Assembly (NCBI RefSeq): GCF_008704555.1
Contig: NZ_CP023702.1
Coordinates: 4,154,001-4,218,000, forward strand
Origin: Streptomyces nitrosporeus
Lineage (GTDB): Bacteria > Actinomycetota > Actinomycetes > Streptomycetales > Streptomycetaceae
Reading direction: 5' to 3'
Length of the DNA: 64,000 bases
The notes under the pieces were generated by a model. The model worked only from the letters and a program-made list of their open reading frames with translations, was not told the origin of the DNA and searched no databases. The first letter of the stretch is position 1. Each line of letters begins with the position of its first letter. Both the position numbers and the translations under genes were made by a program. Below are positions 1-64,000 of the stretch, piece after piece.

Positions 1-126
1 CACCGCACCCCGGCAGAGGTCGTCGCGGCGGTCTACGCCGATGTGGACCGTTCGCTGTGGCCTGCGGCGGAACTGTCGGTGCGGGCCCAGCTCGAATACC
101 TGACCGAGCGAGGGCTGATCCAGTGA
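1..126 (+). CDS. C-terminal 41 codons of a gene entering from the left, probably MBL-fold hydrolase
   Basis: The frame is open from base 1 and stops at TGA 124-126. The visible tail contains TPAEVVAAVY near its start and AQLEYLTERG just before the end. This resembles the small winged-helix tail found at the C-terminus of LACTB2-type metallo-beta-lactamase-fold hydrolases, and I recall such a gene next to crp in Streptomyces. No catalytic residues lie in the window, so the family call rests on the tail and on context only. It converges on crp across a shared terminator. Confidence 0.5.
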   Translation, partial: HRTPAEVVAAVYADVDRSLWPAAELSVRAQLEYLTERGLIQ

Positions 127-157
127 TCCTGTCCCGATGACAGGACGCGGAACGGAC

Positions 158-192
158 GAGAGGCCCCGCCGCTCCCGGCGGCAGGGCCTCTC
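158..192. terminator. Bidirectional terminator between converging genes
   Basis: A perfect 9-bp outer stem pairs GAGAGGCCC (158-166) with GGGCCTCTC (184-192), with a further CGCC/GGCG inner stem. It lies between the converging MBL-fold gene and crp and could serve both. It has no long U tract, as is common in high-GC actinomycetes. Confidence 0.7.
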
Positions 193-280
193 GACGACTG
201 CGTACGGGTGGCGGAGCCCCGGAGCGAACCGTTTCCTCCGTCTCCGGCCGAGCCGGTTCCGACCGCTGCCCGCCGGGTGG

Positions 281-955
281 TCAGCGGGACCGCTTGGCCA
301 GCCGCTCGACGTCCAGGAGGATCACCGCGCGCGCTTCGAGCCGCAGCCAGCCCCGGCCCGCGAAGTCGGCGAGCGCCTTGTTGACCGTCTCGCGGGAGGC
401 GCCGACCAGCTGGGCCAGCTCTTCCTGGGTCAGGTCGTGGACGACGTGGATGCCCTCCTCGGACTGGACGCCGAAGCGGCGCGACAGATCCAGGAGCGCA
501 CGGGCGACACGGCCCGGCACATCGGAGAAGACCAGGTCGGACATCTGGTCGTTGGTCTTGCGGAGCCGACGGGCGACGGCGCGCAGCAGCGCGGTCGCGA
601 CCTCGGGGCGGGCGTTCAGCCAGGGCTGGAGGTCTCCGTGGCCCAGGCCCAGGAGCTTCACCTCGGTCAGGGCGGTCGCGGTGGCGGTGCGCGGGCCCGG
701 GTCGAACAGCGACAGCTCGCCGATCAGCTCACCGGGGCCGAGGACGGCCAGCATGTTCTCCCGCCCGTCGGGGGAGGTGCGGTGCAGCTTCACCTTCCCG
801 TCGGTGACCACGTACAGCCGGTCCCCCGGGTCTCCCTCGTGGAACAGCGCGTCACCGCGCGCGAGGGTCACTTCACTCATCGAGGCGCGGAGCTCCGCGG
901 CCTGTTCGTCATCGAGCGCCGCGAAAAGCGGGGCGCGCCGCAGAACGTCGTCCAC
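281..955 (-). CDS. crp: Crp/Fnr-family cyclic nucleotide-responsive regulator
   Basis: This 224-aa protein is the usual length for Crp. Residues 1-120 form the cyclic-nucleotide beta-roll, with the phosphate-binding cassette visible as GELIGELSLFDPGPRTA. The C-terminus carries the winged helix-turn-helix, whose recognition region reads EELAQLVGASRETVNKAL. In Streptomyces, Crp is a global DNA-binding regulator of germination and antibiotic production. The GTG start is supported by an AAGGAGAG ribosome site about 6 nt upstream. The gene diverges from nth, and a good Crp-like half-site pair lies in the shared intergenic region, so autoregulation is plausible. The assignment is firm; actual cAMP binding is inferred from the family. 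Confidence 0.93.
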   Translation of the reverse strand: MDDVLRRAPLFAALDDEQAAELRASMSEVTLARGDALFHEGDPGDRLYVVTDGKVKLHRTSPDGRENMLAVLGPGELIGELSLFDPGPRTATATALTEVKLLGLGHGDLQPWLNARPEVATALLRAVARRLRKTNDQMSDLVFSDVPGRVARALLDLSRRFGVQSEEGIHVVHDLTQEELAQLVGASRETVNKALADFAGRGWLRLEARAVILLDVERLAKRSR

Positions 956-1018
956 GAGTTCTCTCCTTGTCGGCCTGTTCAGGGAAGCGTGGTCCCCATG
1001 ATGCAGGACGGTAAAACA

Positions 1019-1032
1019 GTGCGATCAATCAC
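1019..1032. promoter_or_regulatory. Candidate Crp operator in the crp-nth intergenic region
   Basis: The sequence is GTG, eight bases, then CAC (GTGCGATCAATCAC), flanked by A on both sides. This fits the GTG-N8-CAC core I recall for Streptomyces Crp. It lies 64 bases upstream of the crp start codon and 155 upstream of nth, inside the divergent promoter region. Confidence 0.5.
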
Positions 1033-1186
1033 AAACCAGTTTGACGCACGGGCGTGCCGGACCCTACGGCAGGGGGGCCGATCGGGCGGGGGAACGCGGT
1101 GACCGGCCCGGATGCCGGTGCCTGGCCCTAGGCTGGCCGGGTGTCCGAAACGCCGGTGAGTGCGCAGGTCCAAGGGGGCTGATGGG

Positions 1187-2173
1187 GTGTCCGAAGAAGT
1201 GAATTCCGCTGTGGGCGAACAGTCCGCAGGGCGCCGGAAGAAGGCCGCCGACGACTCCGGCCGAGCGCGGGGCGCCTCGGAGCGGACCGGCCGGAACACG
1301 GCGCCGAAGGCCGGGGCGCGGCGGACGGCCGCACCGGTGAAGAAGCCTGGAGATGCCGCACCCGCGAAGAAGGCGGGAGGGGCCGCATCCGCGAAGAAGC
1401 CGGGAAAGCCGGAGACCCACCTCGCGATGGTGCGCCGGGCCCGCAGGATCAACCGGGAGCTCGCCGAGATCTACCCGTACGCCCACCCCGAGCTCGACTT
1501 CCGTAATCCCTTCGAACTCCTCGTGGCGACGGTGCTGTCCGCCCAGACCACCGACCTGCGGGTCAACCAGACCACCCCCGCGCTCTTCGCCGCTTATCCC
1601 ACCCCCGAGGACATGGCCGCCGCGGTCCCTGAGGAGCTGGAGGCGATCATCCGTCCGACCGGGTTCTTCCGGGCCAAGGCACGGTCCCTGATCGGTCTGT
1701 CGGCCTCGCTCCGTGACGATTTCGGCGGGGAGGTCCCCGGCCGGCTCGACGCCCTGGTGACACTGCCCGGGGTGGGCCGCAAGACCGCCAACGTCGTCCT
1801 GGGCAACGCGTTCGGGGTCCCCGGCATCACGGTGGACACCCACTTCGGGCGGCTCGTCCGCCGCTGGAAGTGGACCGTGCAGGAGGACCCGGTGAAGGTG
1901 GAGGCCGACGTCGCCGCGATCTTCCCCAAGAGCGAGTGGACGATGCTCTCCCACCGGGTCGTCTTCCACGGCCGCCGTATCTGCCATGCCCGCAGACCGG
2001 CCTGCGGTGCCTGCCCGATCGCCCCGCTCTGCCCGGCGTACGGGGAGGGGGAGACGGATCCGGAGAAGGCCGGAAAGCTGCTGAAGTACGAGCTGGGCGG
2101 CTACCCGGGCCAGCGCCTCAGCCCGCCCCCGGACTACCCGGGGCGGCCGGCCCCGCCCCTGGGGACCGCCTGA
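1187..2173 (+). CDS. nth: Endonuclease III, bifunctional DNA glycosylase/AP lyase
   Basis: It removes oxidised pyrimidines and cleaves abasic sites in base excision repair. The helix-hairpin-helix [14 protein letters not shown] carries the catalytic lysine, and the catalytic aspartate lies in VDTHFGR. The C-terminal 4Fe-4S loop is complete, with Cys spacing C-x6-C-x2-C-x5-C ([17 protein letters not shown]). The first 75 residues are a Lys/Ala/Pro-rich extension absent from the roughly 210-aa E. coli enzyme. I chose the GTG at 1187 because AAGGGGG sits 8 nt upstream. An in-frame GTG at 1160 would add nine residues and has no comparable site. The gene diverges from crp. Confidence 0.95.
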
Positions 2174-2305
2174 GCGGAACCGCTGCCTCCCGGGGCGCCG
2201 CGGGAACCGCTCCTTCCCGGGAGCCGCAGGAGCCGTGGCTCCGGACCGATGGCGCGGTACGGAACGAAATGGATGAGGGCAGGCGTTGGAACGACGGGGG
2301 TGCCG

Positions 2306-3043
2306 ATGACGCACGCACAGAGGACACGGGCCGCGGGGGACGCGGCCACCGCACAGGCGGGCGCGCAGCAGGACAGCGCGATCACCGTCACCACCGAAGG
2401 GATGCCGGACTGGCTCGGTCCCGTCGCCGAGGCGGCGCGGACCGTCAGGGCGCGGCAGCTCAGCCGTTTCCTGCCGCCGAAGAGCGGTGAGGGCCGGCAG
2501 TCCGCCGTGCTGGTCCTCTTCGGCGAGGGTGAGCGCGGGCCCGAGCTGCTGCTGATGGAGCGTTCCGGCTCCCTGCGCTCCCACGCCGGCCAGCCGTCGT
2601 TCCCCGGGGGCTCACTCGACCCGGAGGACGGCGACCCCGCGACCACGGGACCGCTCCGGGCGGCTCTGAGGGAGGCCGAGGAGGAGACCGGTCTCGACCC
2701 GAGCGGTGTGCAGCTCTTCGGCGTGCTCCCCAGGCTGTACATCCCGGTCAGCGGATTCGTCGTCACCCCCGTCCTCGGCTGGTGGCGTGTGCCGAGCCCG
2801 GTGGGGGCGGTCGATCCGGCGGAGACCGCACGGGTCTTCACCGTCCCCGTGGCGGATCTCACGGACCCGGCGAACCGGGCCACGGCCGTTCACCCCAGCG
2901 GCCACGCGGGCCCGGCGTTCCTGGTCGAATCCGCACTGGTCTGGGGGTTCACCGCCGGTGTGATCGACCGCATCATGCACTACGCGGGATGGGAACGCCC
3001 CTGGGACCGGGCCAAGCAGGTGCCGCTCGACTGGCGCGCATGA
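2306..3043 (+). CDS. NUDIX hydrolase, CoA pyrophosphatase (NudL-like)
   Basis: The NUDIX box is visible as FPGGSLDPEDGD followed by REAEEETGL. It is preceded by LLLMERSGSLRSHAGQPSF, which matches the UPF0035 signature that separates CoA diphosphatases (cleaving CoA to 4'-phosphopantetheine and 3',5'-ADP) from other NUDIX enzymes. The product is 245 aa from the ATG at 2306, which has GGGGG 6 nt upstream. In-frame ATGs at 2249 and 2273 are alternatives with weaker ribosome sites. It follows nth in the same direction and is followed by the MarP-like protease gene, so the three may be co-transcribed. Substrate choice is inferred from the signature. Confidence 0.85.
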   Translation: MTHAQRTRAAGDAATAQAGAQQDSAITVTTEGMPDWLGPVAEAARTVRARQLSRFLPPKSGEGRQSAVLVLFGEGERGPELLLMERSGSLRSHAGQPSFPGGSLDPEDGDPATTGPLRAALREAEEETGLDPSGVQLFGVLPRLYIPVSGFVVTPVLGWWRVPSPVGAVDPAETARVFTVPVADLTDPANRATAVHPSGHAGPAFLVESALVWGFTAGVIDRIMHYAGWERPWDRAKQVPLDWRA

Positions 3044-3135
3044 CAGGCTGACTTCCGTGCTGCGCTGTTCCGGGGTCCGGCCCGGACCCCGTCGGACCGG
3101 ACGGGCCAGGTGACGATTCTGCGAGGCTATAGACG

Positions 3136-4341
3136 GTGAACGTGCTGGACATCCTGCTGCTGCTCGGCGCCGTATGGTTCGCGGTCATCGGCTATCGCCA
3201 GGGTTTCGTGGTCGGCATCCTGTCCGTGATCGGCTTTCTGGGCGGCGGTCTGGTGGCCGTCTACCTGCTTCCGGTCATCTGGGACCGGATGACCGACGGG
3301 TCGGAGGTGTCTTCCACGGCCGCCGTGGTCGCGGTGGTGATCGTGATCGTGTGCGCCTCCGTGGGACAGGCCTTCACCACGCATCTGGGCAACAAGCTCC
3401 GCCGGTACATCACGTGGTCGCCCGCCCGCGCCCTGGACGCCACCGGGGGCGCCCTGGTCAACGTCGTCGCCATGCTGCTGGTCGCCTGGCTGATCGGCTC
3501 GGCGCTCGCGGGCACGTCCCTGCCGACCCTGGGCAAGGCGGTCCGCAACTCCTCGGTGCTGCTCGGGGTCTCCCGGGTCATGCCGGACCAGGCGTCCAAC
3601 TGGTTCACGGACTTCTCCTCGGTCCTCGCCCAGAACGGCTTCCCCCAGGTCTTCAGCCCCTTCGCCAACGAACCCATCACCGAGGTGCGGGCACCGGACC
3701 CGGCTCTGGCGGGCAGCCCCGTCGCGGCCCGCGCGAAGAAGTCCATCGTGAAGGTCGTCGGCATGGCACCGGGCTGCGGCAAGGTACTCGAAGGCACCGG
3801 CTTCGTCTTCTCCGACCGGCGCATCATGACCAACGCCCACGTGGTCGGGGGCGTCGACGAGCCGACCGTCCAGATCGGCGGCGAAGGCCGGCTCTACGAC
3901 GCCAAGGTCGTCCTCTACGACTGGCAGCGTGACATCGCCGTACTGGACGTCCCGGACCTGGACGCGAAGCCGTTGGAGTTCACCGGGGCCGACGACGACG
4001 CGGAGAGCGGCGACAGTGCCATCGTCGCCGGCTTCCCGGAGAACGGCGCCTACGACGTACGTTCCGCCCGCATCCGGGGCCGCATCGACGCCGACGGCCC
4101 GGACATCTACCACCGGGGCACGGTGCGGCGCGACGTGTACTCGCTGTTCGCGACCGTGCGCCAGGGGAACTCGGGCGGCCCGCTGCTCACCCCCGAGGGC
4201 AAGGTGTACGGCGTGGTGTTCGCCAAGTCCCTCGACGACCCGGACACGGGTTACGCGCTGACGGCCGACGAGATCCGCGAGGACATCGAGCTCGGCAGGA
4301 ACGCCGCCCAGCAGGTCGACAGCGAGGGCTGCGCCCTCTGA
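3136..4341 (+). CDS. CvpA-family membrane serine protease (MarP/Rv3671c-like)
   Basis: The 401-aa protein has two parts. The first about 150 residues hold four hydrophobic helices of the CvpA/colicin V production type, starting LDILLLLGAVWFAVIGYRQG. The remainder is a trypsin-like protease with His in MTNAHVVGG, Asp in QRDIAVLDV and Ser in RQGNSGGPL, so the catalytic triad is intact. The mycobacterial orthologue MarP is a periplasmic protease needed for acid and oxidative stress tolerance; a similar role here is inferred. A GAGG site precedes the GTG start by 9 nt. It follows the NUDIX gene after about 90 nt. Confidence 0.92.
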   Translation: MNVLDILLLLGAVWFAVIGYRQGFVVGILSVIGFLGGGLVAVYLLPVIWDRMTDGSEVSSTAAVVAVVIVIVCASVGQAFTTHLGNKLRRYITWSPARALDATGGALVNVVAMLLVAWLIGSALAGTSLPTLGKAVRNSSVLLGVSRVMPDQASNWFTDFSSVLAQNGFPQVFSPFANEPITEVRAPDPALAGSPVAARAKKSIVKVVGMAPGCGKVLEGTGFVFSDRRIMTNAHVVGGVDEPTVQIGGEGRLYDAKVVLYDWQRDIAVLDVPDLDAKPLEFTGADDDAESGDSAIVAGFPENGAYDVRSARIRGRIDADGPDIYHRGTVRRDVYSLFATVRQGNSGGPLLTPEGKVYGVVFAKSLDDPDTGYALTADEIREDIELGRNAAQQVDSEGCAL

Positions 4342-4404
4342 CCCCGTCCCGGCACATCCCCGGCCCGGCGCGGCGCACCCGCACGTACCGGTGCCGGGGA
4401 CCCG

Positions 4405-4441
4405 CGCGTACCGGCGCCGCGACGCGCAGTGCCGGTACGCG
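4405..4441 (+). terminator. Probable terminator after the MarP-like gene
   Basis: Perfect 11-bp inverted repeat: CGCGTACCGGC (4405-4415) pairs with GCCGGTACGCG (4431-4441) around a 15-nt loop. It lies 60 bases past the protease stop codon and has no U tract. Confidence 0.5.
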
Positions 4442-4872
4442 AGAGACCGGGGCGGCCCCGTGATTCCGGGAAAGCCGGGTGGGTGCGGGTGGCAGGCGGG
4501 GCTCATGAGGCCGCCGCTACGAGGTCCTGCTCAAAGGCGGTGCCGAGCCGGACGGGAACCTGATCAGCTGCGAGGATGCCTCAGGCGGGCCGAGAACCAC
4601 CGTGCCCGACGGTGGAGGATGTGCGGAATGCCCAGCTGCGGATCGTGGAAATCGTTCATCTCGTGCATCCGGCTCCGGGAGCCGTCCCCCTCATGAATGC
4701 TCGGACCAGCGGGAGCGGTCGAGCGGCGGTTGCGTGCTGCGTCACTGAAGTCGCGCGTCCAGCCCATACCCCGACGTCTGCCCCCGACCCATGGTCGGTA
4801 ATCGTGCGGGAGTCAGCCAATTGGCTTATGCGGCAGGCAAGTGGCTGTTCGTCAGACATCTGTTCGCAGCGG
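4442..4872. other. Gene-free stretch with a possible coding relic
   Basis: I see no convincing gene here. Around 4515-4580 on the plus strand one frame reads YEVLLKGGAEPDGNLISCED, which looks more protein-like than its surroundings. It lacks a start with a ribosome site, and the frame dissolves downstream. It may be a decayed gene or chance. The right part contains the region downstream of the leftward epoxide-hydrolase gene. Confidence 0.3.
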
Positions 4873-5853
4873 TCACCGATCGGGTTCGGGATCCTTGAGC
4901 CAGTTGATGACTTCGGTCGAGAAGCCGACCGGATCCTCCTCGTGGGGGAAGTGCCCCAGACCGTCGAAAAGTCGCCACCGGTAGGGTGCCTCGACGTACT
5001 CTCCGGACCCGGCGGAACTACGGGTCCGCATCGCTGGATCGAGTGAACCGTGCAGATGCAGTGTGGGCACCCGCACCGGCCGTTTCATCCGGCGGTTGAA
5101 CTGGACACCGTCCGGACGCAGCAGCGAACGCACCATCCAGCGGTACGGCTCGACCGAGCAGTGCGCCGTCGACGGGATGCACATGGCCCGGCGGTAGACC
5201 TCCAGGGTCCCGTCGTCGGGGAAGTCCGGGGTCCGGGGGCCTGACCAGTCGCGGATCAGGCGGCCCACCAGAGCCCCGTCGTCCGCGACCAGCTGACGCT
5301 CGGGCACCCACGGACGCTGGAACCCCCAGATGTGTGAACCGGCCCGTGACTGGGACAGGTCGGAGAGCATCGAGGAACGCCAGCGGCGGGGGTGCGGCAT
5401 CGACGACACCACGAGCCGGCGCACCAGCTTCGGCCGCATCACGGCGGCCGTCCACGCGAGGTAACCGCCCATGTCGTGCCCGACCAGCGCCGCGTCCGGC
5501 TCGCCGAGCGACCGGATCACCCCGGTGACGTCGAGCGCCAGGTTGGCGGGGTCGTAGCCCCGGGGCGTGCGGTCGCTCCCGCCCACCCCGCGCAGGTCCA
5601 TCGCCACCGCCCGGTAACCGGCGTCGGCCAACGCGGTCAGCTGGTGGCGCCAGGTCCACCAGAACTGCGGGAAGCCGTGCAGCAGCAGCACCAGCGGTCC
5701 GTCACCGAGTTCGGCGATGTGGAAGCGCGCACCGTTGGCCGCCACGTCGCGGTGGGTCCAGGGACCCTCGATCCGTACGGGACCGCCGGTGCCTCCCGGA
5801 GGCACGACGGGTCCCGCCGGGCCGGTGGATGCGCTGAAATCGGGGTCGGTCAT
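4873..5853 (-). CDS. Alpha/beta hydrolase, epoxide hydrolase-like
   Basis: The 326-aa protein has the oxyanion motif HGFPQFWWTWR near residue 60. The nucleophile elbow is GHDMGG, where Asp replaces the usual Ser; this is diagnostic of epoxide hydrolases and haloalkane dehalogenases rather than esterases. The C-terminal His is in GLGHFPHEEDP. The HGFP motif favours epoxide hydrolase. It would open epoxides to diols through an aspartyl-ester intermediate; the substrate is unknown. The first about 28 residues are a Pro/Gly-rich leader. Its start overlaps the stop of the holin-X gene by 4 nt (ATGA), so the two are translationally coupled. Confidence 0.85.
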   Translation of the reverse strand: MTDPDFSASTGPAGPVVPPGGTGGPVRIEGPWTHRDVAANGARFHIAELGDGPLVLLLHGFPQFWWTWRHQLTALADAGYRAVAMDLRGVGGSDRTPRGYDPANLALDVTGVIRSLGEPDAALVGHDMGGYLAWTAAVMRPKLVRRLVVSSMPHPRRWRSSMLSDLSQSRAGSHIWGFQRPWVPERQLVADDGALVGRLIRDWSGPRTPDFPDDGTLEVYRRAMCIPSTAHCSVEPYRWMVRSLLRPDGVQFNRRMKRPVRVPTLHLHGSLDPAMRTRSSAGSGEYVEAPYRWRLFDGLGHFPHEEDPVGFSTEVINWLKDPEPDR

Positions 5854-6380
5854 GTGGACGAGCGTGTCACAGATGCCGGCTTGTCCTGGACCGGGCGGTT
5901 CTCGATGGCCTTGTCCAGGAGCGTGCTGCCCTGGTTCCGTTCGAGCGACGCCACCGCGACGGCGGGCCGGGGGTGGGGCTTGGCGCTCTGCAGGACCGCG
6001 GCGGTCTGCTTGGCGGAAGCGATGGACTTCTCCGGCGGCTTGACCTTCTTCAGCTTGGCGAGCCCGAAGAGGAAGATCAGGGCCCCCAGAAGAATGAAGG
6101 CTCCGCCGACGATCAGGAACGACCAGGCGAGGCCGAGCCCGAGGTTGTGGATGCCGTAGGCCGCCGCGAAGCTCAGCACGGGGATCGAGAAGAGGAGCAG
6201 TACTCCGGCGACGGCGGCCGAGGCGCTGCCGATCACGCCGCGCTTCACGTCCTGGCGCATCTCGGCCTTGGCCAGGGCGATTTCGTCGTGCACCAGCGCG
6301 GACATCTCGGCCGTGGCTGACGCGAACAGCTGACCGAGACTGCGGTCGGTGCTGCCCGGGTAGTTGCTGGGGTCGCTCAT
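5850..6380 (-). CDS. Actinobacterial holin-X (phage holin superfamily III) membrane protein
   Basis: The 176-aa protein starts with a soluble stretch (QLFASATAEMSALVHDEIAL) typical of the PF07332 family. Two long hydrophobic segments follow, around residues 55-80 (SASAAVAGVLLLFSIPVLSF) and 88-115. A Lys/Ala-rich tail ends the protein. Despite the family name these chromosomal proteins are not known to lyse cells; a membrane or envelope role is all that can be said. It is coupled to the downstream hydrolase gene by a 4-nt overlap. nhaA lies further right on the same strand, about 40 nt upstream. Confidence 0.8.
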   Translation of the reverse strand: MSDPSNYPGSTDRSLGQLFASATAEMSALVHDEIALAKAEMRQDVKRGVIGSASAAVAGVLLLFSIPVLSFAAAYGIHNLGLGLAWSFLIVGGAFILLGALIFLFGLAKLKKVKPPEKSIASAKQTAAVLQSAKPHPRPAVAVASLERNQGSTLLDKAIENRPVQDKPASVTRSST

Positions 6381-6419
6381 CCCTGACTCCCTCTCCTCAT
6401 CCGTACATCCGATGTCAGA

Positions 6420-7820
6420 TCATGCCGGACCGTCCGGCTTGTCGCGCGCTGCCCCCGCCTGTTCGGCCAGGCGTCGGTGCTCGGCGGCCTTCTTCTCGTG
6501 CAGGGCGGCCATACGACGGTGGTACTCGGGGTCGTCCTGCTCGTAGACGTCGGGTACCCCCGACTCGTCCTCGTCGAGCTCCTCCGCCTCATACAGCGCC
6601 TTGTACTTCCGTACCCGGAGTTTCAGCAGTACACCGGAGAGTACGGCGGCGATCAGCGAACCCATCAGCACCGCGGCCTTGACTTCGTTGATCATCCCCT
6701 CGTCGTCCGAGAAGGCGAGTTCTCCGATGAGGAGCGAGACGGTGAAGCCGATGCCGGCGAGTGCGGCGACGGCGAAGACATCGGCCCAGGCCAGGTCCTT
6801 GTTGAGTTCGGCCCTGGTGAAGCGCGCGACGACCCAGGTGCCGCCGAAGACGCCGAGCGTCTTACCGGCCACCAGGCCGAGGACCACACCGAGGGTCTCG
6901 GGCCGGGTGAACACACCGGCCAGGGCGTCGCCCTTGAGTGTCACACCGGCCGAGAACAGGGCGAACAGCGGAACCGCGACACCGGCCGACAGGGGACGCA
7001 CGAGGTGCTCGATGTGCTCCCCCGGGGAGTGCGCCTCTCCCTCGCGCCGGGTGCAGCGGAGCATGAGCCCCATGGCCACACCGGCGATGGTGGCATGGAC
7101 CCCGCTGTTGTACATGAGGCCCCAGATGACCAGGGCGAGCGGCAGATAGACGTACCAGCCCCGCACCCCCGTGCGCAGCAGTACGTAGAAGACGGCGAGC
7201 CCCGCGAAGGCGCCGCCCAGGGCCAGGAAGTCGAGGTCGTCGGTGAAGAAGACCGCGATGATGAGGATCGCGAACAGGTCGTCGACCACGGCGAGCGTCA
7301 GGAGGAACGCGCGCAGCGCCGAGGGAAGCGACGTACCGATGACCGCGAGTACGGCCAGCGCGAACGCGATGTCGGTGGCGGTGGGAACGGCCCAGCCCGC
7401 TGCCGAACCCCCACCGATCAGGATCGTCAGGGTGTAGACGAGCGCGGGCACCGCCATGCCGCACAGCGCGGCCGCCACCGGCAGGGCCGCGGCCTTCGGG
7501 TCACGGAGCTCACCCGCGACCAGTTCGCGCTTCAGTTCGACCCCGGCGACGAAGAAGAAGACGGCGAGCAGGCCGTCGGCCGCCCAGTGGGCCACGGAAA
7601 GGTGCAGCCCCAGGGCCTCGGGCCCGAAGTGGAAGTGACTGACGGCCGCGTAGGCGGAACCGAAGGTGTTGGCCCAGATCAGCGCGACGATCGCGGCTAC
7701 CAGCAGGATGACGCCGCCGACCGTCTCCGTACGGAGGGCCTCGGCGATGTAGTTGCGCTCGGGCAGGGGCAGGCGGCCCAGCAGGGAACGGCGAGGGGCA
7801 GGGGGGACGGGCGCGGCCAC
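6420..7820 (-). CDS. nhaA: Na+/H+ antiporter NhaA
   Basis: This 466-aa polytopic membrane protein exchanges protons for sodium. Family signatures are FFFVAGVELKRELVAGELRD (TM2 region), PTATDIAFALAVLAVIG, and LAVVDDLFAILIIAVFFTDD, which contains the paired aspartates of the ion-binding site. A charged cytoplasmic tail of about 60 residues (EELDEDESG, then KKAAEHRRLAE) extends beyond the E. coli length. I placed the start at the GTG ending at 7820 because GGAGGT lies about 7 nt upstream. The same frame is open a further 45 codons but lacks a site there. Confidence 0.95.
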   Translation of the reverse strand: MAAPVPPAPRRSLLGRLPLPERNYIAEALRTETVGGVILLVAAIVALIWANTFGSAYAAVSHFHFGPEALGLHLSVAHWAADGLLAVFFFVAGVELKRELVAGELRDPKAAALPVAAALCGMAVPALVYTLTILIGGGSAAGWAVPTATDIAFALAVLAVIGTSLPSALRAFLLTLAVVDDLFAILIIAVFFTDDLDFLALGGAFAGLAVFYVLLRTGVRGWYVYLPLALVIWGLMYNSGVHATIAGVAMGLMLRCTRREGEAHSPGEHIEHLVRPLSAGVAVPLFALFSAGVTLKGDALAGVFTRPETLGVVLGLVAGKTLGVFGGTWVVARFTRAELNKDLAWADVFAVAALAGIGFTVSLLIGELAFSDDEGMINEVKAAVLMGSLIAAVLSGVLLKLRVRKYKALYEAEELDEDESGVPDVYEQDDPEYHRRMAALHEKKAAEHRRLAEQAGAARDKPDGPA

Positions 7821-7990
7821 AGGAAGACCTCCGGAGGGATACGGCAGCGATGGCATGGCAAATGCACGTGCCGACCAGACTTCCCGGCGCCCCTGTGGAG
7901 ATGTGTATGCGGTTGTCGGCGTCGGGTCGACCAGCACCCTCGGCGAAGTGGCCACTTTACCCGGGGCACCTGGAACCGTAACTGGATACG

Positions 7991-8088
7991 CTGCCCGCTG
8001 CCCGCTGCCCGCTGCCCGCTGCCCGCTGCCCGCTGCCAGGGGCCCGCTGCCCGCTGCCCGCTGCCAGGGGCCAGGGGCCAGGGGCCAG
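7991..8088. repeat. Fourteen in-phase heptamer tandem repeats
   Basis: Six perfect CTGCCCG units are followed by CTGCCAG, GGGCCCG, two more CTGCCCG, CTGCCAG and three GGGCCAG, all in a strict 7-bp register. It lies in the gene-free region upstream of nhaA. The composition and perfect phase suggest slippage expansion. No coding frame uses it. Confidence 0.9.
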
Positions 8089-8425
8089 GGGGACAGGGAC
8101 CGGGCGCAGCGCGGGGCGGGTCTCTACGGCTCGTACGGATGGAGCCCGGCCGCTGTGCAGGTCCTGACGGGAACGCCGGGGCCGGAGGCGAGGGAAGAGA
8201 GCCCTCCCGGGGGACGAGGTGCCGGTCCCCCTGAACCACGTGATCACGCGGACGGCAGACAGGCGCGGTACCTCGCGGTGCCGGGCGGATACCCACCCGG
8301 CGTATGCGGTCGTCGGCTCGTGCCACTCCCGGCCGGCGGCGGCCAGGCCCCGGCAGCACGGACCGGTGCCACGGAGGTGTGCTCGTATACGCCGGCACGA
8401 AGGCGCGCGCGTGCCCGGCAAGCAC
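8089..8425. other. Gene-free stretch between nhaA and acsA
   Basis: I see no gene with both a ribosome site and plausible codon use here. It lies upstream of nhaA and downstream of acsA, so it should hold the nhaA promoter, but no clear -35/-10 pair stands out. Confidence 0.4.
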
Positions 8426-8455
8426 GAAGGGGCACCCGTCGCCGGATGCCCCTTC
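8426..8455 (-). terminator. acsA terminator
   Basis: Perfect 9-bp stem GAAGGGGCA (8426-8434) / TGCCCCTTC (8447-8455), 12 bases past the acsA stop codon on the leftward strand. Confidence 0.75.
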
Positions 8456-8467
8456 TGTTCTGAGCGC

Positions 8468-10423
<1,956 letters not shown>

Positions 10424-10627
10424 GACATCTCCCATTCCCAGGGTGTCCGTTGTGTCCCGGGGACAGCTCATCAGGCCGCAGGCCAGGTGACAAGTGTCTT
10501 CCCGGAATTGGTTTAGACCTGTGTTTCGTGTATGGGGGCACGTGTCCCGCCTCCTCGTCGGCATGGCGCGGCGCGAAAGCGGGACCACAAGGTCTCACGG
10601 ACCAGATGTGCGGAAGGTTCAGGCCGC

Positions 10628-13264
10628 TCAAGCGCCTACCGACGCGTCGGAGGCCGGCTGGAGAGGATCGGATCGAGAACTCTTGCCATGTCCGCCCCCA
10701 GGCGCGGCGCCCGGGCCGGTGCCGGAATCCGGCCACGGAGCAGAGCCCGGTCCGGACCCGGCGGTCTGCCCGTGGAGGGTGCCCGACCGTGACGGAGCGG
10801 CATGCTCCGGTGGAGCATGGGGAGCTACCCGGAGGAATACCTCATCGGGGCCGGTGCCGGAACTCGCTCCCTCTGTCAGCAGGTACGCCTGGGCCTCTCC
10901 GACGTGGAAGTACATGCCGTGCAGCTGCAGAGTGCCCGCTGCGACCCGGCGTGCGACCGAATCATGGGCTCTGAGGTGCTCCAGCTGCTGGACCACGTTG
11001 GTCAGGCAGAGCTGCTCGACCGCGTCGGTGGGCAGCCGGCCGGCGATACGAGCCCAGGAATGGTGGCGTGATCTCATCCGGCGGAGGCTCGGCGAACCGT
11101 GCCGGAGCCAGCGCCACAGCGGCGTCCGGGGGCTGTCCGGCGCACCGTTCAGGAGAGCCTGCATGGCACCGCACCCGGAGTGGCCGCATACGGTGATGGA
11201 CTCCACCTCCAGCACGTCCACCGCGTACTCGATCGCAGCCGCCACCGAATCGTCTCCGCCCGATGCCTCCGCCGTCTCCGGTGGTGGCACGAGGTTCCCC
11301 ACGTTTCTGACGGTGAAGAGATCACCCGGACCGCTCGCGGTGATCATGCTGGTGACCAGGCGCGAGTCGGCACAGGTGATGAACAGCTGGGAGGGCCGTT
11401 GCCCTTCGGCAGCCAGCCGTGCCAGCTCCTCACGGACCAGCGGCGCTGTGGTGCGCTGAAAGGAGCTGAGGCCGCTGAGCAGGCGGTGGGCCCCCGGGCG
11501 TTCGGCTGCGAAGGTCGAGGGAACGGTCGGTGAGTCCGGGGCCTCGCGGGCGAGGGCAGCGGCGGCGAGGGGGACGACGGTGACGGTGTCGGCGCCGACC
11601 GCATCCGCGCTGTGGCAGTGGTGGTTGCGCCAAGGTGTCCAGGGGCGGCAGCAGGAATGAGCAGCCGACGCGGGTTCGGCGATGTGCCCTCCCGCACGCC
11701 CGGTGATCACGATGTTGCCGCCCAGAGCGGTTTGCGTGGTCTGCCAGTCCTGAATGGCCTCGTAGGCGGCGTGGTCCATGAAGGAGCCGTCCAGCTCGAC
11801 CGTGACGTCGGCTCCGTCGGGGAGCCGGCCGAGCGCCCGGCTGAGGCGTGGGACCGCCAGAAACGTGAGCTGCCCACGAGCCGTCACCGCATACCGGCCG
11901 TCCCGCTCGGACACGGTGACTCGTGTGTGAGCGAGGCGGTGCAGGGCCAGAACCACCGCGACGACGATTCCGATCGCCACACCCTTGAGGACGCCGGCCA
12001 GCAGCACCCCGAGGATCGTGGCCGCGTAGACGGGGAACTCGCGGTGCCGGTGGACGTTACGGATGTGGGCGATGTTGACCATCTGGACACCGACCATCAT
12101 CACCAGTGCTGCCAGGGCCGCCAACGGGAGCCATTCGAGCACGGTGACCAGGAACAGCGAGGCGAGCAGCACCCAGACACCGTGCAGCACGGTCGCCGCC
12201 CGGCTGCGGGCCCCCGCCCGTACGTTGGCCGAACTCCGCACGGCTCCTCCGGACACAGGGAGTCCTCCGAGCAGCCCCGCCAACGAGTTGGCCACACCCT
12301 GTGCCCGCAGTTCACGCTCGAGGTCCGAGCGGACGACGGGAGCCGAGGGGGTGGAACCGTCCCCGGGCGGGGCCGCAGCCCGGCCCGCGGTGAGTTTGTC
12401 CACGGCCACAGCGGCGAGCAGCGACTCCAGACTGGCCACCAGCATGACGGTGAACACGGCGGTGGCGAGGGCGGCTGCGGGGCCGTGCGGCAGTTCGGGC
12501 AGTACATGAGCGCGCCAGGACGGCAGATCGACCCGGGCGATATGGGGCGCGGCGAAAGCGGCTACGGCTGTTGCCAGTGCGACGGCGGCGAGTGCGGCGG
12601 GAATCCGGCCCAGTGCCGCCCCGGCACGACCGGGCAGCCGTGGCCAGAGGATGAGCAGGGTGATGGTCAGTATCCCGATCGCGGGAGCTGCCGGACTGAA
12701 GTGCTGGAACTGGGCAGGGAGCGCCCGGGCGTTGTCGAGGGCCGAGTTCTGCGGCGATCCGCCGAGCACGATGTGCAACTGCGCGAGCGCGATGGCTACG
12801 CCGATGCCGGCGAGCGCACCGTGCACGATGGCCGGACTGACCGCGAGAGCGCTGCGGGCGGCTTTCAACGATCCGAGGAGGATCTGCAGAAGTCCGGCGC
12901 CGACCGTGATGGCACAGGTGGTGCGCCAGCCGTAGAGCTGGATCAACTCGGCTGTCACCACGGTGAGTCCGGCTGACGGGCCGCTGACCTGGAGAGGTGA
13001 TCCCCCCAGCAGGCCGACGACGACTCCGCCGATGACTGCGGAGACCAGTCCGGCCGCGAGCGGGGCGTCCATGGCGACGGCGAGGCCGAGCGACATGGGC
13101 ACCGCGATCAGGAAGACAGTGACTGATGCGGAGAGGTCCGCGTTCGATACGCCGAAGCGGCGGCCGGCGTGCGGCGGACTGTGAGGGCGTTTGACGCCGG
13201 AGGCCCGCGAAAGGCGCCATCGGCTGGATGGCCGGTCATTTCGAGTGGGATCGAAGGTAGGCAT
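10628..13264 (-). CDS. SulP-family bicarbonate/anion transporter fused to STAS and beta-carbonic anhydrase
   Basis: The 878-aa protein combines three modules. Residues about 30-420 are the SulP membrane domain (VSNADLSASVTVFLIAVPMS, then LAAGLVSAVIGGVVVGLLGG). Residues about 440-540 are a STAS domain. Residues about 610-820 are a beta-carbonic anhydrase with zinc ligands in LFITCADSR and CGHSGCGAM. Coupling CO2/HCO3- conversion to anion transport would feed bicarbonate to carboxylases; this is known for the fusion family and inferred here. The ATG at 13264 has GGAGGA 8 nt upstream. It diverges from the deacetylase-like lipoprotein gene. Confidence 0.93.
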   Translation of the reverse strand: MPTFDPTRNDRPSSRWRLSRASGVKRPHSPPHAGRRFGVSNADLSASVTVFLIAVPMSLGLAVAMDAPLAAGLVSAVIGGVVVGLLGGSPLQVSGPSAGLTVVTAELIQLYGWRTTCAITVGAGLLQILLGSLKAARSALAVSPAIVHGALAGIGVAIALAQLHIVLGGSPQNSALDNARALPAQFQHFSPAAPAIGILTITLLILWPRLPGRAGAALGRIPAALAAVALATAVAAFAAPHIARVDLPSWRAHVLPELPHGPAAALATAVFTVMLVASLESLLAAVAVDKLTAGRAAAPPGDGSTPSAPVVRSDLERELRAQGVANSLAGLLGGLPVSGGAVRSSANVRAGARSRAATVLHGVWVLLASLFLVTVLEWLPLAALAALVMMVGVQMVNIAHIRNVHRHREFPVYAATILGVLLAGVLKGVAIGIVVAVVLALHRLAHTRVTVSERDGRYAVTARGQLTFLAVPRLSRALGRLPDGADVTVELDGSFMDHAAYEAIQDWQTTQTALGGNIVITGRAGGHIAEPASAAHSCCRPWTPWRNHHCHSADAVGADTVTVVPLAAAALAREAPDSPTVPSTFAAERPGAHRLLSGLSSFQRTTAPLVREELARLAAEGQRPSQLFITCADSRLVTSMITASGPGDLFTVRNVGNLVPPPETAEASGGDDSVAAAIEYAVDVLEVESITVCGHSGCGAMQALLNGAPDSPRTPLWRWLRHGSPSLRRMRSRHHSWARIAGRLPTDAVEQLCLTNVVQQLEHLRAHDSVARRVAAGTLQLHGMYFHVGEAQAYLLTEGASSGTGPDEVFLRVAPHAPPEHAAPSRSGTLHGQTAGSGPGSAPWPDSGTGPGAAPGGGHGKSSRSDPLQPASDASVGA

Positions 13265-13547
13265 ATTCCCGTCTCCTCCGGGGCGACGCGAACACCGAAA
13301 GGGGGGTCGCGTGGCCGTGGGTTGGCTTGCAACGGCGGGATAACTCAACTCTCGGTAAACGAATCGTAATGCAGAGTAAAGAGAGGTGTCCATGTTTTCG
13401 AGCAAGTAGCGGATGGACTCACCCTTTCAAGTGAATAAGCAGCTTTTCATCAGAGTTGCCGTCCTGATTCTTCGTATCTGCGTGCGAGGTTGACCGCGCT
13501 GTGTGGGCAGTGCAATCGCACGATTTCCGGAGGAAGAGGGTGGACGG

Positions 13548-14852
13548 ATGATGGCCGCCACGAAGAGGGCTGCCGTGGGTGCTGTGGCCGCTGCGCTGAT
13601 CACGAGCCTGGCGGGTTGCTCGGTCGCGGACACCGGCAGTCCTGGAACGGGCAAGAAGGCCGCCCCCGGCACGGAGGAGCGCTCGCCGGCCGCGGCTCCC
13701 AAGGGTGCGGTCAGGCTCATCGGTGACGGGTCGACCGCGTTCACCGGGGCTCAGCCGAAGATGCCGGTGGCCGAGCGGATGCAGCCGGGCCGGAAGCCGC
13801 CTCAGTTCGTGGTGTTCTCCTGGGACGGTGCGGGAGAAGACAGCCAGAAGCTCTTCTCCCACTTCCGCGAGGTCGCGAAGAAGTACGACGCGAACATGAC
13901 CTACTTCCTCAGCGGCGTGTATCTCCTGCCGGAGGGGAAGAAGGCGCTTTACAATCCGCCGCAGCACTCGGTGGGCCGTTCCGACATCGGCTTCAACGAC
14001 ATCCAGGGAATCCGCGACACGCTGACGGAGCTGCGCGCGGCATGGCTCGACGGGAACGAGATCGGCACCCACTTCAACGGGCACTTCTGCGGTCCCGACG
14101 GCGGTGTCGGCACATGGTCGGCCGAGGAGTGGAAGAGCGAGATCAGTCAGGCGAAGGCGTTCGTGAAGAACTGGAAGACGAACGCCCCTGCGCTCAAGAA
14201 CGAAGCACCGTTGCCCTTCGACTACGACAAGGAACTGATCGGAGCGCGCACTCCGTGCCTCGAAGGCCAGAAGAACATGGTCGCCGCAGCGCGGACGATG
14301 GGCTTCCGCTACGACTCCAGCGGGGTCGGCAACCAGGTCTGGCCGACGAAGAAGAACGGCCTGTGGGACCTTCCTCTCCAGTTGGTTCCGGTGCCCGGCC
14401 GCGCCTTCGAGACCCTCTCGATGGATTACAACTTCATGTTCAACCAGTCCGGAACGACACAGGGTGACCCCGCGCAGCACACCTTCTGGGGAAATCAGAT
14501 GCGGGACGGCCTGCTACAGGCGTTCGACCGCGCCTACAACGGCAATCGTGCTCCGCTGATCATCGGCAACCACTTCGAATCCTGGAACGGTGGTACCTAC
14601 ATGCGCGCGGTCGAGGAGACGGTGAAGACGGTGTGTGTGCGGAAGGAAGTGCGCTGCGTCTCCTTCCGGCAGCTGGCCGACTGGCTGGACGCCCAGGACC
14701 CGGCGGTGCTGGCCGCGCTCGGCACGCTGAAGGTGGGCCAGAAGCCCGAACAGGGGTGGGAGGCATTCCTGAAGACCTCCGCAGACAGCAGCCCCGTACC
14801 GGCGGGCCCGGACGGCCGCGCGGCAAAGGATGCCGACCGGAGCGCGGAGTAG
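13548..14852 (+). CDS. Polysaccharide deacetylase-like lipoprotein
   Basis: The 434-aa precursor has a lipoprotein signal ending in the lipobox SLAGC, so it should be exported and lipid-anchored outside the cell. The body resembles NodB-type carbohydrate esterases: an early Asp in FSWDGAGED and the metal motif H-x3-H in THFNGHF. The Asp motif departs from the usual TFDDG, so deacetylase activity is not certain. The paired ATG starts at 13548/13551 follow a GGAGGAAGAGGG stretch. It diverges from the SulP-CA gene, with a promoter region of about 280 nt between them. Confidence 0.75.
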   Translation: MMAATKRAAVGAVAAALITSLAGCSVADTGSPGTGKKAAPGTEERSPAAAPKGAVRLIGDGSTAFTGAQPKMPVAERMQPGRKPPQFVVFSWDGAGEDSQKLFSHFREVAKKYDANMTYFLSGVYLLPEGKKALYNPPQHSVGRSDIGFNDIQGIRDTLTELRAAWLDGNEIGTHFNGHFCGPDGGVGTWSAEEWKSEISQAKAFVKNWKTNAPALKNEAPLPFDYDKELIGARTPCLEGQKNMVAAARTMGFRYDSSGVGNQVWPTKKNGLWDLPLQLVPVPGRAFETLSMDYNFMFNQSGTTQGDPAQHTFWGNQMRDGLLQAFDRAYNGNRAPLIIGNHFESWNGGTYMRAVEETVKTVCVRKEVRCVSFRQLADWLDAQDPAVLAALGTLKVGQKPEQGWEAFLKTSADSSPVPAGPDGRAAKDADRSAE

Positions 14853-14935
14853 GAGCGAGTCGTCCGCCACCACTCCGCGTTCGGGCTCCGGTGTGCGAGT
14901 GCGCCTTGTCCGCGGGGCCTCGACGGGCCAGGGTG

Positions 14936-15931
14936 TCAGGCGGGCTGGGCGGCGCTCGCCCCCGCGAGCTGCTCGTTCAGTACGAAGGCGGGGTCGACCT
15001 GGGCGGCCAGGTCGGCGCCCGTCCTCTCGTTGCCCCAGCTCTCCGCGTTCTTCAGGTGGAAGTGCACCATCTGACGTGTGTAGCGCTCCCAGTCACGCTG
15101 TTCGTACGAGTCCTCCGCGGCATCCTGCAAGGCCTGCAGGGCCATCCGGTTGTCCGCCTCGAGCCGGTCGAAGGGGGCGGGCCTGCCTTTCTCCATCGTC
15201 CGTACCCAGTCGGAGTGACCGACGCCGACCAGCAGGTCGTCGCCGACCTCCGTGCGCAGGAAGTCGAGGTCGTCCTTGTTCTGGACCTTGTTGCCCACCA
15301 CCTTCAGCGCCACACCGAAGTCCCGGGCGTACTCCTTGTACTGGCGGTAGACGGAGATACCCTTCCGGGTCGGCTCCGCGACGAGGAAGGTCATGTCGAA
15401 CCGCGTGAACATTCCGGAGGCGAACGAGTCCGATCCCGCGGTCATGTCGACGACCACGTACTCGTCCGGGCCGTCGACCAGGTGATTGAGGCAGAGTTCC
15501 ACAGCGCCGACCTTGGAGTGATAACAGGCCACTCCGAGATCGGACTCGGTGAACGGTCCGGTGGCCATGAGCCGGACCGTGCCGTCGTCGAGCCGGACCG
15601 TGCGGGCGCAGGCCGCGAAGACGGGGTTGTCCTCCCGTACACGAAGGAGCCGTGAGCCTTCACCGGGAGGCGTCGTCTTGATCATCGTTTCGGACGACGT
15701 GATGCGGGGGTTGCTGCCCCGCAGGTAGTCCTTGATGAGCGGCAGATGCGCGCCCATGGCCGGAAGTGCGGCTGCCTGCGCGTCGTCAAGGCCCAGGGCG
15801 GCGGGGAGATGCTGATTGATGTCCGCGTCGACCGCGATGACATGTGCTTCGTTGGCTGCGAGGTGACGGATGAAGAGCGAGGACAGAGTGGTCTTGCCAC
15901 TGCCGCCCTTGCCCACGAAAGCGATCTTCAT
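14936..15931 (-). CDS. CooC/MinD-like P-loop ATPase
   Basis: The 331-aa protein opens with a deviant Walker A, GKGGSGKTTL, and a switch region VDADINQHLP, as in CooC metal-insertion ATPases and MinD. VVVDMTAGSDSF near residue 170 is the Walker B/switch II region. It lacks an obvious CxC metal motif, so nickel handling cannot be claimed. A GTG two codons upstream is an alternative start. It diverges from the Fic-like gene with a gap of about 100 nt and lies close to the Tad operon, whose first gene is another MinD-type ATPase. Function unknown. Confidence 0.7.
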   Translation of the reverse strand: MKIAFVGKGGSGKTTLSSLFIRHLAANEAHVIAVDADINQHLPAALGLDDAQAAALPAMGAHLPLIKDYLRGSNPRITSSETMIKTTPPGEGSRLLRVREDNPVFAACARTVRLDDGTVRLMATGPFTESDLGVACYHSKVGAVELCLNHLVDGPDEYVVVDMTAGSDSFASGMFTRFDMTFLVAEPTRKGISVYRQYKEYARDFGVALKVVGNKVQNKDDLDFLRTEVGDDLLVGVGHSDWVRTMEKGRPAPFDRLEADNRMALQALQDAAEDSYEQRDWERYTRQMVHFHLKNAESWGNERTGADLAAQVDPAFVLNEQLAGASAAQPA

Positions 15932-16033
15932 GTTCACCTAGGGTAGCTGATCGATCGCAATGTGCAGTCGTCATTGGTGAAGAAGGCCACTCCCGGGTGG
16001 TAACGGGGTGCGGGACGCGTAGCCTCCTTACCT

Positions 16034-16858
16034 ATGAGTACGACTTCCTCCGACCCGCTCGCCGCACTGGGTGCCCTGCCTGGGGTGGCCGACGCGGTGG
16101 ATTCCGTACGCAAGGCCGTGGACCGGGTCTACGGTCACCGGGTCATGCGGCGGCGCAGCAATGAGGTGACGGCCGAGGCGGCTTTGCGCGGGGCGCGCGC
16201 GACGGCGGCACTCTCGGGCGCCGACTGGAACCTTGAGGAGGTGCGCAGGCGCAGCGACTTCAGCGGTGACAGCGAAGCGCGTGTCGTGGGGGCGGCTCTG
16301 CGGCTCACCGCGGAAGCGGGACAGCTGCTCTCGATCTGGAGGCAGTCGCCGATCCGTGTGCTGGCGCGGCTGCATCTCGTGGCGGCCGGCGGTGCGGCCG
16401 CCGATGAAACGGTGGGCCGGCCCCGCCTCGCGGGGGAGCCGGTCGATGACGCTCTGATCGACGTCCCTCTCCCCGGAGCGGACGAGGTGGCGGGACGGCT
16501 GGACGGACTTTCCGGTCTCATCCTCACCGGAAGCGAGGCGCCCGCCCTGGTGACGGCGGCTGTCGTGCACGGGGAGTTGCTCGCTCTGCGACCCTTCGGC
16601 TCCTGCAACGGCCTGGTCGCGCGCACTGCTGAACGGATCGTGTTGATCGGCAGCGGCCTCGACCCGAAGTCGATCTGTCCTGCCGAGGTGGGGCATGCCG
16701 AACAGGGCCGGGCGGCTTATGCGGAAGCGTTCAGCGGCTACCTGTCGGGCGAGCCGGAGGGAATGGCTGCCTGGATCGAGCACTGCGGACGAGCGGTGGA
16801 GCTGGGAGTGAGGGAATCGACGGCAGTGTGTGAGGCCCTGCAGCGCGGAGCGGCGTAA
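16034..16858 (+). CDS. Fic-fold protein with a degraded catalytic motif
   Basis: In this 274-aa protein residues 185-200 read LRPFGSCNGLVAR, which lines up with the Fic signature HPFx(D/E)GNGRxxR. The catalytic His is Arg, the acidic residue is Ser and the first Arg of NGR is Leu; PF, NG and the last Arg are kept. Upstream helices (LARLHLVAAGG, and SGADWNLEEV as a possible inhibitory-helix relic) fit the fold. Active Fic enzymes transfer AMP or other groups to proteins; this one should not by that mechanism. It diverges from the CooC-like ATPase and is followed by a terminator. The family call is mine by motif reading, not by search. Confidence 0.55.
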   Translation: MSTTSSDPLAALGALPGVADAVDSVRKAVDRVYGHRVMRRRSNEVTAEAALRGARATAALSGADWNLEEVRRRSDFSGDSEARVVGAALRLTAEAGQLLSIWRQSPIRVLARLHLVAAGGAAADETVGRPRLAGEPVDDALIDVPLPGADEVAGRLDGLSGLILTGSEAPALVTAAVVHGELLALRPFGSCNGLVARTAERIVLIGSGLDPKSICPAEVGHAEQGRAAYAEAFSGYLSGEPEGMAAWIEHCGRAVELGVRESTAVCEALQRGAA

Positions 16859-16886
16859 GAGGTATCCGTCAGAGGGCCTCGGGGCG

Positions 16887-16910
16887 GTCACCGGGCCGTG
16901 GCCCGGTGAC
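16887..16910 (+). terminator. Terminator of the Fic-like gene
   Basis: Perfect 10-bp stem GTCACCGGGC (16887-16896) / GCCCGGTGAC (16901-16910) around a 4-nt loop, 28 bases past the stop codon. A second perfect 10-bp hairpin, GGTGGCGGCA/TGCCGCCACC, follows at 16943-16971. Confidence 0.75.
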
Positions 16911-16971
16911 GAGGGCTGCACGGGATGCGTGGGGAAAGAGGTGGTGGCGGCACCGTTCCGATGCCGCCACC

Positions 16972-17345
16972 GGCGTGTCCGCCCGGTTACCAAGCGTCCT
17001 CGGTATACGCCCATCAGGTCGGGTTCTTTGCCCGCCACCTGGTGCGGCTGGCCCGTAATCGACGGGTCGACGTCGCGTGGGTTTCCGGCTTCCATGCCCG
17101 GTCCGTGGGGCCACTGTGCGTATGAAAGGTGATCCTCTCGGATGTCCTTGGTCTCGCGGGCCGTTGACTCCTTTGTACTCCTGGCCGGGTCGCGGTGGAA
17201 GCCCTGATGGCACTCTTTAACCTTTCTGCTCAATAGGGGCAAGTCGGGCTTCGGGTCTCTGAAGCCGGTCGCGCCCTGTCGGCGGGCCCCCTGGGGCGGC
17301 ATGCCGATCGGGAGAGGGGGCGGCGCCGCGCGGAACGGCCGGACG
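16972..17345. other. Gene-free stretch with a possible small leftward gene
   Basis: No gene is certain. On the minus strand, about 17,200 down to 16,990, one frame reads like protein, including KDIREDHLSYAQWPHGPG and then VDPSITGQPHQVAGKEPDLM. Its codons are rich in G/C at the third position. No start codon opens that frame near the AAAGGAG at about 17,170, and no stop closes it before the hairpin at 16,943-16,971. It could be a small gene with a sequence error, a relic, or chance. Confidence 0.3.
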
Positions 17346-18185
17346 TCAGCTGCTGAGGGCGTGGTTGCGCCGACGGCCGGCGTACCAGACGACTCCAGCT
17401 GCCATGGCTGCTGCGCCCACTGCTGCGGCGGCCACCAGTGCCGGACGCGTGGGCATGGAAAGGGCGGGCAGCCGCTGCTTGAGTCGTACCGGACGGTCGA
17501 AGACGAGAATCGGCCATTCCCGCTGGGCCGCTTCCCGCCGAAGTGCTCGATCCGGGTTGACGGCATACGGGTGGCCTACCGATTCGAGCATGGGTACGTC
17601 GGTGGCGGAGTCGCTGTACGCGTAGCACCGCGAAAGGTCGTAGCCCTCGGAGGCGGCGAGTGCCCTGACCGCCTCCGCCTTGGTCGGTCCGTAGGCGTAG
17701 TACTCCACTTCGCCGGTGAAGCATCCGTCGTCGCCGACGACCATGCGGGTGGCGACGACCCGGTCGGCGCCGAGCAGTTCGCCGATCGGCTCGACCACCT
17801 CGGCGCCGGAAGTCGACACGATGACCACATCGCGCCCAGCGGTGTGGTGCTCTTCGATGAGCGTCGCGGCCTCGTCGTAGATGATCGGGTCGATCAGCTC
17901 ATGCAGGGTTTCGGCGACCAGCTCCTTGACCTGCTGGACGTTCCAGCCCTTGCAGAGGGATGAAAGGTATTCACGCATCCGCTCCATCTGGTCGTGATCG
18001 GCGCCTCCGGCAAGGAACACGAACTGTGTGTACGCGGTCCGCAGTACGGCGCGGCGGTTGATCAGCCCACCCTGGTAGAAGGACTTGCTGAAGGTGAGAG
18101 TCGATGACTTCGCAATGACCGTCTTGTCCAGGTCAAAGAAGGCTGCTGTACGCGGCGAGAAGCAGTTTTCCACAAAGGTGAGCAT
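17346..18185 (-). CDS. HAD-IB family phosphatase with C-terminal membrane anchor
   Basis: This 279-aa haloacid dehalogenase-type hydrolase has motif I FFDLDKTV, motif II VIVSTSG, a motif III lysine in GPTKAEAV and motif IV YAYSDSATD. The set is complete, so phosphatase activity via an aspartyl-phosphate is likely; this subfamily includes phosphoserine phosphatase-like enzymes. A hydrophobic segment near the end (LVAAAAVGAAAMAAGVVWYA) followed by RRRN suggests a C-terminal membrane anchor with the catalytic domain in the cytoplasm. I recall relatives annotated as inhibitors of morphological differentiation in Streptomyces. The substrate is unknown. Confidence 0.85.
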   Translation of the reverse strand: MLTFVENCFSPRTAAFFDLDKTVIAKSSTLTFSKSFYQGGLINRRAVLRTAYTQFVFLAGGADHDQMERMREYLSSLCKGWNVQQVKELVAETLHELIDPIIYDEAATLIEEHHTAGRDVVIVSTSGAEVVEPIGELLGADRVVATRMVVGDDGCFTGEVEYYAYGPTKAEAVRALAASEGYDLSRCYAYSDSATDVPMLESVGHPYAVNPDRALRREAAQREWPILVFDRPVRLKQRLPALSMPTRPALVAAAAVGAAAMAAGVVWYAGRRRNHALSS

Positions 18186-18257
18186 AAGGGCCCGCCATTC
18201 GGCGTAAACCCCGGCGGTTGGGTTTGCCTGAGAGGGGCCTCGGGTACACCATGGAAG

Positions 18258-18360
18258 TCACGGATCGTTCGCGACCGTGCTAACCCGGTTCGACTCCTCC
18301 CCCCCCCGAGTCGGCCGTGGAGACGACCCCCGCTCTCCCCCCCGGCGGGGGTCGTCGCAT
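18258..18360 (+). ncRNA. Candidate small RNA ending in an orphan terminator
   Basis: A perfect 12-bp hairpin (GACGACCCCCGC 18322-18333 / GCGGGGGTCGTC 18345-18356) ends no annotated gene: the flanking genes diverge away from it. A weak promoter-like pair, TTGCCT (18224) and TACACC (18245), lies upstream. A transcript of about 100 nt would fit. I recall a reported S. coelicolor sRNA named after the neighbouring locus (scr3558); the identity is not verified. The 5' end is a guess. Confidence 0.45.
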
Positions 18361-18527
18361 GTCCGGATGCGTTTCTGCTGCTGCTGGACGGCTCGCCGCT
18401 CTTTCCTCTGTCGTGACGACCGTGCTCCGGGGTGCTGGCCCCAGATTGCCCCGTCACGGGGTGTAGCGGAAGCGATGCTCTCCGAAAGCCCTCGGACGAG
18501 CTACGGAGATATTCACAACGAGGGCAG

Positions 18528-18536
18528 TTGTCCACA
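18528..18536 (+). promoter_or_regulatory. Consensus DnaA box upstream of the Tad operon
   Basis: TTGTCCACA is an exact match to the preferred Streptomyces DnaA box. A weaker GATCCACA follows about 15 nt downstream. It lies 147 bases before the first Tad gene. It could be a regulatory or titration site, or chance. Confidence 0.4.
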
Positions 18537-18682
18537 GTTTTCGAGCAAGATCCACATGTTTTTCCGGGGTGATGCATGTTGATTCCGCCCGTGAAGTCCG
18601 CGGGTTCCGGAATCACGCCTCTCGGACGGCTCCGAGATCTCCGTGATCCGCACTGACCCAGCAGTGAGAAGGGGCGGAGTCC

Positions 18683-19816
18683 ATGGCTGGATCCCTCGCA
18701 CGAGAAGGACTGACGAACACCGGGGAGCGGGGCGGCGGACCGCTGATCATGACTGAGGACGCGCATTTGCTGGACGACCTGCTGAGGCTGTGCGCGGCGG
18801 CCGGAGCCATGCCCGAGGTGCACCACGGGCTGCCGGAGACGAAGGGGGCCTGGGAGCGGGCGCCGATCGTCCTCGTGGGGGACGACGCGGCCGCGCGATG
18901 CCGTGGGGCGGCGCGCAGGCGCGGCGTGATGCTGGTCGGCCGTGATCAGGACGACCCGGGTGTCTGGCGTCGCGCGGTTGAGATCGGGGCCGAATACGTG
19001 CTGTGCCTTCCTGACGCGGAGAACTGGATCATCGATCAGATCGCCAATGCCGCGGAAGGGGTCGGAAACCCGGCGCTCACCATCGGGGTACTGGGCGGGC
19101 GAGGCGGATCCGGCGCGTCCACCCTGGCCTGCGCGCTTGCCGTCACTGCGGCGAAGTCCGGCCGGCGCACCATGCTGGTCGACGGTGACCCCCTGGGGGG
19201 AGGCATCGACGTTCTGCTCGGGGGAGAGAACGTCGAGGGGATGCGATGGCCGGATTTCGCTCGTTCCACAGGAAGGATGGGCGGCGGAGCGCTGGAGGAG
19301 TCACTGCCTGCGCTGCACGGACTGCGTGTACTCAGCTGGGGCCGGAACGACGAAGTGGCCATCCCACCACAGGCGATGCGAGCCGTGCTCGCTGCAGCGC
19401 GCCGGCTCGGAGGGGTGGTGGTCGTGGACCTGCCGCGCCGTGTGGACGAGGGCGTGGCGGAGGCGCTGACCCAGCTCGATGCCGGGCTCTTGGTCGTCCC
19501 GGGTGAGCTCAGGGCGGTCGCGGCAGCCAGGCGTGTGGCGTCGGTGGCCGGAATGGTCCTGAACGACCTTCGGATCGTTGCCCGGGGCCCCTATGCCCCA
19601 GGGCTCGACGAGCGATGGGTCGCCCGGACTCTGGGGCTGCCTCTGGTCGGAGATCTCCCGTCGGAACCCGGCCTGGCCGCGGCGTTGAACAGCGGCGAGC
19701 CGCCGGGAGCCGATCCCCGCGGTGCACTGGCTCGTTTCTGCAACGCCTTCTGGGAACAGGCCGATATGCGAAGGGCCCCTCACGGCCCGGCGTCCATCGG
19801 GACGGGGGCATCATGA
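18683..19816 (+). CDS. CpaE/Ssd-like P-loop ATPase of the Tad locus
   Basis: This 377-aa protein has a receiver-like N-terminal part of about 120 residues and then a MinD/ParA-type ATPase with the deviant Walker A GGRGGSGASTLACAL. It is annotated in actinobacteria as septum-site-determining protein Ssd. In Tad systems CpaE-type ATPases localise the pilus machinery, and Ssd is linked to septation in mycobacteria; either role is inferred. A GGCGGAG site precedes the ATG at 18683. It is the first of seven genes, and its stop overlaps the next start (ATGA). Confidence 0.82.
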   Translation: MAGSLAREGLTNTGERGGGPLIMTEDAHLLDDLLRLCAAAGAMPEVHHGLPETKGAWERAPIVLVGDDAAARCRGAARRRGVMLVGRDQDDPGVWRRAVEIGAEYVLCLPDAENWIIDQIANAAEGVGNPALTIGVLGGRGGSGASTLACALAVTAAKSGRRTMLVDGDPLGGGIDVLLGGENVEGMRWPDFARSTGRMGGGALEESLPALHGLRVLSWGRNDEVAIPPQAMRAVLAAARRLGGVVVVDLPRRVDEGVAEALTQLDAGLLVVPGELRAVAAARRVASVAGMVLNDLRIVARGPYAPGLDERWVARTLGLPLVGDLPSEPGLAAALNSGEPPGADPRGALARFCNAFWEQADMRRAPHGPASIGTGAS

Positions 19817-20961
19817 CGGAGGTTCTGCTCGACGCGGTGAGGCAACGTCTGGCTCGCAGCGGTGCGGCGCCCACCCCCGCCGGGGTCGCGGCGGCACTGA
19901 GGGAGCAAGGCCGTCTGCTGAGCGACGCGGAAGTGCTCGGAGCCGCGGAGGAACTGCGAGGGGAACTCGTCGGTACGGGGGTACTGGAGCACCTCCTCGC
20001 CGATCCCTCGGTGACCGACGTCCTGGTGTCGGGTCCCGACCGGGTATGGGTGGACCGGGGGCGAGGACTCGAACTCACCCGGGTCACCTTCAGGGACGCG
20101 GCGGCGGTCAGGCGGCTGGCACAGCGTCTGGCCGCGGTGACGGGCCGTCGGCTGGACGACGCCCGGCCGTGGGTGGACGCGCGGCTGCCGGACGGGACAC
20201 GGATGCACGCGGTACTGCCACCGGTGTCGGTCGGATCAACCTGCCTGTCGTTGAGGGTCGTCCGTCCTCGTGCTTTCACACTGGAGGAACTCGTCGACGC
20301 CGGCACCGTGCCACCCGGCGGGGACCGCTTTCTGGAGCAGTTGATCGAGGCGCGGGTCTCCTACCTGATCAGCGGGGGCACGGGCGCTGGAAAGACGACC
20401 CTGCTGTCGAGTCTGCTCGGTGCCGTCGGGCCCGGGGAACGCATCGTGCTCGCCGAGGACTCAGCTGAACTACGCCCCGACCACCCCCATGTCGTACGTC
20501 TGGAGTCACGCCCCGCCAATCAGGAGGGGGCGGGGCAGGTGACTCTCCGGGACCTGGTGCGCCAGGCGCTGCGCATGCGCCCCGACCGGCTGGTGGTGGG
20601 CGAGGTGCGAGGCGCCGAGGTGACCGATCTGCTGGCAGCCCTCAACACGGGTCATGAAGGCGGCTGTTGCACGGTGCACGCCAATGCCGCGGAACATGTC
20701 CCGGCTCGTCTCGAAGCGTTGGGCACAGCCGCCGGTCTCGACCGTGCGGCATTGCACAGCCAGTTGGCGGCTGCCTTGTCCGTCGTGCTTCACCTCGTGC
20801 GAGGCCGGGACGGACAGCGGCGACTGGCCGAGGTACACGTGCTCAAGAGGGACGACGCCGGACTGGTGATCACCGTCCCGGCATTGCGGTGGGGATCCGG
20901 GAGTTTCCTTGCCGAGCGGGGCTGGGAGCAACTGGAGCCGCTGATCGGAGCGACCGCGTGA
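19813..20961 (+). CDS. tadA: TadA/CpaF secretion ATPase
   Basis: The 382-aa hexameric motor ATPase powers Flp pilus assembly or secretion. Walker A is GGTGAGKTTLLSSLL near residue 190, followed by the aspartate box ERIVLAEDSAEL, Walker B (RPDRLVVGEVRGAE) and the His box (ALNTGHEGGCCTVHAN). It is coupled by 4-nt overlaps to both neighbours. It acts at the inner face of the membrane with TadB and TadC. Confidence 0.93.
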   Translation: MTEVLLDAVRQRLARSGAAPTPAGVAAALREQGRLLSDAEVLGAAEELRGELVGTGVLEHLLADPSVTDVLVSGPDRVWVDRGRGLELTRVTFRDAAAVRRLAQRLAAVTGRRLDDARPWVDARLPDGTRMHAVLPPVSVGSTCLSLRVVRPRAFTLEELVDAGTVPPGGDRFLEQLIEARVSYLISGGTGAGKTTLLSSLLGAVGPGERIVLAEDSAELRPDHPHVVRLESRPANQEGAGQVTLRDLVRQALRMRPDRLVVGEVRGAEVTDLLAALNTGHEGGCCTVHANAAEHVPARLEALGTAAGLDRAALHSQLAAALSVVLHLVRGRDGQRRLAEVHVLKRDDAGLVITVPALRWGSGSFLAERGWEQLEPLIGATA

Positions 20962-21830
20962 CGGCCGCGTACACGGTCCACCTGGTCCATGTCCCGTCCT
21001 TGGTCATGGCCGTCGGCGCAGGGCTGGCGGGAGGTCTGGCGGTCATCAGGGACCCCGCGGCAGGGCGGGCGCGGAACATGTTCGCGGGCCACCGGACCGG
21101 GAGCGTGCCACCCGCTGCCGGATGGGTGGCTGTCCGCGCGAAGCTCGGCGCACACCAGGAGTGGTTGTGCGCCCCACCGGCTGTGTTACTCGCGATGCTG
21201 GGCCAGTCGGTGCTTCCGCTGCTGGCCGGTGCCGTAGCCGTGCCACTGGTGGGCCGGTGGATCCGGCGGCGGACGATGCGGCGGGACCGCGAGCAGGCGG
21301 CGCACGCGGTGACGGACCTGTGCGGAGCGATCGCGGGGGAGCTCCGGGCCGGCCGTGAACCTGGGCAGGCTCTGCTCACCGCGGAACGGAGCGAGGGAGC
21401 GCTGGGGGCGGCCGAGCCCGCAGTCCTTGCCGCCGCGCGCTTCGGCGGTGATGTGCCGGATGCGCTGCGGAAAGCCGCGGTCGTACCGGGCCGGGAAGGG
21501 CTTTCCGGGATGGCGGCCTGCTGGCAGGTGGCGGTGGACGGTGGAGCCGGGCTCGCCATGGGTCTGGCACGCCTTGAACGGGCGTTGCGCGCGGAGAGCC
21601 GGGCGCGGGAGGAACTCCGCGCGCACCTGGCCGGTGCCTGGTCGACGGTGGTCGTGCTCGCCCTGTTGCCGGTGGCCGGTCTCGGCCTGGGAGCGGCGAT
21701 GGGTGCCGACCCGCTGGGGGTTCTGCTGCACAGCCCTGAAGGTCTTGCGTGCCTCCTCGTGGGTTCACTGCTGGAAGCCGTGGGGCTGTTCTGGGCAGCG
21801 CGCATCGTGCGGGCCGGGGAGGCTATGTGA
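20958..21830 (+). CDS. tadB: TadB-like inner-membrane platform protein
   Basis: This 290-aa type II secretion F-domain protein has a hydrophobic N-terminus (VHVPSLVMAVGAGLAGGL), a central cytoplasmic F domain (AIAGELRAGREPGQALLTAE) and C-terminal hydrophobic segments (VVVLALLPVAGLGLGAAMG, then LACLLVGSLLEAVGLFWAA). It is the partner of TadC in the platform on which TadA acts. The GTG start overlaps the tadA stop (GTGA). Confidence 0.88.
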   Translation: MTAAYTVHLVHVPSLVMAVGAGLAGGLAVIRDPAAGRARNMFAGHRTGSVPPAAGWVAVRAKLGAHQEWLCAPPAVLLAMLGQSVLPLLAGAVAVPLVGRWIRRRTMRRDREQAAHAVTDLCGAIAGELRAGREPGQALLTAERSEGALGAAEPAVLAAARFGGDVPDALRKAAVVPGREGLSGMAACWQVAVDGGAGLAMGLARLERALRAESRAREELRAHLAGAWSTVVVLALLPVAGLGLGAAMGADPLGVLLHSPEGLACLLVGSLLEAVGLFWAARIVRAGEAM

Positions 21831-22633
21831 ACAGCGTGCCCGACGGGTTCGGCGGACCGGTCTTCCTGGGCGTGTCGGCAGGTGCGGGCATGTTTTTGGC
21901 CGCCCTGTGGAGCGGGTTCAGGCGAGGGCGGGTGTCTCGTCGGCGAGGAATTCGGCTGGTGGACCCTTTGGGGCATCGTCGCCCGGCCGGCAGTCGGAGG
22001 TTCCAGTGGGTGAGCCGAGACGGTGCCCGACGGTGGGGACCTGTGGCAGCTGCCTGGGTGGCCTGCTGGTTCCTCCTGGGCGGGGCCATCGGATGCGGAG
22101 CCGGCCTCGTGGCGGCATACGGCACGTTCCGGTGGCGGCGTTCCGTGGAGACATGCGAGGCCGGTGCGGAGGAGAAGGCGGAATCCTCCTTCCTCGCCGC
22201 GCAGTTGCCGCTCGTGGCCGATCTGCTGGCCGCATGCCTGTCCGCCGGGGCCGGGCCACTGGACGCGGCAGTGGCGGTGGGGAGATCCGTGGGCGGGCCT
22301 GTCGGTGACCGGCTGACACGTATCGCGGCGGAGATCCGCCTGGGGGCTGAACCGTCGGACGCGTGGGGCCGGTTGGGCGAGATACCCGGTGCTCGGCCAC
22401 TCGCGCGTTGTCTGGAGCGGGCCGGCGTGACGGGGGCTCCGGCAGCGGAGTCCGTGTCCCGCCTCGCGGACGAGATGCGTGCTGAGCGGGCGAGTGCGGC
22501 CGTGGCACGTGCTCAGCGTGCGGGCGTGCTGATCACCGCACCGGTCGGGCTGTGCTTCCTGCCCGCCTTCCTCTCCGTAGGCGTGGCACCGGTGGTGATC
22601 GGGCTGGCCGACGGTCTCCTTCACAGGGGCTGA
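21827..22633 (+). CDS. tadC: TadC-like inner-membrane platform protein
   Basis: This 268-aa second F-domain protein has hydrophobic segments at about residues 8-25 and 75-105 and at the C-terminus (VGLCFLPAFLSVGVAPVVIG). The F-domain core reads ADLLAACLSAGAGPLDAAVAV. The GTG start overlaps the tadB stop. A 126-nt gap to the pilin gene follows. Confidence 0.88.
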   Translation: MNSVPDGFGGPVFLGVSAGAGMFLAALWSGFRRGRVSRRRGIRLVDPLGHRRPAGSRRFQWVSRDGARRWGPVAAAWVACWFLLGGAIGCGAGLVAAYGTFRWRRSVETCEAGAEEKAESSFLAAQLPLVADLLAACLSAGAGPLDAAVAVGRSVGGPVGDRLTRIAAEIRLGAEPSDAWGRLGEIPGARPLARCLERAGVTGAPAAESVSRLADEMRAERASAAVARAQRAGVLITAPVGLCFLPAFLSVGVAPVVIGLADGLLHRG

Positions 22634-22759
22634 CCGGAAGCACTTGTCCACGCGGGCGGCCCGGGATGTGCGAGGGCCCGGCGGAATACGCAGGTGCACC
22701 ACGAGGGTGCTGAGCCGGGCGTGGTGGCGGGCGCAGGGGTGAGGAAGCGGAACCCGTAC

Positions 22760-23056
22760 ATGACACCTGACCACAACACGATGAAGCGGTACACGGGAAG
22801 GCAGGGCAACGAGGTGGAGAAGCGGAAGAACGCCGTGACGCGGGCGCTGGTCTCGGCGCGCCGTTCCTGGGACGTCAGGGTCGGCAGGCTGCTGGCGAGG
22901 AACTGGCGGGAACAGGGCATGACCACGTCCGAATACGCGGTGGGAACGATCGCGGCGTGTGCATTCGCCGCCGTTCTCTACAAGGTGGTGACCAGTGGAG
23001 CGGTGCAGTCCGCCCTGCAGTCGTTGATCAAGGAGGCTCTCGATGCGAAGTTCTGA
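22760..23056 (+). CDS. Flp-type pilin (DUF4244)
   Basis: This short protein has a prepilin-like processing site, REQGMTTSEYAVGTIAACAF. Cleavage after Gly would leave Glu at +5 and Tyr at +6, the Flp pilin hallmark, followed by one hydrophobic helix. It is the likely major subunit of the Tad fibre. The start is uncertain: I use the ATG at 22760 (98 aa) with GAGGAAG upstream, but GTGs at 22694 and 22814 are possible; the mature region is unaffected. Its end overlaps the TadE-like gene by 14 nt. Confidence 0.8.
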   Translation: MTPDHNTMKRYTGRQGNEVEKRKNAVTRALVSARRSWDVRVGRLLARNWREQGMTTSEYAVGTIAACAFAAVLYKVVTSGAVQSALQSLIKEALDAKF

Positions 23057-23465
23057 GGGGGCCGGAAAAGGGATGCCCGGCCCGGTGAAGGCCCGGGGCC
23101 GGAGCCCGGGATACGGGGCCACCGAACGGGGAGCGGTGACCGCGGAGGCTGCTATGGCGATTCCCGTTCTGATCACGTTCGTTCTGGCCCTCGTCTGGGC
23201 GTTGGTCGCCGCATGCGATCAGATCCGCTGCGTGGATGCCGCGCGGGCCGGGGCCCGTGCGGCTGCCCGCTCGGAGCCGGAGTCCGATGTGCTGTCCGCG
23301 GCACGGGAGGCGGCACCGGACGGCGCCCGGATCGTGGTGGAACGGGCAGGAGAGCTGTGGAGGGTCCGCGTGGAGTCGCCCGCGCCGGGGCCGGGCGCCG
23401 GGGCCCTGACCCTCAGAGCGGAGGCAGCCGCGCTCGCGGAGGAGACCGTGGGAGCCGGTTCATGA
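23043..23465 (+). CDS. TadE-like minor pseudopilin
   Basis: This 140-aa protein has the segment ERGAVTAEAAMAIPVLITFV: Gly, then a hydrophobic helix with Glu at +5, as in TadE pseudopilins. The remainder is a soluble domain rich in Ala/Arg/Glu. An AAGGAGG ribosome site inside the pilin gene lies 6 nt before the ATG at 23043, giving a 14-nt overlap. It is coupled onward by ATGA. Confidence 0.82.
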   Translation: MRSSEGAGKGMPGPVKARGRSPGYGATERGAVTAEAAMAIPVLITFVLALVWALVAACDQIRCVDAARAGARAAARSEPESDVLSAAREAAPDGARIVVERAGELWRVRVESPAPGPGAGALTLRAEAAALAEETVGAGS

Positions 23466-23875
23466 GAAAGAACGCCAGGAATCCTCGGGACCGGTGGGGT
23501 GACCAAGGTGTCGCCACGGTGTGGGTGGCAGTGACCACTGCAACGCTGTGTGCGGTTTTCGCAGCGGTGCTTGCGGTCGGCCAAGCGGTGGCCGCACGGC
23601 ATAAAGCGGGTGCGGCAGCGGATCTCGCCGCCCTGGCGGCCGCGGATCATGCTCTTGACGGGAGTCCGGCAGCGTGTGGAGCGGCGATACGAGTGGCCGA
23701 TGCCCAGGGGGCGGAAGTGGTGCGGTGCGTCATTCAGGGGGATGTCGCCGATGTGGTCGTACGAGGGTCCTTCGGTCCGTACGGTCCGGAGGTCAGGTCG
23801 CGGGCCGGACCTCCTGAGGCCGGGCCGGCTGGTGGGCAGACCGTGCTATCGAGGCCGGGCGTGGCCGGACGGTGA
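23462..23875 (+). CDS. TadG/Rv3654c-like secreted helical protein
   Basis: This 137-aa protein has an N-terminal segment DQGVATVWVAVTTATLCAVF followed by AARHKAGAAADLAALAAADHAL, typical of Rv3654c-type proteins encoded at the end of actinobacterial Tad loci. It is probably exported or a minor fibre component. It ends the operon. The Gly/Pro-rich tail looks unstructured. Confidence 0.78.
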   Translation: MRKNARNPRDRWGDQGVATVWVAVTTATLCAVFAAVLAVGQAVAARHKAGAAADLAALAAADHALDGSPAACGAAIRVADAQGAEVVRCVIQGDVADVVVRGSFGPYGPEVRSRAGPPEAGPAGGQTVLSRPGVAGR

Positions 23876-24184
23876 GGGGAGGGTCCAGCCGTGTGGGGCC
23901 GACGGGGGAGGGAGAAGCGTCCGGGCGCCGGACCGGATGGAGGGGGAGCCTGCGCGGAGGCTGGGACCTGCCGGGAGGTGGTCGTGGCGGCCGAGGCGGT
24001 GGCAACCGGGCAATCGAGACGTGATGACTGAGGCCGTGGTGACCAAGACGTGGTGACCGAGGCCGTGGTGGCTGAGCCCGTGGCGACCGGGAGGTGGCGG
24101 CTGAAGCCCGTGGCACGAGCCTGCCGGTGCCCCGGCATGCGTCTTGGCCCGTTTGGCCGTGCCTCAGCGGTCGCACAGGCCCGT
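23876..24184. other. Gene-free stretch with imperfect direct repeats
   Basis: Between the converging Tad operon and helicase gene. From about 23,978 to 24,115 the sequence is built of imperfect repeats on a theme of GAGGCCGTGGTGACC with variants. No terminator-like hairpin is evident, and no gene. Confidence 0.5.
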
Positions 24185-26674
24185 TCACTGTTCGCTTCCC
24201 TCCGGGCGGGGGCCCCCGCCCGGGTCCGGCGGCGCGTTTCGCAGAAGCTCGGCCAGAAGGCGGACGGCACCACGCTTGTGCAGGGGCTCATTGCCGTTAC
24301 CGCACTTGGGGGACTGGATACAGGACGGGCAGCCGGCCTCGCACTCGCAGGACGCGATGGCCTGCCGGGTGGCCGTCAGCCACGCGCAGGCAGTCCGGAA
24401 GGCCCGCTCGGCGAAGCCCGCGCCACCTGGGTGCCCGTCGTAGACGAAGACGGTCGGCAGGAGCGTGTCCGGGTGGAGCGGCACCGACACCCCACCGATG
24501 TCCCAGCGGTCGCAGGTGGCGAACAACGGGAGCATACCGATCGACGCGTGTTCGGCTGCGTGAAGGGCGCCTCCGAGGATTTCGGGGCTGATCCCGGCGG
24601 CGTCGAGCTGGTCCTCCGCGACCGTCCACCACACGGCACGGGTGCGGAGGGTGCGGGGAGGGAGATCGAGCTTCGTCTCCCCCAGAACCTCTCCGGTGAT
24701 CAGTCTGCGGCGCAGGAAGGAGACGACCTGGTGGGTGACTTCCACCGAACCGAAACACAGCCGCCCGTCCCCCCAGGGGATCTCGGTGTCGGTCTTCAGG
24801 ACGGCGACGGCGGTGGTGTCCCGTGCGGTGGTCGAGTACGGGGGGGCCGCTTCTTCGACCAAGGCCACCGATTCCTGGAGGTCCAGTGTCCGCACCAGGT
24901 AGGTACGGCCCTGGTGCAGGTGCACGGCGCCTTCGTGCACGGCGGTATGCGCGGCCGACTCCTCGACCGTGCCCAGGAGCCGGCCGGTGCCCTCCTCGAC
25001 GATCTGCACGGGCCGGCCGCCCCCGCCGCGGATGTCCGTGAGGTCGGCGGCACGCTCACGCCGGGTCCAGTGCCAGCCGGCCGCACGTCTGCGCAGCAGT
25101 TTCGCGGCCTCCAGCTGCGGCAGCAACTCGGGAACCGCTGGGCCGAACAGAGGAATGTCGGCTTCGGTGAGCGGCAGTTCGGCGGCGGCTGCGCACAGGT
25201 GCGGGGCGAGGACGTACGGGTTGTCGGGGTCGAGGACGGTCGATTCCACCGGTTGCCGGAACAGGGCCTCGGGGTGGTGGACGAGGAAGGTGTCCAGAGG
25301 GTCGTCCCGGGCGACCAGCACAGCGAGCGCCCCCTGCCCGGACCGTCCGGCGCGGCCGGCCTGCTGCCAGAGCGACGCCCTGGTTCCCGGGTAACCGGCG
25401 ATGACGACGGCATCCAGCCCCGAGACGTCGATACCGAGTTCCAGTGCTGTCGTGGCGGCCAGGCCGAGCAGCTCACCCGAGTGCAGGGCCTGTTCCAGGG
25501 CCCGGCGCTCCTCCGGCAGGTAACCGCCGCGATAGGCCGCGACCCGCCCGGGCAGGGAGAGGTCGGTCTCGGCCAGCCGTTCCTTGGCGATCAACGAGAT
25601 CAGTTCGGCGCCACGCCGTGAACGGACGAAGGCGACGGAGCGGACGCCCTGAAGCGTCAGACCGGTCAGCAGGTCGGCCGTCTCGGCGGTGGCGGTACGG
25701 CGCACGGGTGCGCCCTTCTCGCCATGCAGCTCGGTCAGAGGGGGTTCCCACAGAGCGAAGACCATCTCGCCGCGGGGGGAGGCGTCGTCGGACACCTCGG
25801 TGACGGGGATGCCGGTGAGACGGCCTGCGGCGACGGAAGGCTCGGCCGCGGTGGCCGAGGCGAGGAGGAATACCGGATCGGAGCCGTATCGCGCACAGAG
25901 ACGGCGCAGGCGACGCAACACCTGGGCGACATGGGAGCCGAAGACACCCCGGTAGGTGTGGCACTCGTCGATGACGACGAAGCGCAGGGCACGCAGGAAG
26001 GAAGCCCAGCGGGGGTGGGAGGGCAGTACGCCCCGATGCAGCATGTCGGGATTGGTGAGTACGTAGTTGGCGTACTGGCGCACCCATTCGCGTTCTTCCA
26101 CCGGCGTGTCCCCGTCGTAGACCGCGGGCCGGACCGAGGAGCCGAGCGGGGCGGCGAGTGCCTTCACCGAACGGAGCTGATCGGCGGCGAGGGCCTTGGT
26201 GGGGGCGAGGTACAGCGCGGTGGTCCCCTGGCCGTTCGGGGCGTCGGAGCCGTCCAGGAGGGCGCTCAGGACCGGGGCGAGGTAAGCGAGGGACTTGCCC
26301 GACGCCGTTCCGGTGGCGATGACCACGGATTCACCGTCCAGGGCGTGCTCGGCGGCGACGGCCTGGTGGGTCCACGGATGGTCGATCCCCGCCCGGGCGA
26401 TTGCCGCGACCACTTCCGGCCGGATGCGGTCGGGCCACAAGGCATGGCTTCCCGTCCGCGGGGGCAGGTGCTCCGTATGAGTGATGCGCGCTGCCCGGCT
26501 CGCCCCTGCGGCGAGCCGGTCGAGGACCACTGCTGGAGACAGGCGCGAGCTGCCGTTCTCGGGTGGTTGACTAGGGCGGTGTTTCTTGGCCATCGGCACC
26601 GAGTGTGTCACCGGCGTGACGGACAATGGGCCCAAGGCGTCGTGCATGGCTGCTGGTAAGTGATTGAATGCCAT
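24185..26674 (-). CDS. DEAD/DEAH-box helicase with DUF1998 zinc tail (MrfA/YprA-like)
   Basis: This 829-aa superfamily 2 helicase has Walker A VIATGTASGKS, motif II FVVIDECHTY, and helicase C motifs including YPGTRASLWQQAGRAGRSGQG. The C-terminal DUF1998 region ends in a Cys cluster, CECEAGCPSCIQSPKCGN, that should bind zinc. B. subtilis MrfA with this layout repairs mitomycin C damage; DNA repair is the likely role. I chose the ATG at 26674 over an upstream frame that would run into the bldG promoter. It converges with the Tad operon and diverges from bldG. Confidence 0.9.
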   Translation of the reverse strand: MAFNHLPAAMHDALGPLSVTPVTHSVPMAKKHRPSQPPENGSSRLSPAVVLDRLAAGASRAARITHTEHLPPRTGSHALWPDRIRPEVVAAIARAGIDHPWTHQAVAAEHALDGESVVIATGTASGKSLAYLAPVLSALLDGSDAPNGQGTTALYLAPTKALAADQLRSVKALAAPLGSSVRPAVYDGDTPVEEREWVRQYANYVLTNPDMLHRGVLPSHPRWASFLRALRFVVIDECHTYRGVFGSHVAQVLRRLRRLCARYGSDPVFLLASATAAEPSVAAGRLTGIPVTEVSDDASPRGEMVFALWEPPLTELHGEKGAPVRRTATAETADLLTGLTLQGVRSVAFVRSRRGAELISLIAKERLAETDLSLPGRVAAYRGGYLPEERRALEQALHSGELLGLAATTALELGIDVSGLDAVVIAGYPGTRASLWQQAGRAGRSGQGALAVLVARDDPLDTFLVHHPEALFRQPVESTVLDPDNPYVLAPHLCAAAAELPLTEADIPLFGPAVPELLPQLEAAKLLRRRAAGWHWTRRERAADLTDIRGGGGRPVQIVEEGTGRLLGTVEESAAHTAVHEGAVHLHQGRTYLVRTLDLQESVALVEEAAPPYSTTARDTTAVAVLKTDTEIPWGDGRLCFGSVEVTHQVVSFLRRRLITGEVLGETKLDLPPRTLRTRAVWWTVAEDQLDAAGISPEILGGALHAAEHASIGMLPLFATCDRWDIGGVSVPLHPDTLLPTVFVYDGHPGGAGFAERAFRTACAWLTATRQAIASCECEAGCPSCIQSPKCGNGNEPLHKRGAVRLLAELLRNAPPDPGGGPRPEGSEQ

Positions 26675-26753
26675 CGCGGCTGGCGATCCGTCCCCTGGCC
26701 TCCGTCGGGGAGACCGAGGGGCGACCGCTCGATAGCAAGGTGCTGGAGGATCC

Positions 26754-27107
26754 GTGGACCTGTCCCTGTCGACTCGCAATGTGTCCGGCCCTGGTGGCGA
26801 CCGTACGGTCGTCGAGGTCGGTGGCGAGATTGATGTGTATACCGCGCCCAAGCTGCGCGAGCAGTTGGTCGAGTTGGTGAATGACGGCAGTTACCACCTG
26901 GTCGTCGACATGGAAGGTGTCGACTTCCTCGACTCCACCGGACTCGGCGTGCTGGTGGGCGGCCTGAAGCGTGTCCGGGCCCATGAGGGCTCGTTGCGCC
27001 TGGTGTGCAACCAGGAGCGCATTCTCAAGATCTTCCGGATCACGGGTCTGACCAAGGTGTTCCCCATCCACACCACGGTCGACGAGGCTGTCGCGGCCAC
27101 GGACTGA
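26754..27107 (+). CDS. bldG: Anti-sigma factor antagonist BldG
   Basis: This 117-aa STAS-domain protein is nearly identical by eye to the BldG sequence I recall, which is 113 aa. The phosphorylated Ser is in FLDSTGLG, here residue 61. Unphosphorylated BldG binds GHKL anti-sigma factors and frees developmental and stress sigma factors; bldG mutants do not sporulate or make antibiotics. A short GPGG-type insertion after residue 10 explains the extra length. A GGAGG site lies 7 nt before the GTG start. The anti-sigma gene follows after about 200 nt. Confidence 0.95.
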
Positions 27108-27310
27108 TCCGCCGTCGATCGGCCGGGTCCGCCCGGTCGGTGGCATGGTTCCGGGCCGGCCGGCGGCAGAAGGCGTGCCGCCGCGAACGGGCGGTCGGCT
27201 CTCCTGCCGGCTGCCGGTTTCGTCGGTCCCCGAAGTGAATGGGGAGACGGGGCGCCGGGCGTCATGCCCGGACTCCGGAAACGCACGCCCGAACGTTTGA
27301 GGGGGATGGC

Positions 27311-27766
27311 ATGCCAACCGTTGAACTCCGCTTCAGCGCTCAGCCCGAACACGTCAGGACGGCCCGCCTCGTGGCAGCCGCCGTGGCGCGTCGGGCCGGA
27401 GTCGACGAGGCGGTGCTCGACGAGGTCAGGCTGGCCGTCGGGGAGGCGTGCAGCCGTGCGGTGGGACTCCACCGGGGCCATGGCATCACCGCCCCGGTGT
27501 CGGTGGTGCTGACCGAAGGGGAGAAGTCGTTCTCCATCGAGGTCGGTGACGCCGTTCCCGGGCATGGGAGTGATTCCGTGTCCTCCGGGCGCCGGCAGGG
27601 CGTGGCCGGGGGGCCCGACGAGCCGGAGACGGATACCGACAGCGAGGACGAGATGGGCCTCGCGGTCATCAGTGGTCTCGTCGACGACGTGGAAGTCAGA
27701 TCGGCCCCCGACGGCGGCGTCATCCGTATGAGCTGGCCCGCGGCGCCCGCGGTGGTCGTTTCCTGA
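27311..27766 (+). CDS. GHKL-type anti-sigma factor, partner of BldG (ApgA-like)
   Basis: This 151-aa protein has a HATPase_c_2-like N-terminal half: VELRFSAQPEHVRTARLVAA, then DEVRLAVGEACSRAVGLH. The usual Asn of the N-box (E...N) is not seen, because Arg stands in ACSRAV. The C-terminal part has an acidic linker (ETDTDSEDEMGLAVI) and a last strand with VIRMSWP. The position after bldG fits an anti-sigma factor. The ATG at 27311 has GGGGGA just upstream. Followed by a terminator. Confidence 0.85.
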   Translation: MPTVELRFSAQPEHVRTARLVAAAVARRAGVDEAVLDEVRLAVGEACSRAVGLHRGHGITAPVSVVLTEGEKSFSIEVGDAVPGHGSDSVSSGRRQGVAGGPDEPETDTDSEDEMGLAVISGLVDDVEVRSAPDGGVIRMSWPAAPAVVVS

Positions 27767-27774
27767 TCTCCACG

Positions 27775-27813
27775 TCCCGTGATCCCCACCTCCCGTGATC
27801 CCCACCTCCCGTG
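27775..27813. repeat. Short 16-bp tandem repeat
   Basis: TCCCGTGATCCCCACC is repeated directly twice (27775-27790, 27791-27806), then a partial copy TCCCGTG. It starts nine bases past the anti-sigma stop codon. Confidence 0.85.
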
Positions 27814-27873
27814 GCTCACCGGTGCACCGGCTGGTGCTTCGGCGGATACCCGCGGCGGGCCTTTCTCCCTGCC

Positions 27874-27899
27874 CCGGAGATCCGGGCCGGGATCTCCGG
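27874..27899 (+). terminator. Terminator of the bldG locus
   Basis: Perfect 10-bp stem CCGGAGATCC (27874-27883) / GGATCTCCGG (27890-27899) with a 6-nt loop, about 110 bases past the anti-sigma gene. Confidence 0.7.
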
Positions 27900-28306
27900 G
27901 CCAGGGGCGCCACAGGTGCGTATGGGGCAGGACACCGCTGCCACTCGGTCCCGCTGCGAAGGCCGGGCGCCGCGATGGAAGGTCGGGCGTGGCCAAGGCC
28001 GGGCGGACGATCTCAGGGATGAGAGCTGTGCGTGGCCTTGAGTGCGGATCAAGCCGGGTGACGGCACATCAGGAAGCGAACAGCTGGTTCAGCCGGTGTG
28101 CACCGTGCCGCGGTGGGACGGGAGGTGACGTCGCGTCGGTCCGGAGAAGAACGAGCCGGGCAATTCCGGTGCGGGTGAGTTGTATCTCCCTCACTCCTCT
28201 TGGTGCAAATGGCTTCAAAGGTGTACATACCGGACGTCCGGCGCCTGAATGTCGCCCAGTTGGCGTGTAAGTTCCGGGGCCGAGAGCCTTGGAAGGGACC
28301 GATCCG
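27900..28306. other. Gene-free upstream region of the lipoprotein gene
   Basis: No gene seen. It should contain the lipoprotein promoter. The stretch 28,180-28,275 is locally AT-richer, as promoters here tend to be, but I cannot fix -35 and -10 elements. Confidence 0.4.
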
Positions 28307-28975
28307 GTGAACAAGAAGTTTGCAGCCGCGCTGTCCGGCGGTGCGGTACTCGTACTGACGCTGTCGGGCTGCAGCGACGACAGCGACGACAAGGTGAACG
28401 ACTGGGCGAAGAAAGTCTGCGACCAGGTTCAGCCGCAACTGCAGAAGATCGCGAACGCCAACGCCGCGATCCAGGAGCAGACGGCGGACAACAGCAAGCC
28501 CGCAGACGTCCAGAAGACCGACTCGGCGGCTTTCCAGCAGATCTCGCAGGCTTACAAGGCGTTGGGCGCGGCTGTGGATTCGGCGGGGCCGCCCCCCGTC
28601 GACGACGGTGAGACCACGCAGAAGGAGGCCGTGAAGGAGCTCAACGCCTCCTCCACCGCATACGCCGGCCTCAAGACGAAGGTCGACGGTCTCAACACCA
28701 AGGACCAGGCCGAGTTCGCCGATGGCCTCAAGGGCATCGCGGACGAGCTGAACAAGATCAGCACCAACGGTGACCAGGCGCTGAAGAAGCTCCAGTCCGG
28801 CGAGGTCGGGTCGGCGATGTCGAAGCAGAAGGGCTGCCAGAAGCCCACAGCCTCTTCTTCGCCCGCGGCCGGCCAGCCGGCTCCGGCGGTGGACGGATCC
28901 GGGAAGGAGTCCCCCGAGTCGGAGAGCGGTACCTCCGAGAAGGAGAAGGAGACCTCGCCCAAGGCATCGTCGTAG
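28307..28975 (+). CDS. Small secreted lipoprotein of unknown function
   Basis: The 222-aa precursor has a lipoprotein signal ending in LTLSGC, followed by an acidic DDSDD stretch. The mature part is mostly helical and Lys/Gln/Asp-rich, with repeated aspects of WAKKVCDQVQPQLQKIANAN. The last 45 residues are a Ser/Glu/Pro-rich tail. GGAAGGGA lies 8 nt before the GTG start. No catalytic motif is visible. It is placed between the bldG locus and the methyltransferase, an arrangement I recall as conserved in Streptomyces. Confidence 0.8.
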   Translation: MNKKFAAALSGGAVLVLTLSGCSDDSDDKVNDWAKKVCDQVQPQLQKIANANAAIQEQTADNSKPADVQKTDSAAFQQISQAYKALGAAVDSAGPPPVDDGETTQKEAVKELNASSTAYAGLKTKVDGLNTKDQAEFADGLKGIADELNKISTNGDQALKKLQSGEVGSAMSKQKGCQKPTASSSPAAGQPAPAVDGSGKESPESESGTSEKEKETSPKASS

Positions 28976-29200
28976 GGCGAGCGGTACGGCAGGACAGGGC
29001 GGGCGGGGGGCCCGGACCCTTCGGGCGCGGGGCGCCCCGGGCAGGGGCCCGGCGCGTTCTCGCGGGGAAGCGCCACGGCATCCGGTTCCGGGGGCCGGCG
29101 GCAGGCCCCGGGTGCAGGGCGGCCGAGTGCGGCAGGGCCGTGGCGGCCCCGGCGGGGCGGGCCCGCTGCCGTTGTCGGAGGAAGCGGACACAATGGGTGG

Positions 29201-30718
29201 GTGAGTACCAGTCTCCCCGCATCCACCCACGCCCCCCGGCTCCGTGAAGCCCTGCTCGCCGGTGACTTCACCGCAGACGGGCTTCTCGAACGGCTCGGCG
29301 CCCCCGCCTACGCCGCGCTCGCCCGCAGCGAGACCGTCCCCGCCCTCAGGGCGACCCAGGGCGACTCGCCGCTGGACACGCTGGTGCGGCTGTTCCTCCT
29401 CCAGCGTCAGGTTCCGGCCCGGGCCGCCGCGGCGGCTCTCCCCCTGGAGGAGTGCCTCCAGGACGGCTGGGTGGTCCAGGACGGCGATCTCGTCCGGGCG
29501 GCCGTCGACGTACGGCCGTACGGCGGTCCCGAGGGCGAGGACTGGTACATCGTCTCCGATCTGGGCTGTGCGGTCGGCGGAGCCGGTGGCATCGGTTCGC
29601 GGGAGGAAGGGGTCGTCCTCGGCGTCGGCGGAGCGTCCACCACGCTGGCGGGCATCACCGTGCGTGAGCCGGTCGCCTCCGCGCTCGACCTCGGCACGGG
29701 TTCCGGGATCCAGGCGTTGCACGCCGCGCAGCACGCCACCCGTGTCACGGCCACAGACGTCAACCCGCGCGCCCTGGACTTCACCCGGCTCACCCTGGCC
29801 CTGTCCGGCGCCGCCCCCGCCGACCTGCGGGAAGGTTCGCTCTTCGAGCCGGTGGGCGCCGAGACGTATGACCTGATCGTGTCCAACCCCCCGTTCGTCA
29901 TCTCGCCGGGAGCGCGGCTCACCTACCGGGACGGCGGGATGGCCGGCGACGACCTGTGCCGGACCCTGGTGCAGCAGGCGGGCGACCGGCTGAACGAGGG
30001 CGGGTACGCCCAGTTCCTCGCCAACTGGCAGCACGTCGAGGGCGAGGAGTGGCAGGACAGGGTGCGTTCCTGGGTGCCGCGCGGCTGTGACGCGTGGATC
30101 GTGCAGCGGGAGGTCCAGGACGTCACGCAGTACACCGAGTTGTGGTTGCGGGACAGCGGGGACCACCGGTCGGATCCCGCCGATTACACCGCGCGGTACG
30201 AGGCATGGCTGGACGAGTTCGAGGCCCGGGGCACCAAGGCCGTCGGGTTCGGGTGGATCACGCTCAGGAAGTCGGCTGCCGCCGCCCGGCAGCCTTCGGT
30301 GGTCGTCGAGGAGTGGCCGCACCCGGTGGAGCAGCCGCTCGGCGACGCGGTGGAGGCGCACTTCGCCCGCCAGGACTATCTGCGTGAGCACGACGACGCG
30401 GCGCTGCTCGCGGCCCGTTTCACCCTTGCCGGAGAGGTCGTGCAGGAGCAGGTCGGCCTGCCGGGGGCGGAGGACCCCGAGCATGTGGTGCTGCGTCAGC
30501 ACCGGGGGATGCGCAGGGCGACCAAGGTGGATGCTGTGGGAGCGGGTTTCGCGGGTGTGTGCGACGGATCCCTGCCCGCGGGCCGCATCCTGGACGCCAT
30601 CGCCCAGTTGATGGCTGAGGACCCGGTGCTGCTGCGTGACCGCACACCCCAGGCGATCCGGCTGCTGGTCGAGGAAGGGTTCCTGGAACCGCTGCCGGAG
30701 ACCTCTCCCGGGCTATGA
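29201..30718 (+). CDS. SAM-dependent methyltransferase (MTS domain, NPPF motif)
   Basis: This 505-aa protein has a helical N-terminal domain of about 140 residues, the SAM-binding motif ALDLGTGSGIQALHAA near residue 165 and the catalytic motif SNPPFVISP near residue 230. NPPF marks enzymes methylating amide or exocyclic nitrogen, such as PrmC/HemK glutamine or rRNA-guanine methyltransferases. Its length and N-terminal domain differ from PrmC, so rRNA or protein targets are both open. A C-terminal winged-helix-like region (DRTPQAIRLLVEEGFLEPL) ends it. Confidence 0.82.
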   Translation: MSTSLPASTHAPRLREALLAGDFTADGLLERLGAPAYAALARSETVPALRATQGDSPLDTLVRLFLLQRQVPARAAAAALPLEECLQDGWVVQDGDLVRAAVDVRPYGGPEGEDWYIVSDLGCAVGGAGGIGSREEGVVLGVGGASTTLAGITVREPVASALDLGTGSGIQALHAAQHATRVTATDVNPRALDFTRLTLALSGAAPADLREGSLFEPVGAETYDLIVSNPPFVISPGARLTYRDGGMAGDDLCRTLVQQAGDRLNEGGYAQFLANWQHVEGEEWQDRVRSWVPRGCDAWIVQREVQDVTQYTELWLRDSGDHRSDPADYTARYEAWLDEFEARGTKAVGFGWITLRKSAAAARQPSVVVEEWPHPVEQPLGDAVEAHFARQDYLREHDDAALLAARFTLAGEVVQEQVGLPGAEDPEHVVLRQHRGMRRATKVDAVGAGFAGVCDGSLPAGRILDAIAQLMAEDPVLLRDRTPQAIRLLVEEGFLEPLPETSPGL

Positions 30719-30988
30719 GGACCGCCCTCTGACCGGTGGCCGCCGCGGGCCTCCGGTTCGGTGGGGTCCGGGAGTGCGCACCGGGCCGGAAACCCCTTTG
30801 AGCAGCGGTTCTTCCGGGCCTCGGGACACCGGCGGTGGGAGGGGAGGATTCCGCCGGACGGTGTGCCGGCGCGGGCGCGGGTGGTGTTCACCCGGGGTTC
30901 GCGTCCGCGTCGTCCGGGGGTGGCAGCCTCCCCTCTGCCACGGGCGGCGAGTGCCGCATCCGGATGGGAAAAGCCGAGGGGTACGGAC

Positions 30989-31186
30989 ATGGAGAGCGCC
31001 ACCGCCGTTTTCGCCGGTACGGCATTCACACTGTTCGGGGCTGCGCTTCTCGTCTGGACGGGGGCGCGTACCGTCCGCCGCGCGCCGGTCGCACACGGTG
31101 TGAGCCCCGCTGTCTCCACCGCTCTCGCCACGGTCTTCGGCGTACTCTTCGTCCTTCTCGGCGTGTGGTGCCTCACCCGCGTCTGA
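30989..31186 (+). CDS. Small two-helix membrane protein
   Basis: This 65-aa protein has two hydrophobic helices (ATAVFAGTAFTLFGAALLVW and VSTALATVFGVLFVLLGVWC) joined by a short basic loop TARTVRRAP-like segment. GAGGGG lies 8 nt before the ATG at 30989. It is not recognised. It sits between the methyltransferase and topA on the same strand, and codon use is normal for the region. Confidence 0.65.
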   Translation: MESATAVFAGTAFTLFGAALLVWTGARTVRRAPVAHGVSPAVSTALATVFGVLFVLLGVWCLTRV

Positions 31187-31467
31187 TCCGTTTCTCCCGC
31201 CGGTCCTTCTTCCCGGCGCGCAGGCGCTGTGCGGCAGACGTATTACCTGACCGGTTTTCGCAGGCGACAGACGTGCGAAGCGCGTACCGGGCGGTCCGGG
31301 CGGCAGGAATGCCGGAAGTCGGGTTACCGTTCGAGTGGCCGTTGCGGGCTTTTGCCGTTTGACACGGGGGCGGGTTGTACCGTCACACTCCGCAGCGACA
31401 GCACCGCGTGCAGCGCCCCAGCTCTGCCCGGATGCCCCACGAGTGCCGACCGGAGAGAAGAGCGAAG

Positions 31468-34347
31468 TTGTCCCCGACCAGCGAGACCGCACAGGGCGGC
31501 CGCCGACTCGTCATCGTCGAGTCGCCTGCCAAGGCGAAGACGATCAAGGGCTACCTCGGCCCCGGATACGTCGTCGAGGCGAGCGTCGGGCACATCCGCG
31601 ACCTGCCGAACGGCGCGGCCGAGGTCCCCGACGAGTACACCGGTGAGGTCCGCCGGCTCGGCGTCGACGTCGAGCACGACTTCCAGCCGATCTATGTCGT
31701 CAACGCGGACAAGAAGGCCCAGGTCAGGAAGCTCAAGCAGCTACTGGCCGAGTCCGACGAACTCTTCCTGGCCACCGATGAGGACCGCGAGGGCGAAGCC
31801 ATCGCGTGGCATTTGCAGGAAGTCCTCAAGCCCAAGGTCCCGGTCCACCGGATGGTCTTCCACGAGATCACCAAGGACGCGATCCGGGCGGCCGTCGCCA
31901 GTCCGCGCGAGCTCAACCAGCGCATGGTCGACGCCCAGGAGACCCGCCGTATCCTCGACCGCCTCTACGGCTACGAGGTCTCGCCGGTCCTGTGGAAGAA
32001 GGTCATGCCGCGGCTCTCCGCAGGCCGTGTCCAGTCCGTCGCGACCCGTCTCGTGGTCGAGCGGGAGCGGGAGCGCATCGCGTTCCGCTCCGCTTCGTAC
32101 TGGGATCTGACCGGCACCTTCGCGACGGGCCGCAGCGGCGACACCTCCGACCCGGCCACGTTCACCGCGCGCCTCAGCGCGGTCGACGGGCGGCGCATCG
32201 CCCAGGGCCGCGACTTCGGTCCGGACGGTCTGCTGAAGTCCGCCTCCGCCCAGACGCTGCACCTGGACGAGGAGAACGCGCGCGCCCTGGCCGCCGCCCT
32301 CGCCGGCTCCGCGTTCGCGGTCCGGTCGGTCGAGTCGAAGCCGTACCGCCGCTCGCCGTACGCCCCCTTCCGGACGACGACCCTCCAGCAGGAGGCGAGC
32401 CGCAAGCTGGGGTTCGGCGCCAAGGCCACCATGCAGGTCGCGCAGAAGCTGTACGAGAACGGCTTCATCACCTACATGCGTACGGACTCCACGACGCTCT
32501 CGGAGACCGCGGTCTCCGCGGCCCGTGCGCAGGTCACGCAGCTGTACGGGGCGAACTACCTCCCGGACAAGCCGCGCACCTACGCCGGGAAGGTCAAGAA
32601 CGCGCAGGAGGCGCACGAGGCGATCCGCCCCTCCGGGGACCGCTTCCGCACGCCCGCCGAGACCGGTCTCACCGGTGACCAGTTCCGGCTGTACGAGCTG
32701 ATCTGGAAGCGGACCGTCGCCTCCCAGATGAAGGACGCCACCGGGAACTCCGTCACCGTCAGGATCGGCGGCCGGGCGAGCGACGGCCGGGACGCCGAGT
32801 TCTCCGCGTCCGGCAAGACGATCACCTTCCACGGCTTCATGAAGGCATACGTCGAGGGCGCCGACGACCCGAACGCCGAGCTGGACGACCGCGAGCGGCG
32901 GCTGCCGCAGGTCGCCGAGGGCGACGCGCTGAGCGCCGAGGAGATCACGGCCGACGGGCACGCCACCAAGCCCCCGGCCCGTTACACCGAGGCCTCGCTG
33001 GTCAAGGAGCTCGAAGAGCGCGAGATCGGCCGCCCGTCGACGTACGCCTCGATCATCGGGACGATCCTGGACCGCGGTTACGTGTTCAAGAAGGGCACGG
33101 CGCTGGTGCCGTCGTTCCTCTCGTTCGCCGTGGTCAACCTGCTGGAGAAGCACTTCGGCCGGCTCGTCGACTACGACTTCACGGCCCGCATGGAGGACGA
33201 CCTCGACCGCATCGCACGCGGTGAGGCCCAGTCCGTGCCGTGGCTGCGGCGCTTCTACTTCGGAGCGGGTGACGACGCCTCCGGCGCGGGCGCGGCCTCC
33301 GCCGCGGGCAACGGCGACGGCGACCACCTCGGCGGACTGAAGGAACTCGTCACGGACCTCGGAGCGATCGACGCCCGGGAGATCTCCTCCTTCCCGGTCG
33401 GCAACGGCATCAAGCTCCGGGTCGGCCGGTACGGGCCGTACATCGAGCGGGGCGAGAAGGACTCCGAGGGCCACCAGCGCGCGGACGTCCCCGAGGACCT
33501 GGCACCCGACGAGCTGTCCGTGGAGTACGCGGAGGAGCTGCTGGCCAAGCCGAGCGGCGACTTCGAGCTGGGTACCGACCCGGTCAGCGGGAACCAGATC
33601 GTCGCCAAGGTCGGCCGCTACGGCCCCTACGTCACCGAGGTGCTGCCCGAGGGCACGCCGAAGACGGGCAAGAACGCGGTGAAGCCGCGGACCGCCTCGC
33701 TCTTCAAGTCGATGTCGCTCGACACGGTGACGCTGGAGGACGCCCTCAAGCTGATGTCGCTGCCGCGCGTGGTCGGCGAGGACGCCGAGGGCGTGGAGAT
33801 CACCGCGCAGAACGGCCGGTACGGGCCCTACCTCAAGAAGGGGACCGACTCGCGTTCGCTGACGTCCGAGGAGCAGCTCTTCGACATCACGCTCGAAGAG
33901 GCCCTCGCCCTCTACGCCCAGCCCAAGCAGCGTGGCCGGGCCGCCGCCAAGCCGCCGCTGAAGGAGCTGGGCACCGACCCGGTGAGCGGGGCTCCGGTGG
34001 TCGTGAAGGACGGCCGCTTCGGCGCGTACGTCACCGACGGCGAGACGAACGCGACGCTGCGGACCGGTGACAGCGTCGAGGAGATCACCCCGGAGCGCGG
34101 GTACGAACTGCTCGCCGAGAAGCGGGCCAAGGGGCCCGCGAAGAAGAAGACGGCGAAGAAGGCTCCCGCCAAGAAGGCCCCCGCGAAGAAGGCGGCGGCC
34201 AAGAAGACGACGACGGCGAAGAAGACCACGGCCAAGAAGACGGCAGCGACGAAGAAGACGGCCGCGACGAAGTCGGCCACGAAGGCCACGGCCGCGAAGG
34301 CGACGGCCACCAGGGCGGCCTCGCCCTCGGCGGCCGAGGAGAGCTGA
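31468..34347 (+). CDS. topA: DNA topoisomerase I
   Basis: This 959-aa type IA topoisomerase relaxes negative supercoils. The TOPRIM start is LVIVESPAKAKTIKGYLG, the acidic centre is ATDEDREGEAIAWHL, and the active-site Tyr is in GFITYMRTDSTT. Instead of zinc fingers, the C-terminus has repeated DPVSGxxxVxKxGRxG modules (about residues 620-860). A tail of alternating Lys and Ala of about 65 residues follows; such tails make actinomycete TopA highly processive. I propose the TTG start at 31468 with GGAGAGAAG upstream, because it gives the N-terminus I recall for Streptomyces TopA; longer in-frame extension looks non-coding. Confidence 0.97.
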   Translation: MSPTSETAQGGRRLVIVESPAKAKTIKGYLGPGYVVEASVGHIRDLPNGAAEVPDEYTGEVRRLGVDVEHDFQPIYVVNADKKAQVRKLKQLLAESDELFLATDEDREGEAIAWHLQEVLKPKVPVHRMVFHEITKDAIRAAVASPRELNQRMVDAQETRRILDRLYGYEVSPVLWKKVMPRLSAGRVQSVATRLVVERERERIAFRSASYWDLTGTFATGRSGDTSDPATFTARLSAVDGRRIAQGRDFGPDGLLKSASAQTLHLDEENARALAAALAGSAFAVRSVESKPYRRSPYAPFRTTTLQQEASRKLGFGAKATMQVAQKLYENGFITYMRTDSTTLSETAVSAARAQVTQLYGANYLPDKPRTYAGKVKNAQEAHEAIRPSGDRFRTPAETGLTGDQFRLYELIWKRTVASQMKDATGNSVTVRIGGRASDGRDAEFSASGKTITFHGFMKAYVEGADDPNAELDDRERRLPQVAEGDALSAEEITADGHATKPPARYTEASLVKELEEREIGRPSTYASIIGTILDRGYVFKKGTALVPSFLSFAVVNLLEKHFGRLVDYDFTARMEDDLDRIARGEAQSVPWLRRFYFGAGDDASGAGAASAAGNGDGDHLGGLKELVTDLGAIDAREISSFPVGNGIKLRVGRYGPYIERGEKDSEGHQRADVPEDLAPDELSVEYAEELLAKPSGDFELGTDPVSGNQIVAKVGRYGPYVTEVLPEGTPKTGKNAVKPRTASLFKSMSLDTVTLEDALKLMSLPRVVGEDAEGVEITAQNGRYGPYLKKGTDSRSLTSEEQLFDITLEEALALYAQPKQRGRAAAKPPLKELGTDPVSGAPVVVKDGRFGAYVTDGETNATLRTGDSVEEITPERGYELLAEKRAKGPAKKKTAKKAPAKKAPAKKAAAKKTTTAKKTTAKKTAATKKTAATKSATKATAAKATATRAASPSAAEES

Positions 34348-34374
34348 GTCCGGGCCTCCCGGACCTTCGGCCGA

Positions 34375-34404
34375 GTCCCCCGTCCGGTTCGCCGGGCGGG
34401 GGAC
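34375..34404 (+). terminator. topA terminator with UUCG tetraloop
   Basis: A 13-bp stem with one G-U pair closes on the extra-stable UUCG loop: outer GTCCCCCG (34375-34382) pairs with CGGGGGAC (34397-34404). It lies 28 bases past the topA stop codon. Confidence 0.85.
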
Positions 34405-34583
34405 CCGTCGTCGCTCCGCCTGGAGTCCGCCACCCGCGTCGAGGTCTGCGCCCGTCGCCGGCAGGAGCAGGAGCAGGGGCGGCGCGCCGGCGACCGGGGC
34501 CCCGGGGAGTCCGGACCCGCACCGGCGCCCATATGTTCGGGTGCGGCCCCCGGCCACGCTCACACTGCCGATAGGCTGGGCGG

Positions 34584-37500
34584 ATGACGCGAGCCGAGCA
34601 GCCATTGGTCGTGAGCCCCACCTCCGACACACTTGCCGCAGACTCACGCGAGCGCGCCGTACGGGCCCTGCTACGTGTTCCCCCGCTCAGGCGGCTGTGG
34701 AGCGCCCAGGCCCTCGGCAGCATCGGCGACGCACTCGCCGTTCTCGTGCTTGTGCTGTTGTCGCTGCAGGCGGCGGTCCAGGAGGGGTCCTTCGGGGGTG
34801 GATACCGCGGGGCGGCCTTTGCCGTCGCCGCCGTGTTCGGCGCCAGACTCCTTTCCACGGTGCTCTTCGGAGCGGTGCTCCTGGGTCCGCTGACCTCGCT
34901 CACCGGACCCGGCGGGCCGCTGGACCGGCGCTGGCTGATGATCGGTACGGACGCGCTGCGGCTGGCTTCGCTGGTCGTCGCACCGCTGTGGATCGACTGG
35001 GTGCCGGACAAGGCACTGCTGATGATCCTCGTCACCGTCTTCGTGACCGGTGCCGCCGAGCGCCTGTGGACGGTGGCCAAGGAGAGCGCGGCCCCCGCGC
35101 TGCTGCCGGCGCCTCCCGTCGAGGGAGCCGCGGTACGCCCGCTGCCCGACCACCTCGACGCCCTGCGACGGCTCTCCCTGCGGACGGACTTCCTGGCCCT
35201 CCCGGTGGCCGCCGCCGTACTCCTGGTCGCGACGCTGATCGGCAATCTGCTGGGCACCGGCTTCGAGTGGTTCTCCTTCCACCAGGCTGCGCTCGGCTCG
35301 TACGTCGCGGCCGGGCTGTTCTCCGCCTCCGTGTCCGTCCTCTACTTCCTCGAATTCCCCGGCATCCCCACCCCGCGCCCGCGCTCGCCCCTCGAAGGGC
35401 TGCGCCGGCCCGCCTCCGGCCCGGGGCCCGACAAGGGCCGCACCGGGTCGGCCCGGCTCGTCACCGCCGCGTGCGCCCTGGTCGCCGGAGCCGTCGCCGC
35501 CGCCGCCGGTGTCTTCGCGCTGCACGCCTTCGACCTGGACGGCGGGTCCGTCACCTTCGCCCTGCTGATCCTCGTCCTCACCGGAGGCACCGCGCTCGGT
35601 ATCCGTACCGCGCGGATGGTGCTGCCCGCGCTCTCGCGGCGCCGGATGCTGGCCCTCTCCATCGCCGTCACCGGGGTGGCGCTCCTCGCGCTCGGCCTGG
35701 TGCCGGACACCGCGACCGGGGTGTTCCTCACGCTGCTGGCCGGTTACGCGGCGGGTGTGGCGGCCAACACCGGTCACGCGGTCCTCGACCAGGAGGCCGA
35801 ACCCGCCCGGCAGGCCAGGACCACCGAGCACCTGCAGGCCGTCGTCCGGGTCCTGATCGCGGTCGGGGCGGTGGGGGGCCCGCTGCTCGCCGGCGCCATC
35901 GGCCGTCACCGGCTCGGTTCCGGTGACTTCGTCTTCGCCCACGGTGGCGCCGCGTTCACCCTGATGCTGGTCGGCGCGCTGCTGCTGCCGGTCGCCGTGG
36001 TCGTCCTGGCCAGGATCGACGACCGCTCCGGAGTGCCGCTCCGCCGGGACCTGCGGGAGGCGCTGCGCGGGGGTGACACGGCGGTGGCGCCCGCCTCCAC
36101 CGGCTTCTTCCTCGCCGTCGAGGGCGGTGACGGAGCGGGCAAGTCCACCCAGGTCGAGGCGCTCGCCGAATGGATCCGGGCCAAGGGCCACGAGGTCGTC
36201 GTGACGCGCGAACCGGGGGCCACCCCGATCGGGAAGCGGCTGCGCTCGATCCTCCTCGACGTCTCCTCGGCGGGACTCTCCAACCGGGCCGAGGCCCTGC
36301 TGTACGCCGCCGACCGGGCCGAACACGTCGACTCGGTCGTACGTCCGGCGCTGGAGCGGGGCGCGATCGTCATCTCGGACCGCTACATCGACTCGTCCGT
36401 CGCCTACCAGGGGGCCGGACGCGACCTGTCCCCGACGGAGATCGCCCGTATCTCGCGCTGGGCGACCGGCGGACTCGTACCGAACCTGACGGTCCTGCTG
36501 GACGTCTCCCCCCGGACCGCGCGGGAACGCTTCACGGAGGCGCCCGACCGGCTGGAGTCCGAGCCGCCCGAGTTCCACGACAGGGTGCGGTCCGGCTTCC
36601 TCACCCTCGCCGCCGCCGCCCCGTTCCGGTACCTCGTGGTGGACGCCGGGCAGGAACCGGAGGCGATCACCACCGTCGTACGCCACCGGCTCGACCAGCT
36701 CCTGCCGCTCTCCGAGGCCGAGATCGAGGCCCGGGAGGAAGCGCGCCGGGCGGCCGAGGAGGAGGCCCGCCGCAAGGCCGAGGAGGAAGCGGCCCGGAAG
36801 GCGGAGGAGGAGCGGCTGGAGCGCGAGCGCCAGGCCCAGCTCGCCAAGCTCCGTGCCGAGGAGGAGGAGCGCCGGCGCCGCGAGGAGGAGGAGGCGCGGC
36901 AGCGCGAGGCCGAGCGGCAGGCGGAGGAGGCGCGGCAGCGTGCCGAGGAGGCCCGTCGCCGTGCCGAGGAGGAGCGCGCCCGGCTGGAGGCCGAGGAGCG
37001 CGCCCGCGAGGCCGAGCAGGAACGTCTGCGCAAGCAGGCCGCGGAGGAGGCCCGGCTCCGCAAGGAGGCGGAGGCGCTGCGGCTGGAGAAGCAGCGCAAG
37101 GCCGAGGAGGCGCTGCTGCGCGCCGAGGAGGCGAGGCGCCGGGCCGAGGCCGAGGCGGCCGCCGCGGCAGCGGCCCGCGATGCGGCGTCCCGGGCGTCCG
37201 GCGGTCCTTCCGTGCCCGACAACGAGATCACCGTGCCGACCCCGGTCGTGAACCCGAACGAGATCACGCAGCCCGTGCCGCTGGCCGAGCCGCAGGGCCG
37301 TCCCTCTCCCGACGCCGACGAGACGGCCGTACTGCCGCCCGTCCGGGACGAGGAACCGTCCGACCGGGTCCCCCCGCACATGTTCCGCGAGGAGCGGAGG
37401 GCCGACGGGGCCGAAGGGGAGAACGAGCGCACCCGGGAGCTGCCCCAGATCAGTGACGATCCCCAAGCCAGGCAGGCCGGCCGGACCGGCCGCTCCGGCC

Positions 37501-37667
37501 AGGACGGCCGCTCCGGCGACGGCGCGGGCCGTCGGCAGCGTCCACGCCCCGACTGGGCCGAGGAGACACCGCTCGACGACCTGCCGACGCTGGCGGACGA
37601 ACTGCTCGGCGGGTACGACGACGACCCGGACCGGCGCGGCGGGAACGGACGCCGTCCGGGCCGCTGA
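34584..37667 (+). CDS. tmk: MFS-like membrane domain fused to thymidylate kinase with long coiled coil
   Basis: The 1027-aa protein is about five times a normal dTMP kinase. Residues 30-490 are a major-facilitator-type membrane domain with about 12 hydrophobic helices. Residues about 507-715 are thymidylate kinase: P-loop VEGGDGAGKSTQ, TREPGATPIGKRLR, and the DRYIDSSVAYQG motif. Residues about 715-875 are an unbroken Glu/Arg/Ala-rich coiled coil, and the remainder is disordered and acidic. The kinase makes dTDP for DNA synthesis and appears to be the window's only tmk. I recall this fusion as general in Streptomyces. It is followed by holB, so replication functions cluster. Confidence 0.93.
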   Translation: MTRAEQPLVVSPTSDTLAADSRERAVRALLRVPPLRRLWSAQALGSIGDALAVLVLVLLSLQAAVQEGSFGGGYRGAAFAVAAVFGARLLSTVLFGAVLLGPLTSLTGPGGPLDRRWLMIGTDALRLASLVVAPLWIDWVPDKALLMILVTVFVTGAAERLWTVAKESAAPALLPAPPVEGAAVRPLPDHLDALRRLSLRTDFLALPVAAAVLLVATLIGNLLGTGFEWFSFHQAALGSYVAAGLFSASVSVLYFLEFPGIPTPRPRSPLEGLRRPASGPGPDKGRTGSARLVTAACALVAGAVAAAAGVFALHAFDLDGGSVTFALLILVLTGGTALGIRTARMVLPALSRRRMLALSIAVTGVALLALGLVPDTATGVFLTLLAGYAAGVAANTGHAVLDQEAEPARQARTTEHLQAVVRVLIAVGAVGGPLLAGAIGRHRLGSGDFVFAHGGAAFTLMLVGALLLPVAVVVLARIDDRSGVPLRRDLREALRGGDTAVAPASTGFFLAVEGGDGAGKSTQVEALAEWIRAKGHEVVVTREPGATPIGKRLRSILLDVSSAGLSNRAEALLYAADRAEHVDSVVRPALERGAIVISDRYIDSSVAYQGAGRDLSPTEIARISRWATGGLVPNLTVLLDVSPRTARERFTEAPDRLESEPPEFHDRVRSGFLTLAAAAPFRYLVVDAGQEPEAITTVVRHRLDQLLPLSEAEIEAREEARRAAEEEARRKAEEEAARKAEEERLERERQAQLAKLRAEEEERRRREEEEARQREAERQAEEARQRAEEARRRAEEERARLEAEERAREAEQERLRKQAAEEARLRKEAEALRLEKQRKAEEALLRAEEARRRAEAEAAAAAAARDAASRASGGPSVPDNEITVPTPVVNPNEITQPVPLAEPQGRPSPDADETAVLPPVRDEEPSDRVPPHMFREERRADGAEGENERTRELPQISDDPQARQAGRTGRSGQDGRSGDGAGRRQRPRPDWAEETPLDDLPTLADELLGGYDDDPDRRGGNGRRPGR

Positions 37668-37834
37668 CGTCCACGGCACCGACGTCCATGGAGGGCGGAG
37701 GCCGGGCGGTCCCGCAGGGGGCGGCCCGGCCTCCGTGCGCCGCGGCCCGGACCGCGGGTGGCCGGGGCTGTCGTACCCCTCCCGCACAATGGAGTCCGGC
37801 TCCTCGCCACCACACCACGGAAGGGCGGTGACCC

Positions 37835-39040
37835 ATGACCGTATGGGACGACCTGGTCGGGCAGGACCGGGTGCAGGAGCAGCTGGGCGCCGCAGCCCGG
37901 GACGCCGACGCGCTGGTCACGGCCCAGGCCGCGGGTGAAGCGGTGCCCGCCGGCTCGAAGATGACCCACGCCTGGCTGTTCACGGGACCGCCCGGATCAG
38001 GCCGGGCCACCGCCGCCCGCGCCTTCGCCGCGGCGCTCCAGTGCACCAGCCCCGACCGGGCCCTGGGCGGGGTGCCGGGCTGCGGGTTCTGCGACGGCTG
38101 CCACACGGCGCTGATCGGGACCCACGCGGACGTCGAGGTGATCCGCACGGAACTGCTCTCCATCGGGGTGAAGGAGACACGCGACCTGGTCCGCCGGGCC
38201 CAGCTCTCCCCGGCCGTGGGGCGCTGGCAGGTCATCGTCATGGAGGACGCGGACCGGCTCACCGAGGGCGCGGGCAACGTCCTGCTGAAGGCGGTGGAGG
38301 AGCCCGCCCCCCGCACCGTGTGGATGCTCTGCGCACCCTCGCTGGAGGACGTGCTGCCCACGATCCGCTCCCGCTGCCGCCACCTCACGCTGCGTACGCC
38401 CCCGGTGGATGCCGTCGCGGACGTCCTCGTCCGGCGCGACGGGATCGACCCGGAGCGTGCCGCGTCCGCCGCCCGGGCCACCCAGGGCCATATCGACAGG
38501 GCCCGCCGGCTGGCCACGGACGAGCAGGCCCGGGCGCGGCGTGCCGCCGTGCTCAAGCTGCCCCTGCGCGTCCATGACGTCGGCGGCTGCCTCAAGGCGG
38601 CCCAGGAGCTGATCGACACGGCGACCGAGGACGCCAAGCAGATCGCGGAGGGGACGGACTCCAGGGAGACCGAGGAGCTGAAGGCCGCGCTCGGTGCCGC
38701 CGCGGGCGGGCGGATGCCGCGGGGTACGGCCGGGGCGATGAAGGAGCTGGAGGACAAGCAGAAGCGCCGCAGGACACGTACGCAGCGCGACAGCCTGGAC
38801 CTGGCGCTCACCGAACTCACCGGCTTCTACCGCGATGTACTGGCCCTCCAGCTGGGCTCGGCCGTCGCCCTCGCCAACACCGATGTGCGGGACGCGCTCG
38901 ACCGGGTCGCCGAGGACTCGACGCCCGAGCGCACCCTGCGCCGGATAGAGGCCGTGATCGCCTGCCGCGGCGCACTGGACCGCAATGTCGCCCCGCTGCT
39001 GGCGGTGGAGGCGATGACGATGGCGCTGCGGGCCGGCTGA
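37835..39040 (+). CDS. holB: DNA polymerase III delta-prime subunit
   Basis: This 401-aa clamp-loader subunit has an AAA+ fold with a P-loop, LFTGPPGSGRATAARAF. The Cys set around residues 69-90 (CTSP...CGFCDGCH) binds zinc, and the SRC motif is in TIRSRCRHLTL. An acidic/basic insertion (KRRRTRTQRD) precedes the collar domain. With DnaX and the delta subunit it loads the beta clamp. The ATG at 37835 follows GGAAGGGCGG. It lies directly behind tmk, a common bacterial pairing. Confidence 0.93.
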   Translation: MTVWDDLVGQDRVQEQLGAAARDADALVTAQAAGEAVPAGSKMTHAWLFTGPPGSGRATAARAFAAALQCTSPDRALGGVPGCGFCDGCHTALIGTHADVEVIRTELLSIGVKETRDLVRRAQLSPAVGRWQVIVMEDADRLTEGAGNVLLKAVEEPAPRTVWMLCAPSLEDVLPTIRSRCRHLTLRTPPVDAVADVLVRRDGIDPERAASAARATQGHIDRARRLATDEQARARRAAVLKLPLRVHDVGGCLKAAQELIDTATEDAKQIAEGTDSRETEELKAALGAAAGGRMPRGTAGAMKELEDKQKRRRTRTQRDSLDLALTELTGFYRDVLALQLGSAVALANTDVRDALDRVAEDSTPERTLRRIEAVIACRGALDRNVAPLLAVEAMTMALRAG

Positions 39041-39065
39041 CCGGCCGCGCGGCCCCGGCGCGCAC

Positions 39066-39230
39066 CCGGTGGCAGGGGCGTTCCGCGCCGTGCCGGGCCG
39101 TGTTGCGCCGATCCGGGCCGTGTTGCTCCGTGTCGTGCCGGGCTGTGTTGCGCCGTGCCGGGCTGTGCTGCGCTGCGCCGTGCTGCGCTGTGCCGTGTCG
39201 TGCCGCTCCGCGCGGCTGTCAGGACACGGG
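39066..39230. repeat. Degenerate GTGCCG/GTGTTGCG repeat tract
   Basis: The intergenic region between holB and the lipoprotein gene is made of imperfect reiterations such as CCGTGCCGGGCTGTGTTGCG, with three recognisable copies and shorter fragments. Slippage-like; no gene. Confidence 0.7.
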
Positions 39231-39296
39231 ACGCGCGGATTCACCCGTAAGTGAGGGAAAACGGTCGGGTCGTCCCCCTGCCGCTACGCTCCGGGG

Positions 39297-40826
39297 ATGG
39301 AAACCAGGCGCCTGCTCCGCATCCTCGCCACCGGTCTCGGTACTGCCGGCCTCCTCGTCTCCGGTTGCAGCGGTGGTGGTTCGGCGCCCAGCGCCTCGGC
39401 CACCGGCTCCGCCGTCGCCGAGGAGCTCCGGCCGTACTACACGCAGAAGCTGCGCTGGCGGGACTGCGGGGTGGAGGGCTTCCAGTGCACCACCATGAAG
39501 GCCCCGCTCGACTACGCGAGGCCGGACGGCGGGGACGTCGATCTGGCCGTCGCCCGTAAGAAGGCCACCGGGCCGGGCGAGCGGATCGGCTCGCTCCTGG
39601 TGAACCCGGGCGGCCCCGGCGGCTCGGCGATCGGCTACCTCCAGGGGTACGCGGGCATCGGCTACCCGGCCCCCGTGCGCGCCCGCTACGACATGGTGGC
39701 CGTGGACCCGCGCGGGGTGGCCCGCAGCGAACCCGTCGAATGCCTCACCGGCAAGGAGATGGACGCCTACACGCAGGTGGACCAGACCCCCGACGACCCG
39801 GCGGAGACCGCCGCGCTGAAGGAGGCCTACGGCGCGTTTGCGGCGGGCTGCGAGAAGCGCTCGGGCAAGATCCTCCCGCACGTCTCCACGGTCGAGACGG
39901 CACGCGACATGGACATCCTGCGCGGCCTGCTCGGCGACGAGAAGCTGCACTACGTGGGCGCCTCCTACGGCACCTTCCTCGGGGCGACGTACGCCGACCT
40001 GTTCCCCCGGAGGGTGGGCCGGCTCGTGCTCGACGGGGCGATGGACCCGTCACTGCCCGCGATCGACGTCAACCGGGACCAGACCGCCGGTTTCGAGACC
40101 GCCTTCCAGTCCTTCGCCGCGGACTGCGTCCAGCAGCGGGAGTGCCCGCTGGGCACGGCCTCCGCCGACGCCGCGGCGAGGGCCATGAAGAAGCTCTTCG
40201 CCGAACTGGACGCCGAGCCCGTCCCGACCGGTGAGAGCCGGATGCTGGGCGAGTCGCTCGCGACGACGGGCGTGATCGCGGCGATGTACGACGAGGCGGC
40301 CTGGCCGCAGCTCCGCGAGGCCGTCGCCGGAGCCCAGGAAGGCGACGGCTCGGGCCTCCTGGCCCTGGCGGACAGCTACTACGAGCGGGAACCGGACGGC
40401 ACGTACGCCAACCTGATGTTCGCCAACTCGGCGGTGAACTGTCTCGATCTCGCCCCCGCGTTCACCGGCCCGGAAGCCGTCGAGGAGGCGCTGCCCTCCT
40501 TCGAGAAGGCGTCACCGGTCTTCGGCAAGGGCTTCGCCTGGGCGGCTCTGAACTGCGCGTCCTGGCCCGTCCCCGCCACCGGCGAGGCCCACCGCATCGA
40601 GGCGGAGGGCGCCGGCCCCGTCGTCGTGGTCGGCACCACCCGCGACCCGGCCACGCCGTACCGCTGGGCGCAGGGGCTCGCGGACCAGCTCTCCTCGGGC
40701 CGCCTCCTCACCTACGAGGGCGACGGGCACACGGCGTACGGGCGGGGCAGCGACTGCGTCGACACGGCGATCAACACGTACCTGCTGGAGGGAACTCCGC
40801 CCGAGGACGGCAAGAAATGCTCCTGA
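39297..40826 (+). CDS. Secreted alpha/beta-hydrolase lipoprotein, tripeptidyl aminopeptidase family (SlpD/SlpE-like)
   Basis: The 509-aa precursor has a lipoprotein signal ending GLLVSGC. The catalytic Ser is in YVGASYGTFLG, the oxyanion region is LLVNPGGPGGSA, and the catalytic His in GDGHTAYGR lies within a TAP-like C-terminal domain. Such enzymes trim tripeptides from the N-termini of secreted proteins at the cell surface. It is the last core gene before the tRNA-Thr hotspot. Confidence 0.9.
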   Translation: METRRLLRILATGLGTAGLLVSGCSGGGSAPSASATGSAVAEELRPYYTQKLRWRDCGVEGFQCTTMKAPLDYARPDGGDVDLAVARKKATGPGERIGSLLVNPGGPGGSAIGYLQGYAGIGYPAPVRARYDMVAVDPRGVARSEPVECLTGKEMDAYTQVDQTPDDPAETAALKEAYGAFAAGCEKRSGKILPHVSTVETARDMDILRGLLGDEKLHYVGASYGTFLGATYADLFPRRVGRLVLDGAMDPSLPAIDVNRDQTAGFETAFQSFAADCVQQRECPLGTASADAAARAMKKLFAELDAEPVPTGESRMLGESLATTGVIAAMYDEAAWPQLREAVAGAQEGDGSGLLALADSYYEREPDGTYANLMFANSAVNCLDLAPAFTGPEAVEEALPSFEKASPVFGKGFAWAALNCASWPVPATGEAHRIEAEGAGPVVVVGTTRDPATPYRWAQGLADQLSSGRLLTYEGDGHTAYGRGSDCVDTAINTYLLEGTPPEDGKKCS

Positions 40827-40925
40827 CCTGCGGTTACGCTCCCGGGGGCGGGCGGTTCGGAGCACCCCTGGAAACTGTGTAGACTTGGCGTCGCTGCTGG
40901 TCGCACCATGGTGTGCCCGGAGCGT

Positions 40926-41002
40926 GCCGCCTTAGCTCAGTTGGCCAGAGCAACGCACTCGTAATGCGTAGGTCTCGGGTTCGAATCCCGAAGGCGGCTC
41001 CA
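40926..41002 (+). tRNA. tRNA-Thr (anticodon CGT)
   Basis: A full cloverleaf is drawn by hand. Acceptor GCCGCCT pairs with AGGCGGC, the D stem is GCTC/GAGC, and anticodon stem ACGCA/TGCGT has loop CTCGTAA, giving anticodon CGT. The T arm is TCGGG TTCGAAT CCCGA. CCA is encoded (41000-41002). A TAGACT -10-like hexamer lies at 40880-40885. Its 3' half is the attachment site of the adjoining elements. Confidence 0.97.
40957..41000 (+). repeat. Att core copy 1 (inside tRNA-Thr)
   Basis: These 44 bases, from the anticodon loop to the start of CCA, recur exactly at 46605-46648 and with one mismatch at 50541-50583. Being inside an intact tRNA, this copy is the hybrid site that restores the gene after integration. 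Confidence 0.93.
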
Positions 41003-41005
41003 CTC

Positions 41006-41042
41006 AAAGCCCAGCCCAGACAGTGTCTGAGCTGGGCTTTTT
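41006..41042 (+). terminator. tRNA-Thr terminator
   Basis: Perfect 10-bp stem AAAGCCCAGC (41006-41015) / GCTGGGCTTT (41031-41040), an inner AGAC/GTCT stem and a run of five T. This is one of the few U-tract terminators in the window. Confidence 0.9.
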
Positions 41043-41045
41043 CGT

Positions 41046-42452
41046 TCAACGGATGCGACGACGGCGCCGGGCGCGGTCCGCTCGGGTGTCGGCGGTCTCA
41101 CTTCTGGTCTCAGTCGGGCCAGGTTCCGGGACCGACGGGGGCGCCGGCGGCGGCACAAAGAACTCGCCCATCCGCCGCATGGCGTCCTTGGACAGGTGGG
41201 ACCGCCCCTTGACGTACCGCCGGGTCTGACTGATCTGTGTGTGCCGCAGGATCTCCATGATCGTGGGCATGTCGACGCCCAGCTCGTTCAGGATCGTGCC
41301 GGCGGTGTGGCGGCTCCCGTCGTACAGGCGGCGGTCATCGATCCCGGCTTTTTTGAGTAGTTCCTTGAACTCTTCGTAGTCCACGCGCGGGTCCAGCGGT
41401 CGGCCATCCGGTCGCGAGAACACGACATCGTGCTCCTGCCACAGCTCCCCGGCTGCCTCTCGCATTGCTTCCTGCTGAGCCTTGTGGTCGAGCAGGAAGG
41501 GAATGAAGACGGGCGGGATCGGCACGGCGTTCCGGCTCTTCTTGGTCTTGGGACGGGTGAAAGTGAGCCCGCCGTCTTTGCGCTCAGGGCAGGCGCTCGC
41601 ATGTTTGATGCACGTCTTGGCGCGCGGCTTCGGACAGCCGCGCTTGTAGCCCTTGTGGGTGGGGCAGTCGGGCGGGCACGGCTCGAAGCGGTGCAGACGC
41701 TGCCCACAGGCCTGCGGGTCGTCGCAGCCGTGCCGCCACGTGAGCCGCTGAAGCTGCCACTCGGGGCGGAACAGTTCCGCTTCCAGGTCGACGTACGACC
41801 AGCGGAGCCCGAGCGTCTCGCCCTGCCGGAACCTCATGCCGACACCGACGATCCACCGCATGAAGGTGGGCCGCCTCGCCGCCGCTTCGAGGAACGCCTT
41901 GGCCTCCTCCTTGGTGAAGGGGTTGGCCTCGGTCTCGTCGATGCTCGGCGGGTCCACGAGCGTGGCGACGTTCTCGCCGACGACGCGGCGCCGGTGGGCG
42001 ATTTTCAAGGCGCGGGACAGGATGCGGTGCACTTTCACGACGTGGGAGGGAGCGTGGCCGGCGTCGAGCATGGCCCGGTACATCCGCTCCAGGTGCTCGG
42101 GCTGCAACTTGTCGATGCGGTGCTTACCGACGCCGGGGATGATGTCGTTGCGCGTCTTGGACCAATAGTCGTCGAGCGAGCGCGGCTTGAGCTTCAGGCT
42201 CGCGATGTCGGTGAGGTAGGTCTCCATCCAGGCCGCGACGGTCGGCTTGCGACCGGCGGCGGGTGCGCGTCCCTGGTCCCGCTGGCGCTCCAGCTCCTTC
42301 ACCTTGCGCTTGATCTCGGCTTCCGTCCGGGCCCGGCGGTGGCGTCGGTCGGGACCGCCGTCGCTCTTTACACCCATCGTCACGCGGCCGTGCCACCAGC
42401 CGTCGGCGCCGAAGTAGATGGATGACTCCATGTTGGGCTTGCGGGGGCTCAT
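41046..42452 (-). CDS. int: Tyrosine-type site-specific integrase
   Basis: This 468-aa recombinase catalyses insertion at the tRNA-Thr 3' end. The catalytic region shows an Arg in VGMRFRQGETLGLRWSY, SRHTAGTILNELG, LRHTQISQTRRY and the Tyr nucleophile in TRRYVKG. An N-terminal SAM-like core-binding domain (MYRAMLDAGHAPSHVVKVHR) is present. A Cys/His-rich insert (CDDPQACGQRLHRFEPCPPD) sits between. The ATG at 42452 has GGAGGA 5-6 nt upstream. Its 3' end is 44 bases from the att core, the usual arrangement. The protein looks intact. Confidence 0.95.
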   Translation of the reverse strand: MSPRKPNMESSIYFGADGWWHGRVTMGVKSDGGPDRRHRRARTEAEIKRKVKELERQRDQGRAPAAGRKPTVAAWMETYLTDIASLKLKPRSLDDYWSKTRNDIIPGVGKHRIDKLQPEHLERMYRAMLDAGHAPSHVVKVHRILSRALKIAHRRRVVGENVATLVDPPSIDETEANPFTKEEAKAFLEAAARRPTFMRWIVGVGMRFRQGETLGLRWSYVDLEAELFRPEWQLQRLTWRHGCDDPQACGQRLHRFEPCPPDCPTHKGYKRGCPKPRAKTCIKHASACPERKDGGLTFTRPKTKKSRNAVPIPPVFIPFLLDHKAQQEAMREAAGELWQEHDVVFSRPDGRPLDPRVDYEEFKELLKKAGIDDRRLYDGSRHTAGTILNELGVDMPTIMEILRHTQISQTRRYVKGRSHLSKDAMRRMGEFFVPPPAPPSVPEPGPTETRSETADTRADRARRRRRIR

Positions 42453-42470
42453 GTGCTCCTCCATGCGGGA

Positions 42471-42499
42471 GGCGCCCCGAGCGAGGTGCTCGGGGCGCC
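42471..42499 (-). terminator. Strong hairpin between xis and int
   Basis: Perfect 12-bp stem GGCGCCCCGAGC (42471-42482) / GCTCGGGGCGCC (42488-42499) with a 5-nt loop, placed between the excisionase stop and the integrase ribosome site. It could attenuate read-through from xis into int. Confidence 0.7.
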
Positions 42500-42517
42500 T
42501 TGGTGACGTGCTCGGAG

Positions 42518-42721
42518 TCAGTTGGGCAGCGGGGCGAGGTTGGCCACGTAGGCTTCGAGGTCGGTACGACGGATCCGACGTGTACGTCCCAACTTGATGT
42601 ACTTCAGGGCGCCTTCGGCCATCAGCTCGTAGACCGTGGAACGGCCGATGGCGAGTGCTTCGGCGACCTCTTCGGGCTTGTACAGGAGCCGGTCGACGGA
42701 AGCGGTAATCGCGATACTCAT
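42518..42721 (-). CDS. xis: Excisionase / MerR-like helix-turn-helix protein
   Basis: This 67-aa protein is of the AlpA/excisionase kind. LLYKPEEVAEALAIGRSTVY is the helix-turn-helix and GALKYIKLGRTRRIRRTDLE the wing. It should bind DNA near att and direct excision with the integrase. The ATG at 42721 follows AAAGGAG by 8 nt; an ATG nine codons upstream is possible. The octamer cluster starts just upstream of it. Confidence 0.88.
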   Translation of the reverse strand: MSIAITASVDRLLYKPEEVAEALAIGRSTVYELMAEGALKYIKLGRTRRIRRTDLEAYVANLAPLPN

Positions 42722-42782
42722 CCGGGCGTCTCCTTTGGGCTTGGGCATAGTCAGGGCTCGCGCCTGTCCGAGGTGCGGATTT

Positions 42783-42993
42783 CTGCGTCACCTGCGTCAT
42801 CTGCGTCACTCATCGCTTTGACATGCGGTTTTGTTGTGACGCAGCGCGGTGGGGGTGTGTCACCGGTGACGCAGACCTGCGTCATTGGGTGACGCAGGTG
42901 ACGCGGGGTGACGCAGGAATCGGCCGTCTGCGTCACCCGTCTTCCGGCAGGTCACCGGCCGTTTTCGGGGTGCGGGTGACGCAGGTGACGCAG
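42783..42993. repeat. Cluster of twelve TGACGCAG octamers in both orientations
   Basis: The octamer TGACGCAG or its complement CTGCGTCA occurs at 42783, 42792, 42801, 42837, 42867, 42877, 42890, 42899 (one mismatch), 42909, 42928, 42977 and 42986. Direct neighbours are spaced 9 bp, and some pairs form inverted repeats. This is far above chance in 211 bp. It is either a protein-binding array (excisionase or regulator) or an iteron-type origin of the element. Confidence 0.92.
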
Positions 42994-43007
42994 TGTCTTC
43001 CTACTTA

Positions 43008-43864
43008 GAAGTCATCTCATTTGGGCGACTCGGTAGTCTGTGAGCCATGGTGGGGATCGTTGAGCGGCTGGTGCCGGACGAGTTGTGGGCGTTGTTCCAG
43101 CGGGTGGTGCCGGAGGCGCCGTCGCGGCCGCAGGGTGGTGGTCGGCGTCGGTACGGCGACCGGGAAGTGCTGGCGGCGATCGTCTTCGTGGCCACGTCAG
43201 GTTGTACCTGGCAGCAGCTGCCTTCGGCGTCGTTCGGCCCGTCCGGAGCGACCGCCCACCGGCGGTTCTCGGAGTGGTCGAAGGCCAGGGTGTGGGCCAG
43301 GCTCCACCGCCTGGTCCTCGACGAACTCGGTGCCCGCGGCGAGCTTGACTGGTCAAGGTGCGCGATCGACTCGGTGAACATGCGAGCCCTGAAAAGAGGG
43401 ACCTGACAGGTCCGAATCCTGTCGACCGGGGCAAGTACGGCTCGAAGATCCACCTGATCACCGAACGGACCGGTCTGCCCATATCCGTCGGCATCTCCGG
43501 GGCCAACCTGCACGACAGCTAAGCCCTGATACCCCTCGTGAAGGGCATCCCGCCGATCCGCTCGCGCCGAGGCCGGCGACGGCGCAAGCCCGCCAAACTC
43601 CACGCCGACAAAGGATACGACTACGCCCACCTGCGGCGATGGCTACGCGAACGCGGCATCACCCACCGCATCGCACGCAAGGGAGTCGAGCCCTCCCAAC
43701 GGCTGGGCCGCCACCGCTGGACCGTGGAACGCACCATGGCCTGGCTCGCCGGCTGCCGCCGACTCCACCGACGCTACGAACACAAGGCCGACTACTTCCT
43801 CGCCTTCACCAGCATCGCCTGCACCCTCATCTGCTACCGCCGACTCGCCAAATGAGATGACTTC
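43008..43864. mobile_element. IS5-family insertion sequence, copy 1
   Basis: 857 bp with 15-bp perfect terminal inverted repeats GAAGTCATCTCATTT / AAATGAGATGACTTC and TTA target duplications at 43005-43007 and 43865-43867. Its transposase is broken. It interrupts the region downstream of the octamer array. Confidence 0.9.
43047..43855 (+). pseudogene. IS5-family transposase, frameshifted and with a stop codon
   Basis: The first frame (from 43047) carries DUF4096-type MVGIVERLVPDELWALFQRV and the first catalytic Asp in RCAIDSVNMRAL. It ends near 43406 at a run of A/G (CTGAAAAGAGGG) where these elements normally shift frame. The second frame continues with GPNPVDRGKYGSKIHLI and then hits a TAA between HDS and ALIPL at about 43520. 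It resumes through KLHADKGYDY and ends with the catalytic Glu in WTVERTMAWL. The stop makes it inactive unless suppressed. Confidence 0.88.
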
Positions 43865-43867
43865 TTA

Positions 43868-44732
43868 GACCGTGTCCTATGTGGTGATCCGGAGGAGTCG
43901 TTTGTAGCAGCAGAGTGCTGCGGCGAGGCCGAGGAAGGCCAGGTAGTTGCGGGGGTGGCGTTCGTAGCGGTGGTTGAGGCGGCGGTAGCCGGTCAGCCAG
44001 GACATGGTGCGCTCGATGACCCATCTGCGGCGTCCTAGCCGTTCGCTGGACTCGACTCCCTTGCGGGCGATACGGACCCCGATGTGCTTGCCCCATAGCC
44101 ATTTCCGCAGGTGAGGGACGTCGTACGCTTTGTCCGCATGTAGACGCTGGGGCTTGAAGTAGCGGCCGCGGTGGGGGTTGTGTCTCGTTTGGTGGCCCTC
44201 GATCATGGGCTTCAGGGCGAGGCTGTCGTGGGTGTTCGCCGCGGTGAGGCCGACGAGGAGGGGCAGTCCGTTCGCGTCCGACAGGACGTGCATCTTGGAG
44301 CCCGGCTTGCCCCTGTCCACGGGGCTCGGACCTGTGAGTTCGCCCCCTTTTTAGCCCTCACGTGGGCGGAGTCGAGGACTGCCCGGGAGAGGTCGAGGAG
44401 GCCGGCGTCGTCCAGGCGGTGCAGGATCTCCTCGTGGAGCCGACCCCAGACACCGGCTCTCGACCAGATGAGGAATCTGCGGTGGGCTGTCGACTTCGAT
44501 ATCCCGAAGCACGGCGGCAGGGCCCGCCAGGCGCATCCGCTGACCAGGACGTAGATGATCGCGGCGAACAGCGTCTCATCAGGCGTGTCCTGCGTCCCGC
44601 CGCCCTGCGGCCTCACCCTCGACGGCGGGATCAGCGGCTCCGCGATCTCCCACAGCCCGTCCGGAACAATCCAACTCCACGTACCCCGCCCCATACCGAG
44701 CCCAACGAGCAAAGCCCACATAGGACACGGTC
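43868..44732. mobile_element. IS5-family insertion sequence (IS427-like), copy 2
   Basis: 865 bp with terminal inverted repeats GACCGTGTCCTATGTGG / CCACATAGGACACGGTC and TTA duplications at 43865-43867 and 44733-44735. The left TTA is shared with the right end of the first IS, so this element landed exactly in the duplication made by its neighbour. A decayed relative is found at 49547-50389. Confidence 0.92.
43877..44694 (-). CDS. IS427-type transposase, two frames joined by programmed frameshift
   Basis: Frame 1 (44694 leftward) holds WEIAEPLIPPSRVRPQGGG and the first catalytic Asp in AVLDSAHVRAKKG. Frame 2 holds GSKMHVLSDANGLPLLVG, the second-Asp region KAYDVPHLRKW and the catalytic Glu in WVIERTMSWL. 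The junction is an AAAAAGGGGG slippery run at 44343-44352 (minus strand). This is the usual site of programmed frameshifting in this group, so the enzyme may be active. A GTG at 44721 is an alternative start. Confidence 0.88.
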
Positions 44733-44737
44733 TTAGG

Positions 44738-44793
44738 GAGTCAACTTGACTCGTACCGTCGCCACCTGACGGGGCATCTTCTACAATCTCGAC
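44738..44793 (+). promoter_or_regulatory. Promoter of the AlbA_2 gene: palindrome and leaderless -10
   Basis: The perfect palindrome GAGTCAACTTGACTC (44738-44752) lies 42 bases before the start codon. A TACAAT -10 hexamer (44782-44787) ends 6 bases before the ATG at 44794, so transcription should begin at or next to the start codon. There is no ribosome site. The palindrome may be an operator. Confidence 0.65.
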
Positions 44794-46407
44794 ATGGAGA
44801 GGCGGACCATCCCTGTATCAGACGCGCTGGACCTCATCGAGCGCGAGGAGTCGCACTTCTGGGATCACAAAAGTGCACAGAGTAAGGGCACGGTAGTCCA
44901 GAAAATTGCAGCCGGTCTCGCCAATGCGGATGGCGGAGAATTCATCGTTGGAATCGAAGACCGGGGAAAGCAGGCCATCGGCTTGGACAGGTGGCAAGGG
45001 TACAGCACAATTGAAGACGCAAACATTGTCCTAGAGGCGCTCGCCCGTGACATCCAGCCGCCGGTTCCGTATTCAATGGAATATCTTGTCATTCAAGGAC
45101 GCGAGCGCCAGGGTTTAGCATGCCTGGTCAATATTCGTAAAAGCGAGAGCGTCCATTATGCCGCTGACAAAAAAGTCTACGTGCGACGCGGAGCCGCCAC
45201 CCATTCGATCACAGGGCAGGCAGTTACAGACCTGAGCCTGGCAAAAGGTGCGCGCACTTACGAAGATCAGCTACTCGCAGACTACGATAAAGAAGATTTG
45301 GTAGTCGAAGATGAGCTTGCCTACTTCCTGAGGTCCTACAGCCCGTCGACACCGCCGGATATTTTCATCCGCAAGCAGCGCCTCATCGACAGGGAATCCG
45401 GCGCCGCGAAAGTATCCGCCGGAATTCTATACGCTGAATCGCCACCTGCGGTTGTACCGAAGCGTTGCGCGGTGAAGGTCGCACGGTACAACACCAGGGA
45501 GAAGGAACCTCGCAGGGAGCACCTGGCAGCCACCCCGGGCACCATTGAAGGGCCAGCGCGGGTCGTCATTGAAGAGACAATCGCTGCGGTCACGGCATTG
45601 ATCGAGTCAGTCTCTGTGCTTCAGCCGACCGGGGAAATGGCACCCGTAAAATATCCGCCCGAAGTTTTGAAGGAAATCATTGTAAACGCGGTAATTCATC
45701 GCGACTACAATATCTCCGATGACATCTTGGTGTACGTCTTCGACGACCGCGTCGAGGTGCGGAGTCCCGGATCACTGCCAGGAAGTATGACGCTTGACAC
45801 GCTTCTTCAGGATCGCTTTTCGCGAAACCCGACAATTGTGCGCCTGCTAAACAAGTACCCCGACCCGCCAAATAAGGACATCGGTGAAGGGCTGCGTACA
45901 GTCGTTGCGAAGATGGCTGAGGCTAGGTTGCAGTCACCCATTTTCACAATTGAAGGAAACTACTTCGTAGTGAACTTAGGGCACACGCCGCTGGCTCGGG
46001 CTCACGAGATCGTTATGGAGTACCTTGAGAACCATGACGAAATCACGAACTCCATCGGTCGGAGCCTTACGGGAATACACTCCGAGAACAGCATGAAGGA
46101 TGTTTTCTACGCCTTGCGTAAGGCGAATAAAATCGAGATGGTTCCCGGTAAGCGAGGTAACAAGTCTGCATGGCAAAAGGTGCAGCCAGTAGAAATGGCT
46201 GGCGATGCTGATGCCCCATCAGAGGTGGCATCAAGATCCAGTTCCGGTGTCACGGTCCAGCAGGCGGAGGCGTCAGGAGGAGCTGTCCGCAGGGCGCCGA
46301 AGAGGCTAAAGGAGCGCAAGAACACGACCGGCCCTGCCCGTAATCGGCCGTGTTCTTGCGGGAGCGGATTTAAGTACAAGAGATGCTGTGGCCGGACAGC
46401 GTCCTGA
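44794..46407 (+). CDS. AlbA_2 (Schlafen-type) - HATPase_c_4 - SEC-C protein
   Basis: This 537-aa protein has three parts. Residues about 10-135 are a Schlafen AlbA_2 domain (ESHFWDHKSAQSKG, then GLANADGGEFIVGIED). Residues about 285-400 are an HATPase_c_4 region with EIIVNAVIHRDYN and KDIGEGLRTVVAKM. The last 25 residues form a SEC-C zinc motif, RPCSCGSGFKYKRCC. Relatives with the first two parts are called ATP-dependent regulators and occur on mobile and defence islands; the SEC-C tail is unusual. Base composition is visibly AT-richer than all neighbours, and codons 108 and 395 are TTA, so translation should need the bldA tRNA. Probably leaderless. Confidence 0.82.
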   Translation: MERRTIPVSDALDLIEREESHFWDHKSAQSKGTVVQKIAAGLANADGGEFIVGIEDRGKQAIGLDRWQGYSTIEDANIVLEALARDIQPPVPYSMEYLVIQGRERQGLACLVNIRKSESVHYAADKKVYVRRGAATHSITGQAVTDLSLAKGARTYEDQLLADYDKEDLVVEDELAYFLRSYSPSTPPDIFIRKQRLIDRESGAAKVSAGILYAESPPAVVPKRCAVKVARYNTREKEPRREHLAATPGTIEGPARVVIEETIAAVTALIESVSVLQPTGEMAPVKYPPEVLKEIIVNAVIHRDYNISDDILVYVFDDRVEVRSPGSLPGSMTLDTLLQDRFSRNPTIVRLLNKYPDPPNKDIGEGLRTVVAKMAEARLQSPIFTIEGNYFVVNLGHTPLARAHEIVMEYLENHDEITNSIGRSLTGIHSENSMKDVFYALRKANKIEMVPGKRGNKSAWQKVQPVEMAGDADAPSEVASRSSSGVTVQQAEASGGAVRRAPKRLKERKNTTGPARNRPCSCGSGFKYKRCCGRTAS

Positions 46408-46604
46408 TGAGGGGCGCCAGACAGCGCCGGACACCGTTCGAACTCTCCCCTGGCCAGCGGCTTGTGTCGGTCTCATTTCCAGTCTCAGTTGCCGCCCACT
46501 CCGCAGTCGTTCAGGCTCGTTCGCTGCTGTCTGAGATGACCGGTAAGCAGGTCAGCTAGCTGCATGACGGACGTCTATGGACCGCGTCGGAGTGAGATCG
46601 GACA

Positions 46605-46648
46605 ACTCGTAATGCGTAGGTCTCGGGTTCGAATCCCGAAGGCGGCTC
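46605..46648 (+). repeat. Att core copy 2, junction of elements A and B
   Basis: Exact 44-bp copy of the tRNA-Thr 3' half. The 5' half of the tRNA is absent, so it is not a tRNA gene. Confidence 0.95.
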
Positions 46649-46654
46649 GGAATT

Positions 46655-46690
46655 ACCCCAGGACTCACTCGCCGTGACCTGGGGTTTTTT
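46655..46690 (+). terminator. U-tract terminator after att copy 2
   Basis: ACCCCAGG (46655-46662) pairs with CCTGGGGT (46678-46685) and is followed by TTTTT. It mirrors the tRNA terminator behind copy 1, as expected if an element brought or displaced a tRNA 3' end with its terminator. Confidence 0.88.
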
Positions 46691-46828
46691 CATGCCCGGG
46701 TGGTGCGCGTCGCGTGATGGGAACGCCGTGGGAACGGCTTGCGTGAGCGATGCGTGAGCGTTCGACAGGCCGACCGGCTCGGCATCAGGTCGGCGAGCGG
46801 CTTCCGTCGGGGGAGTGCCCGCGTTGCT

Positions 46829-48268
46829 TCACCAGTTGGGGTCGAGGACCAGCGGGGCGTCCTCGGACGCCATCCAGGTGTCGAACTCCTCCGGTGTCAG
46901 GAAGATGGGACGGCTGGCCTCCTCAGCCGTCAGCGCCGCCAGACCGGACAGCGCGGCCGCCGGATCGGTGCCCGCGAGTCGTTGCCGTACGTCTTTCAGC
47001 CCGGGCAGCACGACGGCCGACGCGCGCGTCGCCGGACCCAGGCCGGCCGCCGCTGAGCCCAGCAGCCCCGAGGTCAGGGAAGCCGTGAGCAGCTCCCGCT
47101 CCAGCAGCTGCGCGCCCGGCGCACCGGTGCCGCGGACCGCCACCAAAGCGGCCTGCAGGCCCTGCACGATCAGCGTGCCGGCTGCCTGGCCCACCAGACC
47201 GCCCACCAGTGCCCCGACCACCGGCACCGGGATCACTGTCTGCGTCACCGCCCCGCACGCCCAGCCCAGAGCGGTCCGCAGGGTGGCCTCAGCGCTGCAG
47301 GCCGCGAACTCGCCCGCGTCGATCCGCCCGAGCGCCAGTGCCACACCGGCCTCCGCCACCGCGTACGCGGCACCGGCCGTCGCGAACGCCAGGTCTCCGC
47401 CGCCCAGTACCGCAGGCAGACGCCCGGCCCGCGACGCCGTACGGATCACCGATCCCAGCCCCGCCACGGCCCCGGACCGCGCCGCAGCCCGGGCCGCCGA
47501 CGCGGCTGCTGTGAGGGCTGCCGACGCGGCCGAGGTCTCACCCGCCCGCACCCGGGCCAGCTGTCCGGCAGCGGACACGGCCCCGGCCACCAGCCCGCCG
47601 GCCGCCGCCGCCGTTCCCGCTACGGCCGCCGTCTCCCGGCCGGCCGCTCGTACCGCCTCGCCGCGCGCCCAGCGCATCGGGTCGAGGGCCGAACGGTGCG
47701 CGTCGGCCAGGTCGATCGGGTCGGAGGCGACGTCGCCGTACTTCAGCCGGTCCTTCAGATGCGCGTGGGCGTCAGCGTAGTCGGCGAACCGCACTCCCTC
47801 GGGAGACATGGTGAGTCGGCGCTCCAGCAGACTGTCCACGGCGGCGACCCGGTCGCCCGCCACCAGCCGCGTCATCCCCTCGTAGTGCGGCTGGGCCACC
47901 TGGTGCGCGGTCTTCGGGACGCTGTCCATCAACTTGGCCTGCGCCTGGCCCACGAGCCGGCCCCGGTCGACGAGCCAGAGATCGGCCGGGGCCGTCTGCG
48001 AGCCGCCTTCGGCCCACTCCGTGACCACAGCCCGGACCGACGCGCCGGCCCGGATCGCGTTCTGGTTGAAGGAGAGCGCGTGCTGTACCTCGAAGAGGTG
48101 TCCGGCACGCTGGGCGTTGCCGATGTTGACGTACCGGTGCACCAGCCGCTCCACCGTCTTCTGGGTGCACAACGTCTCGACGGTGGCCTCGGCCAGCCGG
48201 CGGGTGGCGGCGTCCGCGACCGTCCAGGCGGCCTGGTCGGCGGCGCCGGGCAGGACCGTACGGCTCAT
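46829..48268 (-). CDS. Predicted PD-(D/E)xK-like nuclease fused to a glycine-zipper hydrophobic domain
   Basis: This 479-aa protein is not recognised as a named family. Residues 50-115 read like a restriction-type nuclease core: Glu60 in GHLFEVQHA, an Asn-rich helix, Asp96 in APADLWLV and Gln110-x-Lys112 in GQAQAKLM, i.e. E...D...QxK. Residues about 210-440 are Ala/Gly-rich and hydrophobic with zipper-like spacing (VVGALVGGLVGQAAGTLIV), suggesting membrane insertion or a pore. The C-terminus is polar, ending DAPLVLDPNW. Its ATG overlaps the stop of the upstream coiled-coil gene (ATGA), so the two are made together. A membrane-linked effector is my inference. Confidence 0.6.
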   Translation of the reverse strand: MSRTVLPGAADQAAWTVADAATRRLAEATVETLCTQKTVERLVHRYVNIGNAQRAGHLFEVQHALSFNQNAIRAGASVRAVVTEWAEGGSQTAPADLWLVDRGRLVGQAQAKLMDSVPKTAHQVAQPHYEGMTRLVAGDRVAAVDSLLERRLTMSPEGVRFADYADAHAHLKDRLKYGDVASDPIDLADAHRSALDPMRWARGEAVRAAGRETAAVAGTAAAAGGLVAGAVSAAGQLARVRAGETSAASAALTAAASAARAAARSGAVAGLGSVIRTASRAGRLPAVLGGGDLAFATAGAAYAVAEAGVALALGRIDAGEFAACSAEATLRTALGWACGAVTQTVIPVPVVGALVGGLVGQAAGTLIVQGLQAALVAVRGTGAPGAQLLERELLTASLTSGLLGSAAAGLGPATRASAVVLPGLKDVRQRLAGTDPAAALSGLAALTAEEASRPIFLTPEEFDTWMASEDAPLVLDPNW

Positions 48269-49191
48269 GCGGCGGATGCCAGTTCGGCAAGGTGGGCCCG
48301 GGCGTCCGCAACGACACGGCCGGACAGCTCGCCGACCCGGCCGTCCTCTCCGGCCGGCGGGGCCGCCATCACCTTCACAGTCGTGCAGGCGAGATCGAAG
48401 ACCTCCTTGACCTGAGCTCGCTGCTCCGCGTCGTACGCCCTGTAGTCGTCATGGTCGGCGGCCAGTGCCGCGAAGGCCGGCAGCCGCTCTTCCATGGCCA
48501 CGCAGAGGTCCTTGAGTACGAGGCGGATCTCCCGGCTGCGCTGGAACACCTCGGACAAGGTCCGGCGGGCCTCCGCCAGTTCTGACTCCGCCGCTCCCAG
48601 TTCCTCGGCGACCTTCTCCTGGTCCTCGCGGGCCGAGCGGCCCCGCCATTCAAGGAGGACTCCGCCCACGACGAGCGTAGGCACCGCGACAACCGCGGCC
48701 AGGACCGCCGTCCCGGCGGCCATTCCACCGCCGCCCGCCGCCAGCGAACCACCGCCCAGCCAGGCCATGGTGGCGCTACTCGCGGCGGCCCCGGAAAGCC
48801 CGGAGATAGCTGTGCCGGTGGACGCGGTGGCAAAGGCGCCGACGGCCAGGTAGGTGGCCGCGCCGATGCCCGCTCCGGCGGCTCCGCCCCCGATGAGCGA
48901 CCCGACCGCGGACACCGCGAGCCGCTGTATCTCCAGCAGTTCGACGTCGGCCGTGGTGTGCCCAGCCGGATCCACCGGGGCAAGTTCGGCCAGATCCACC
49001 CGCTTGAGCCGCGCGAAAGCGTCCCGGAAGGGGACGAGGGCCCGCTCGTAGGTGGCCTGCCGCTGCTTCTCCTGCGCCGTACTCTCCTGGACGACGTGCC
49101 GGTCGAGCTTCCTGCGGCGGGCACTCAGCTTCTCATTGCGCTGTTTGTTCCTTCGCGCGAGCAGGACGGCTCGGTACATGGCTACGGCCAT
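48265..49191 (-). CDS. Coiled-coil protein with central glycine-zipper membrane region
   Basis: This 308-aa protein has a very basic N-terminus (LLARRNKQRNEKLSARRRK), helices to about residue 75, and a hydrophobic Gly/Ala-rich block at residues 92-182 (SLIGGGAAGAGIGAATYLAV and MAWLGGGSLAAGGGGMAAGT). A charged coiled coil lies at about 186-215 (EDQEKVAEELGAAESELAEA), with more helices to the end. GGGAGG lies 9 nt before the ATG at 49191. It is the first gene of the coupled pair and shares the glycine-zipper theme with its partner, so a joint membrane complex is plausible. Not recognised. Confidence 0.62.
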   Translation of the reverse strand: MAVAMYRAVLLARRNKQRNEKLSARRRKLDRHVVQESTAQEKQRQATYERALVPFRDAFARLKRVDLAELAPVDPAGHTTADVELLEIQRLAVSAVGSLIGGGAAGAGIGAATYLAVGAFATASTGTAISGLSGAAASSATMAWLGGGSLAAGGGGMAAGTAVLAAVVAVPTLVVGGVLLEWRGRSAREDQEKVAEELGAAESELAEARRTLSEVFQRSREIRLVLKDLCVAMEERLPAFAALAADHDDYRAYDAEQRAQVKEVFDLACTTVKVMAAPPAGEDGRVGELSGRVVADARAHLAELASAA

Positions 49192-49360
49192 GCGGCATTC
49201 CCTCCCTGGACAGTCGCACTGACTGGGTGTCAGGCTATCGCCGTCCGGGTGCTCGCCAGGGCATGTCCGTGATGTGGAACGTCCTGGAGGGACGCCACAA
49301 GGCAGGTGCGATGGCTTGTGGGCGCGGCGCGTGAGCGAAGCGGTGGTCAGCCCTTCCGCG

Positions 49361-49549
49361 TCACCTTTTGGCCTTGCTCTTCCTCTTGGCCTTCTTCGCT
49401 TCCTCGGCGGCCTCGCGGACCTGCTTCTCCTGGTCGGCCTTCCGCTGGAGCGGTACCAGCTCGGCGGTGGCCTCGGCGGCGTTCTTGCCGACGTGGGGGA
49501 GCACGCTCTGGTAGATGTCGCGCGTGATCCGGGTGTCACTGTGCCCGAT
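49361..49549 (-). pseudogene. C-terminal fragment of a second tyrosine integrase
   Basis: The remaining 62 codons begin IGHSDTRITRDIYQSVLP, with the GH and the catalytic Tyr (DIYQS), and end in a Lys/Arg-rich tail. The fragment starts exactly where the decayed IS begins. The N-terminal about 350 codons are absent from the window, so the IS and an associated deletion removed them. It differs from the integrase of element A. Confidence 0.88.
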
Positions 49550-50389
49550 CGTGTCCGAATAGGGGCGGGGGGCGTGGAGTCGAATCGTTCCGGACGGGTT
49601 GTGGGAGATCGCGGGGCCGCTGATCCCGCCGTCGAGGGCGAGGCCGCAGGGCGGCGGGACGCAGGACACGCCTGATGAGGCGCTGTTCACGGCGATCGTC
49701 CACGTCCTGGTCAGTGGATGCGTCTGGCGTGTGTTGCCGCCCTGTTTCGGGATTTCGAAATCGACGGCCCACCGCAGGTTCCTGATCTGGTCGAGAGCCG
49801 GTGTGTGGGGCCGGCTGCACGAGGAGATCCTGCACCGCCTGGACGGCGCCGGCCTCCTCGGCCTCTCCCGGGCAGCCCTCGACTCCGCCCACGTGAGGGC
49901 TGAAAAGGGGGCGTACTCACAGGCCCGCGGACCGGGGTGAGCCGGGTTCCAGGATGCACGTCCTGTCGGACGCGGACGGACTGCCCCTCCTCGTCGGCCT
50001 CTCCGCGGCCAACACTCACGACAGCCTCGCACTGAAGCCGATGGTCCTGGGTCACCAAACGAGACACAGCCCCTGCCGAGGCCGGCAGCAGCCAACCTCG
50101 ACGCCTATTAGGCATACGACGTGCCTCACCTGCGGAAATGGCTATGGAGCAAGCACATCGGAGTGCGTATCGCGCGTAAGGGAGTCGAGTCCGGCGAACG
50201 GCTGGGCGCCGCAGTCGGGTCATCGAGCGGGCGAGGTCCTGGCTGGCCGGCTACCGCAGACTGAACCACCGCTACGAACGCCATCCCCGCAACTGCCTGG
50301 CCGTTCCCGGCCTCGCCGCCACCCTCCGCTGCCCGCTGCCCGCCCTCCGCTACAGACGACTCGCCCGACTCACGGCATAGGACACGGTC
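49547..50389. mobile_element. Decayed IS427-like insertion sequence
   Basis: The right end (CATAGGACACGGTC, ending 50389) matches the IS at 43868-44732. The left end (GATCGTGTCCGAAT from 49547) is a mutated version of the same repeat. About 843 bp, inserted in the integrase of element B. Confidence 0.8.
49599..50379 (+). pseudogene. IS427-type transposase, degraded
   Basis: Frame 1 carries WEIAGPLIPPSRARPQGGG and ALDSAHVRAEKG. Frame 2 carries MHVLSDADGLPLLVGLSAAN, then loses frame: a TAG interrupts the KAYDVPHL-like region near 50108, and the terminal Glu region (VIERARSWLAGYR) lies in yet another frame. Relative to the intact copy at 43877-44694 it has several indels, so it is dead. Confidence 0.88.
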
Positions 50390-50540
50390 CATGGGCCCCG
50401 GTTGTGTGAGCGCTGCGTGAGCGGACTGGGTGGCACCAGGGTGGACCCGGCGTCGTGGTGATCACGGTCGGACGCCTCTGAGCTGGGGAAACGGGATTCC
50501 GCGGCACCGCCCAGCACCACCCGGGATGATCGTGCGGGCC

Positions 50541-50583
50541 CTCGTAATGCATAGGTCTCGGGTTCGAATCCCGAAGGCGGCTC
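50541..50583 (+). repeat. Att core copy 3, right end of the island
   Basis: 43 bases matching the tRNA-Thr 3' half with one change (A for G at 50551). It is the outermost copy and probably the original chromosomal 3' end displaced by integration. Confidence 0.93.
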
Positions 50584-50590
50584 AGAGGGG

Positions 50591-50620
50591 GCCCAGGCCG
50601 GATCGTCATCCGCCCTGGGT
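50591..50620 (+). terminator. Terminator after att copy 3
   Basis: GCCCAGG (50591-50597) pairs with CCTGGGT (50614-50620, one G-U), with an inner CGGAT/ATCCG stem and a T-rich tail. Third occurrence of a terminator directly behind the tRNA 3' end. Confidence 0.75.
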
Positions 50621-50725
50621 TCTGTTCTTCTCCGGGGTGCCCCCTTCCGGGTGGTGTCGCGTCGCACGGCGACGGCCGGTCCCGGGGACCGGGGCCGGCC
50701 GTCGGTGGCGGGTGGGCGGGCGGGG

Positions 50726-51712
50726 TCAGTTGGTGGTGTCGAGCTTCTCCCGCTGTTCCGGGGTCAGTTCGAGGTCGACCGCGGCGAGGTTCTCGTCCAG
50801 CTGGGCGGTCGACGAGGCGCCGACCAGGGGCAGTACGGGGATGTCGCCGCCCATCAGCCAGGACAGCACGACCTGGTTGACGGTGGCGCCGGTCTCCTCG
50901 GCGACCTCGCGCACCGCCTTCAGGCGGGGGTCCGTGCCCGCGTGCTCGAAGCCCGGGCCCAGCGGCTTGTCGTCGCGGACGTATCCGCCGGAGAGCAGCG
51001 GGGAGTAGGCGATCTGGGTGAGTGAGGGGTTCGCGCGTACGTAGCTCAGCAGGTCGCCGCTGACCAGGCCCTGGTTGCCGTCGGGCGAGCGCAGGCTCGG
51101 GGTGTCGGTGCGCTGGCGGAGGTAGCTGTGGTGGTGCTGGAGGACCTCGTAGCCGGGGACGCCGGCCGCCGCGGCCAGGCTCCGGGCGCGCTCCACACGC
51201 CAGGCCCAGTGGTTGCTCGCGCCCAGCAGTCCGGCGATGCCGTCGGCGACGATCTCGCCGAACGCCCCGACGGTCTCCTCCAGCGGGGTCTTCTCGTCCA
51301 TGACGTGTGCGTAGAGCAGGTGGATGCGCTCGATACCGAGACGCTCCCGGCTGCGTTCGGCGGACTCGCGGATCACCTTGGCGGAAAGGCCCTCGATGTC
51401 GAGGCTGAATCCGCTCGTGGGGGCGTTCGGGCGGGCGCCGAGTTTGGTCGCGATGGTGATCTCGTCACCGATTCCCCGGCTGCGGATCCAGCGGCCGAGG
51501 AGTTCCTCGCTTTCCCCGCCCTGGGTGCCGTTGACCCAGAAAGCGTAGTTGTTGGAGGTGTCGATGAAATTCCCGCCCGCCTCGACGAAACGGTCGAGAA
51601 CGGCGAACGATGTCGATTCGTCGGTCACCGTTCCGAAGAGCATCGAACCCAGGCTCACCACGCTCACCTCACGGCGGGTGGCGGGGTCGCTGCCGATGAC
51701 GCGGTACTTCAT
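50726..51712 (-). CDS. Aldo/keto reductase
   Basis: This 328-aa NAD(P)H-dependent carbonyl reductase has the catalytic tetrad visible: Asp and Tyr in FIDTSNNYAFW, Lys in ITIATKLGA and His in LLYAHVMDEK. The C-terminal cofactor site is IPVLPLVGASSTAQLDENL. An AGGA site lies 6 nt before the ATG at 51712. It is the last gene of a leftward set with thioesterase and P450 at the edge of the biosynthetic cluster. It could reduce a beta-keto or aldehyde intermediate, since the PKS module in the window has no ketoreductase; that link is inference. Confidence 0.9.
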   Translation of the reverse strand: MKYRVIGSDPATRREVSVVSLGSMLFGTVTDESTSFAVLDRFVEAGGNFIDTSNNYAFWVNGTQGGESEELLGRWIRSRGIGDEITIATKLGARPNAPTSGFSLDIEGLSAKVIRESAERSRERLGIERIHLLYAHVMDEKTPLEETVGAFGEIVADGIAGLLGASNHWAWRVERARSLAAAAGVPGYEVLQHHHSYLRQRTDTPSLRSPDGNQGLVSGDLLSYVRANPSLTQIAYSPLLSGGYVRDDKPLGPGFEHAGTDPRLKAVREVAEETGATVNQVVLSWLMGGDIPVLPLVGASSTAQLDENLAAVDLELTPEQREKLDTTN

Positions 51713-51761
51713 GGTGAGTCCTATCCGATGGTCGGTGCGTAGGTGAAGGATTACGGATCTG

Positions 51762-52535
51762 TTAATTCCGGGTGAGCAGTTCTTGATCGCCCGGGCCCAC
51801 GGTGGCGCCGATACTCTCCGCGAGGGCGTCGAAGTGCCTGGCCAGAAAGAAGTGGCCGCCGCTGAAGGTGTGCAGCTGGAAGCGGCCCGTGGTGTGGCGG
51901 GCCCACGCCTCGGCCTGGACGGTGTCCACCCGGGGGTCGGCGTCGCCGATGAAGGCGGTGACGGGGCAGCGGAGCGGGTCGGCCCCCTGGTAGCGGTACG
52001 TCTCCGTGGCGACGTAATCGCTCCGGACCGCCGGGAGGATGGCGGCCAGCAGCTCGGCGTTGTCCAGCATCCGCGACTCGGTGCCGCCCAGCAGCCGGAT
52101 GTCGGCGACCAGCTCCTCGTCGGTCGCGAGGTGGACCGAGCCCGGTGCGGGGATCGACGGCGCCCGGCGGCCGGAGACGAACAGGGCGGACGGCTCGGCG
52201 CCGTTCGCGCGCAGCCGGCAGGCCACCTCGAAGGCGAGGGTCGCGCCCATGCTGTGCCCGAAGAGCGCGAAGGGCACCCGGGTCCAGCCGGTGAGTTCGG
52301 CCGCAATGATGTCGGCCAGCTCGGTCATGCTCTCGATGCGGGGTTCGTTGAACCGCTCCTGACGGCCCGGGTACTGGACGGTCAGCATCTCGGTCCGGGG
52401 CGCCAGGAGGGTGGACAGCGGGAAGAAGTACGAGGCGTTGCCGCCGGCGTGCGGGAAGCAGAAGAGCCTGAGGGCGCCGTCGTCGGCGGTGTGGAAGCGG
52501 CGCAGCCACGGGGTGTCCGCAGGGGTCACGGGCAT
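51762..52535 (-). CDS. Type II thioesterase
   Basis: This 257-aa editing thioesterase has oxyanion region LFCFPHAGGNASYF, nucleophile in LFGHSMGATLAF, Asp in IGDADPRVD and His in FSGGHFFLARH. The family removes stalled or mis-primed acyl groups from carrier proteins of NRPS/PKS lines. It starts 8 nt after the P450 stop codon and is followed 49 nt later by the reductase gene, so the three form one leftward operon. Confidence 0.93.
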   Translation of the reverse strand: MPVTPADTPWLRRFHTADDGALRLFCFPHAGGNASYFFPLSTLLAPRTEMLTVQYPGRQERFNEPRIESMTELADIIAAELTGWTRVPFALFGHSMGATLAFEVACRLRANGAEPSALFVSGRRAPSIPAPGSVHLATDEELVADIRLLGGTESRMLDNAELLAAILPAVRSDYVATETYRYQGADPLRCPVTAFIGDADPRVDTVQAEAWARHTTGRFQLHTFSGGHFFLARHFDALAESIGATVGPGDQELLTRN

Positions 52536-52542
52536 CTGGGGC

Positions 52543-53808
52543 TCACTCCGGGCGGCGGACGCCGGCACCGGCGCGGGGCCGGGCCGTGAGGGGGACGCGC
52601 TTGTAGCCGGACACGAAGTTCGAGGCCAGGCGCTCGGGCTTGCCGGCCGGCTCGAACCGCTCGAAGCGGGAGAGGAGTTCCTCGAAGAGGATGCGCAGGG
52701 TGACCCGGGCGACACTGTGTCCGACGCAGTAGTGCGGGCCGATGCCGAAGGCGAGGTGCTTGTTGGGCTTGCGGCGGATGTCGAAGACCGTCGCGTCGGG
52801 GAAGGCGGACTCGTCCCGGTTGGCGGCCCCGAGCCAGACCACCGCCGCGTCACCCTCGCGGATCAGGGTGTTGCGTACCTCGACGTCGCGCGTCGCGTAG
52901 CGCAGGAAGTGGTTCACGGGGGAGGCCCAGCGCAGCGCCTCCTCGACGGCCGTCACGTTGACGTCCGGGTGCGCCGCCCAGTCCTCCAGCACCCCGCTGC
53001 CGATGAACTCCGCCATGACGTAGTTCGGTGAGTGGGGGGTGGTGACGTTGGCGCCGAGCAGCAGGCTGTAGCAGTTCGCCACGATCTCCCCGGAGTCCAT
53101 GTGGCGGCCCTCGAACTCGGTCGAGATCAGCACGCTCAGCAGGTCGTCACCGAGGTCGTTGCGGCGGAAGCGGACCAGGTCCTGGAAGTAGGCGAACAGC
53201 TCGCGGTGGGCCGACTCCAGGGTGGCCTCCTTGCCGCCGGGGTCCTGGTAGTCGGGGTCGTCCGCGGCGATGCAGACCGTGGTGAGCCGGCTCAGCCAGG
53301 GCCAGTCGGCCTTGGGTAACCCCATCATCGTGCCGGTCACCGACATCGGCATGGCCAGCATCGCCTCGGCGAAGTCGAAGGTGCCGCCGTCGCCGAGCGG
53401 GGCTATCAGCTCCAGGATCAGGGACCTGATCATGTCCTTCTGCCGCTCGACGGCCCGGATGGCCAGGGCCTTCTTGAGCCGGGTCTGCATCTCCGTGTGC
53501 CGGGGCGGGTCCGTGACGGCCAGCTGCTTGCCGCCGGCCGGGTCGTCCGTGCCGAGGAGGTCGAGCATGGTGCCGCGCTCCGAGGTGAAGAGCGAGGTCT
53601 CCCGCAGCACGAATTCGGCGTCGTCGAAGCCGACGATGTTCCAGAAACCGCGCTTCTCGTCCACCTCCTGACGGGTCAGCGTGGGCTGTGCCCGCATGCG
53701 GCTCCACACGGCGTGCGCGTCGCCACTGCTGTGGAGCAGCGGATCGACGAGGTCGGCCGTTCCCCGGTGTACAGGGCATCCGGAAATCGCGGCATCGTGG
53801 ACTTTCAA
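52543..53808 (-). CDS. Cytochrome P450, cluster-associated, I-helix acid replaced
   Basis: This 421-aa P450 has the heme-ligand Cys in AFGIGPHYCVGHSVAR, the ExxR motif in EEALRWASPV and NRDESAFPDATVFDI before the heme loop, so the fold is complete. The I-helix reads LLLGANVTTPH: Val stands where P450s usually have the acidic residue of (A/G)Gx(D/E)TT. Proton delivery may differ, or the enzyme may do unusual chemistry. It is first in the leftward operon, divergent from the NRPS genes across a 348-nt promoter region. Likely oxidises the peptide product or a carrier-bound residue. Confidence 0.92.
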   Translation of the reverse strand: MKVHDAAISGCPVHRGTADLVDPLLHSSGDAHAVWSRMRAQPTLTRQEVDEKRGFWNIVGFDDAEFVLRETSLFTSERGTMLDLLGTDDPAGGKQLAVTDPPRHTEMQTRLKKALAIRAVERQKDMIRSLILELIAPLGDGGTFDFAEAMLAMPMSVTGTMMGLPKADWPWLSRLTTVCIAADDPDYQDPGGKEATLESAHRELFAYFQDLVRFRRNDLGDDLLSVLISTEFEGRHMDSGEIVANCYSLLLGANVTTPHSPNYVMAEFIGSGVLEDWAAHPDVNVTAVEEALRWASPVNHFLRYATRDVEVRNTLIREGDAAVVWLGAANRDESAFPDATVFDIRRKPNKHLAFGIGPHYCVGHSVARVTLRILFEELLSRFERFEPAGKPERLASNFVSGYKRVPLTARPRAGAGVRRPE

Positions 53809-53981
53809 GGCTGTCGTCCTTTCGTCCGAGGCTGAGCCGGCCCTCTCCCGAATGTGACGGGCGGGACGCCGCCGAACAACGTACAGGACAGGGACCGCCC
53901 TCGGTGGCGCATTGACAACAACAGGCGATTTTGGGCCACTTGGCTAAAAGAGAGCGTTCCGCGAGACCCGGCGGGGCCCCC

Positions 53982-54011
53982 TTGACATGCGCATTGGGGC
54001 GGTCATAGCTT
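53982..54011 (+). promoter_or_regulatory. Probable promoter of the NRPS operon
   Basis: TTGACA (53982-53987), an 18-bp spacer and TAGCTT (54006-54011), a sigma-70-like pair 146 bases before the NRPS start. A second TTGACA lies at 53912 but has no matching -10. Confidence 0.5.
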
Positions 54012-54156
54012 CAATCCGGCCGTTGCCCGGCTCATTCCCTGGGGGGGTTCAGGGAAAGCAATGGCAAAGGCTGTTCCAAGTCTACGTATTCGTTGTCCGG
54101 TGCTGTGTGCACCGGATTCCTGCGTTCTCTTCGGCTGAGTCTTCGGGGGATTCCTC

Positions 54157-55812
54157 TTGCTGTCCGATCCGTTAGTGGAAGAGCCTTCCTGGTATCCGGC
54201 CACCAGGATGCAGCAGGGTTTATGGGTGCTGGACCGCGATGAATTACTGAAGCCCACCCAACTGGTGCCCTCGGTCATCGAGTTCACCGGGCCGGTGGAC
54301 CACCCGGTCCTGGTGGACGCGGTACGCCGGGCCCTCGGCAGGCACCCCTCGCTGCGGGCGAGGTTCCGGCTCGACGTGAAACGCCGCCGGGTCGAATACA
54401 GCACCCACGGGGCGCCGGCCGACGCAGGCTTCCTCGACGCGGCGGCCGAGGGCTGGACCGCGGCCGAAGTCGACCGGCTGGTCAGCGCCTTGTGCAGCAC
54501 CCCGTTCGACCTCGCCACCGAGGCACCCGCGCGGGCCGAGGTGATCCGGCTGGACACCGAACGCACCCTCCTCGTCCTCACCTCGCACCACATCGTCTTC
54601 GACGGCCTGTCCCGCACGATGCTGCTCGAGGAGATATTCACCCTCTACCGGGCCGCGCTGGCCGGCGTGGAGCCGGAGCTGAGCAGTCCGCCGCACCCCG
54701 CCTCGGTGGTCGCGGAGCCCTCCGAAGAGGAGACGGCCGCCCAGGTCCAGGAGGTGGTCGAGCGGCTGCGCGGCGCTCCCACCGGTGTACACCTCCCCTT
54801 CGTACGCGCCTCCGAGGAAACGTCACTGGTCGGGGCCTCCGCCGCCACCCGCCTCGACCCGGGAACGACCGCGAAGGTCCTGGCCGTGGCGGCCCAGGAG
54901 GGCTGCACCACCTTCATGCTCGGGGTCGCGCTGCTGGCCGCCGCCCTGGCCCGCGGCAGCACCCAGCGGGACTTCCTCATCGCCTTCGCCTGGCCGGGCC
55001 GCGACCGGCCCGAGGCCGCCGACGTGATCGGCATGTTCATCACGACGGTGGTGCTGCGGGTCTCCCTCGACGGATCCACCACCTGGCGCGAGCTGCTGCG
55101 CAACGCACGGACCGGCAGCATGGAGGCGTTCATGGACAGCGATGTGCCGCTGGACGCCATATCCGCCGAGCTCAACCCGAAGCGCAACGCGCTCTGGCCG
55201 CCGCTGACCCCGGTGCTCCTCAATCTGGACGACGCGCCGCACACCCCCGAACTGGCCCCCGGCACGACCGGCCGGCTGCGGCCGCTCGACCCCCTGTACA
55301 TCAAGTACGACCTCGCGGTGTTCGTCCGCGTCGAGGAGAGCACCGAAGGACGGCGACTGGAGCTGTCCCTGGACCACCCGGTCGACATCACCGACCCCTC
55401 AGCCGTCCCGGCCTTCCTGTCGGATCTGCGGCGCAGCGCCGTGGACCTTGCCACTTCACCGGAGGAACCCGTGCTCGAACAGCCCGTCCACGCGATCGAC
55501 CTGGACGATCCCGCCGAGCGGCTCGACCTCGTGCGGTCCATCTGGCAGGAGGTGCTGGAGACCGACGAGGTGGACGACGACGTCAGCTTCTTCGAGTCGG
55601 GCGGCGACTCCCTGCTGCTCGTCGTGCTGGTGGAGAAGCTGAGCCAGGCTTCCGGGCGCATGCTGCGCACCGTCGACCTGTTCCGTTCGGCCACCGTGAG
55701 CGGCCAGGCCGACCTCCTGGCGGCCCCCGCCGAGGTTCCGGCACCCGCCGGCGGCGCCGGCGCGCTCGACGCCGCCCGCCACCGCCGCACGGCCGGCGAG
55801 GCCGCCCGATGA
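54157..55812 (+). CDS. NRPS: condensation domain plus carrier protein, no adenylation domain
   Basis: In this 551-aa protein residues about 10-430 are a condensation domain with SHHIVFDG (active HHxxxDG). Residues about 450-525 are a peptidyl carrier protein with the phosphopantetheine Ser485 in ESGGDSLLL. With no adenylation domain, the carrier must be loaded in trans by an enzyme outside the window. The TTG start has GGGGGA 6 nt upstream. Codons 6, 22 and 30 are all TTA, a strong sign of bldA control. The next NRPS gene overlaps its stop codon (ATGA). Confidence 0.92.
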   Translation: MLSDPLVEEPSWYPATRMQQGLWVLDRDELLKPTQLVPSVIEFTGPVDHPVLVDAVRRALGRHPSLRARFRLDVKRRRVEYSTHGAPADAGFLDAAAEGWTAAEVDRLVSALCSTPFDLATEAPARAEVIRLDTERTLLVLTSHHIVFDGLSRTMLLEEIFTLYRAALAGVEPELSSPPHPASVVAEPSEEETAAQVQEVVERLRGAPTGVHLPFVRASEETSLVGASAATRLDPGTTAKVLAVAAQEGCTTFMLGVALLAAALARGSTQRDFLIAFAWPGRDRPEAADVIGMFITTVVLRVSLDGSTTWRELLRNARTGSMEAFMDSDVPLDAISAELNPKRNALWPPLTPVLLNLDDAPHTPELAPGTTGRLRPLDPLYIKYDLAVFVRVEESTEGRRLELSLDHPVDITDPSAVPAFLSDLRRSAVDLATSPEEPVLEQPVHAIDLDDPAERLDLVRSIWQEVLETDEVDDDVSFFESGGDSLLLVVLVEKLSQASGRMLRTVDLFRSATVSGQADLLAAPAEVPAPAGGAGALDAARHRRTAGEAAR

Positions 55813-58800
55813 CACCCGACGATCTCGCCGTCTCCGTCCTCGGCGAGGAGACCGGCCCGGCGGGCTTCGCGACGGAGAGCTTCCTCGCCCTGGGCGGGGA
55901 CTCGCTGCGCGCCATGCGCCTGGCGGCACTGCTGCGCGAGCGGCTGGGCCTGGGCGTCGCGGTGAAGGCGCTCCTGGGGGCGGAGCCCCTGGCCAGGGTG
56001 CTCGACGGCGCGCGGCCCGTGGAGCGGACCGACACCGGTGCCGGGGAAGCCGGCGCCGACGACGCCTCCCTCTCACCGGCGCAGCGCGGGATGTGGCTCA
56101 TCGAGCGGGTGGCCGGAGGTTCCCCGTACAACCTGGTCTTCCGCTGTGCGGCCGAGGACGCCCGGCTGGACCCCAAGGCGCTCGCCGAGTCCCTGGCCCG
56201 GACCGCCGCCCGCCACGAAGGGCTGCGCACCGTCTTCCGGGAGACCGACGAGGACGCCGTGCGCGAGGTGCTGCCCGCCCACGTGCCCCGGCTGGAGACG
56301 TTCCCGTACGACGGCCCGGCGGACGGTTTCGAGGAGTACGTCGGCCGTGAGTCGGCGGCCTCGGCACGGGAGCCGTTCGTGCTGTCGGCCGCGCCCGCCT
56401 ACCGCTTCCTGCACTTCACCCGCCCGCGGGGCGGCGACGCCGTCGTCCTGGTGGCGCACCACATGGTGCTGGACGGCTGGGCGGTGGGGCTGCTGCTCAA
56501 GGAGGTCTTCGCCCGTTACGGAGCGCTCGTCCAGGGGGCCCCCGAGCCGGACCTCGGCCCGGACGTGCCGGTGCGGGTGCTGTCCGGCCGGCAGCGGGCG
56601 CTGCGGGAGGCCGGGGTGTGGGACAGCCAGGCCGCGTTCTGGGAGAAGCACCTCGACCGGGTGCCCTCGGTGATCGAACTGCCCGCCGACCGGCAGCGCC
56701 CCGCGGTCCAGGACGCCGCGGGCGCCCGTACGGCTCTGGACCTGGGGGCCGAGGTGACCGGGGCGGTGGCGGCGCGGGCCCGGGAGCTGGGCATCACCCC
56801 GTTCGCCTTCCTGCTCGGCGCCTTCGGCCTGACGGTCGGCCGCCGGACGGGCGCGGGCCGGCTGCTCGTCGGGGTGCCCCTGCTCGGCCGGGACTCCCAT
56901 GAGCTGGAGCACCTGGTCGCGGTGTCCGGGAACCTCGTGCCGGTACGCGTGGACGTGGACGACGAGGCGAGCGCCTCGGCCTATCTGCGCTCCGTGCACG
57001 CCTCGCTGGGGCAGAGCATCGACGCGGGCGACCTGCCCTTCGAGGAACTGGTCTCCCGCCTCGGCACCGAACGCAGCCTCGGCTGCCACCCCCTCGTCCA
57101 GGTCTGCTTCGGCATGCACGACCAGCTGGTCCCGCCCGTCGTGGACGCCGGCCCCGTGCGGCTGCGGGTCGAGGAGGGGCACGGCGGGGGGTCGCAGTTC
57201 GACCTGACGATGCTGATCGGCCGGGCCGAGCCCTCGTTCGCCGGGCACGTGGAGTACGCGACGGGGGTCTGGACCGAGGAGGAGACCGGCGCGTTCGTCG
57301 CCGACTTCCGGGCCGCCGTGGAACAGCTCGCGACCGGCCCGGACGTCCCGCTGGAGGAGGTGCGCTGTGTCTCCGAGGCCGGCCGGGCCCGGCTCGACGA
57401 GATCAACAGCGGTGTCCAGGACCTGCCCGCCACCTCCCTCGACGCGCTGTTCCGCGCGACGGCCGCGCGCACCCCGGACGCCGTCGCCGTACGCGACGAG
57501 TCGGCCGAACTCACCTACGCGCAGCTGGCGGAGGCCGCCGCCGAGCAGGCGCGCCTGCTCATCGAGGCGGGTGTCCGGCCGGGCGACCGGGTGCTGGTGG
57601 GGGTGGAGCGGTCGGTCGCCGAGGCCGTGGCCGTACTGGGTGTGCAGTGGGCGGGTGCCGCGTACGTCGGTGTGGAACCGGGGGACGCGGACGCCCATCT
57701 GACGAGGATCGTCAGGCGCGCGGAACCGGCCGCGGCGCTGGCCGGACCGGTCGGGGGACCCGCCGCGAACAGGATCGGGTCGCTGGGCGTCACACCGGTG
57801 CCCACCTGGGAACCGTCCTGGGCGGACGCCGGAGCGCCCCGGGCCGCCGGGCCGGTGGCGGGGGAGGACCCGGCACGCCTGGCCTATGTCGCGTTCACCT
57901 CGGGATCGACCGGTGAGCCCAAGGGCGTCGCCGTCCCCCACCGGGCGGTGCTCCGGCTGGTGCACGAGGCCGGTTACGTGCGCCTCGGGCCGGGCGAGCG
58001 GATGCTGCGGCTGTCGCCGCTGGCCTTCGACGCCTCCACGCTGGAACTGTGGGGCGCCCTGCTGACCGGGGCCACCCTGGAGGTGCACCCGCCCGGGCCG
58101 GCGTCGCCCACCGAGCTCGGCACCTTCCTGCGCGAGCGCGAGGTCACGGTCGCCTGGCTGACCGCCGGACTGTTCCGGCTGGTCGAGGAGTTCGCCCCCG
58201 ACTCGTTCGCCGGGATGCGGCAGCTGCTGACGGGCGGTGACGTGGTGCCCCACGAGCACGTGGCCCGCGCGCTCGCCCGCCACCCCGGTCTGGTGATCAC
58301 CAACGGCTACGGGCCGACGGAGAACACCACCTTCACCGCCACCCACACGGTGCGGCGGCCCGAGGAGGCCGACGGCCCGCTCCCGATCGGCCGGCCCGTG
58401 CCGGGCACCCGGGTGTACGTGCTCGACGAGCGCCACCGGACCGTGCCGCCGGGAGCGGTGGGGGAGCTGTACGCCGGCGGGGCCGGGCTGGCCGACGGCT
58501 ACCTCGGTGACGAGAAGGAGACGGCGCGCTCCTTCGGGGAGTTCTCACCCGATGTGCCCGAACGCCTCTACCGGACGGGCGACGTCGTACGGATCGACGG
58601 CCAGGGGCGGCTGCGTTTCCTGGGCCGCGCCGACGACCAGGTAAAACTCCGCGGCTACCGGGTCGAACTCGGTGCCGTCGCGGACGCCCTGACCTCACAT
58701 CCGGAGGTCCGGGACGCCGTGGTGAGCGTCACGGACGGCGGCGGCGCGGACAAGCGGCTGGTGGCCGCGGTGGTCCTGGCCGACGGCGCCCGGATCGACG

Positions 58801-59249
58801 CGGCAGGGCTGCGCGCCCTGCTGCGGGAGCGCCTCCCGGCCTACATGGTGCCGGCCCTGTGGGCCGTGGTGGACCGGCTGCCGGTGACGGCCAACGGCAA
58901 GGTCGACCGGCGGGCCCTCGCGGCGCTCGCGGTGCCGGCCGGGCGGGCGTCGTCCGCGGCTCCCGCCGGCGCGGACCCGGGGGAGGCCGCCCCCGATCTC
59001 ACGGGGCAGATCATGGAGTTGTTCGCCGAGTCCGTCGAGAGCGACGAACCGGTCACCGGGATCACGGCCGACACCGACTTCTTCATGGTGGGCGGGAACT
59101 CCCTGGGGGCGGTCCGGCTCATGCGCAGGCTCAAGAGCCGGCTGGGAGTGGGCGTGCGCCTGCGTGACTTCCTGCTCTCCCCGACCCCGGACGGTCTGCG
59201 GGTGCTCGTGGAGAAGGCCGCCGGCGCCGGGAAGGCCGCCGGCCGGTGA
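55809..59249 (+). CDS. NRPS: PCP-C-A-PCP, predicted aliphatic (Val-like) specificity
   Basis: In this 1146-aa protein the N-terminal carrier (Ser32 in LALGGDSLRAM) is followed by condensation (VAHHMVLDGW), adenylation (AFTSGSTGEPKG, NGYGPTENTTF, YRTGDVVR, NGKVDRRAL) and a second carrier (Ser1098 in VGGNSLGAV). Reading the ten pocket positions against GrsA by eye gives D-A-L-W-L-G-G-T-F-K, close to codes known for valine and related aliphatic residues; the alignment is manual. With the preceding protein this places two carriers in tandem across a protein junction. Its stop overlaps the P450 start (GTGA). Confidence 0.93.
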   Translation: MTPDDLAVSVLGEETGPAGFATESFLALGGDSLRAMRLAALLRERLGLGVAVKALLGAEPLARVLDGARPVERTDTGAGEAGADDASLSPAQRGMWLIERVAGGSPYNLVFRCAAEDARLDPKALAESLARTAARHEGLRTVFRETDEDAVREVLPAHVPRLETFPYDGPADGFEEYVGRESAASAREPFVLSAAPAYRFLHFTRPRGGDAVVLVAHHMVLDGWAVGLLLKEVFARYGALVQGAPEPDLGPDVPVRVLSGRQRALREAGVWDSQAAFWEKHLDRVPSVIELPADRQRPAVQDAAGARTALDLGAEVTGAVAARARELGITPFAFLLGAFGLTVGRRTGAGRLLVGVPLLGRDSHELEHLVAVSGNLVPVRVDVDDEASASAYLRSVHASLGQSIDAGDLPFEELVSRLGTERSLGCHPLVQVCFGMHDQLVPPVVDAGPVRLRVEEGHGGGSQFDLTMLIGRAEPSFAGHVEYATGVWTEEETGAFVADFRAAVEQLATGPDVPLEEVRCVSEAGRARLDEINSGVQDLPATSLDALFRATAARTPDAVAVRDESAELTYAQLAEAAAEQARLLIEAGVRPGDRVLVGVERSVAEAVAVLGVQWAGAAYVGVEPGDADAHLTRIVRRAEPAAALAGPVGGPAANRIGSLGVTPVPTWEPSWADAGAPRAAGPVAGEDPARLAYVAFTSGSTGEPKGVAVPHRAVLRLVHEAGYVRLGPGERMLRLSPLAFDASTLELWGALLTGATLEVHPPGPASPTELGTFLREREVTVAWLTAGLFRLVEEFAPDSFAGMRQLLTGGDVVPHEHVARALARHPGLVITNGYGPTENTTFTATHTVRRPEEADGPLPIGRPVPGTRVYVLDERHRTVPPGAVGELYAGGAGLADGYLGDEKETARSFGEFSPDVPERLYRTGDVVRIDGQGRLRFLGRADDQVKLRGYRVELGAVADALTSHPEVRDAVVSVTDGGGADKRLVAAVVLADGARIDAAGLRALLRERLPAYMVPALWAVVDRLPVTANGKVDRRALAALAVPAGRASSAAPAGADPGEAAPDLTGQIMELFAESVESDEPVTGITADTDFFMVGGNSLGAVRLMRRLKSRLGVGVRLRDFLLSPTPDGLRVLVEKAAGAGKAAGR

Positions 59250-60484
59250 ACCGTACGCAGCCGGCCGCGGTGCCTCTGGTGATCCCGGAAGGCGCGGCGC
59301 CCCCCGAGTGGGACGACGGACTGGACTGCTGGGTCGTCGCGGATCCGCGACTGGCCCGGCAGGTCCTCAACCACCCCGGCTTCGCCTCCGGGACCTTCGA
59401 GCGCTCCTTCCAGCTGTACATGACGGACACGGCACGGGCGGAGTACCACGAGCTCACCGAGTTCCTGCGGCTCTGGTTCGTCCAGACCGACGCCCCCGAG
59501 CACACGGAACTGCGCAGGCCGGTGCAGCGGATGTTCTCCGCCTCCTACGTCCGCTCCCTGGCCGGGCGGGTGGAGGAGATCGTCGACGAGTGCCTCGACG
59601 CGCTCGCCGCGGCCCGGCCGCACGACGTGGTGCCGACGGTCGCCGACGGGATCTCCGGCACGGTCATGGCCCACGTGGTCGGTGTCGACGAGCGTCCCGA
59701 GACGCTGCACCGCTGGTCGCGGATGCTGTCGTTGTTCATCGGCGCGATGTACCGGCAGGACTACGCCAGGGACGCGCACCGGGCCATGACGGAGATGGCC
59801 GACGCGCTCTCCCGGGCCTCGGCCCCCGCGGCCTTCCCCCGGGACACCCCGCGGGACCGGGCCCGTACGACCGCGACCTGGGCGATGAACCTCTTCGGCG
59901 GCCTGGAGACGACGGCGTCGCTGCTGGGGTCGGTGGTGCTGACCGCGCTGGGCGACCGGGACGTGTGGGACGCGGTCCGGGAGGAGCGGGAGGGCGCGGT
60001 GGAGGCGCTCGTGGAACGGGTGCTCGTCACCCGGCCGCCGCTGCGGCACCTGGGGCGTGTGGTCGCCTACGACCAGGAGGTGGCCGGAGCCCGCCTGGAG
60101 GAGGGCGACCTGGTGATGGTCAGCCTCACCGGGCAGGGGCTGCTCGCCGACCCGGACGCCGGGGACGGCCCGGACGCCGGGAGCGGCCCGGTCCCGGGGA
60201 GCGGTCCGGCCGCAGGGCCCTCCGGCGGGTGCCCGGTCACGGGGCCGGCCGGCCGGCCGGAACAGCACCTCGTCTTCGGGTACGGGCCGCACTACTGCGT
60301 CGGCGCACCGCTCGCCCGGCTGGAGGCGGCGGTGCTCCTGCGCCGCTTCGCACAGCGGTTCCCGGACGCCCGGCTCGCCCCCGAGGCCGCCGAGTGGGGC
60401 CCCAACCTGTCGTACGTCGGACTCGACCACCTGTACGTCGACCTGGGGACGGCCGCCGCCGGTCCCCGGACCGGAGGAGTGTGA
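59246..60484 (+). CDS. Cytochrome P450 with degenerate K-helix and low-complexity meander
   Basis: In this 412-aa protein the heme loop is intact (FGYGPHYCVGAPLAR, Cys351), and so is the I-helix (FGGLETTAS). But the K-helix, aligned through RPPLRHLGRVV to the usual PPxxxxxRxA, reads VERVLVT where VEELLRY is expected, so both Glu and Arg of ExxR seem replaced. The stretch before the heme loop, normally ANRDPxxFxxPDxFDxxR, is a Gly/Pro/Asp-rich run of about 40 residues. It may be a non-canonical P450 or a structural partner of the NRPS. It sits between NRPS and PKS genes, coupled by GTGA on both sides. Confidence 0.9.
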   Translation: MNRTQPAAVPLVIPEGAAPPEWDDGLDCWVVADPRLARQVLNHPGFASGTFERSFQLYMTDTARAEYHELTEFLRLWFVQTDAPEHTELRRPVQRMFSASYVRSLAGRVEEIVDECLDALAAARPHDVVPTVADGISGTVMAHVVGVDERPETLHRWSRMLSLFIGAMYRQDYARDAHRAMTEMADALSRASAPAAFPRDTPRDRARTTATWAMNLFGGLETTASLLGSVVLTALGDRDVWDAVREEREGAVEALVERVLVTRPPLRHLGRVVAYDQEVAGARLEEGDLVMVSLTGQGLLADPDAGDGPDAGSGPVPGSGPAAGPSGGCPVTGPAGRPEQHLVFGYGPHYCVGAPLARLEAAVLLRRFAQRFPDARLAPEAAEWGPNLSYVGLDHLYVDLGTAAAGPRTGGV

Positions 60485-63400
60485 CCGTGCCGACGGAGAA
60501 CGCGGTGGCCGTGGTGGGCATGGCCTGCAGGCTGCCCGGCGCCGACGACGTGCCCGCCTACTGGGCCGCGCTCACGGGCGGGGTGGACGGGATCACCCGG
60601 TTCGACCCCGAGTGGCTGCTGGCCGAGGGGGCCGACCCGGCCTATGTGCGCCGGGAGAACTTCGTCCCGGCCATGGGGGTCATCACCGGCTCGCGCCGGT
60701 TCGACCGGGCGTTCTTCAGGTACAGCAGGGCCGAGGCCGCGGCGATGGACCCGCAGCAGCGGGTCTTCCTCGAATGCGCCTCGACGGCCGTGGACGACGC
60801 GGCCATCGACCCGTCCCGCTTCCCGGGCCGGATCGGGGTGTACGCGGGAGCCGACCGGGTCGGCCACCACGCCGACGAGGAGCAGGGCGAACTCGCCCGC
60901 TACATAGGCCAGGAGAAGGACTTCCTCGCGACACGCGTCGCCTACCGGCTGGGGCTGCGGGGCCCCGCCCTCACCGTCCAGACGGCCTGCTCGACCTCGT
61001 TGACGGCGGTGCACCTGGCCGCGCGCGCCCTGGTCGGGGGCGAGTGCGACGCGGCACTGGCCGGCGGTGTCACCGTGATGCCGGAAGGGGAGTGGGGCTA
61101 CCTCTTCGAGCAGGGCGGCATCCTGTCGCCGGACGGGCGCTGCCGGCCCTTCGACGCCCGTGCGGCGGGCACCGTGCCCAGCGAGGGCGTCGCCGTCGTC
61201 GTGCTCAGACGTCTCGCGGACGCGCTGCGCGACGGCGACCGGATCGCCGCGGTGATCACCGGTACGGCGGTCAACAACGACGGCTCGGACAAGATGGCGT
61301 ACACCGCGCCGTCCGCCGCCGGCCAGAGCGAGGTGATCCGCGCCGCCCAGCGGATCGCCGGCGTCGACCCGGCGGACATCGACTACGTCGAGGCGCACGG
61401 CACGGCGACCCGGCTCGGCGACCCGGTCGAGGTGCAGGCCCTGGCCGAGGCGTTCGGGACCGTGGGCCGGGACGGCGGCCCCTGCCTGCTCGGTGCGGTC
61501 AAGGGGAACATCGGGCACACCGGTGTGGTCTCCGGTGTCGCCGGGCTGATCAAGACCGTACTGATGCTGGAGCGCGGGCAGCTGGTGCCCACCGCCCACT
61601 TCACCAGCCCCAACCCGCTGCTGGAGCTGGAGGATTCGCCGTTCCGGATCGCCGACGCCAACGCGCCCTGGCCGGAGCGCGGAACCCGGCTGGCGGCGGT
61701 CAGCTCCTTCGGGGTGGGCGGTACCAACGCCCATGTGGTGCTCCAGGGCGCGCCCAGCCACGTACCGCGCACGGTACGCGGGGGTCCCCGCCCGCTGGCC
61801 CTGTCGGCGGCCACCCCCGAGGCGCTCGGGCGGCTGGCCGGGGCGCTCGCCGACCGGCTCGACCCGGACGGCGGCGGCGCTGAACAGCCCCCGACGCTCG
61901 CCGGGACGGCCCGGACCCTCGCCGCACGGCGGGTCCACCGGCACCGCCGGATGCTGGTGGCCTCGGACCCGGCCCAGGCCGCCCGGCTGCTGCGCGGTGT
62001 GCAGGAGGGAGCGGACACCGCGCCGGACACCGGTGGCGGGGCGGGTTCCGGGGGCAGGACGGCGGCCGCACCACCGCGGAAGCTGGGCAAGGCCGCCTTC
62101 CTCTTCCCGGGGCAGGGCACCCTGCGGCACGGCGCGGGCGCCGCGGCGTACCGGCTGCTGCCCGGGTTCCGGGCGGCGTTCGACGAGATCGCCCGGACCG
62201 TCCGGGACACGCACGGCATCGACCTGGCGCCCGTGGTCACGGACGCCGGGACCGGCACTGGGACCGGTACCGACCAGGCGCCCGACGCCTCCGGCACCGG
62301 AGCCGGCACGGGTGCCGGGGACTGGTTCGCGGACACCGTGCATCAGCAACTCGGCCTGTTCGCCCTGGGATACGCCTTCGGCCGTCAGCTGGAGGCGTGG
62401 AACGTCCGCCCCGCCGCGATGCTCGGCAACAGCGTCGGTGAGTACGCCGCCGCGGCCCTCGCCGGGGTCTGGTCCCCGGCGGACGCCGCGGAGCTGGTGT
62501 TCCGGCGCGCCCGCGCGATGTGGGACACCGAACCGGGCCGCATGGTGAGCGTCAGGGCCTCCGCCGCGGAGGTCCTGTCCCGGCTGCCGGCCGGCTGCGA
62601 GGCCACCGTCGCCGTGGACGGTCCGGGCTCCGTCGTCCTGTCCGGTCCCGAGAAGGCCATGGACGACCTGCTCGCCGGGGACCCGTTCGCGGGACTCCGG
62701 ACCACGCCGGTCCACACCCGGCGCGCCTTCCACACGAAGGCCATGGAACAGGCCGCCGAGGCGGTGCGGGCGACCCTGTCGTCGGTGCCCGCCCGCCCGC
62801 CACGGCGGCCGCTGATCTCCGACACCACCGGCACCTGGGCCGATCCGCAGGAGGTGGCGGGCCCGGACTACTGGGCCGCCCAGCTGCGCCGGCCGGTCCT
62901 CCTCGGCGCGGCGATGGAGACCCTGCTCGGCTCGGGCTGCACCACCTACGTCGAGCTGGGGCCCGGGAGTTCGATGATCGCGGGCCTGCGTTCCAGCCCC
63001 GGCTGGAACAGCGCCCACCAGACGGTCCGGCTCACCTCCGGCCCGGACGAAACCGGGGACGCCGCCCTGCTGGCGGCCCTCGCCGCCTTGTGGGAACTGG
63101 GTGCGGACCGTGTCCTGGCGGACGTACCGGATGTGCTGGACGTGCTGGACGCGGCGGACCCGCGGCACGGCGAGGAGCGGGTGCCACGCTGTTCCCTGCC
63201 CGCCCACCCGTTCCTCGGCGAGGACCTGCGGAGGCGGGGGCGGGGGCGGCGGACGGACGCCACGGGCCCGGCGGCCCCCGCGGAACGGGCCGTGGCACCG
63301 GCGCCGGACCCCGTCACCGCACCGGCCGCGGCAGCACGTCCCGCACCGGCCGCGGCAGTACCTCCAGCACCGGCCGCGACGGTGCGCCCCGTGCTGGCGG

Positions 63401-64000
63401 AACTCTGGTGCCGCACCCTCGGCGTTGACGGGGTACGGGACGACGACGACTTCTTCGCCCTGGGCGGGGAGTCGCTCCTGGCCGTCACCCTGACGGCCAG
63501 GATCCGCGAGCGCACCGGCTGCGCCCTCTCCGTCACGGACTTCTCCCGGGCGCCGTCCTTCGGCGACCTGGTCGGTGAGGTGGAGCGGCACCTGCCCGCG
63601 CCCTCGGCCACGCCGCCCGCCGGAGCGGTGTCCGCCTCCCGGGGCGTCCCGGGCGTCGCCGTCCTCGGCGACGGCGGTACGGGGCGGCCGGTGTTCCTGG
63701 CCGCCGACGCGACGGGTACCGCACTTCCCTACCGGACCCTGGCCGGCCTGCTGGAGAACGCCGGAGGCCGCCCGGTCCTGGGGCTGGAGGACACCGGGGG
63801 CCCGCGGCCGCGCACGGTCGAGGCCGTCGCGGCCGGCCATGTCCGCGCACTGCTCCGCGCCCAGCCCGAGGGGCCTTACACAATCGGCGGCTGGTCCTAC
63901 GGGGCCGTCGTCGCCCACGAGATGGCGCGGCAGCTCGCCCGGCGGGGCGAGCGGGTGGACCTGCTCGTCTGCCTGGACGGTTTCGTCCCGGACACCGGAG
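60481..64000 (+). CDS. Type I PKS: KS-AT-ACP-TE, runs off the right edge
   Basis: 1173 codons are present. KS residues 10-430 have Cys170 (QTACSTS), His306 (EAHGTAT) and His346 (KGNIGH). The AT has FLFPGQGT, Ser651 in GNSVGEY (His of GHSxG is Asn) and RAFHTKAM, closer to the malonyl HAFH than the methylmalonyl YASH motif. No ketoreductase or dehydratase lies before the ACP (Ser998 in LGGESLL). A thioesterase follows with Ser1139 in GGWSYGA. The GTG start overlaps the P450 stop. It should add one unreduced C2 unit to the NRPS chain and then release it. The C-terminus is outside the window. Confidence 0.93.
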   Translation, partial: MTVPTENAVAVVGMACRLPGADDVPAYWAALTGGVDGITRFDPEWLLAEGADPAYVRRENFVPAMGVITGSRRFDRAFFRYSRAEAAAMDPQQRVFLECASTAVDDAAIDPSRFPGRIGVYAGADRVGHHADEEQGELARYIGQEKDFLATRVAYRLGLRGPALTVQTACSTSLTAVHLAARALVGGECDAALAGGVTVMPEGEWGYLFEQGGILSPDGRCRPFDARAAGTVPSEGVAVVVLRRLADALRDGDRIAAVITGTAVNNDGSDKMAYTAPSAAGQSEVIRAAQRIAGVDPADIDYVEAHGTATRLGDPVEVQALAEAFGTVGRDGGPCLLGAVKGNIGHTGVVSGVAGLIKTVLMLERGQLVPTAHFTSPNPLLELEDSPFRIADANAPWPERGTRLAAVSSFGVGGTNAHVVLQGAPSHVPRTVRGGPRPLALSAATPEALGRLAGALADRLDPDGGGAEQPPTLAGTARTLAARRVHRHRRMLVASDPAQAARLLRGVQEGADTAPDTGGGAGSGGRTAAAPPRKLGKAAFLFPGQGTLRHGAGAAAYRLLPGFRAAFDEIARTVRDTHGIDLAPVVTDAGTGTGTGTDQAPDASGTGAGTGAGDWFADTVHQQLGLFALGYAFGRQLEAWNVRPAAMLGNSVGEYAAAALAGVWSPADAAELVFRRARAMWDTEPGRMVSVRASAAEVLSRLPAGCEATVAVDGPGSVVLSGPEKAMDDLLAGDPFAGLRTTPVHTRRAFHTKAMEQAAEAVRATLSSVPARPPRRPLISDTTGTWADPQEVAGPDYWAAQLRRPVLLGAAMETLLGSGCTTYVELGPGSSMIAGLRSSPGWNSAHQTVRLTSGPDETGDAALLAALAALWELGADRVLADVPDVLDVLDAADPRHGEERVPRCSLPAHPFLGEDLRRRGRGRRTDATGPAAPAERAVAPAPDPVTAPAAAARPAPAAAVPPAPAATVRPVLAELWCRTLGVDGVRDDDDFFALGGESLLAVTLTARIRERTGCALSVTDFSRAPSFGDLVGEVERHLPAPSATPPAGAVSASRGVPGVAVLGDGGTGRPVFLAADATGTALPYRTLAGLLENAGGRPVLGLEDTGGPRPRTVEAVAAGHVRALLRAQPEGPYTIGGWSYGAVVAHEMARQLARRGERVDLLVCLDGFVPDTG

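What the first reader, a model, noticed from the sequence alone, without database searches (positions are those of the whole stretch)
54157..64000. Unusual assembly line: A-less C-PCP, tandem carriers, Val-like module, then KS-AT-ACP-TE without reduction
Seen: C-PCP | PCP-C-A-PCP | P450 | KS-AT-ACP-TE. The first carrier has no adenylation domain in the window, and two carriers face each other across the protein junction. The single PKS module has no KR or DH and is followed at once by a thioesterase. Inferred: an acyl or aminoacyl unit loaded in trans is condensed with a Val-like residue, extended by one malonyl-type unit to a beta-keto acid, and released. It could become an aminoketone, a tetramate-like ring or, with the aldo/keto reductase, a statine-like hydroxy acid.
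Basis: partly seen in the sequence, partly recalled or inferred. Interest (0 to 1): 0.7.

Follow-up and report, generated by a model that had tools for sequence, protein, structure and literature searches.

The report
Trans-loaded threonine-valine-ketide assembly line
This is the core of a 12-gene antibiotic-type cluster, kept intact in several other actinobacteria, that most likely joins threonine (loaded from a separate enzyme encoded 13 kb away, outside the window), valine and one malonyl unit into a small, probably new, natural product; its parts are known, the combination and product are not.

Summary
The domain reading is correct: C-PCP | PCP-C-A-PCP | P450 | KS-AT-ACP-TE. The PKS gene ends 386 bases beyond the window, so the thioesterase is cut by the window edge. 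The missing A domain exists: downstream, outside the window, lies a stand-alone protein with a decayed C domain, an A domain with a threonine code and a PCP. The full 12-gene set (AKR, TEII, P450 on the minus strand; C-PCP, PCP-C-A(Val)-PCP, P450, KS-AT-ACP-TE, MFS, P450, TEII, SDR, A(Thr)-PCP on the plus strand) is complete in seven other genomes, including Kibdelosporangium; degraded or partial copies occur in three more. Flanks are not shared, so window 50726 to ~71688 is the whole cluster. Catalytic and carrier motifs are conserved, including both facing carriers. Best reading: Thr is supplied in trans to the A-less C-PCP, as in syringomycin and WS9326A, joined to Val, extended once with malonyl and released by the TE; SDR and AKR may reduce the beta-ketone. 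The end product (statine-like acid, antimycin-like lactone, pyrazinone) is undecided. No matching published cluster was found, but MIBiG was not available. New variant of a known kind. Side find: the in-line P450 has lost EXXR in all nine orthologues.

The parts
50726..51712 (-). Aldo/keto reductase (PF00248), left end of the conserved cluster; candidate reductase of the beta-ketone
   Evidence: Pfam; present in all but G195 of eleven loci, 68-90% identity
51762..52535 (-). Type II thioesterase (GHSMG, Ser nucleophile)
52543..53808 (-). Cytochrome P450-a; nearest solved relatives tie at 227 bits (4l0e and CYP125MRCA)
   Evidence: 69-88% identity across the family
54157..55812 (+). NRPS-1: C (active HHxxxDG) - PCP (GGDSL), no A domain
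   Evidence: separate from NRPS-2 in the readable members of the family
55809..59249 (+). NRPS-2: PCP - C - A (code DALWLGGTF, Val-like) - PCP
55809..56069 (+). N-terminal PCP of NRPS-2, facing the PCP of NRPS-1; LGGDSL kept in all readable loci
59246..60484 (+). Cytochrome P450-b, overlapping both neighbours; haem loop intact, EXXR lost
60481..64000 (+). PKS: KS (C-H-H intact) - AT (GNSVGE, AFH: malonyl-like) - ACP - TE; gene continues to 64386 outside the window. The rest of the cluster (MFS, P450-c, TEII, SDR, decayed C-A(Thr)-PCP) lies to the right, up to extended coordinate 71688

Best explanation
A self-contained 12-gene NRPS-PKS cluster (window 50726 to about 71688 in extended coordinates). 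The stand-alone [decayed C]-A-PCP protein activates Thr and supplies it in trans to the A-less C-PCP / PCP pair. The C domain of NRPS-1 most likely N-acylates the Thr with a starter (acyl-CoA or another carrier-bound acyl; donor unknown), with one of the two facing carriers as acceptor and the other as donor for the next step. NRPS-2 joins Val, and the PKS module adds one malonyl unit without reduction. The TE releases the chain, while discrete SDR and AKR enzymes may reduce the beta-ketone and P450s oxidise the chain on or off the carriers. Shown by sequence: domain order, intact motifs, substrate codes, conservation and cluster limits. Inferred: Thr loading onto NRPS-1 or NRPS-2, the acylation, the order of oxidations, and the fate of the beta-ketone (my split: reduced statine-like acid about 0.4, Thr-O lactone like antimycin about 0.2, decarboxylated ketone or pyrazinone about 0.2, other about 0.2).
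For: Stand-alone A-PCP present in the cluster and co-conserved with the A-less C-PCP in the seven complete loci and in frameshifted G411 (G477 lacks the right half, G195 has a different A domain). Thr code DFWSVGMVH in nine loci including this one, and a Val code in all eleven; codes assigned. The domain N-terminal to the Thr A domain has a C-domain fold (Foldseek E 5e-12) that has lost HHxxxDG in the readable loci, so a working C domain for Thr must be elsewhere. Published precedents of Thr supplied in trans to an A-less C-T module: SyrB1/SyrE, Cal22Thr with the C-PCP of Cal19; ramoplanin and enduracidin stand-alone A-T proteins with a ~300 aa N-terminal extension complement an inactive module. 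Flank comparison ends the cluster at the AKR and the A-PCP, leaving no other A domain in the set to serve the carrier.
Against: No experiment. The Thr A domain could load only its own PCP and act as a first module (Thr as donor), with another amino acid loaded on NRPS-1 by the Val A domain. No dedicated starter gene (acyl-CoA ligase, FAAL) is in the conserved set. Both type II TEs have Ser, not the Cys of the SyrC-type shuttle (the Cys is from memory). G195 keeps the line but has a different A domain nearby (40% identity, code DVRHVGVVD) and lacks the SDR, AKR and P450-b.
Confidence: 0.6

Rival explanations
1. Thr-PCP is the loading module: C of NRPS-1 joins Thr to a second amino acid loaded in trans on the NRPS-1 carrier, then Val, then malonyl; a tripeptidyl beta-keto product with a free N-terminus.
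For: Two active C domains and one inactive C domain in front of the Thr A domain, as in a starter module; no acyl-activating gene in the cluster.
Against: Only two A domains in the cluster, so one must load twice; the known Thr A-T / A-less C-T systems put Thr on the A-less module.
Confidence: 0.2
2. The line makes a dipeptidyl beta-keto acid (Thr-Val-malonyl) that loses CO2 and cyclises to a 5-methyl pyrazinone, like coralinone.
For: CorA (A-T-C-A-T-KS-AT-ACP-TE) does exactly this and CorA-PKS alone turns a dipeptidyl-SNAC into the pyrazinone (PMC10979478).
Against: [quoted passage not shown] here there are two active ones; three P450s, an SDR and an AKR go beyond it; needs a free Thr amine.
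Confidence: 0.15
3. Antimycin-like release: Thr-Val-malonyl is reduced by the discrete SDR and the TE closes the Thr hydroxyl onto the PKS carboxyl, giving a nine-membered lactone-lactam.
For: Antimycin uses starter, Thr, second unit, KS-AT-ACP-TE and a discrete ketoreductase in this order (PMC3869250).
Against: KS is only about 50% identical to that of a candidate antimycin-type cluster (G264, not confirmed) and falls outside it in the tree; no 3-formamidosalicylate genes in the set.
Confidence: 0.15

Closest known systems
WS9326A Cal22Thr + A-less C-PCP of Cal19 (Streptomyces calvus); syringomycin SyrB1/SyrE
   Same: Stand-alone Thr A-PCP serving an A-less C-PCP
   Different: There the A-less module sits late in a long peptide line; SyrB1 Thr is chlorinated by SyrB2 and moved by SyrC; here no halogenase and no Cys-type shuttle was seen
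Ramoplanin and enduracidin stand-alone A-T proteins
   Same: Stand-alone A-T with a long N-terminal extension that complements a module in trans
   Different: Long lipodepsipeptides; homology of the N-terminal extensions could not be tested (no sequence at hand)
Pepstatin cluster (PepH C-PCP-C, PepG A predicted Thr, PepB, PepC KS-AT-ACP)
   Same: A-less C-PCP, discrete A with Thr prediction, KR-less PKS module after a branched amino acid
   Different: PepI F420H2 reductase and iterative use; here AKR and SDR, a fused TE and three P450s
Coralinone CorA
   Same: Two amino acids plus one KS-AT-ACP-TE round
   Different: A domains in cis, at most one C domain in cor-like clusters; here the Thr A domain is on a separate protein, there are two active C domains and three P450s
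Antimycin AntC/AntD/AntM
   Same: Thr, one more unit, KS-AT-ACP-TE, discrete ketoreductase
   Different: Pyruvate module with KR instead of Val; no 3-FSA starter genes here

Membership tests
Trans-loaded A-less NRPS module (SyrE-m9 / Cal19 kind) | C-PCP module without an A domain, motifs intact | tested here: met
Trans-loaded A-less NRPS module (SyrE-m9 / Cal19 kind) | Separate A-PCP protein with Thr code in the same cluster, co-conserved | tested here: met
Trans-loaded A-less NRPS module (SyrE-m9 / Cal19 kind) | A domain actually loads the A-less module's carrier | not testable with these tools
   needs protein assay
SyrB1/SyrB2/SyrC system in the narrow sense | Cys-nucleophile aminoacyl shuttle | tested here: not met
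   both TEII proteins read GHSMG / GHSLG; the Cys of SyrC is from memory
SyrB1/SyrB2/SyrC system in the narrow sense | Non-haem halogenase in the cluster | tested here: not met
   no such Pfam match in the 12 genes
Coralinone (cor-like) pyrazinone clusters | Two A, at most one C, one KS, AT, TE | tested here: not met
   two active C domains plus a decayed one
Antimycin-type clusters | Thr module, KR-bearing alpha-keto acid module, 3-FSA starter genes | tested here: not met
   Val code, no KR, no starter genes in the conserved set
Antimycin-type clusters | KS-AT-ACP-TE plus discrete SDR ketoreductase | tested here: met
   SDR substrate unknown
Pepstatin-type statine clusters | F420H2-dependent PepI reductase | tested here: not met
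   no Bac_luciferase (PF00296) match in the 12 genes; that PepI belongs to PF00296 is my assumption
Any cluster in MIBiG | Near-identical cluster of known product | not tested
   MIBiG not on hand; ten searches of open-access papers gave no match

The most novel reading that the evidence does not exclude
The two facing carriers (C-PCP | PCP-C) form an obligatory relay between two proteins in which a trans-loaded Thr is acylated on one carrier and handed to the other, with the EXXR-less P450-b acting on the tethered chain between the NRPS and the PKS; the product would be a new small Thr-Val-ketide class.
Probability: 0.15. Interest if true: 0.7.

Novelty: new variant of a known kind. Interest (0 to 1): 0.45.

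Why it matters
It is a compact, clearly bounded 12-gene line (about 21 kb) found in Streptomyces and Kibdelosporangium at varied genomic sites, so it can be expressed whole. It offers a minimal system for studying Thr loading in trans, carrier-to-carrier transfer across a protein junction, and trans-acting beta-ketone reduction. It also carries a P450 that breaks a motif usually treated as invariant.

Tried and rejected
Two Pfam calls failed on my wrong coordinates. Alignment A1 contained one wrong stretch and was replaced by A2. Searches of family genomes with the whole PKS failed twice on the server; the TE alone worked. Trp dioxygenase as a handle on antimycin clusters proved nearly ubiquitous in Streptomyces; one candidate, G264, was used without confirmation. 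A dehydrating C domain for NRPS-1 was considered: AmbE is a much weaker match (49 bits) than the PCP-C didomain 7kw2 (118 bits), so this is not favoured. P450-a as a carrier-bound amino acid hydroxylase of the P450sky kind (4l0e; identity of that entry from memory) was considered but it ties with CYP125MRCA. Epoxyketone clusters were set aside because no acyl-CoA dehydrogenase is present (memory of that family). C-domain subtype (starter or LCL) was not resolved: no reference set at hand.

Full report
What is there. The window lies at 4154001-4218000 of a single-contig 7.58 Mb genome. I fetched the right flank and extended the window coordinates. The reported domain order is right: C-PCP at 54157-55812, PCP-C-A-PCP at 55809-59249, P450 at 59246-60484, KS-AT-ACP-TE from 60481. 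The PKS frame ends at 64386, so the window cuts the TE. No KR or DH was found.

What the window hides. Downstream follow an MFS transporter (64383-65843), a further P450 (P450-c, from 65843), a type II TE (67158-67901), an SDR (67892-68716) and a 927-residue protein (68905-71688) with an A domain and a PCP behind about 355 residues without a Pfam match. To the left, on the minus strand, are P450-a, a type II TE and the AKR.

Cluster limits. Searches with the C-PCP protein and follow-up retrieval gave ten further loci. Seven carry the full set: S. papulosa NRRL B-16504 (G273 appears to be the same record), Streptomyces sp. GC420, S. dysideae RV15, Streptomyces sp. DSM 15324, G042, G479 and Kibdelosporangium aridum, where the AKR is on the other strand and the decayed C region is shorter. 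G411 carries all genes but in many frameshifted pieces, probably an assembly problem; G477 has only the left half, broken; G195 lacks AKR, SDR, P450-b and the second TEII and has a different A domain. ORFs outside the AKR to A-PCP interval are not shared except between close pairs of genomes. In the genus sample 4 of 392 other Streptomyces genomes carry a close C-PCP homologue.

Motifs and codes. Both C domains keep HHxxxDG where readable; all carriers keep the Ser; the KS keeps Cys and both His; the AT has GNSxGE (GHSVGE in DSM 15324) and AFH (RAAH in G195); the TE has GGWSxG and GDHW. NRPS-2 A codes read DALWLGGTF, or DALWIGGTF in Kibdelosporangium, like published Val codes; the stand-alone A reads DFWSVGMVH in nine loci, a published Thr code. 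I took the code positions from motif alignment by eye against the GrsA pattern from memory and applied them by script; for G477 the stand-alone A is missing and the printed value is that of its NRPS-2 A domain.

The N-terminal part of the Thr protein. An alignment of eight members and an AlphaFold2 model (mean pLDDT 68) match condensation domains in the PDB (best E 5e-12, TM about 0.5). The HHxxxDG position reads ADRARLD or similar. It is therefore a decayed C domain.

How it most likely works. Thr supplied in trans to an A-less C-T module by a stand-alone A-T protein is described for syringomycin (SyrB1/SyrE) and was tested by gene disruption and enzyme assay for WS9326A (Cal22Thr with a C-PCP in Cal19); ramoplanin and enduracidin use stand-alone A-T proteins that also have a ~300-residue N-terminal extension (PMC8949500, PMC7539972). 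The present cluster has the same parts and no other A domain. I infer that Thr goes onto NRPS-1 or onto the N-terminal carrier of NRPS-2, that C of NRPS-1 acylates or extends it, that NRPS-2 adds Val and the PKS adds a malonyl unit. Why two carriers face each other is unexplained; both are conserved, so both are probably used.

Fate of the chain. Three published lines end like this one and diverge: CorA gives a pyrazinone after decarboxylation (PMC10979478), antimycin uses a discrete ketoreductase and a macrolactonising TE (PMC3869250), pepstatin reduces the beta-ketone with a trans enzyme (PMC12081711). The conserved AKR and SDR make reduction the most likely, without proof. The KS forms its own clade with the family members; the next relatives by identity are KS-AT-ACP-TE proteins of G036/G163 (60%), and the candidate antimycin-type KS (G264) is at 50%.

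Tailoring. P450-c is closest to CxnD (453 bits; next 296), which makes a C-S bond in chuangxinmycin. P450-b keeps the haem loop and an I-helix but none of nine orthologues has EXXR, and the region after it is replaced by a variable linker; loss of EXXR is known from CYP157 (PMC3599690).

Novelty. No paper in the library matched the set (ten searches), but most subscription papers and MIBiG were not available. I file it as a new variant of a known kind.

Noticed in passing
window 59246-60484: P450-b lacks the EXXR motif in all nine orthologues (VE[RST]VL[VQR]xRPPL) and the meander, yet keeps the FGxGPHYCxG haem loop and an FGGLETT I-helix.
   Followed up: partly
L010:7892-8716 (extended window 67892-68716): SDR is closest to the mycofactocin-coupled SDR family (TIGR03971, 279 bits, cut-off 300), but no mycofactocin radical SAM gene passes its cut-off in this genome.
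   Followed up: partly
L010:5843-7150 (extended window 65843-67150): P450-c is far closer to CxnD (C-S bond forming, chuangxinmycin) than to any other solved P450.
   Followed up: partly
L023:9039-19322, L025:3760-15824: Other Streptomyces loci have an A-less C-PCP (42-48% identical to NRPS-1) between C-A-PCP and a KS protein; in L023 the KS protein is KS-ACP-reductase, and L025 has a stand-alone A domain, a luciferase-like oxygenase and a separate AT.
   Followed up: partly
window 41046-46407: Left of the cluster: phage-type integrase, transposase-like ORFs (by eye) and an AlbA_2/Schlafen-type protein, suggesting a mobile neighbourhood.
   Followed up: no
L010:14475-15347: Intradiol-dioxygenase-like protein with a CBM_5_12 carbohydrate-binding module, next to an alpha-lytic-protease-like gene with the same module.
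   Followed up: no
L067/L068 (G477): A broken copy of the cluster: left half with frameshifts, right half absent.
   Followed up: no
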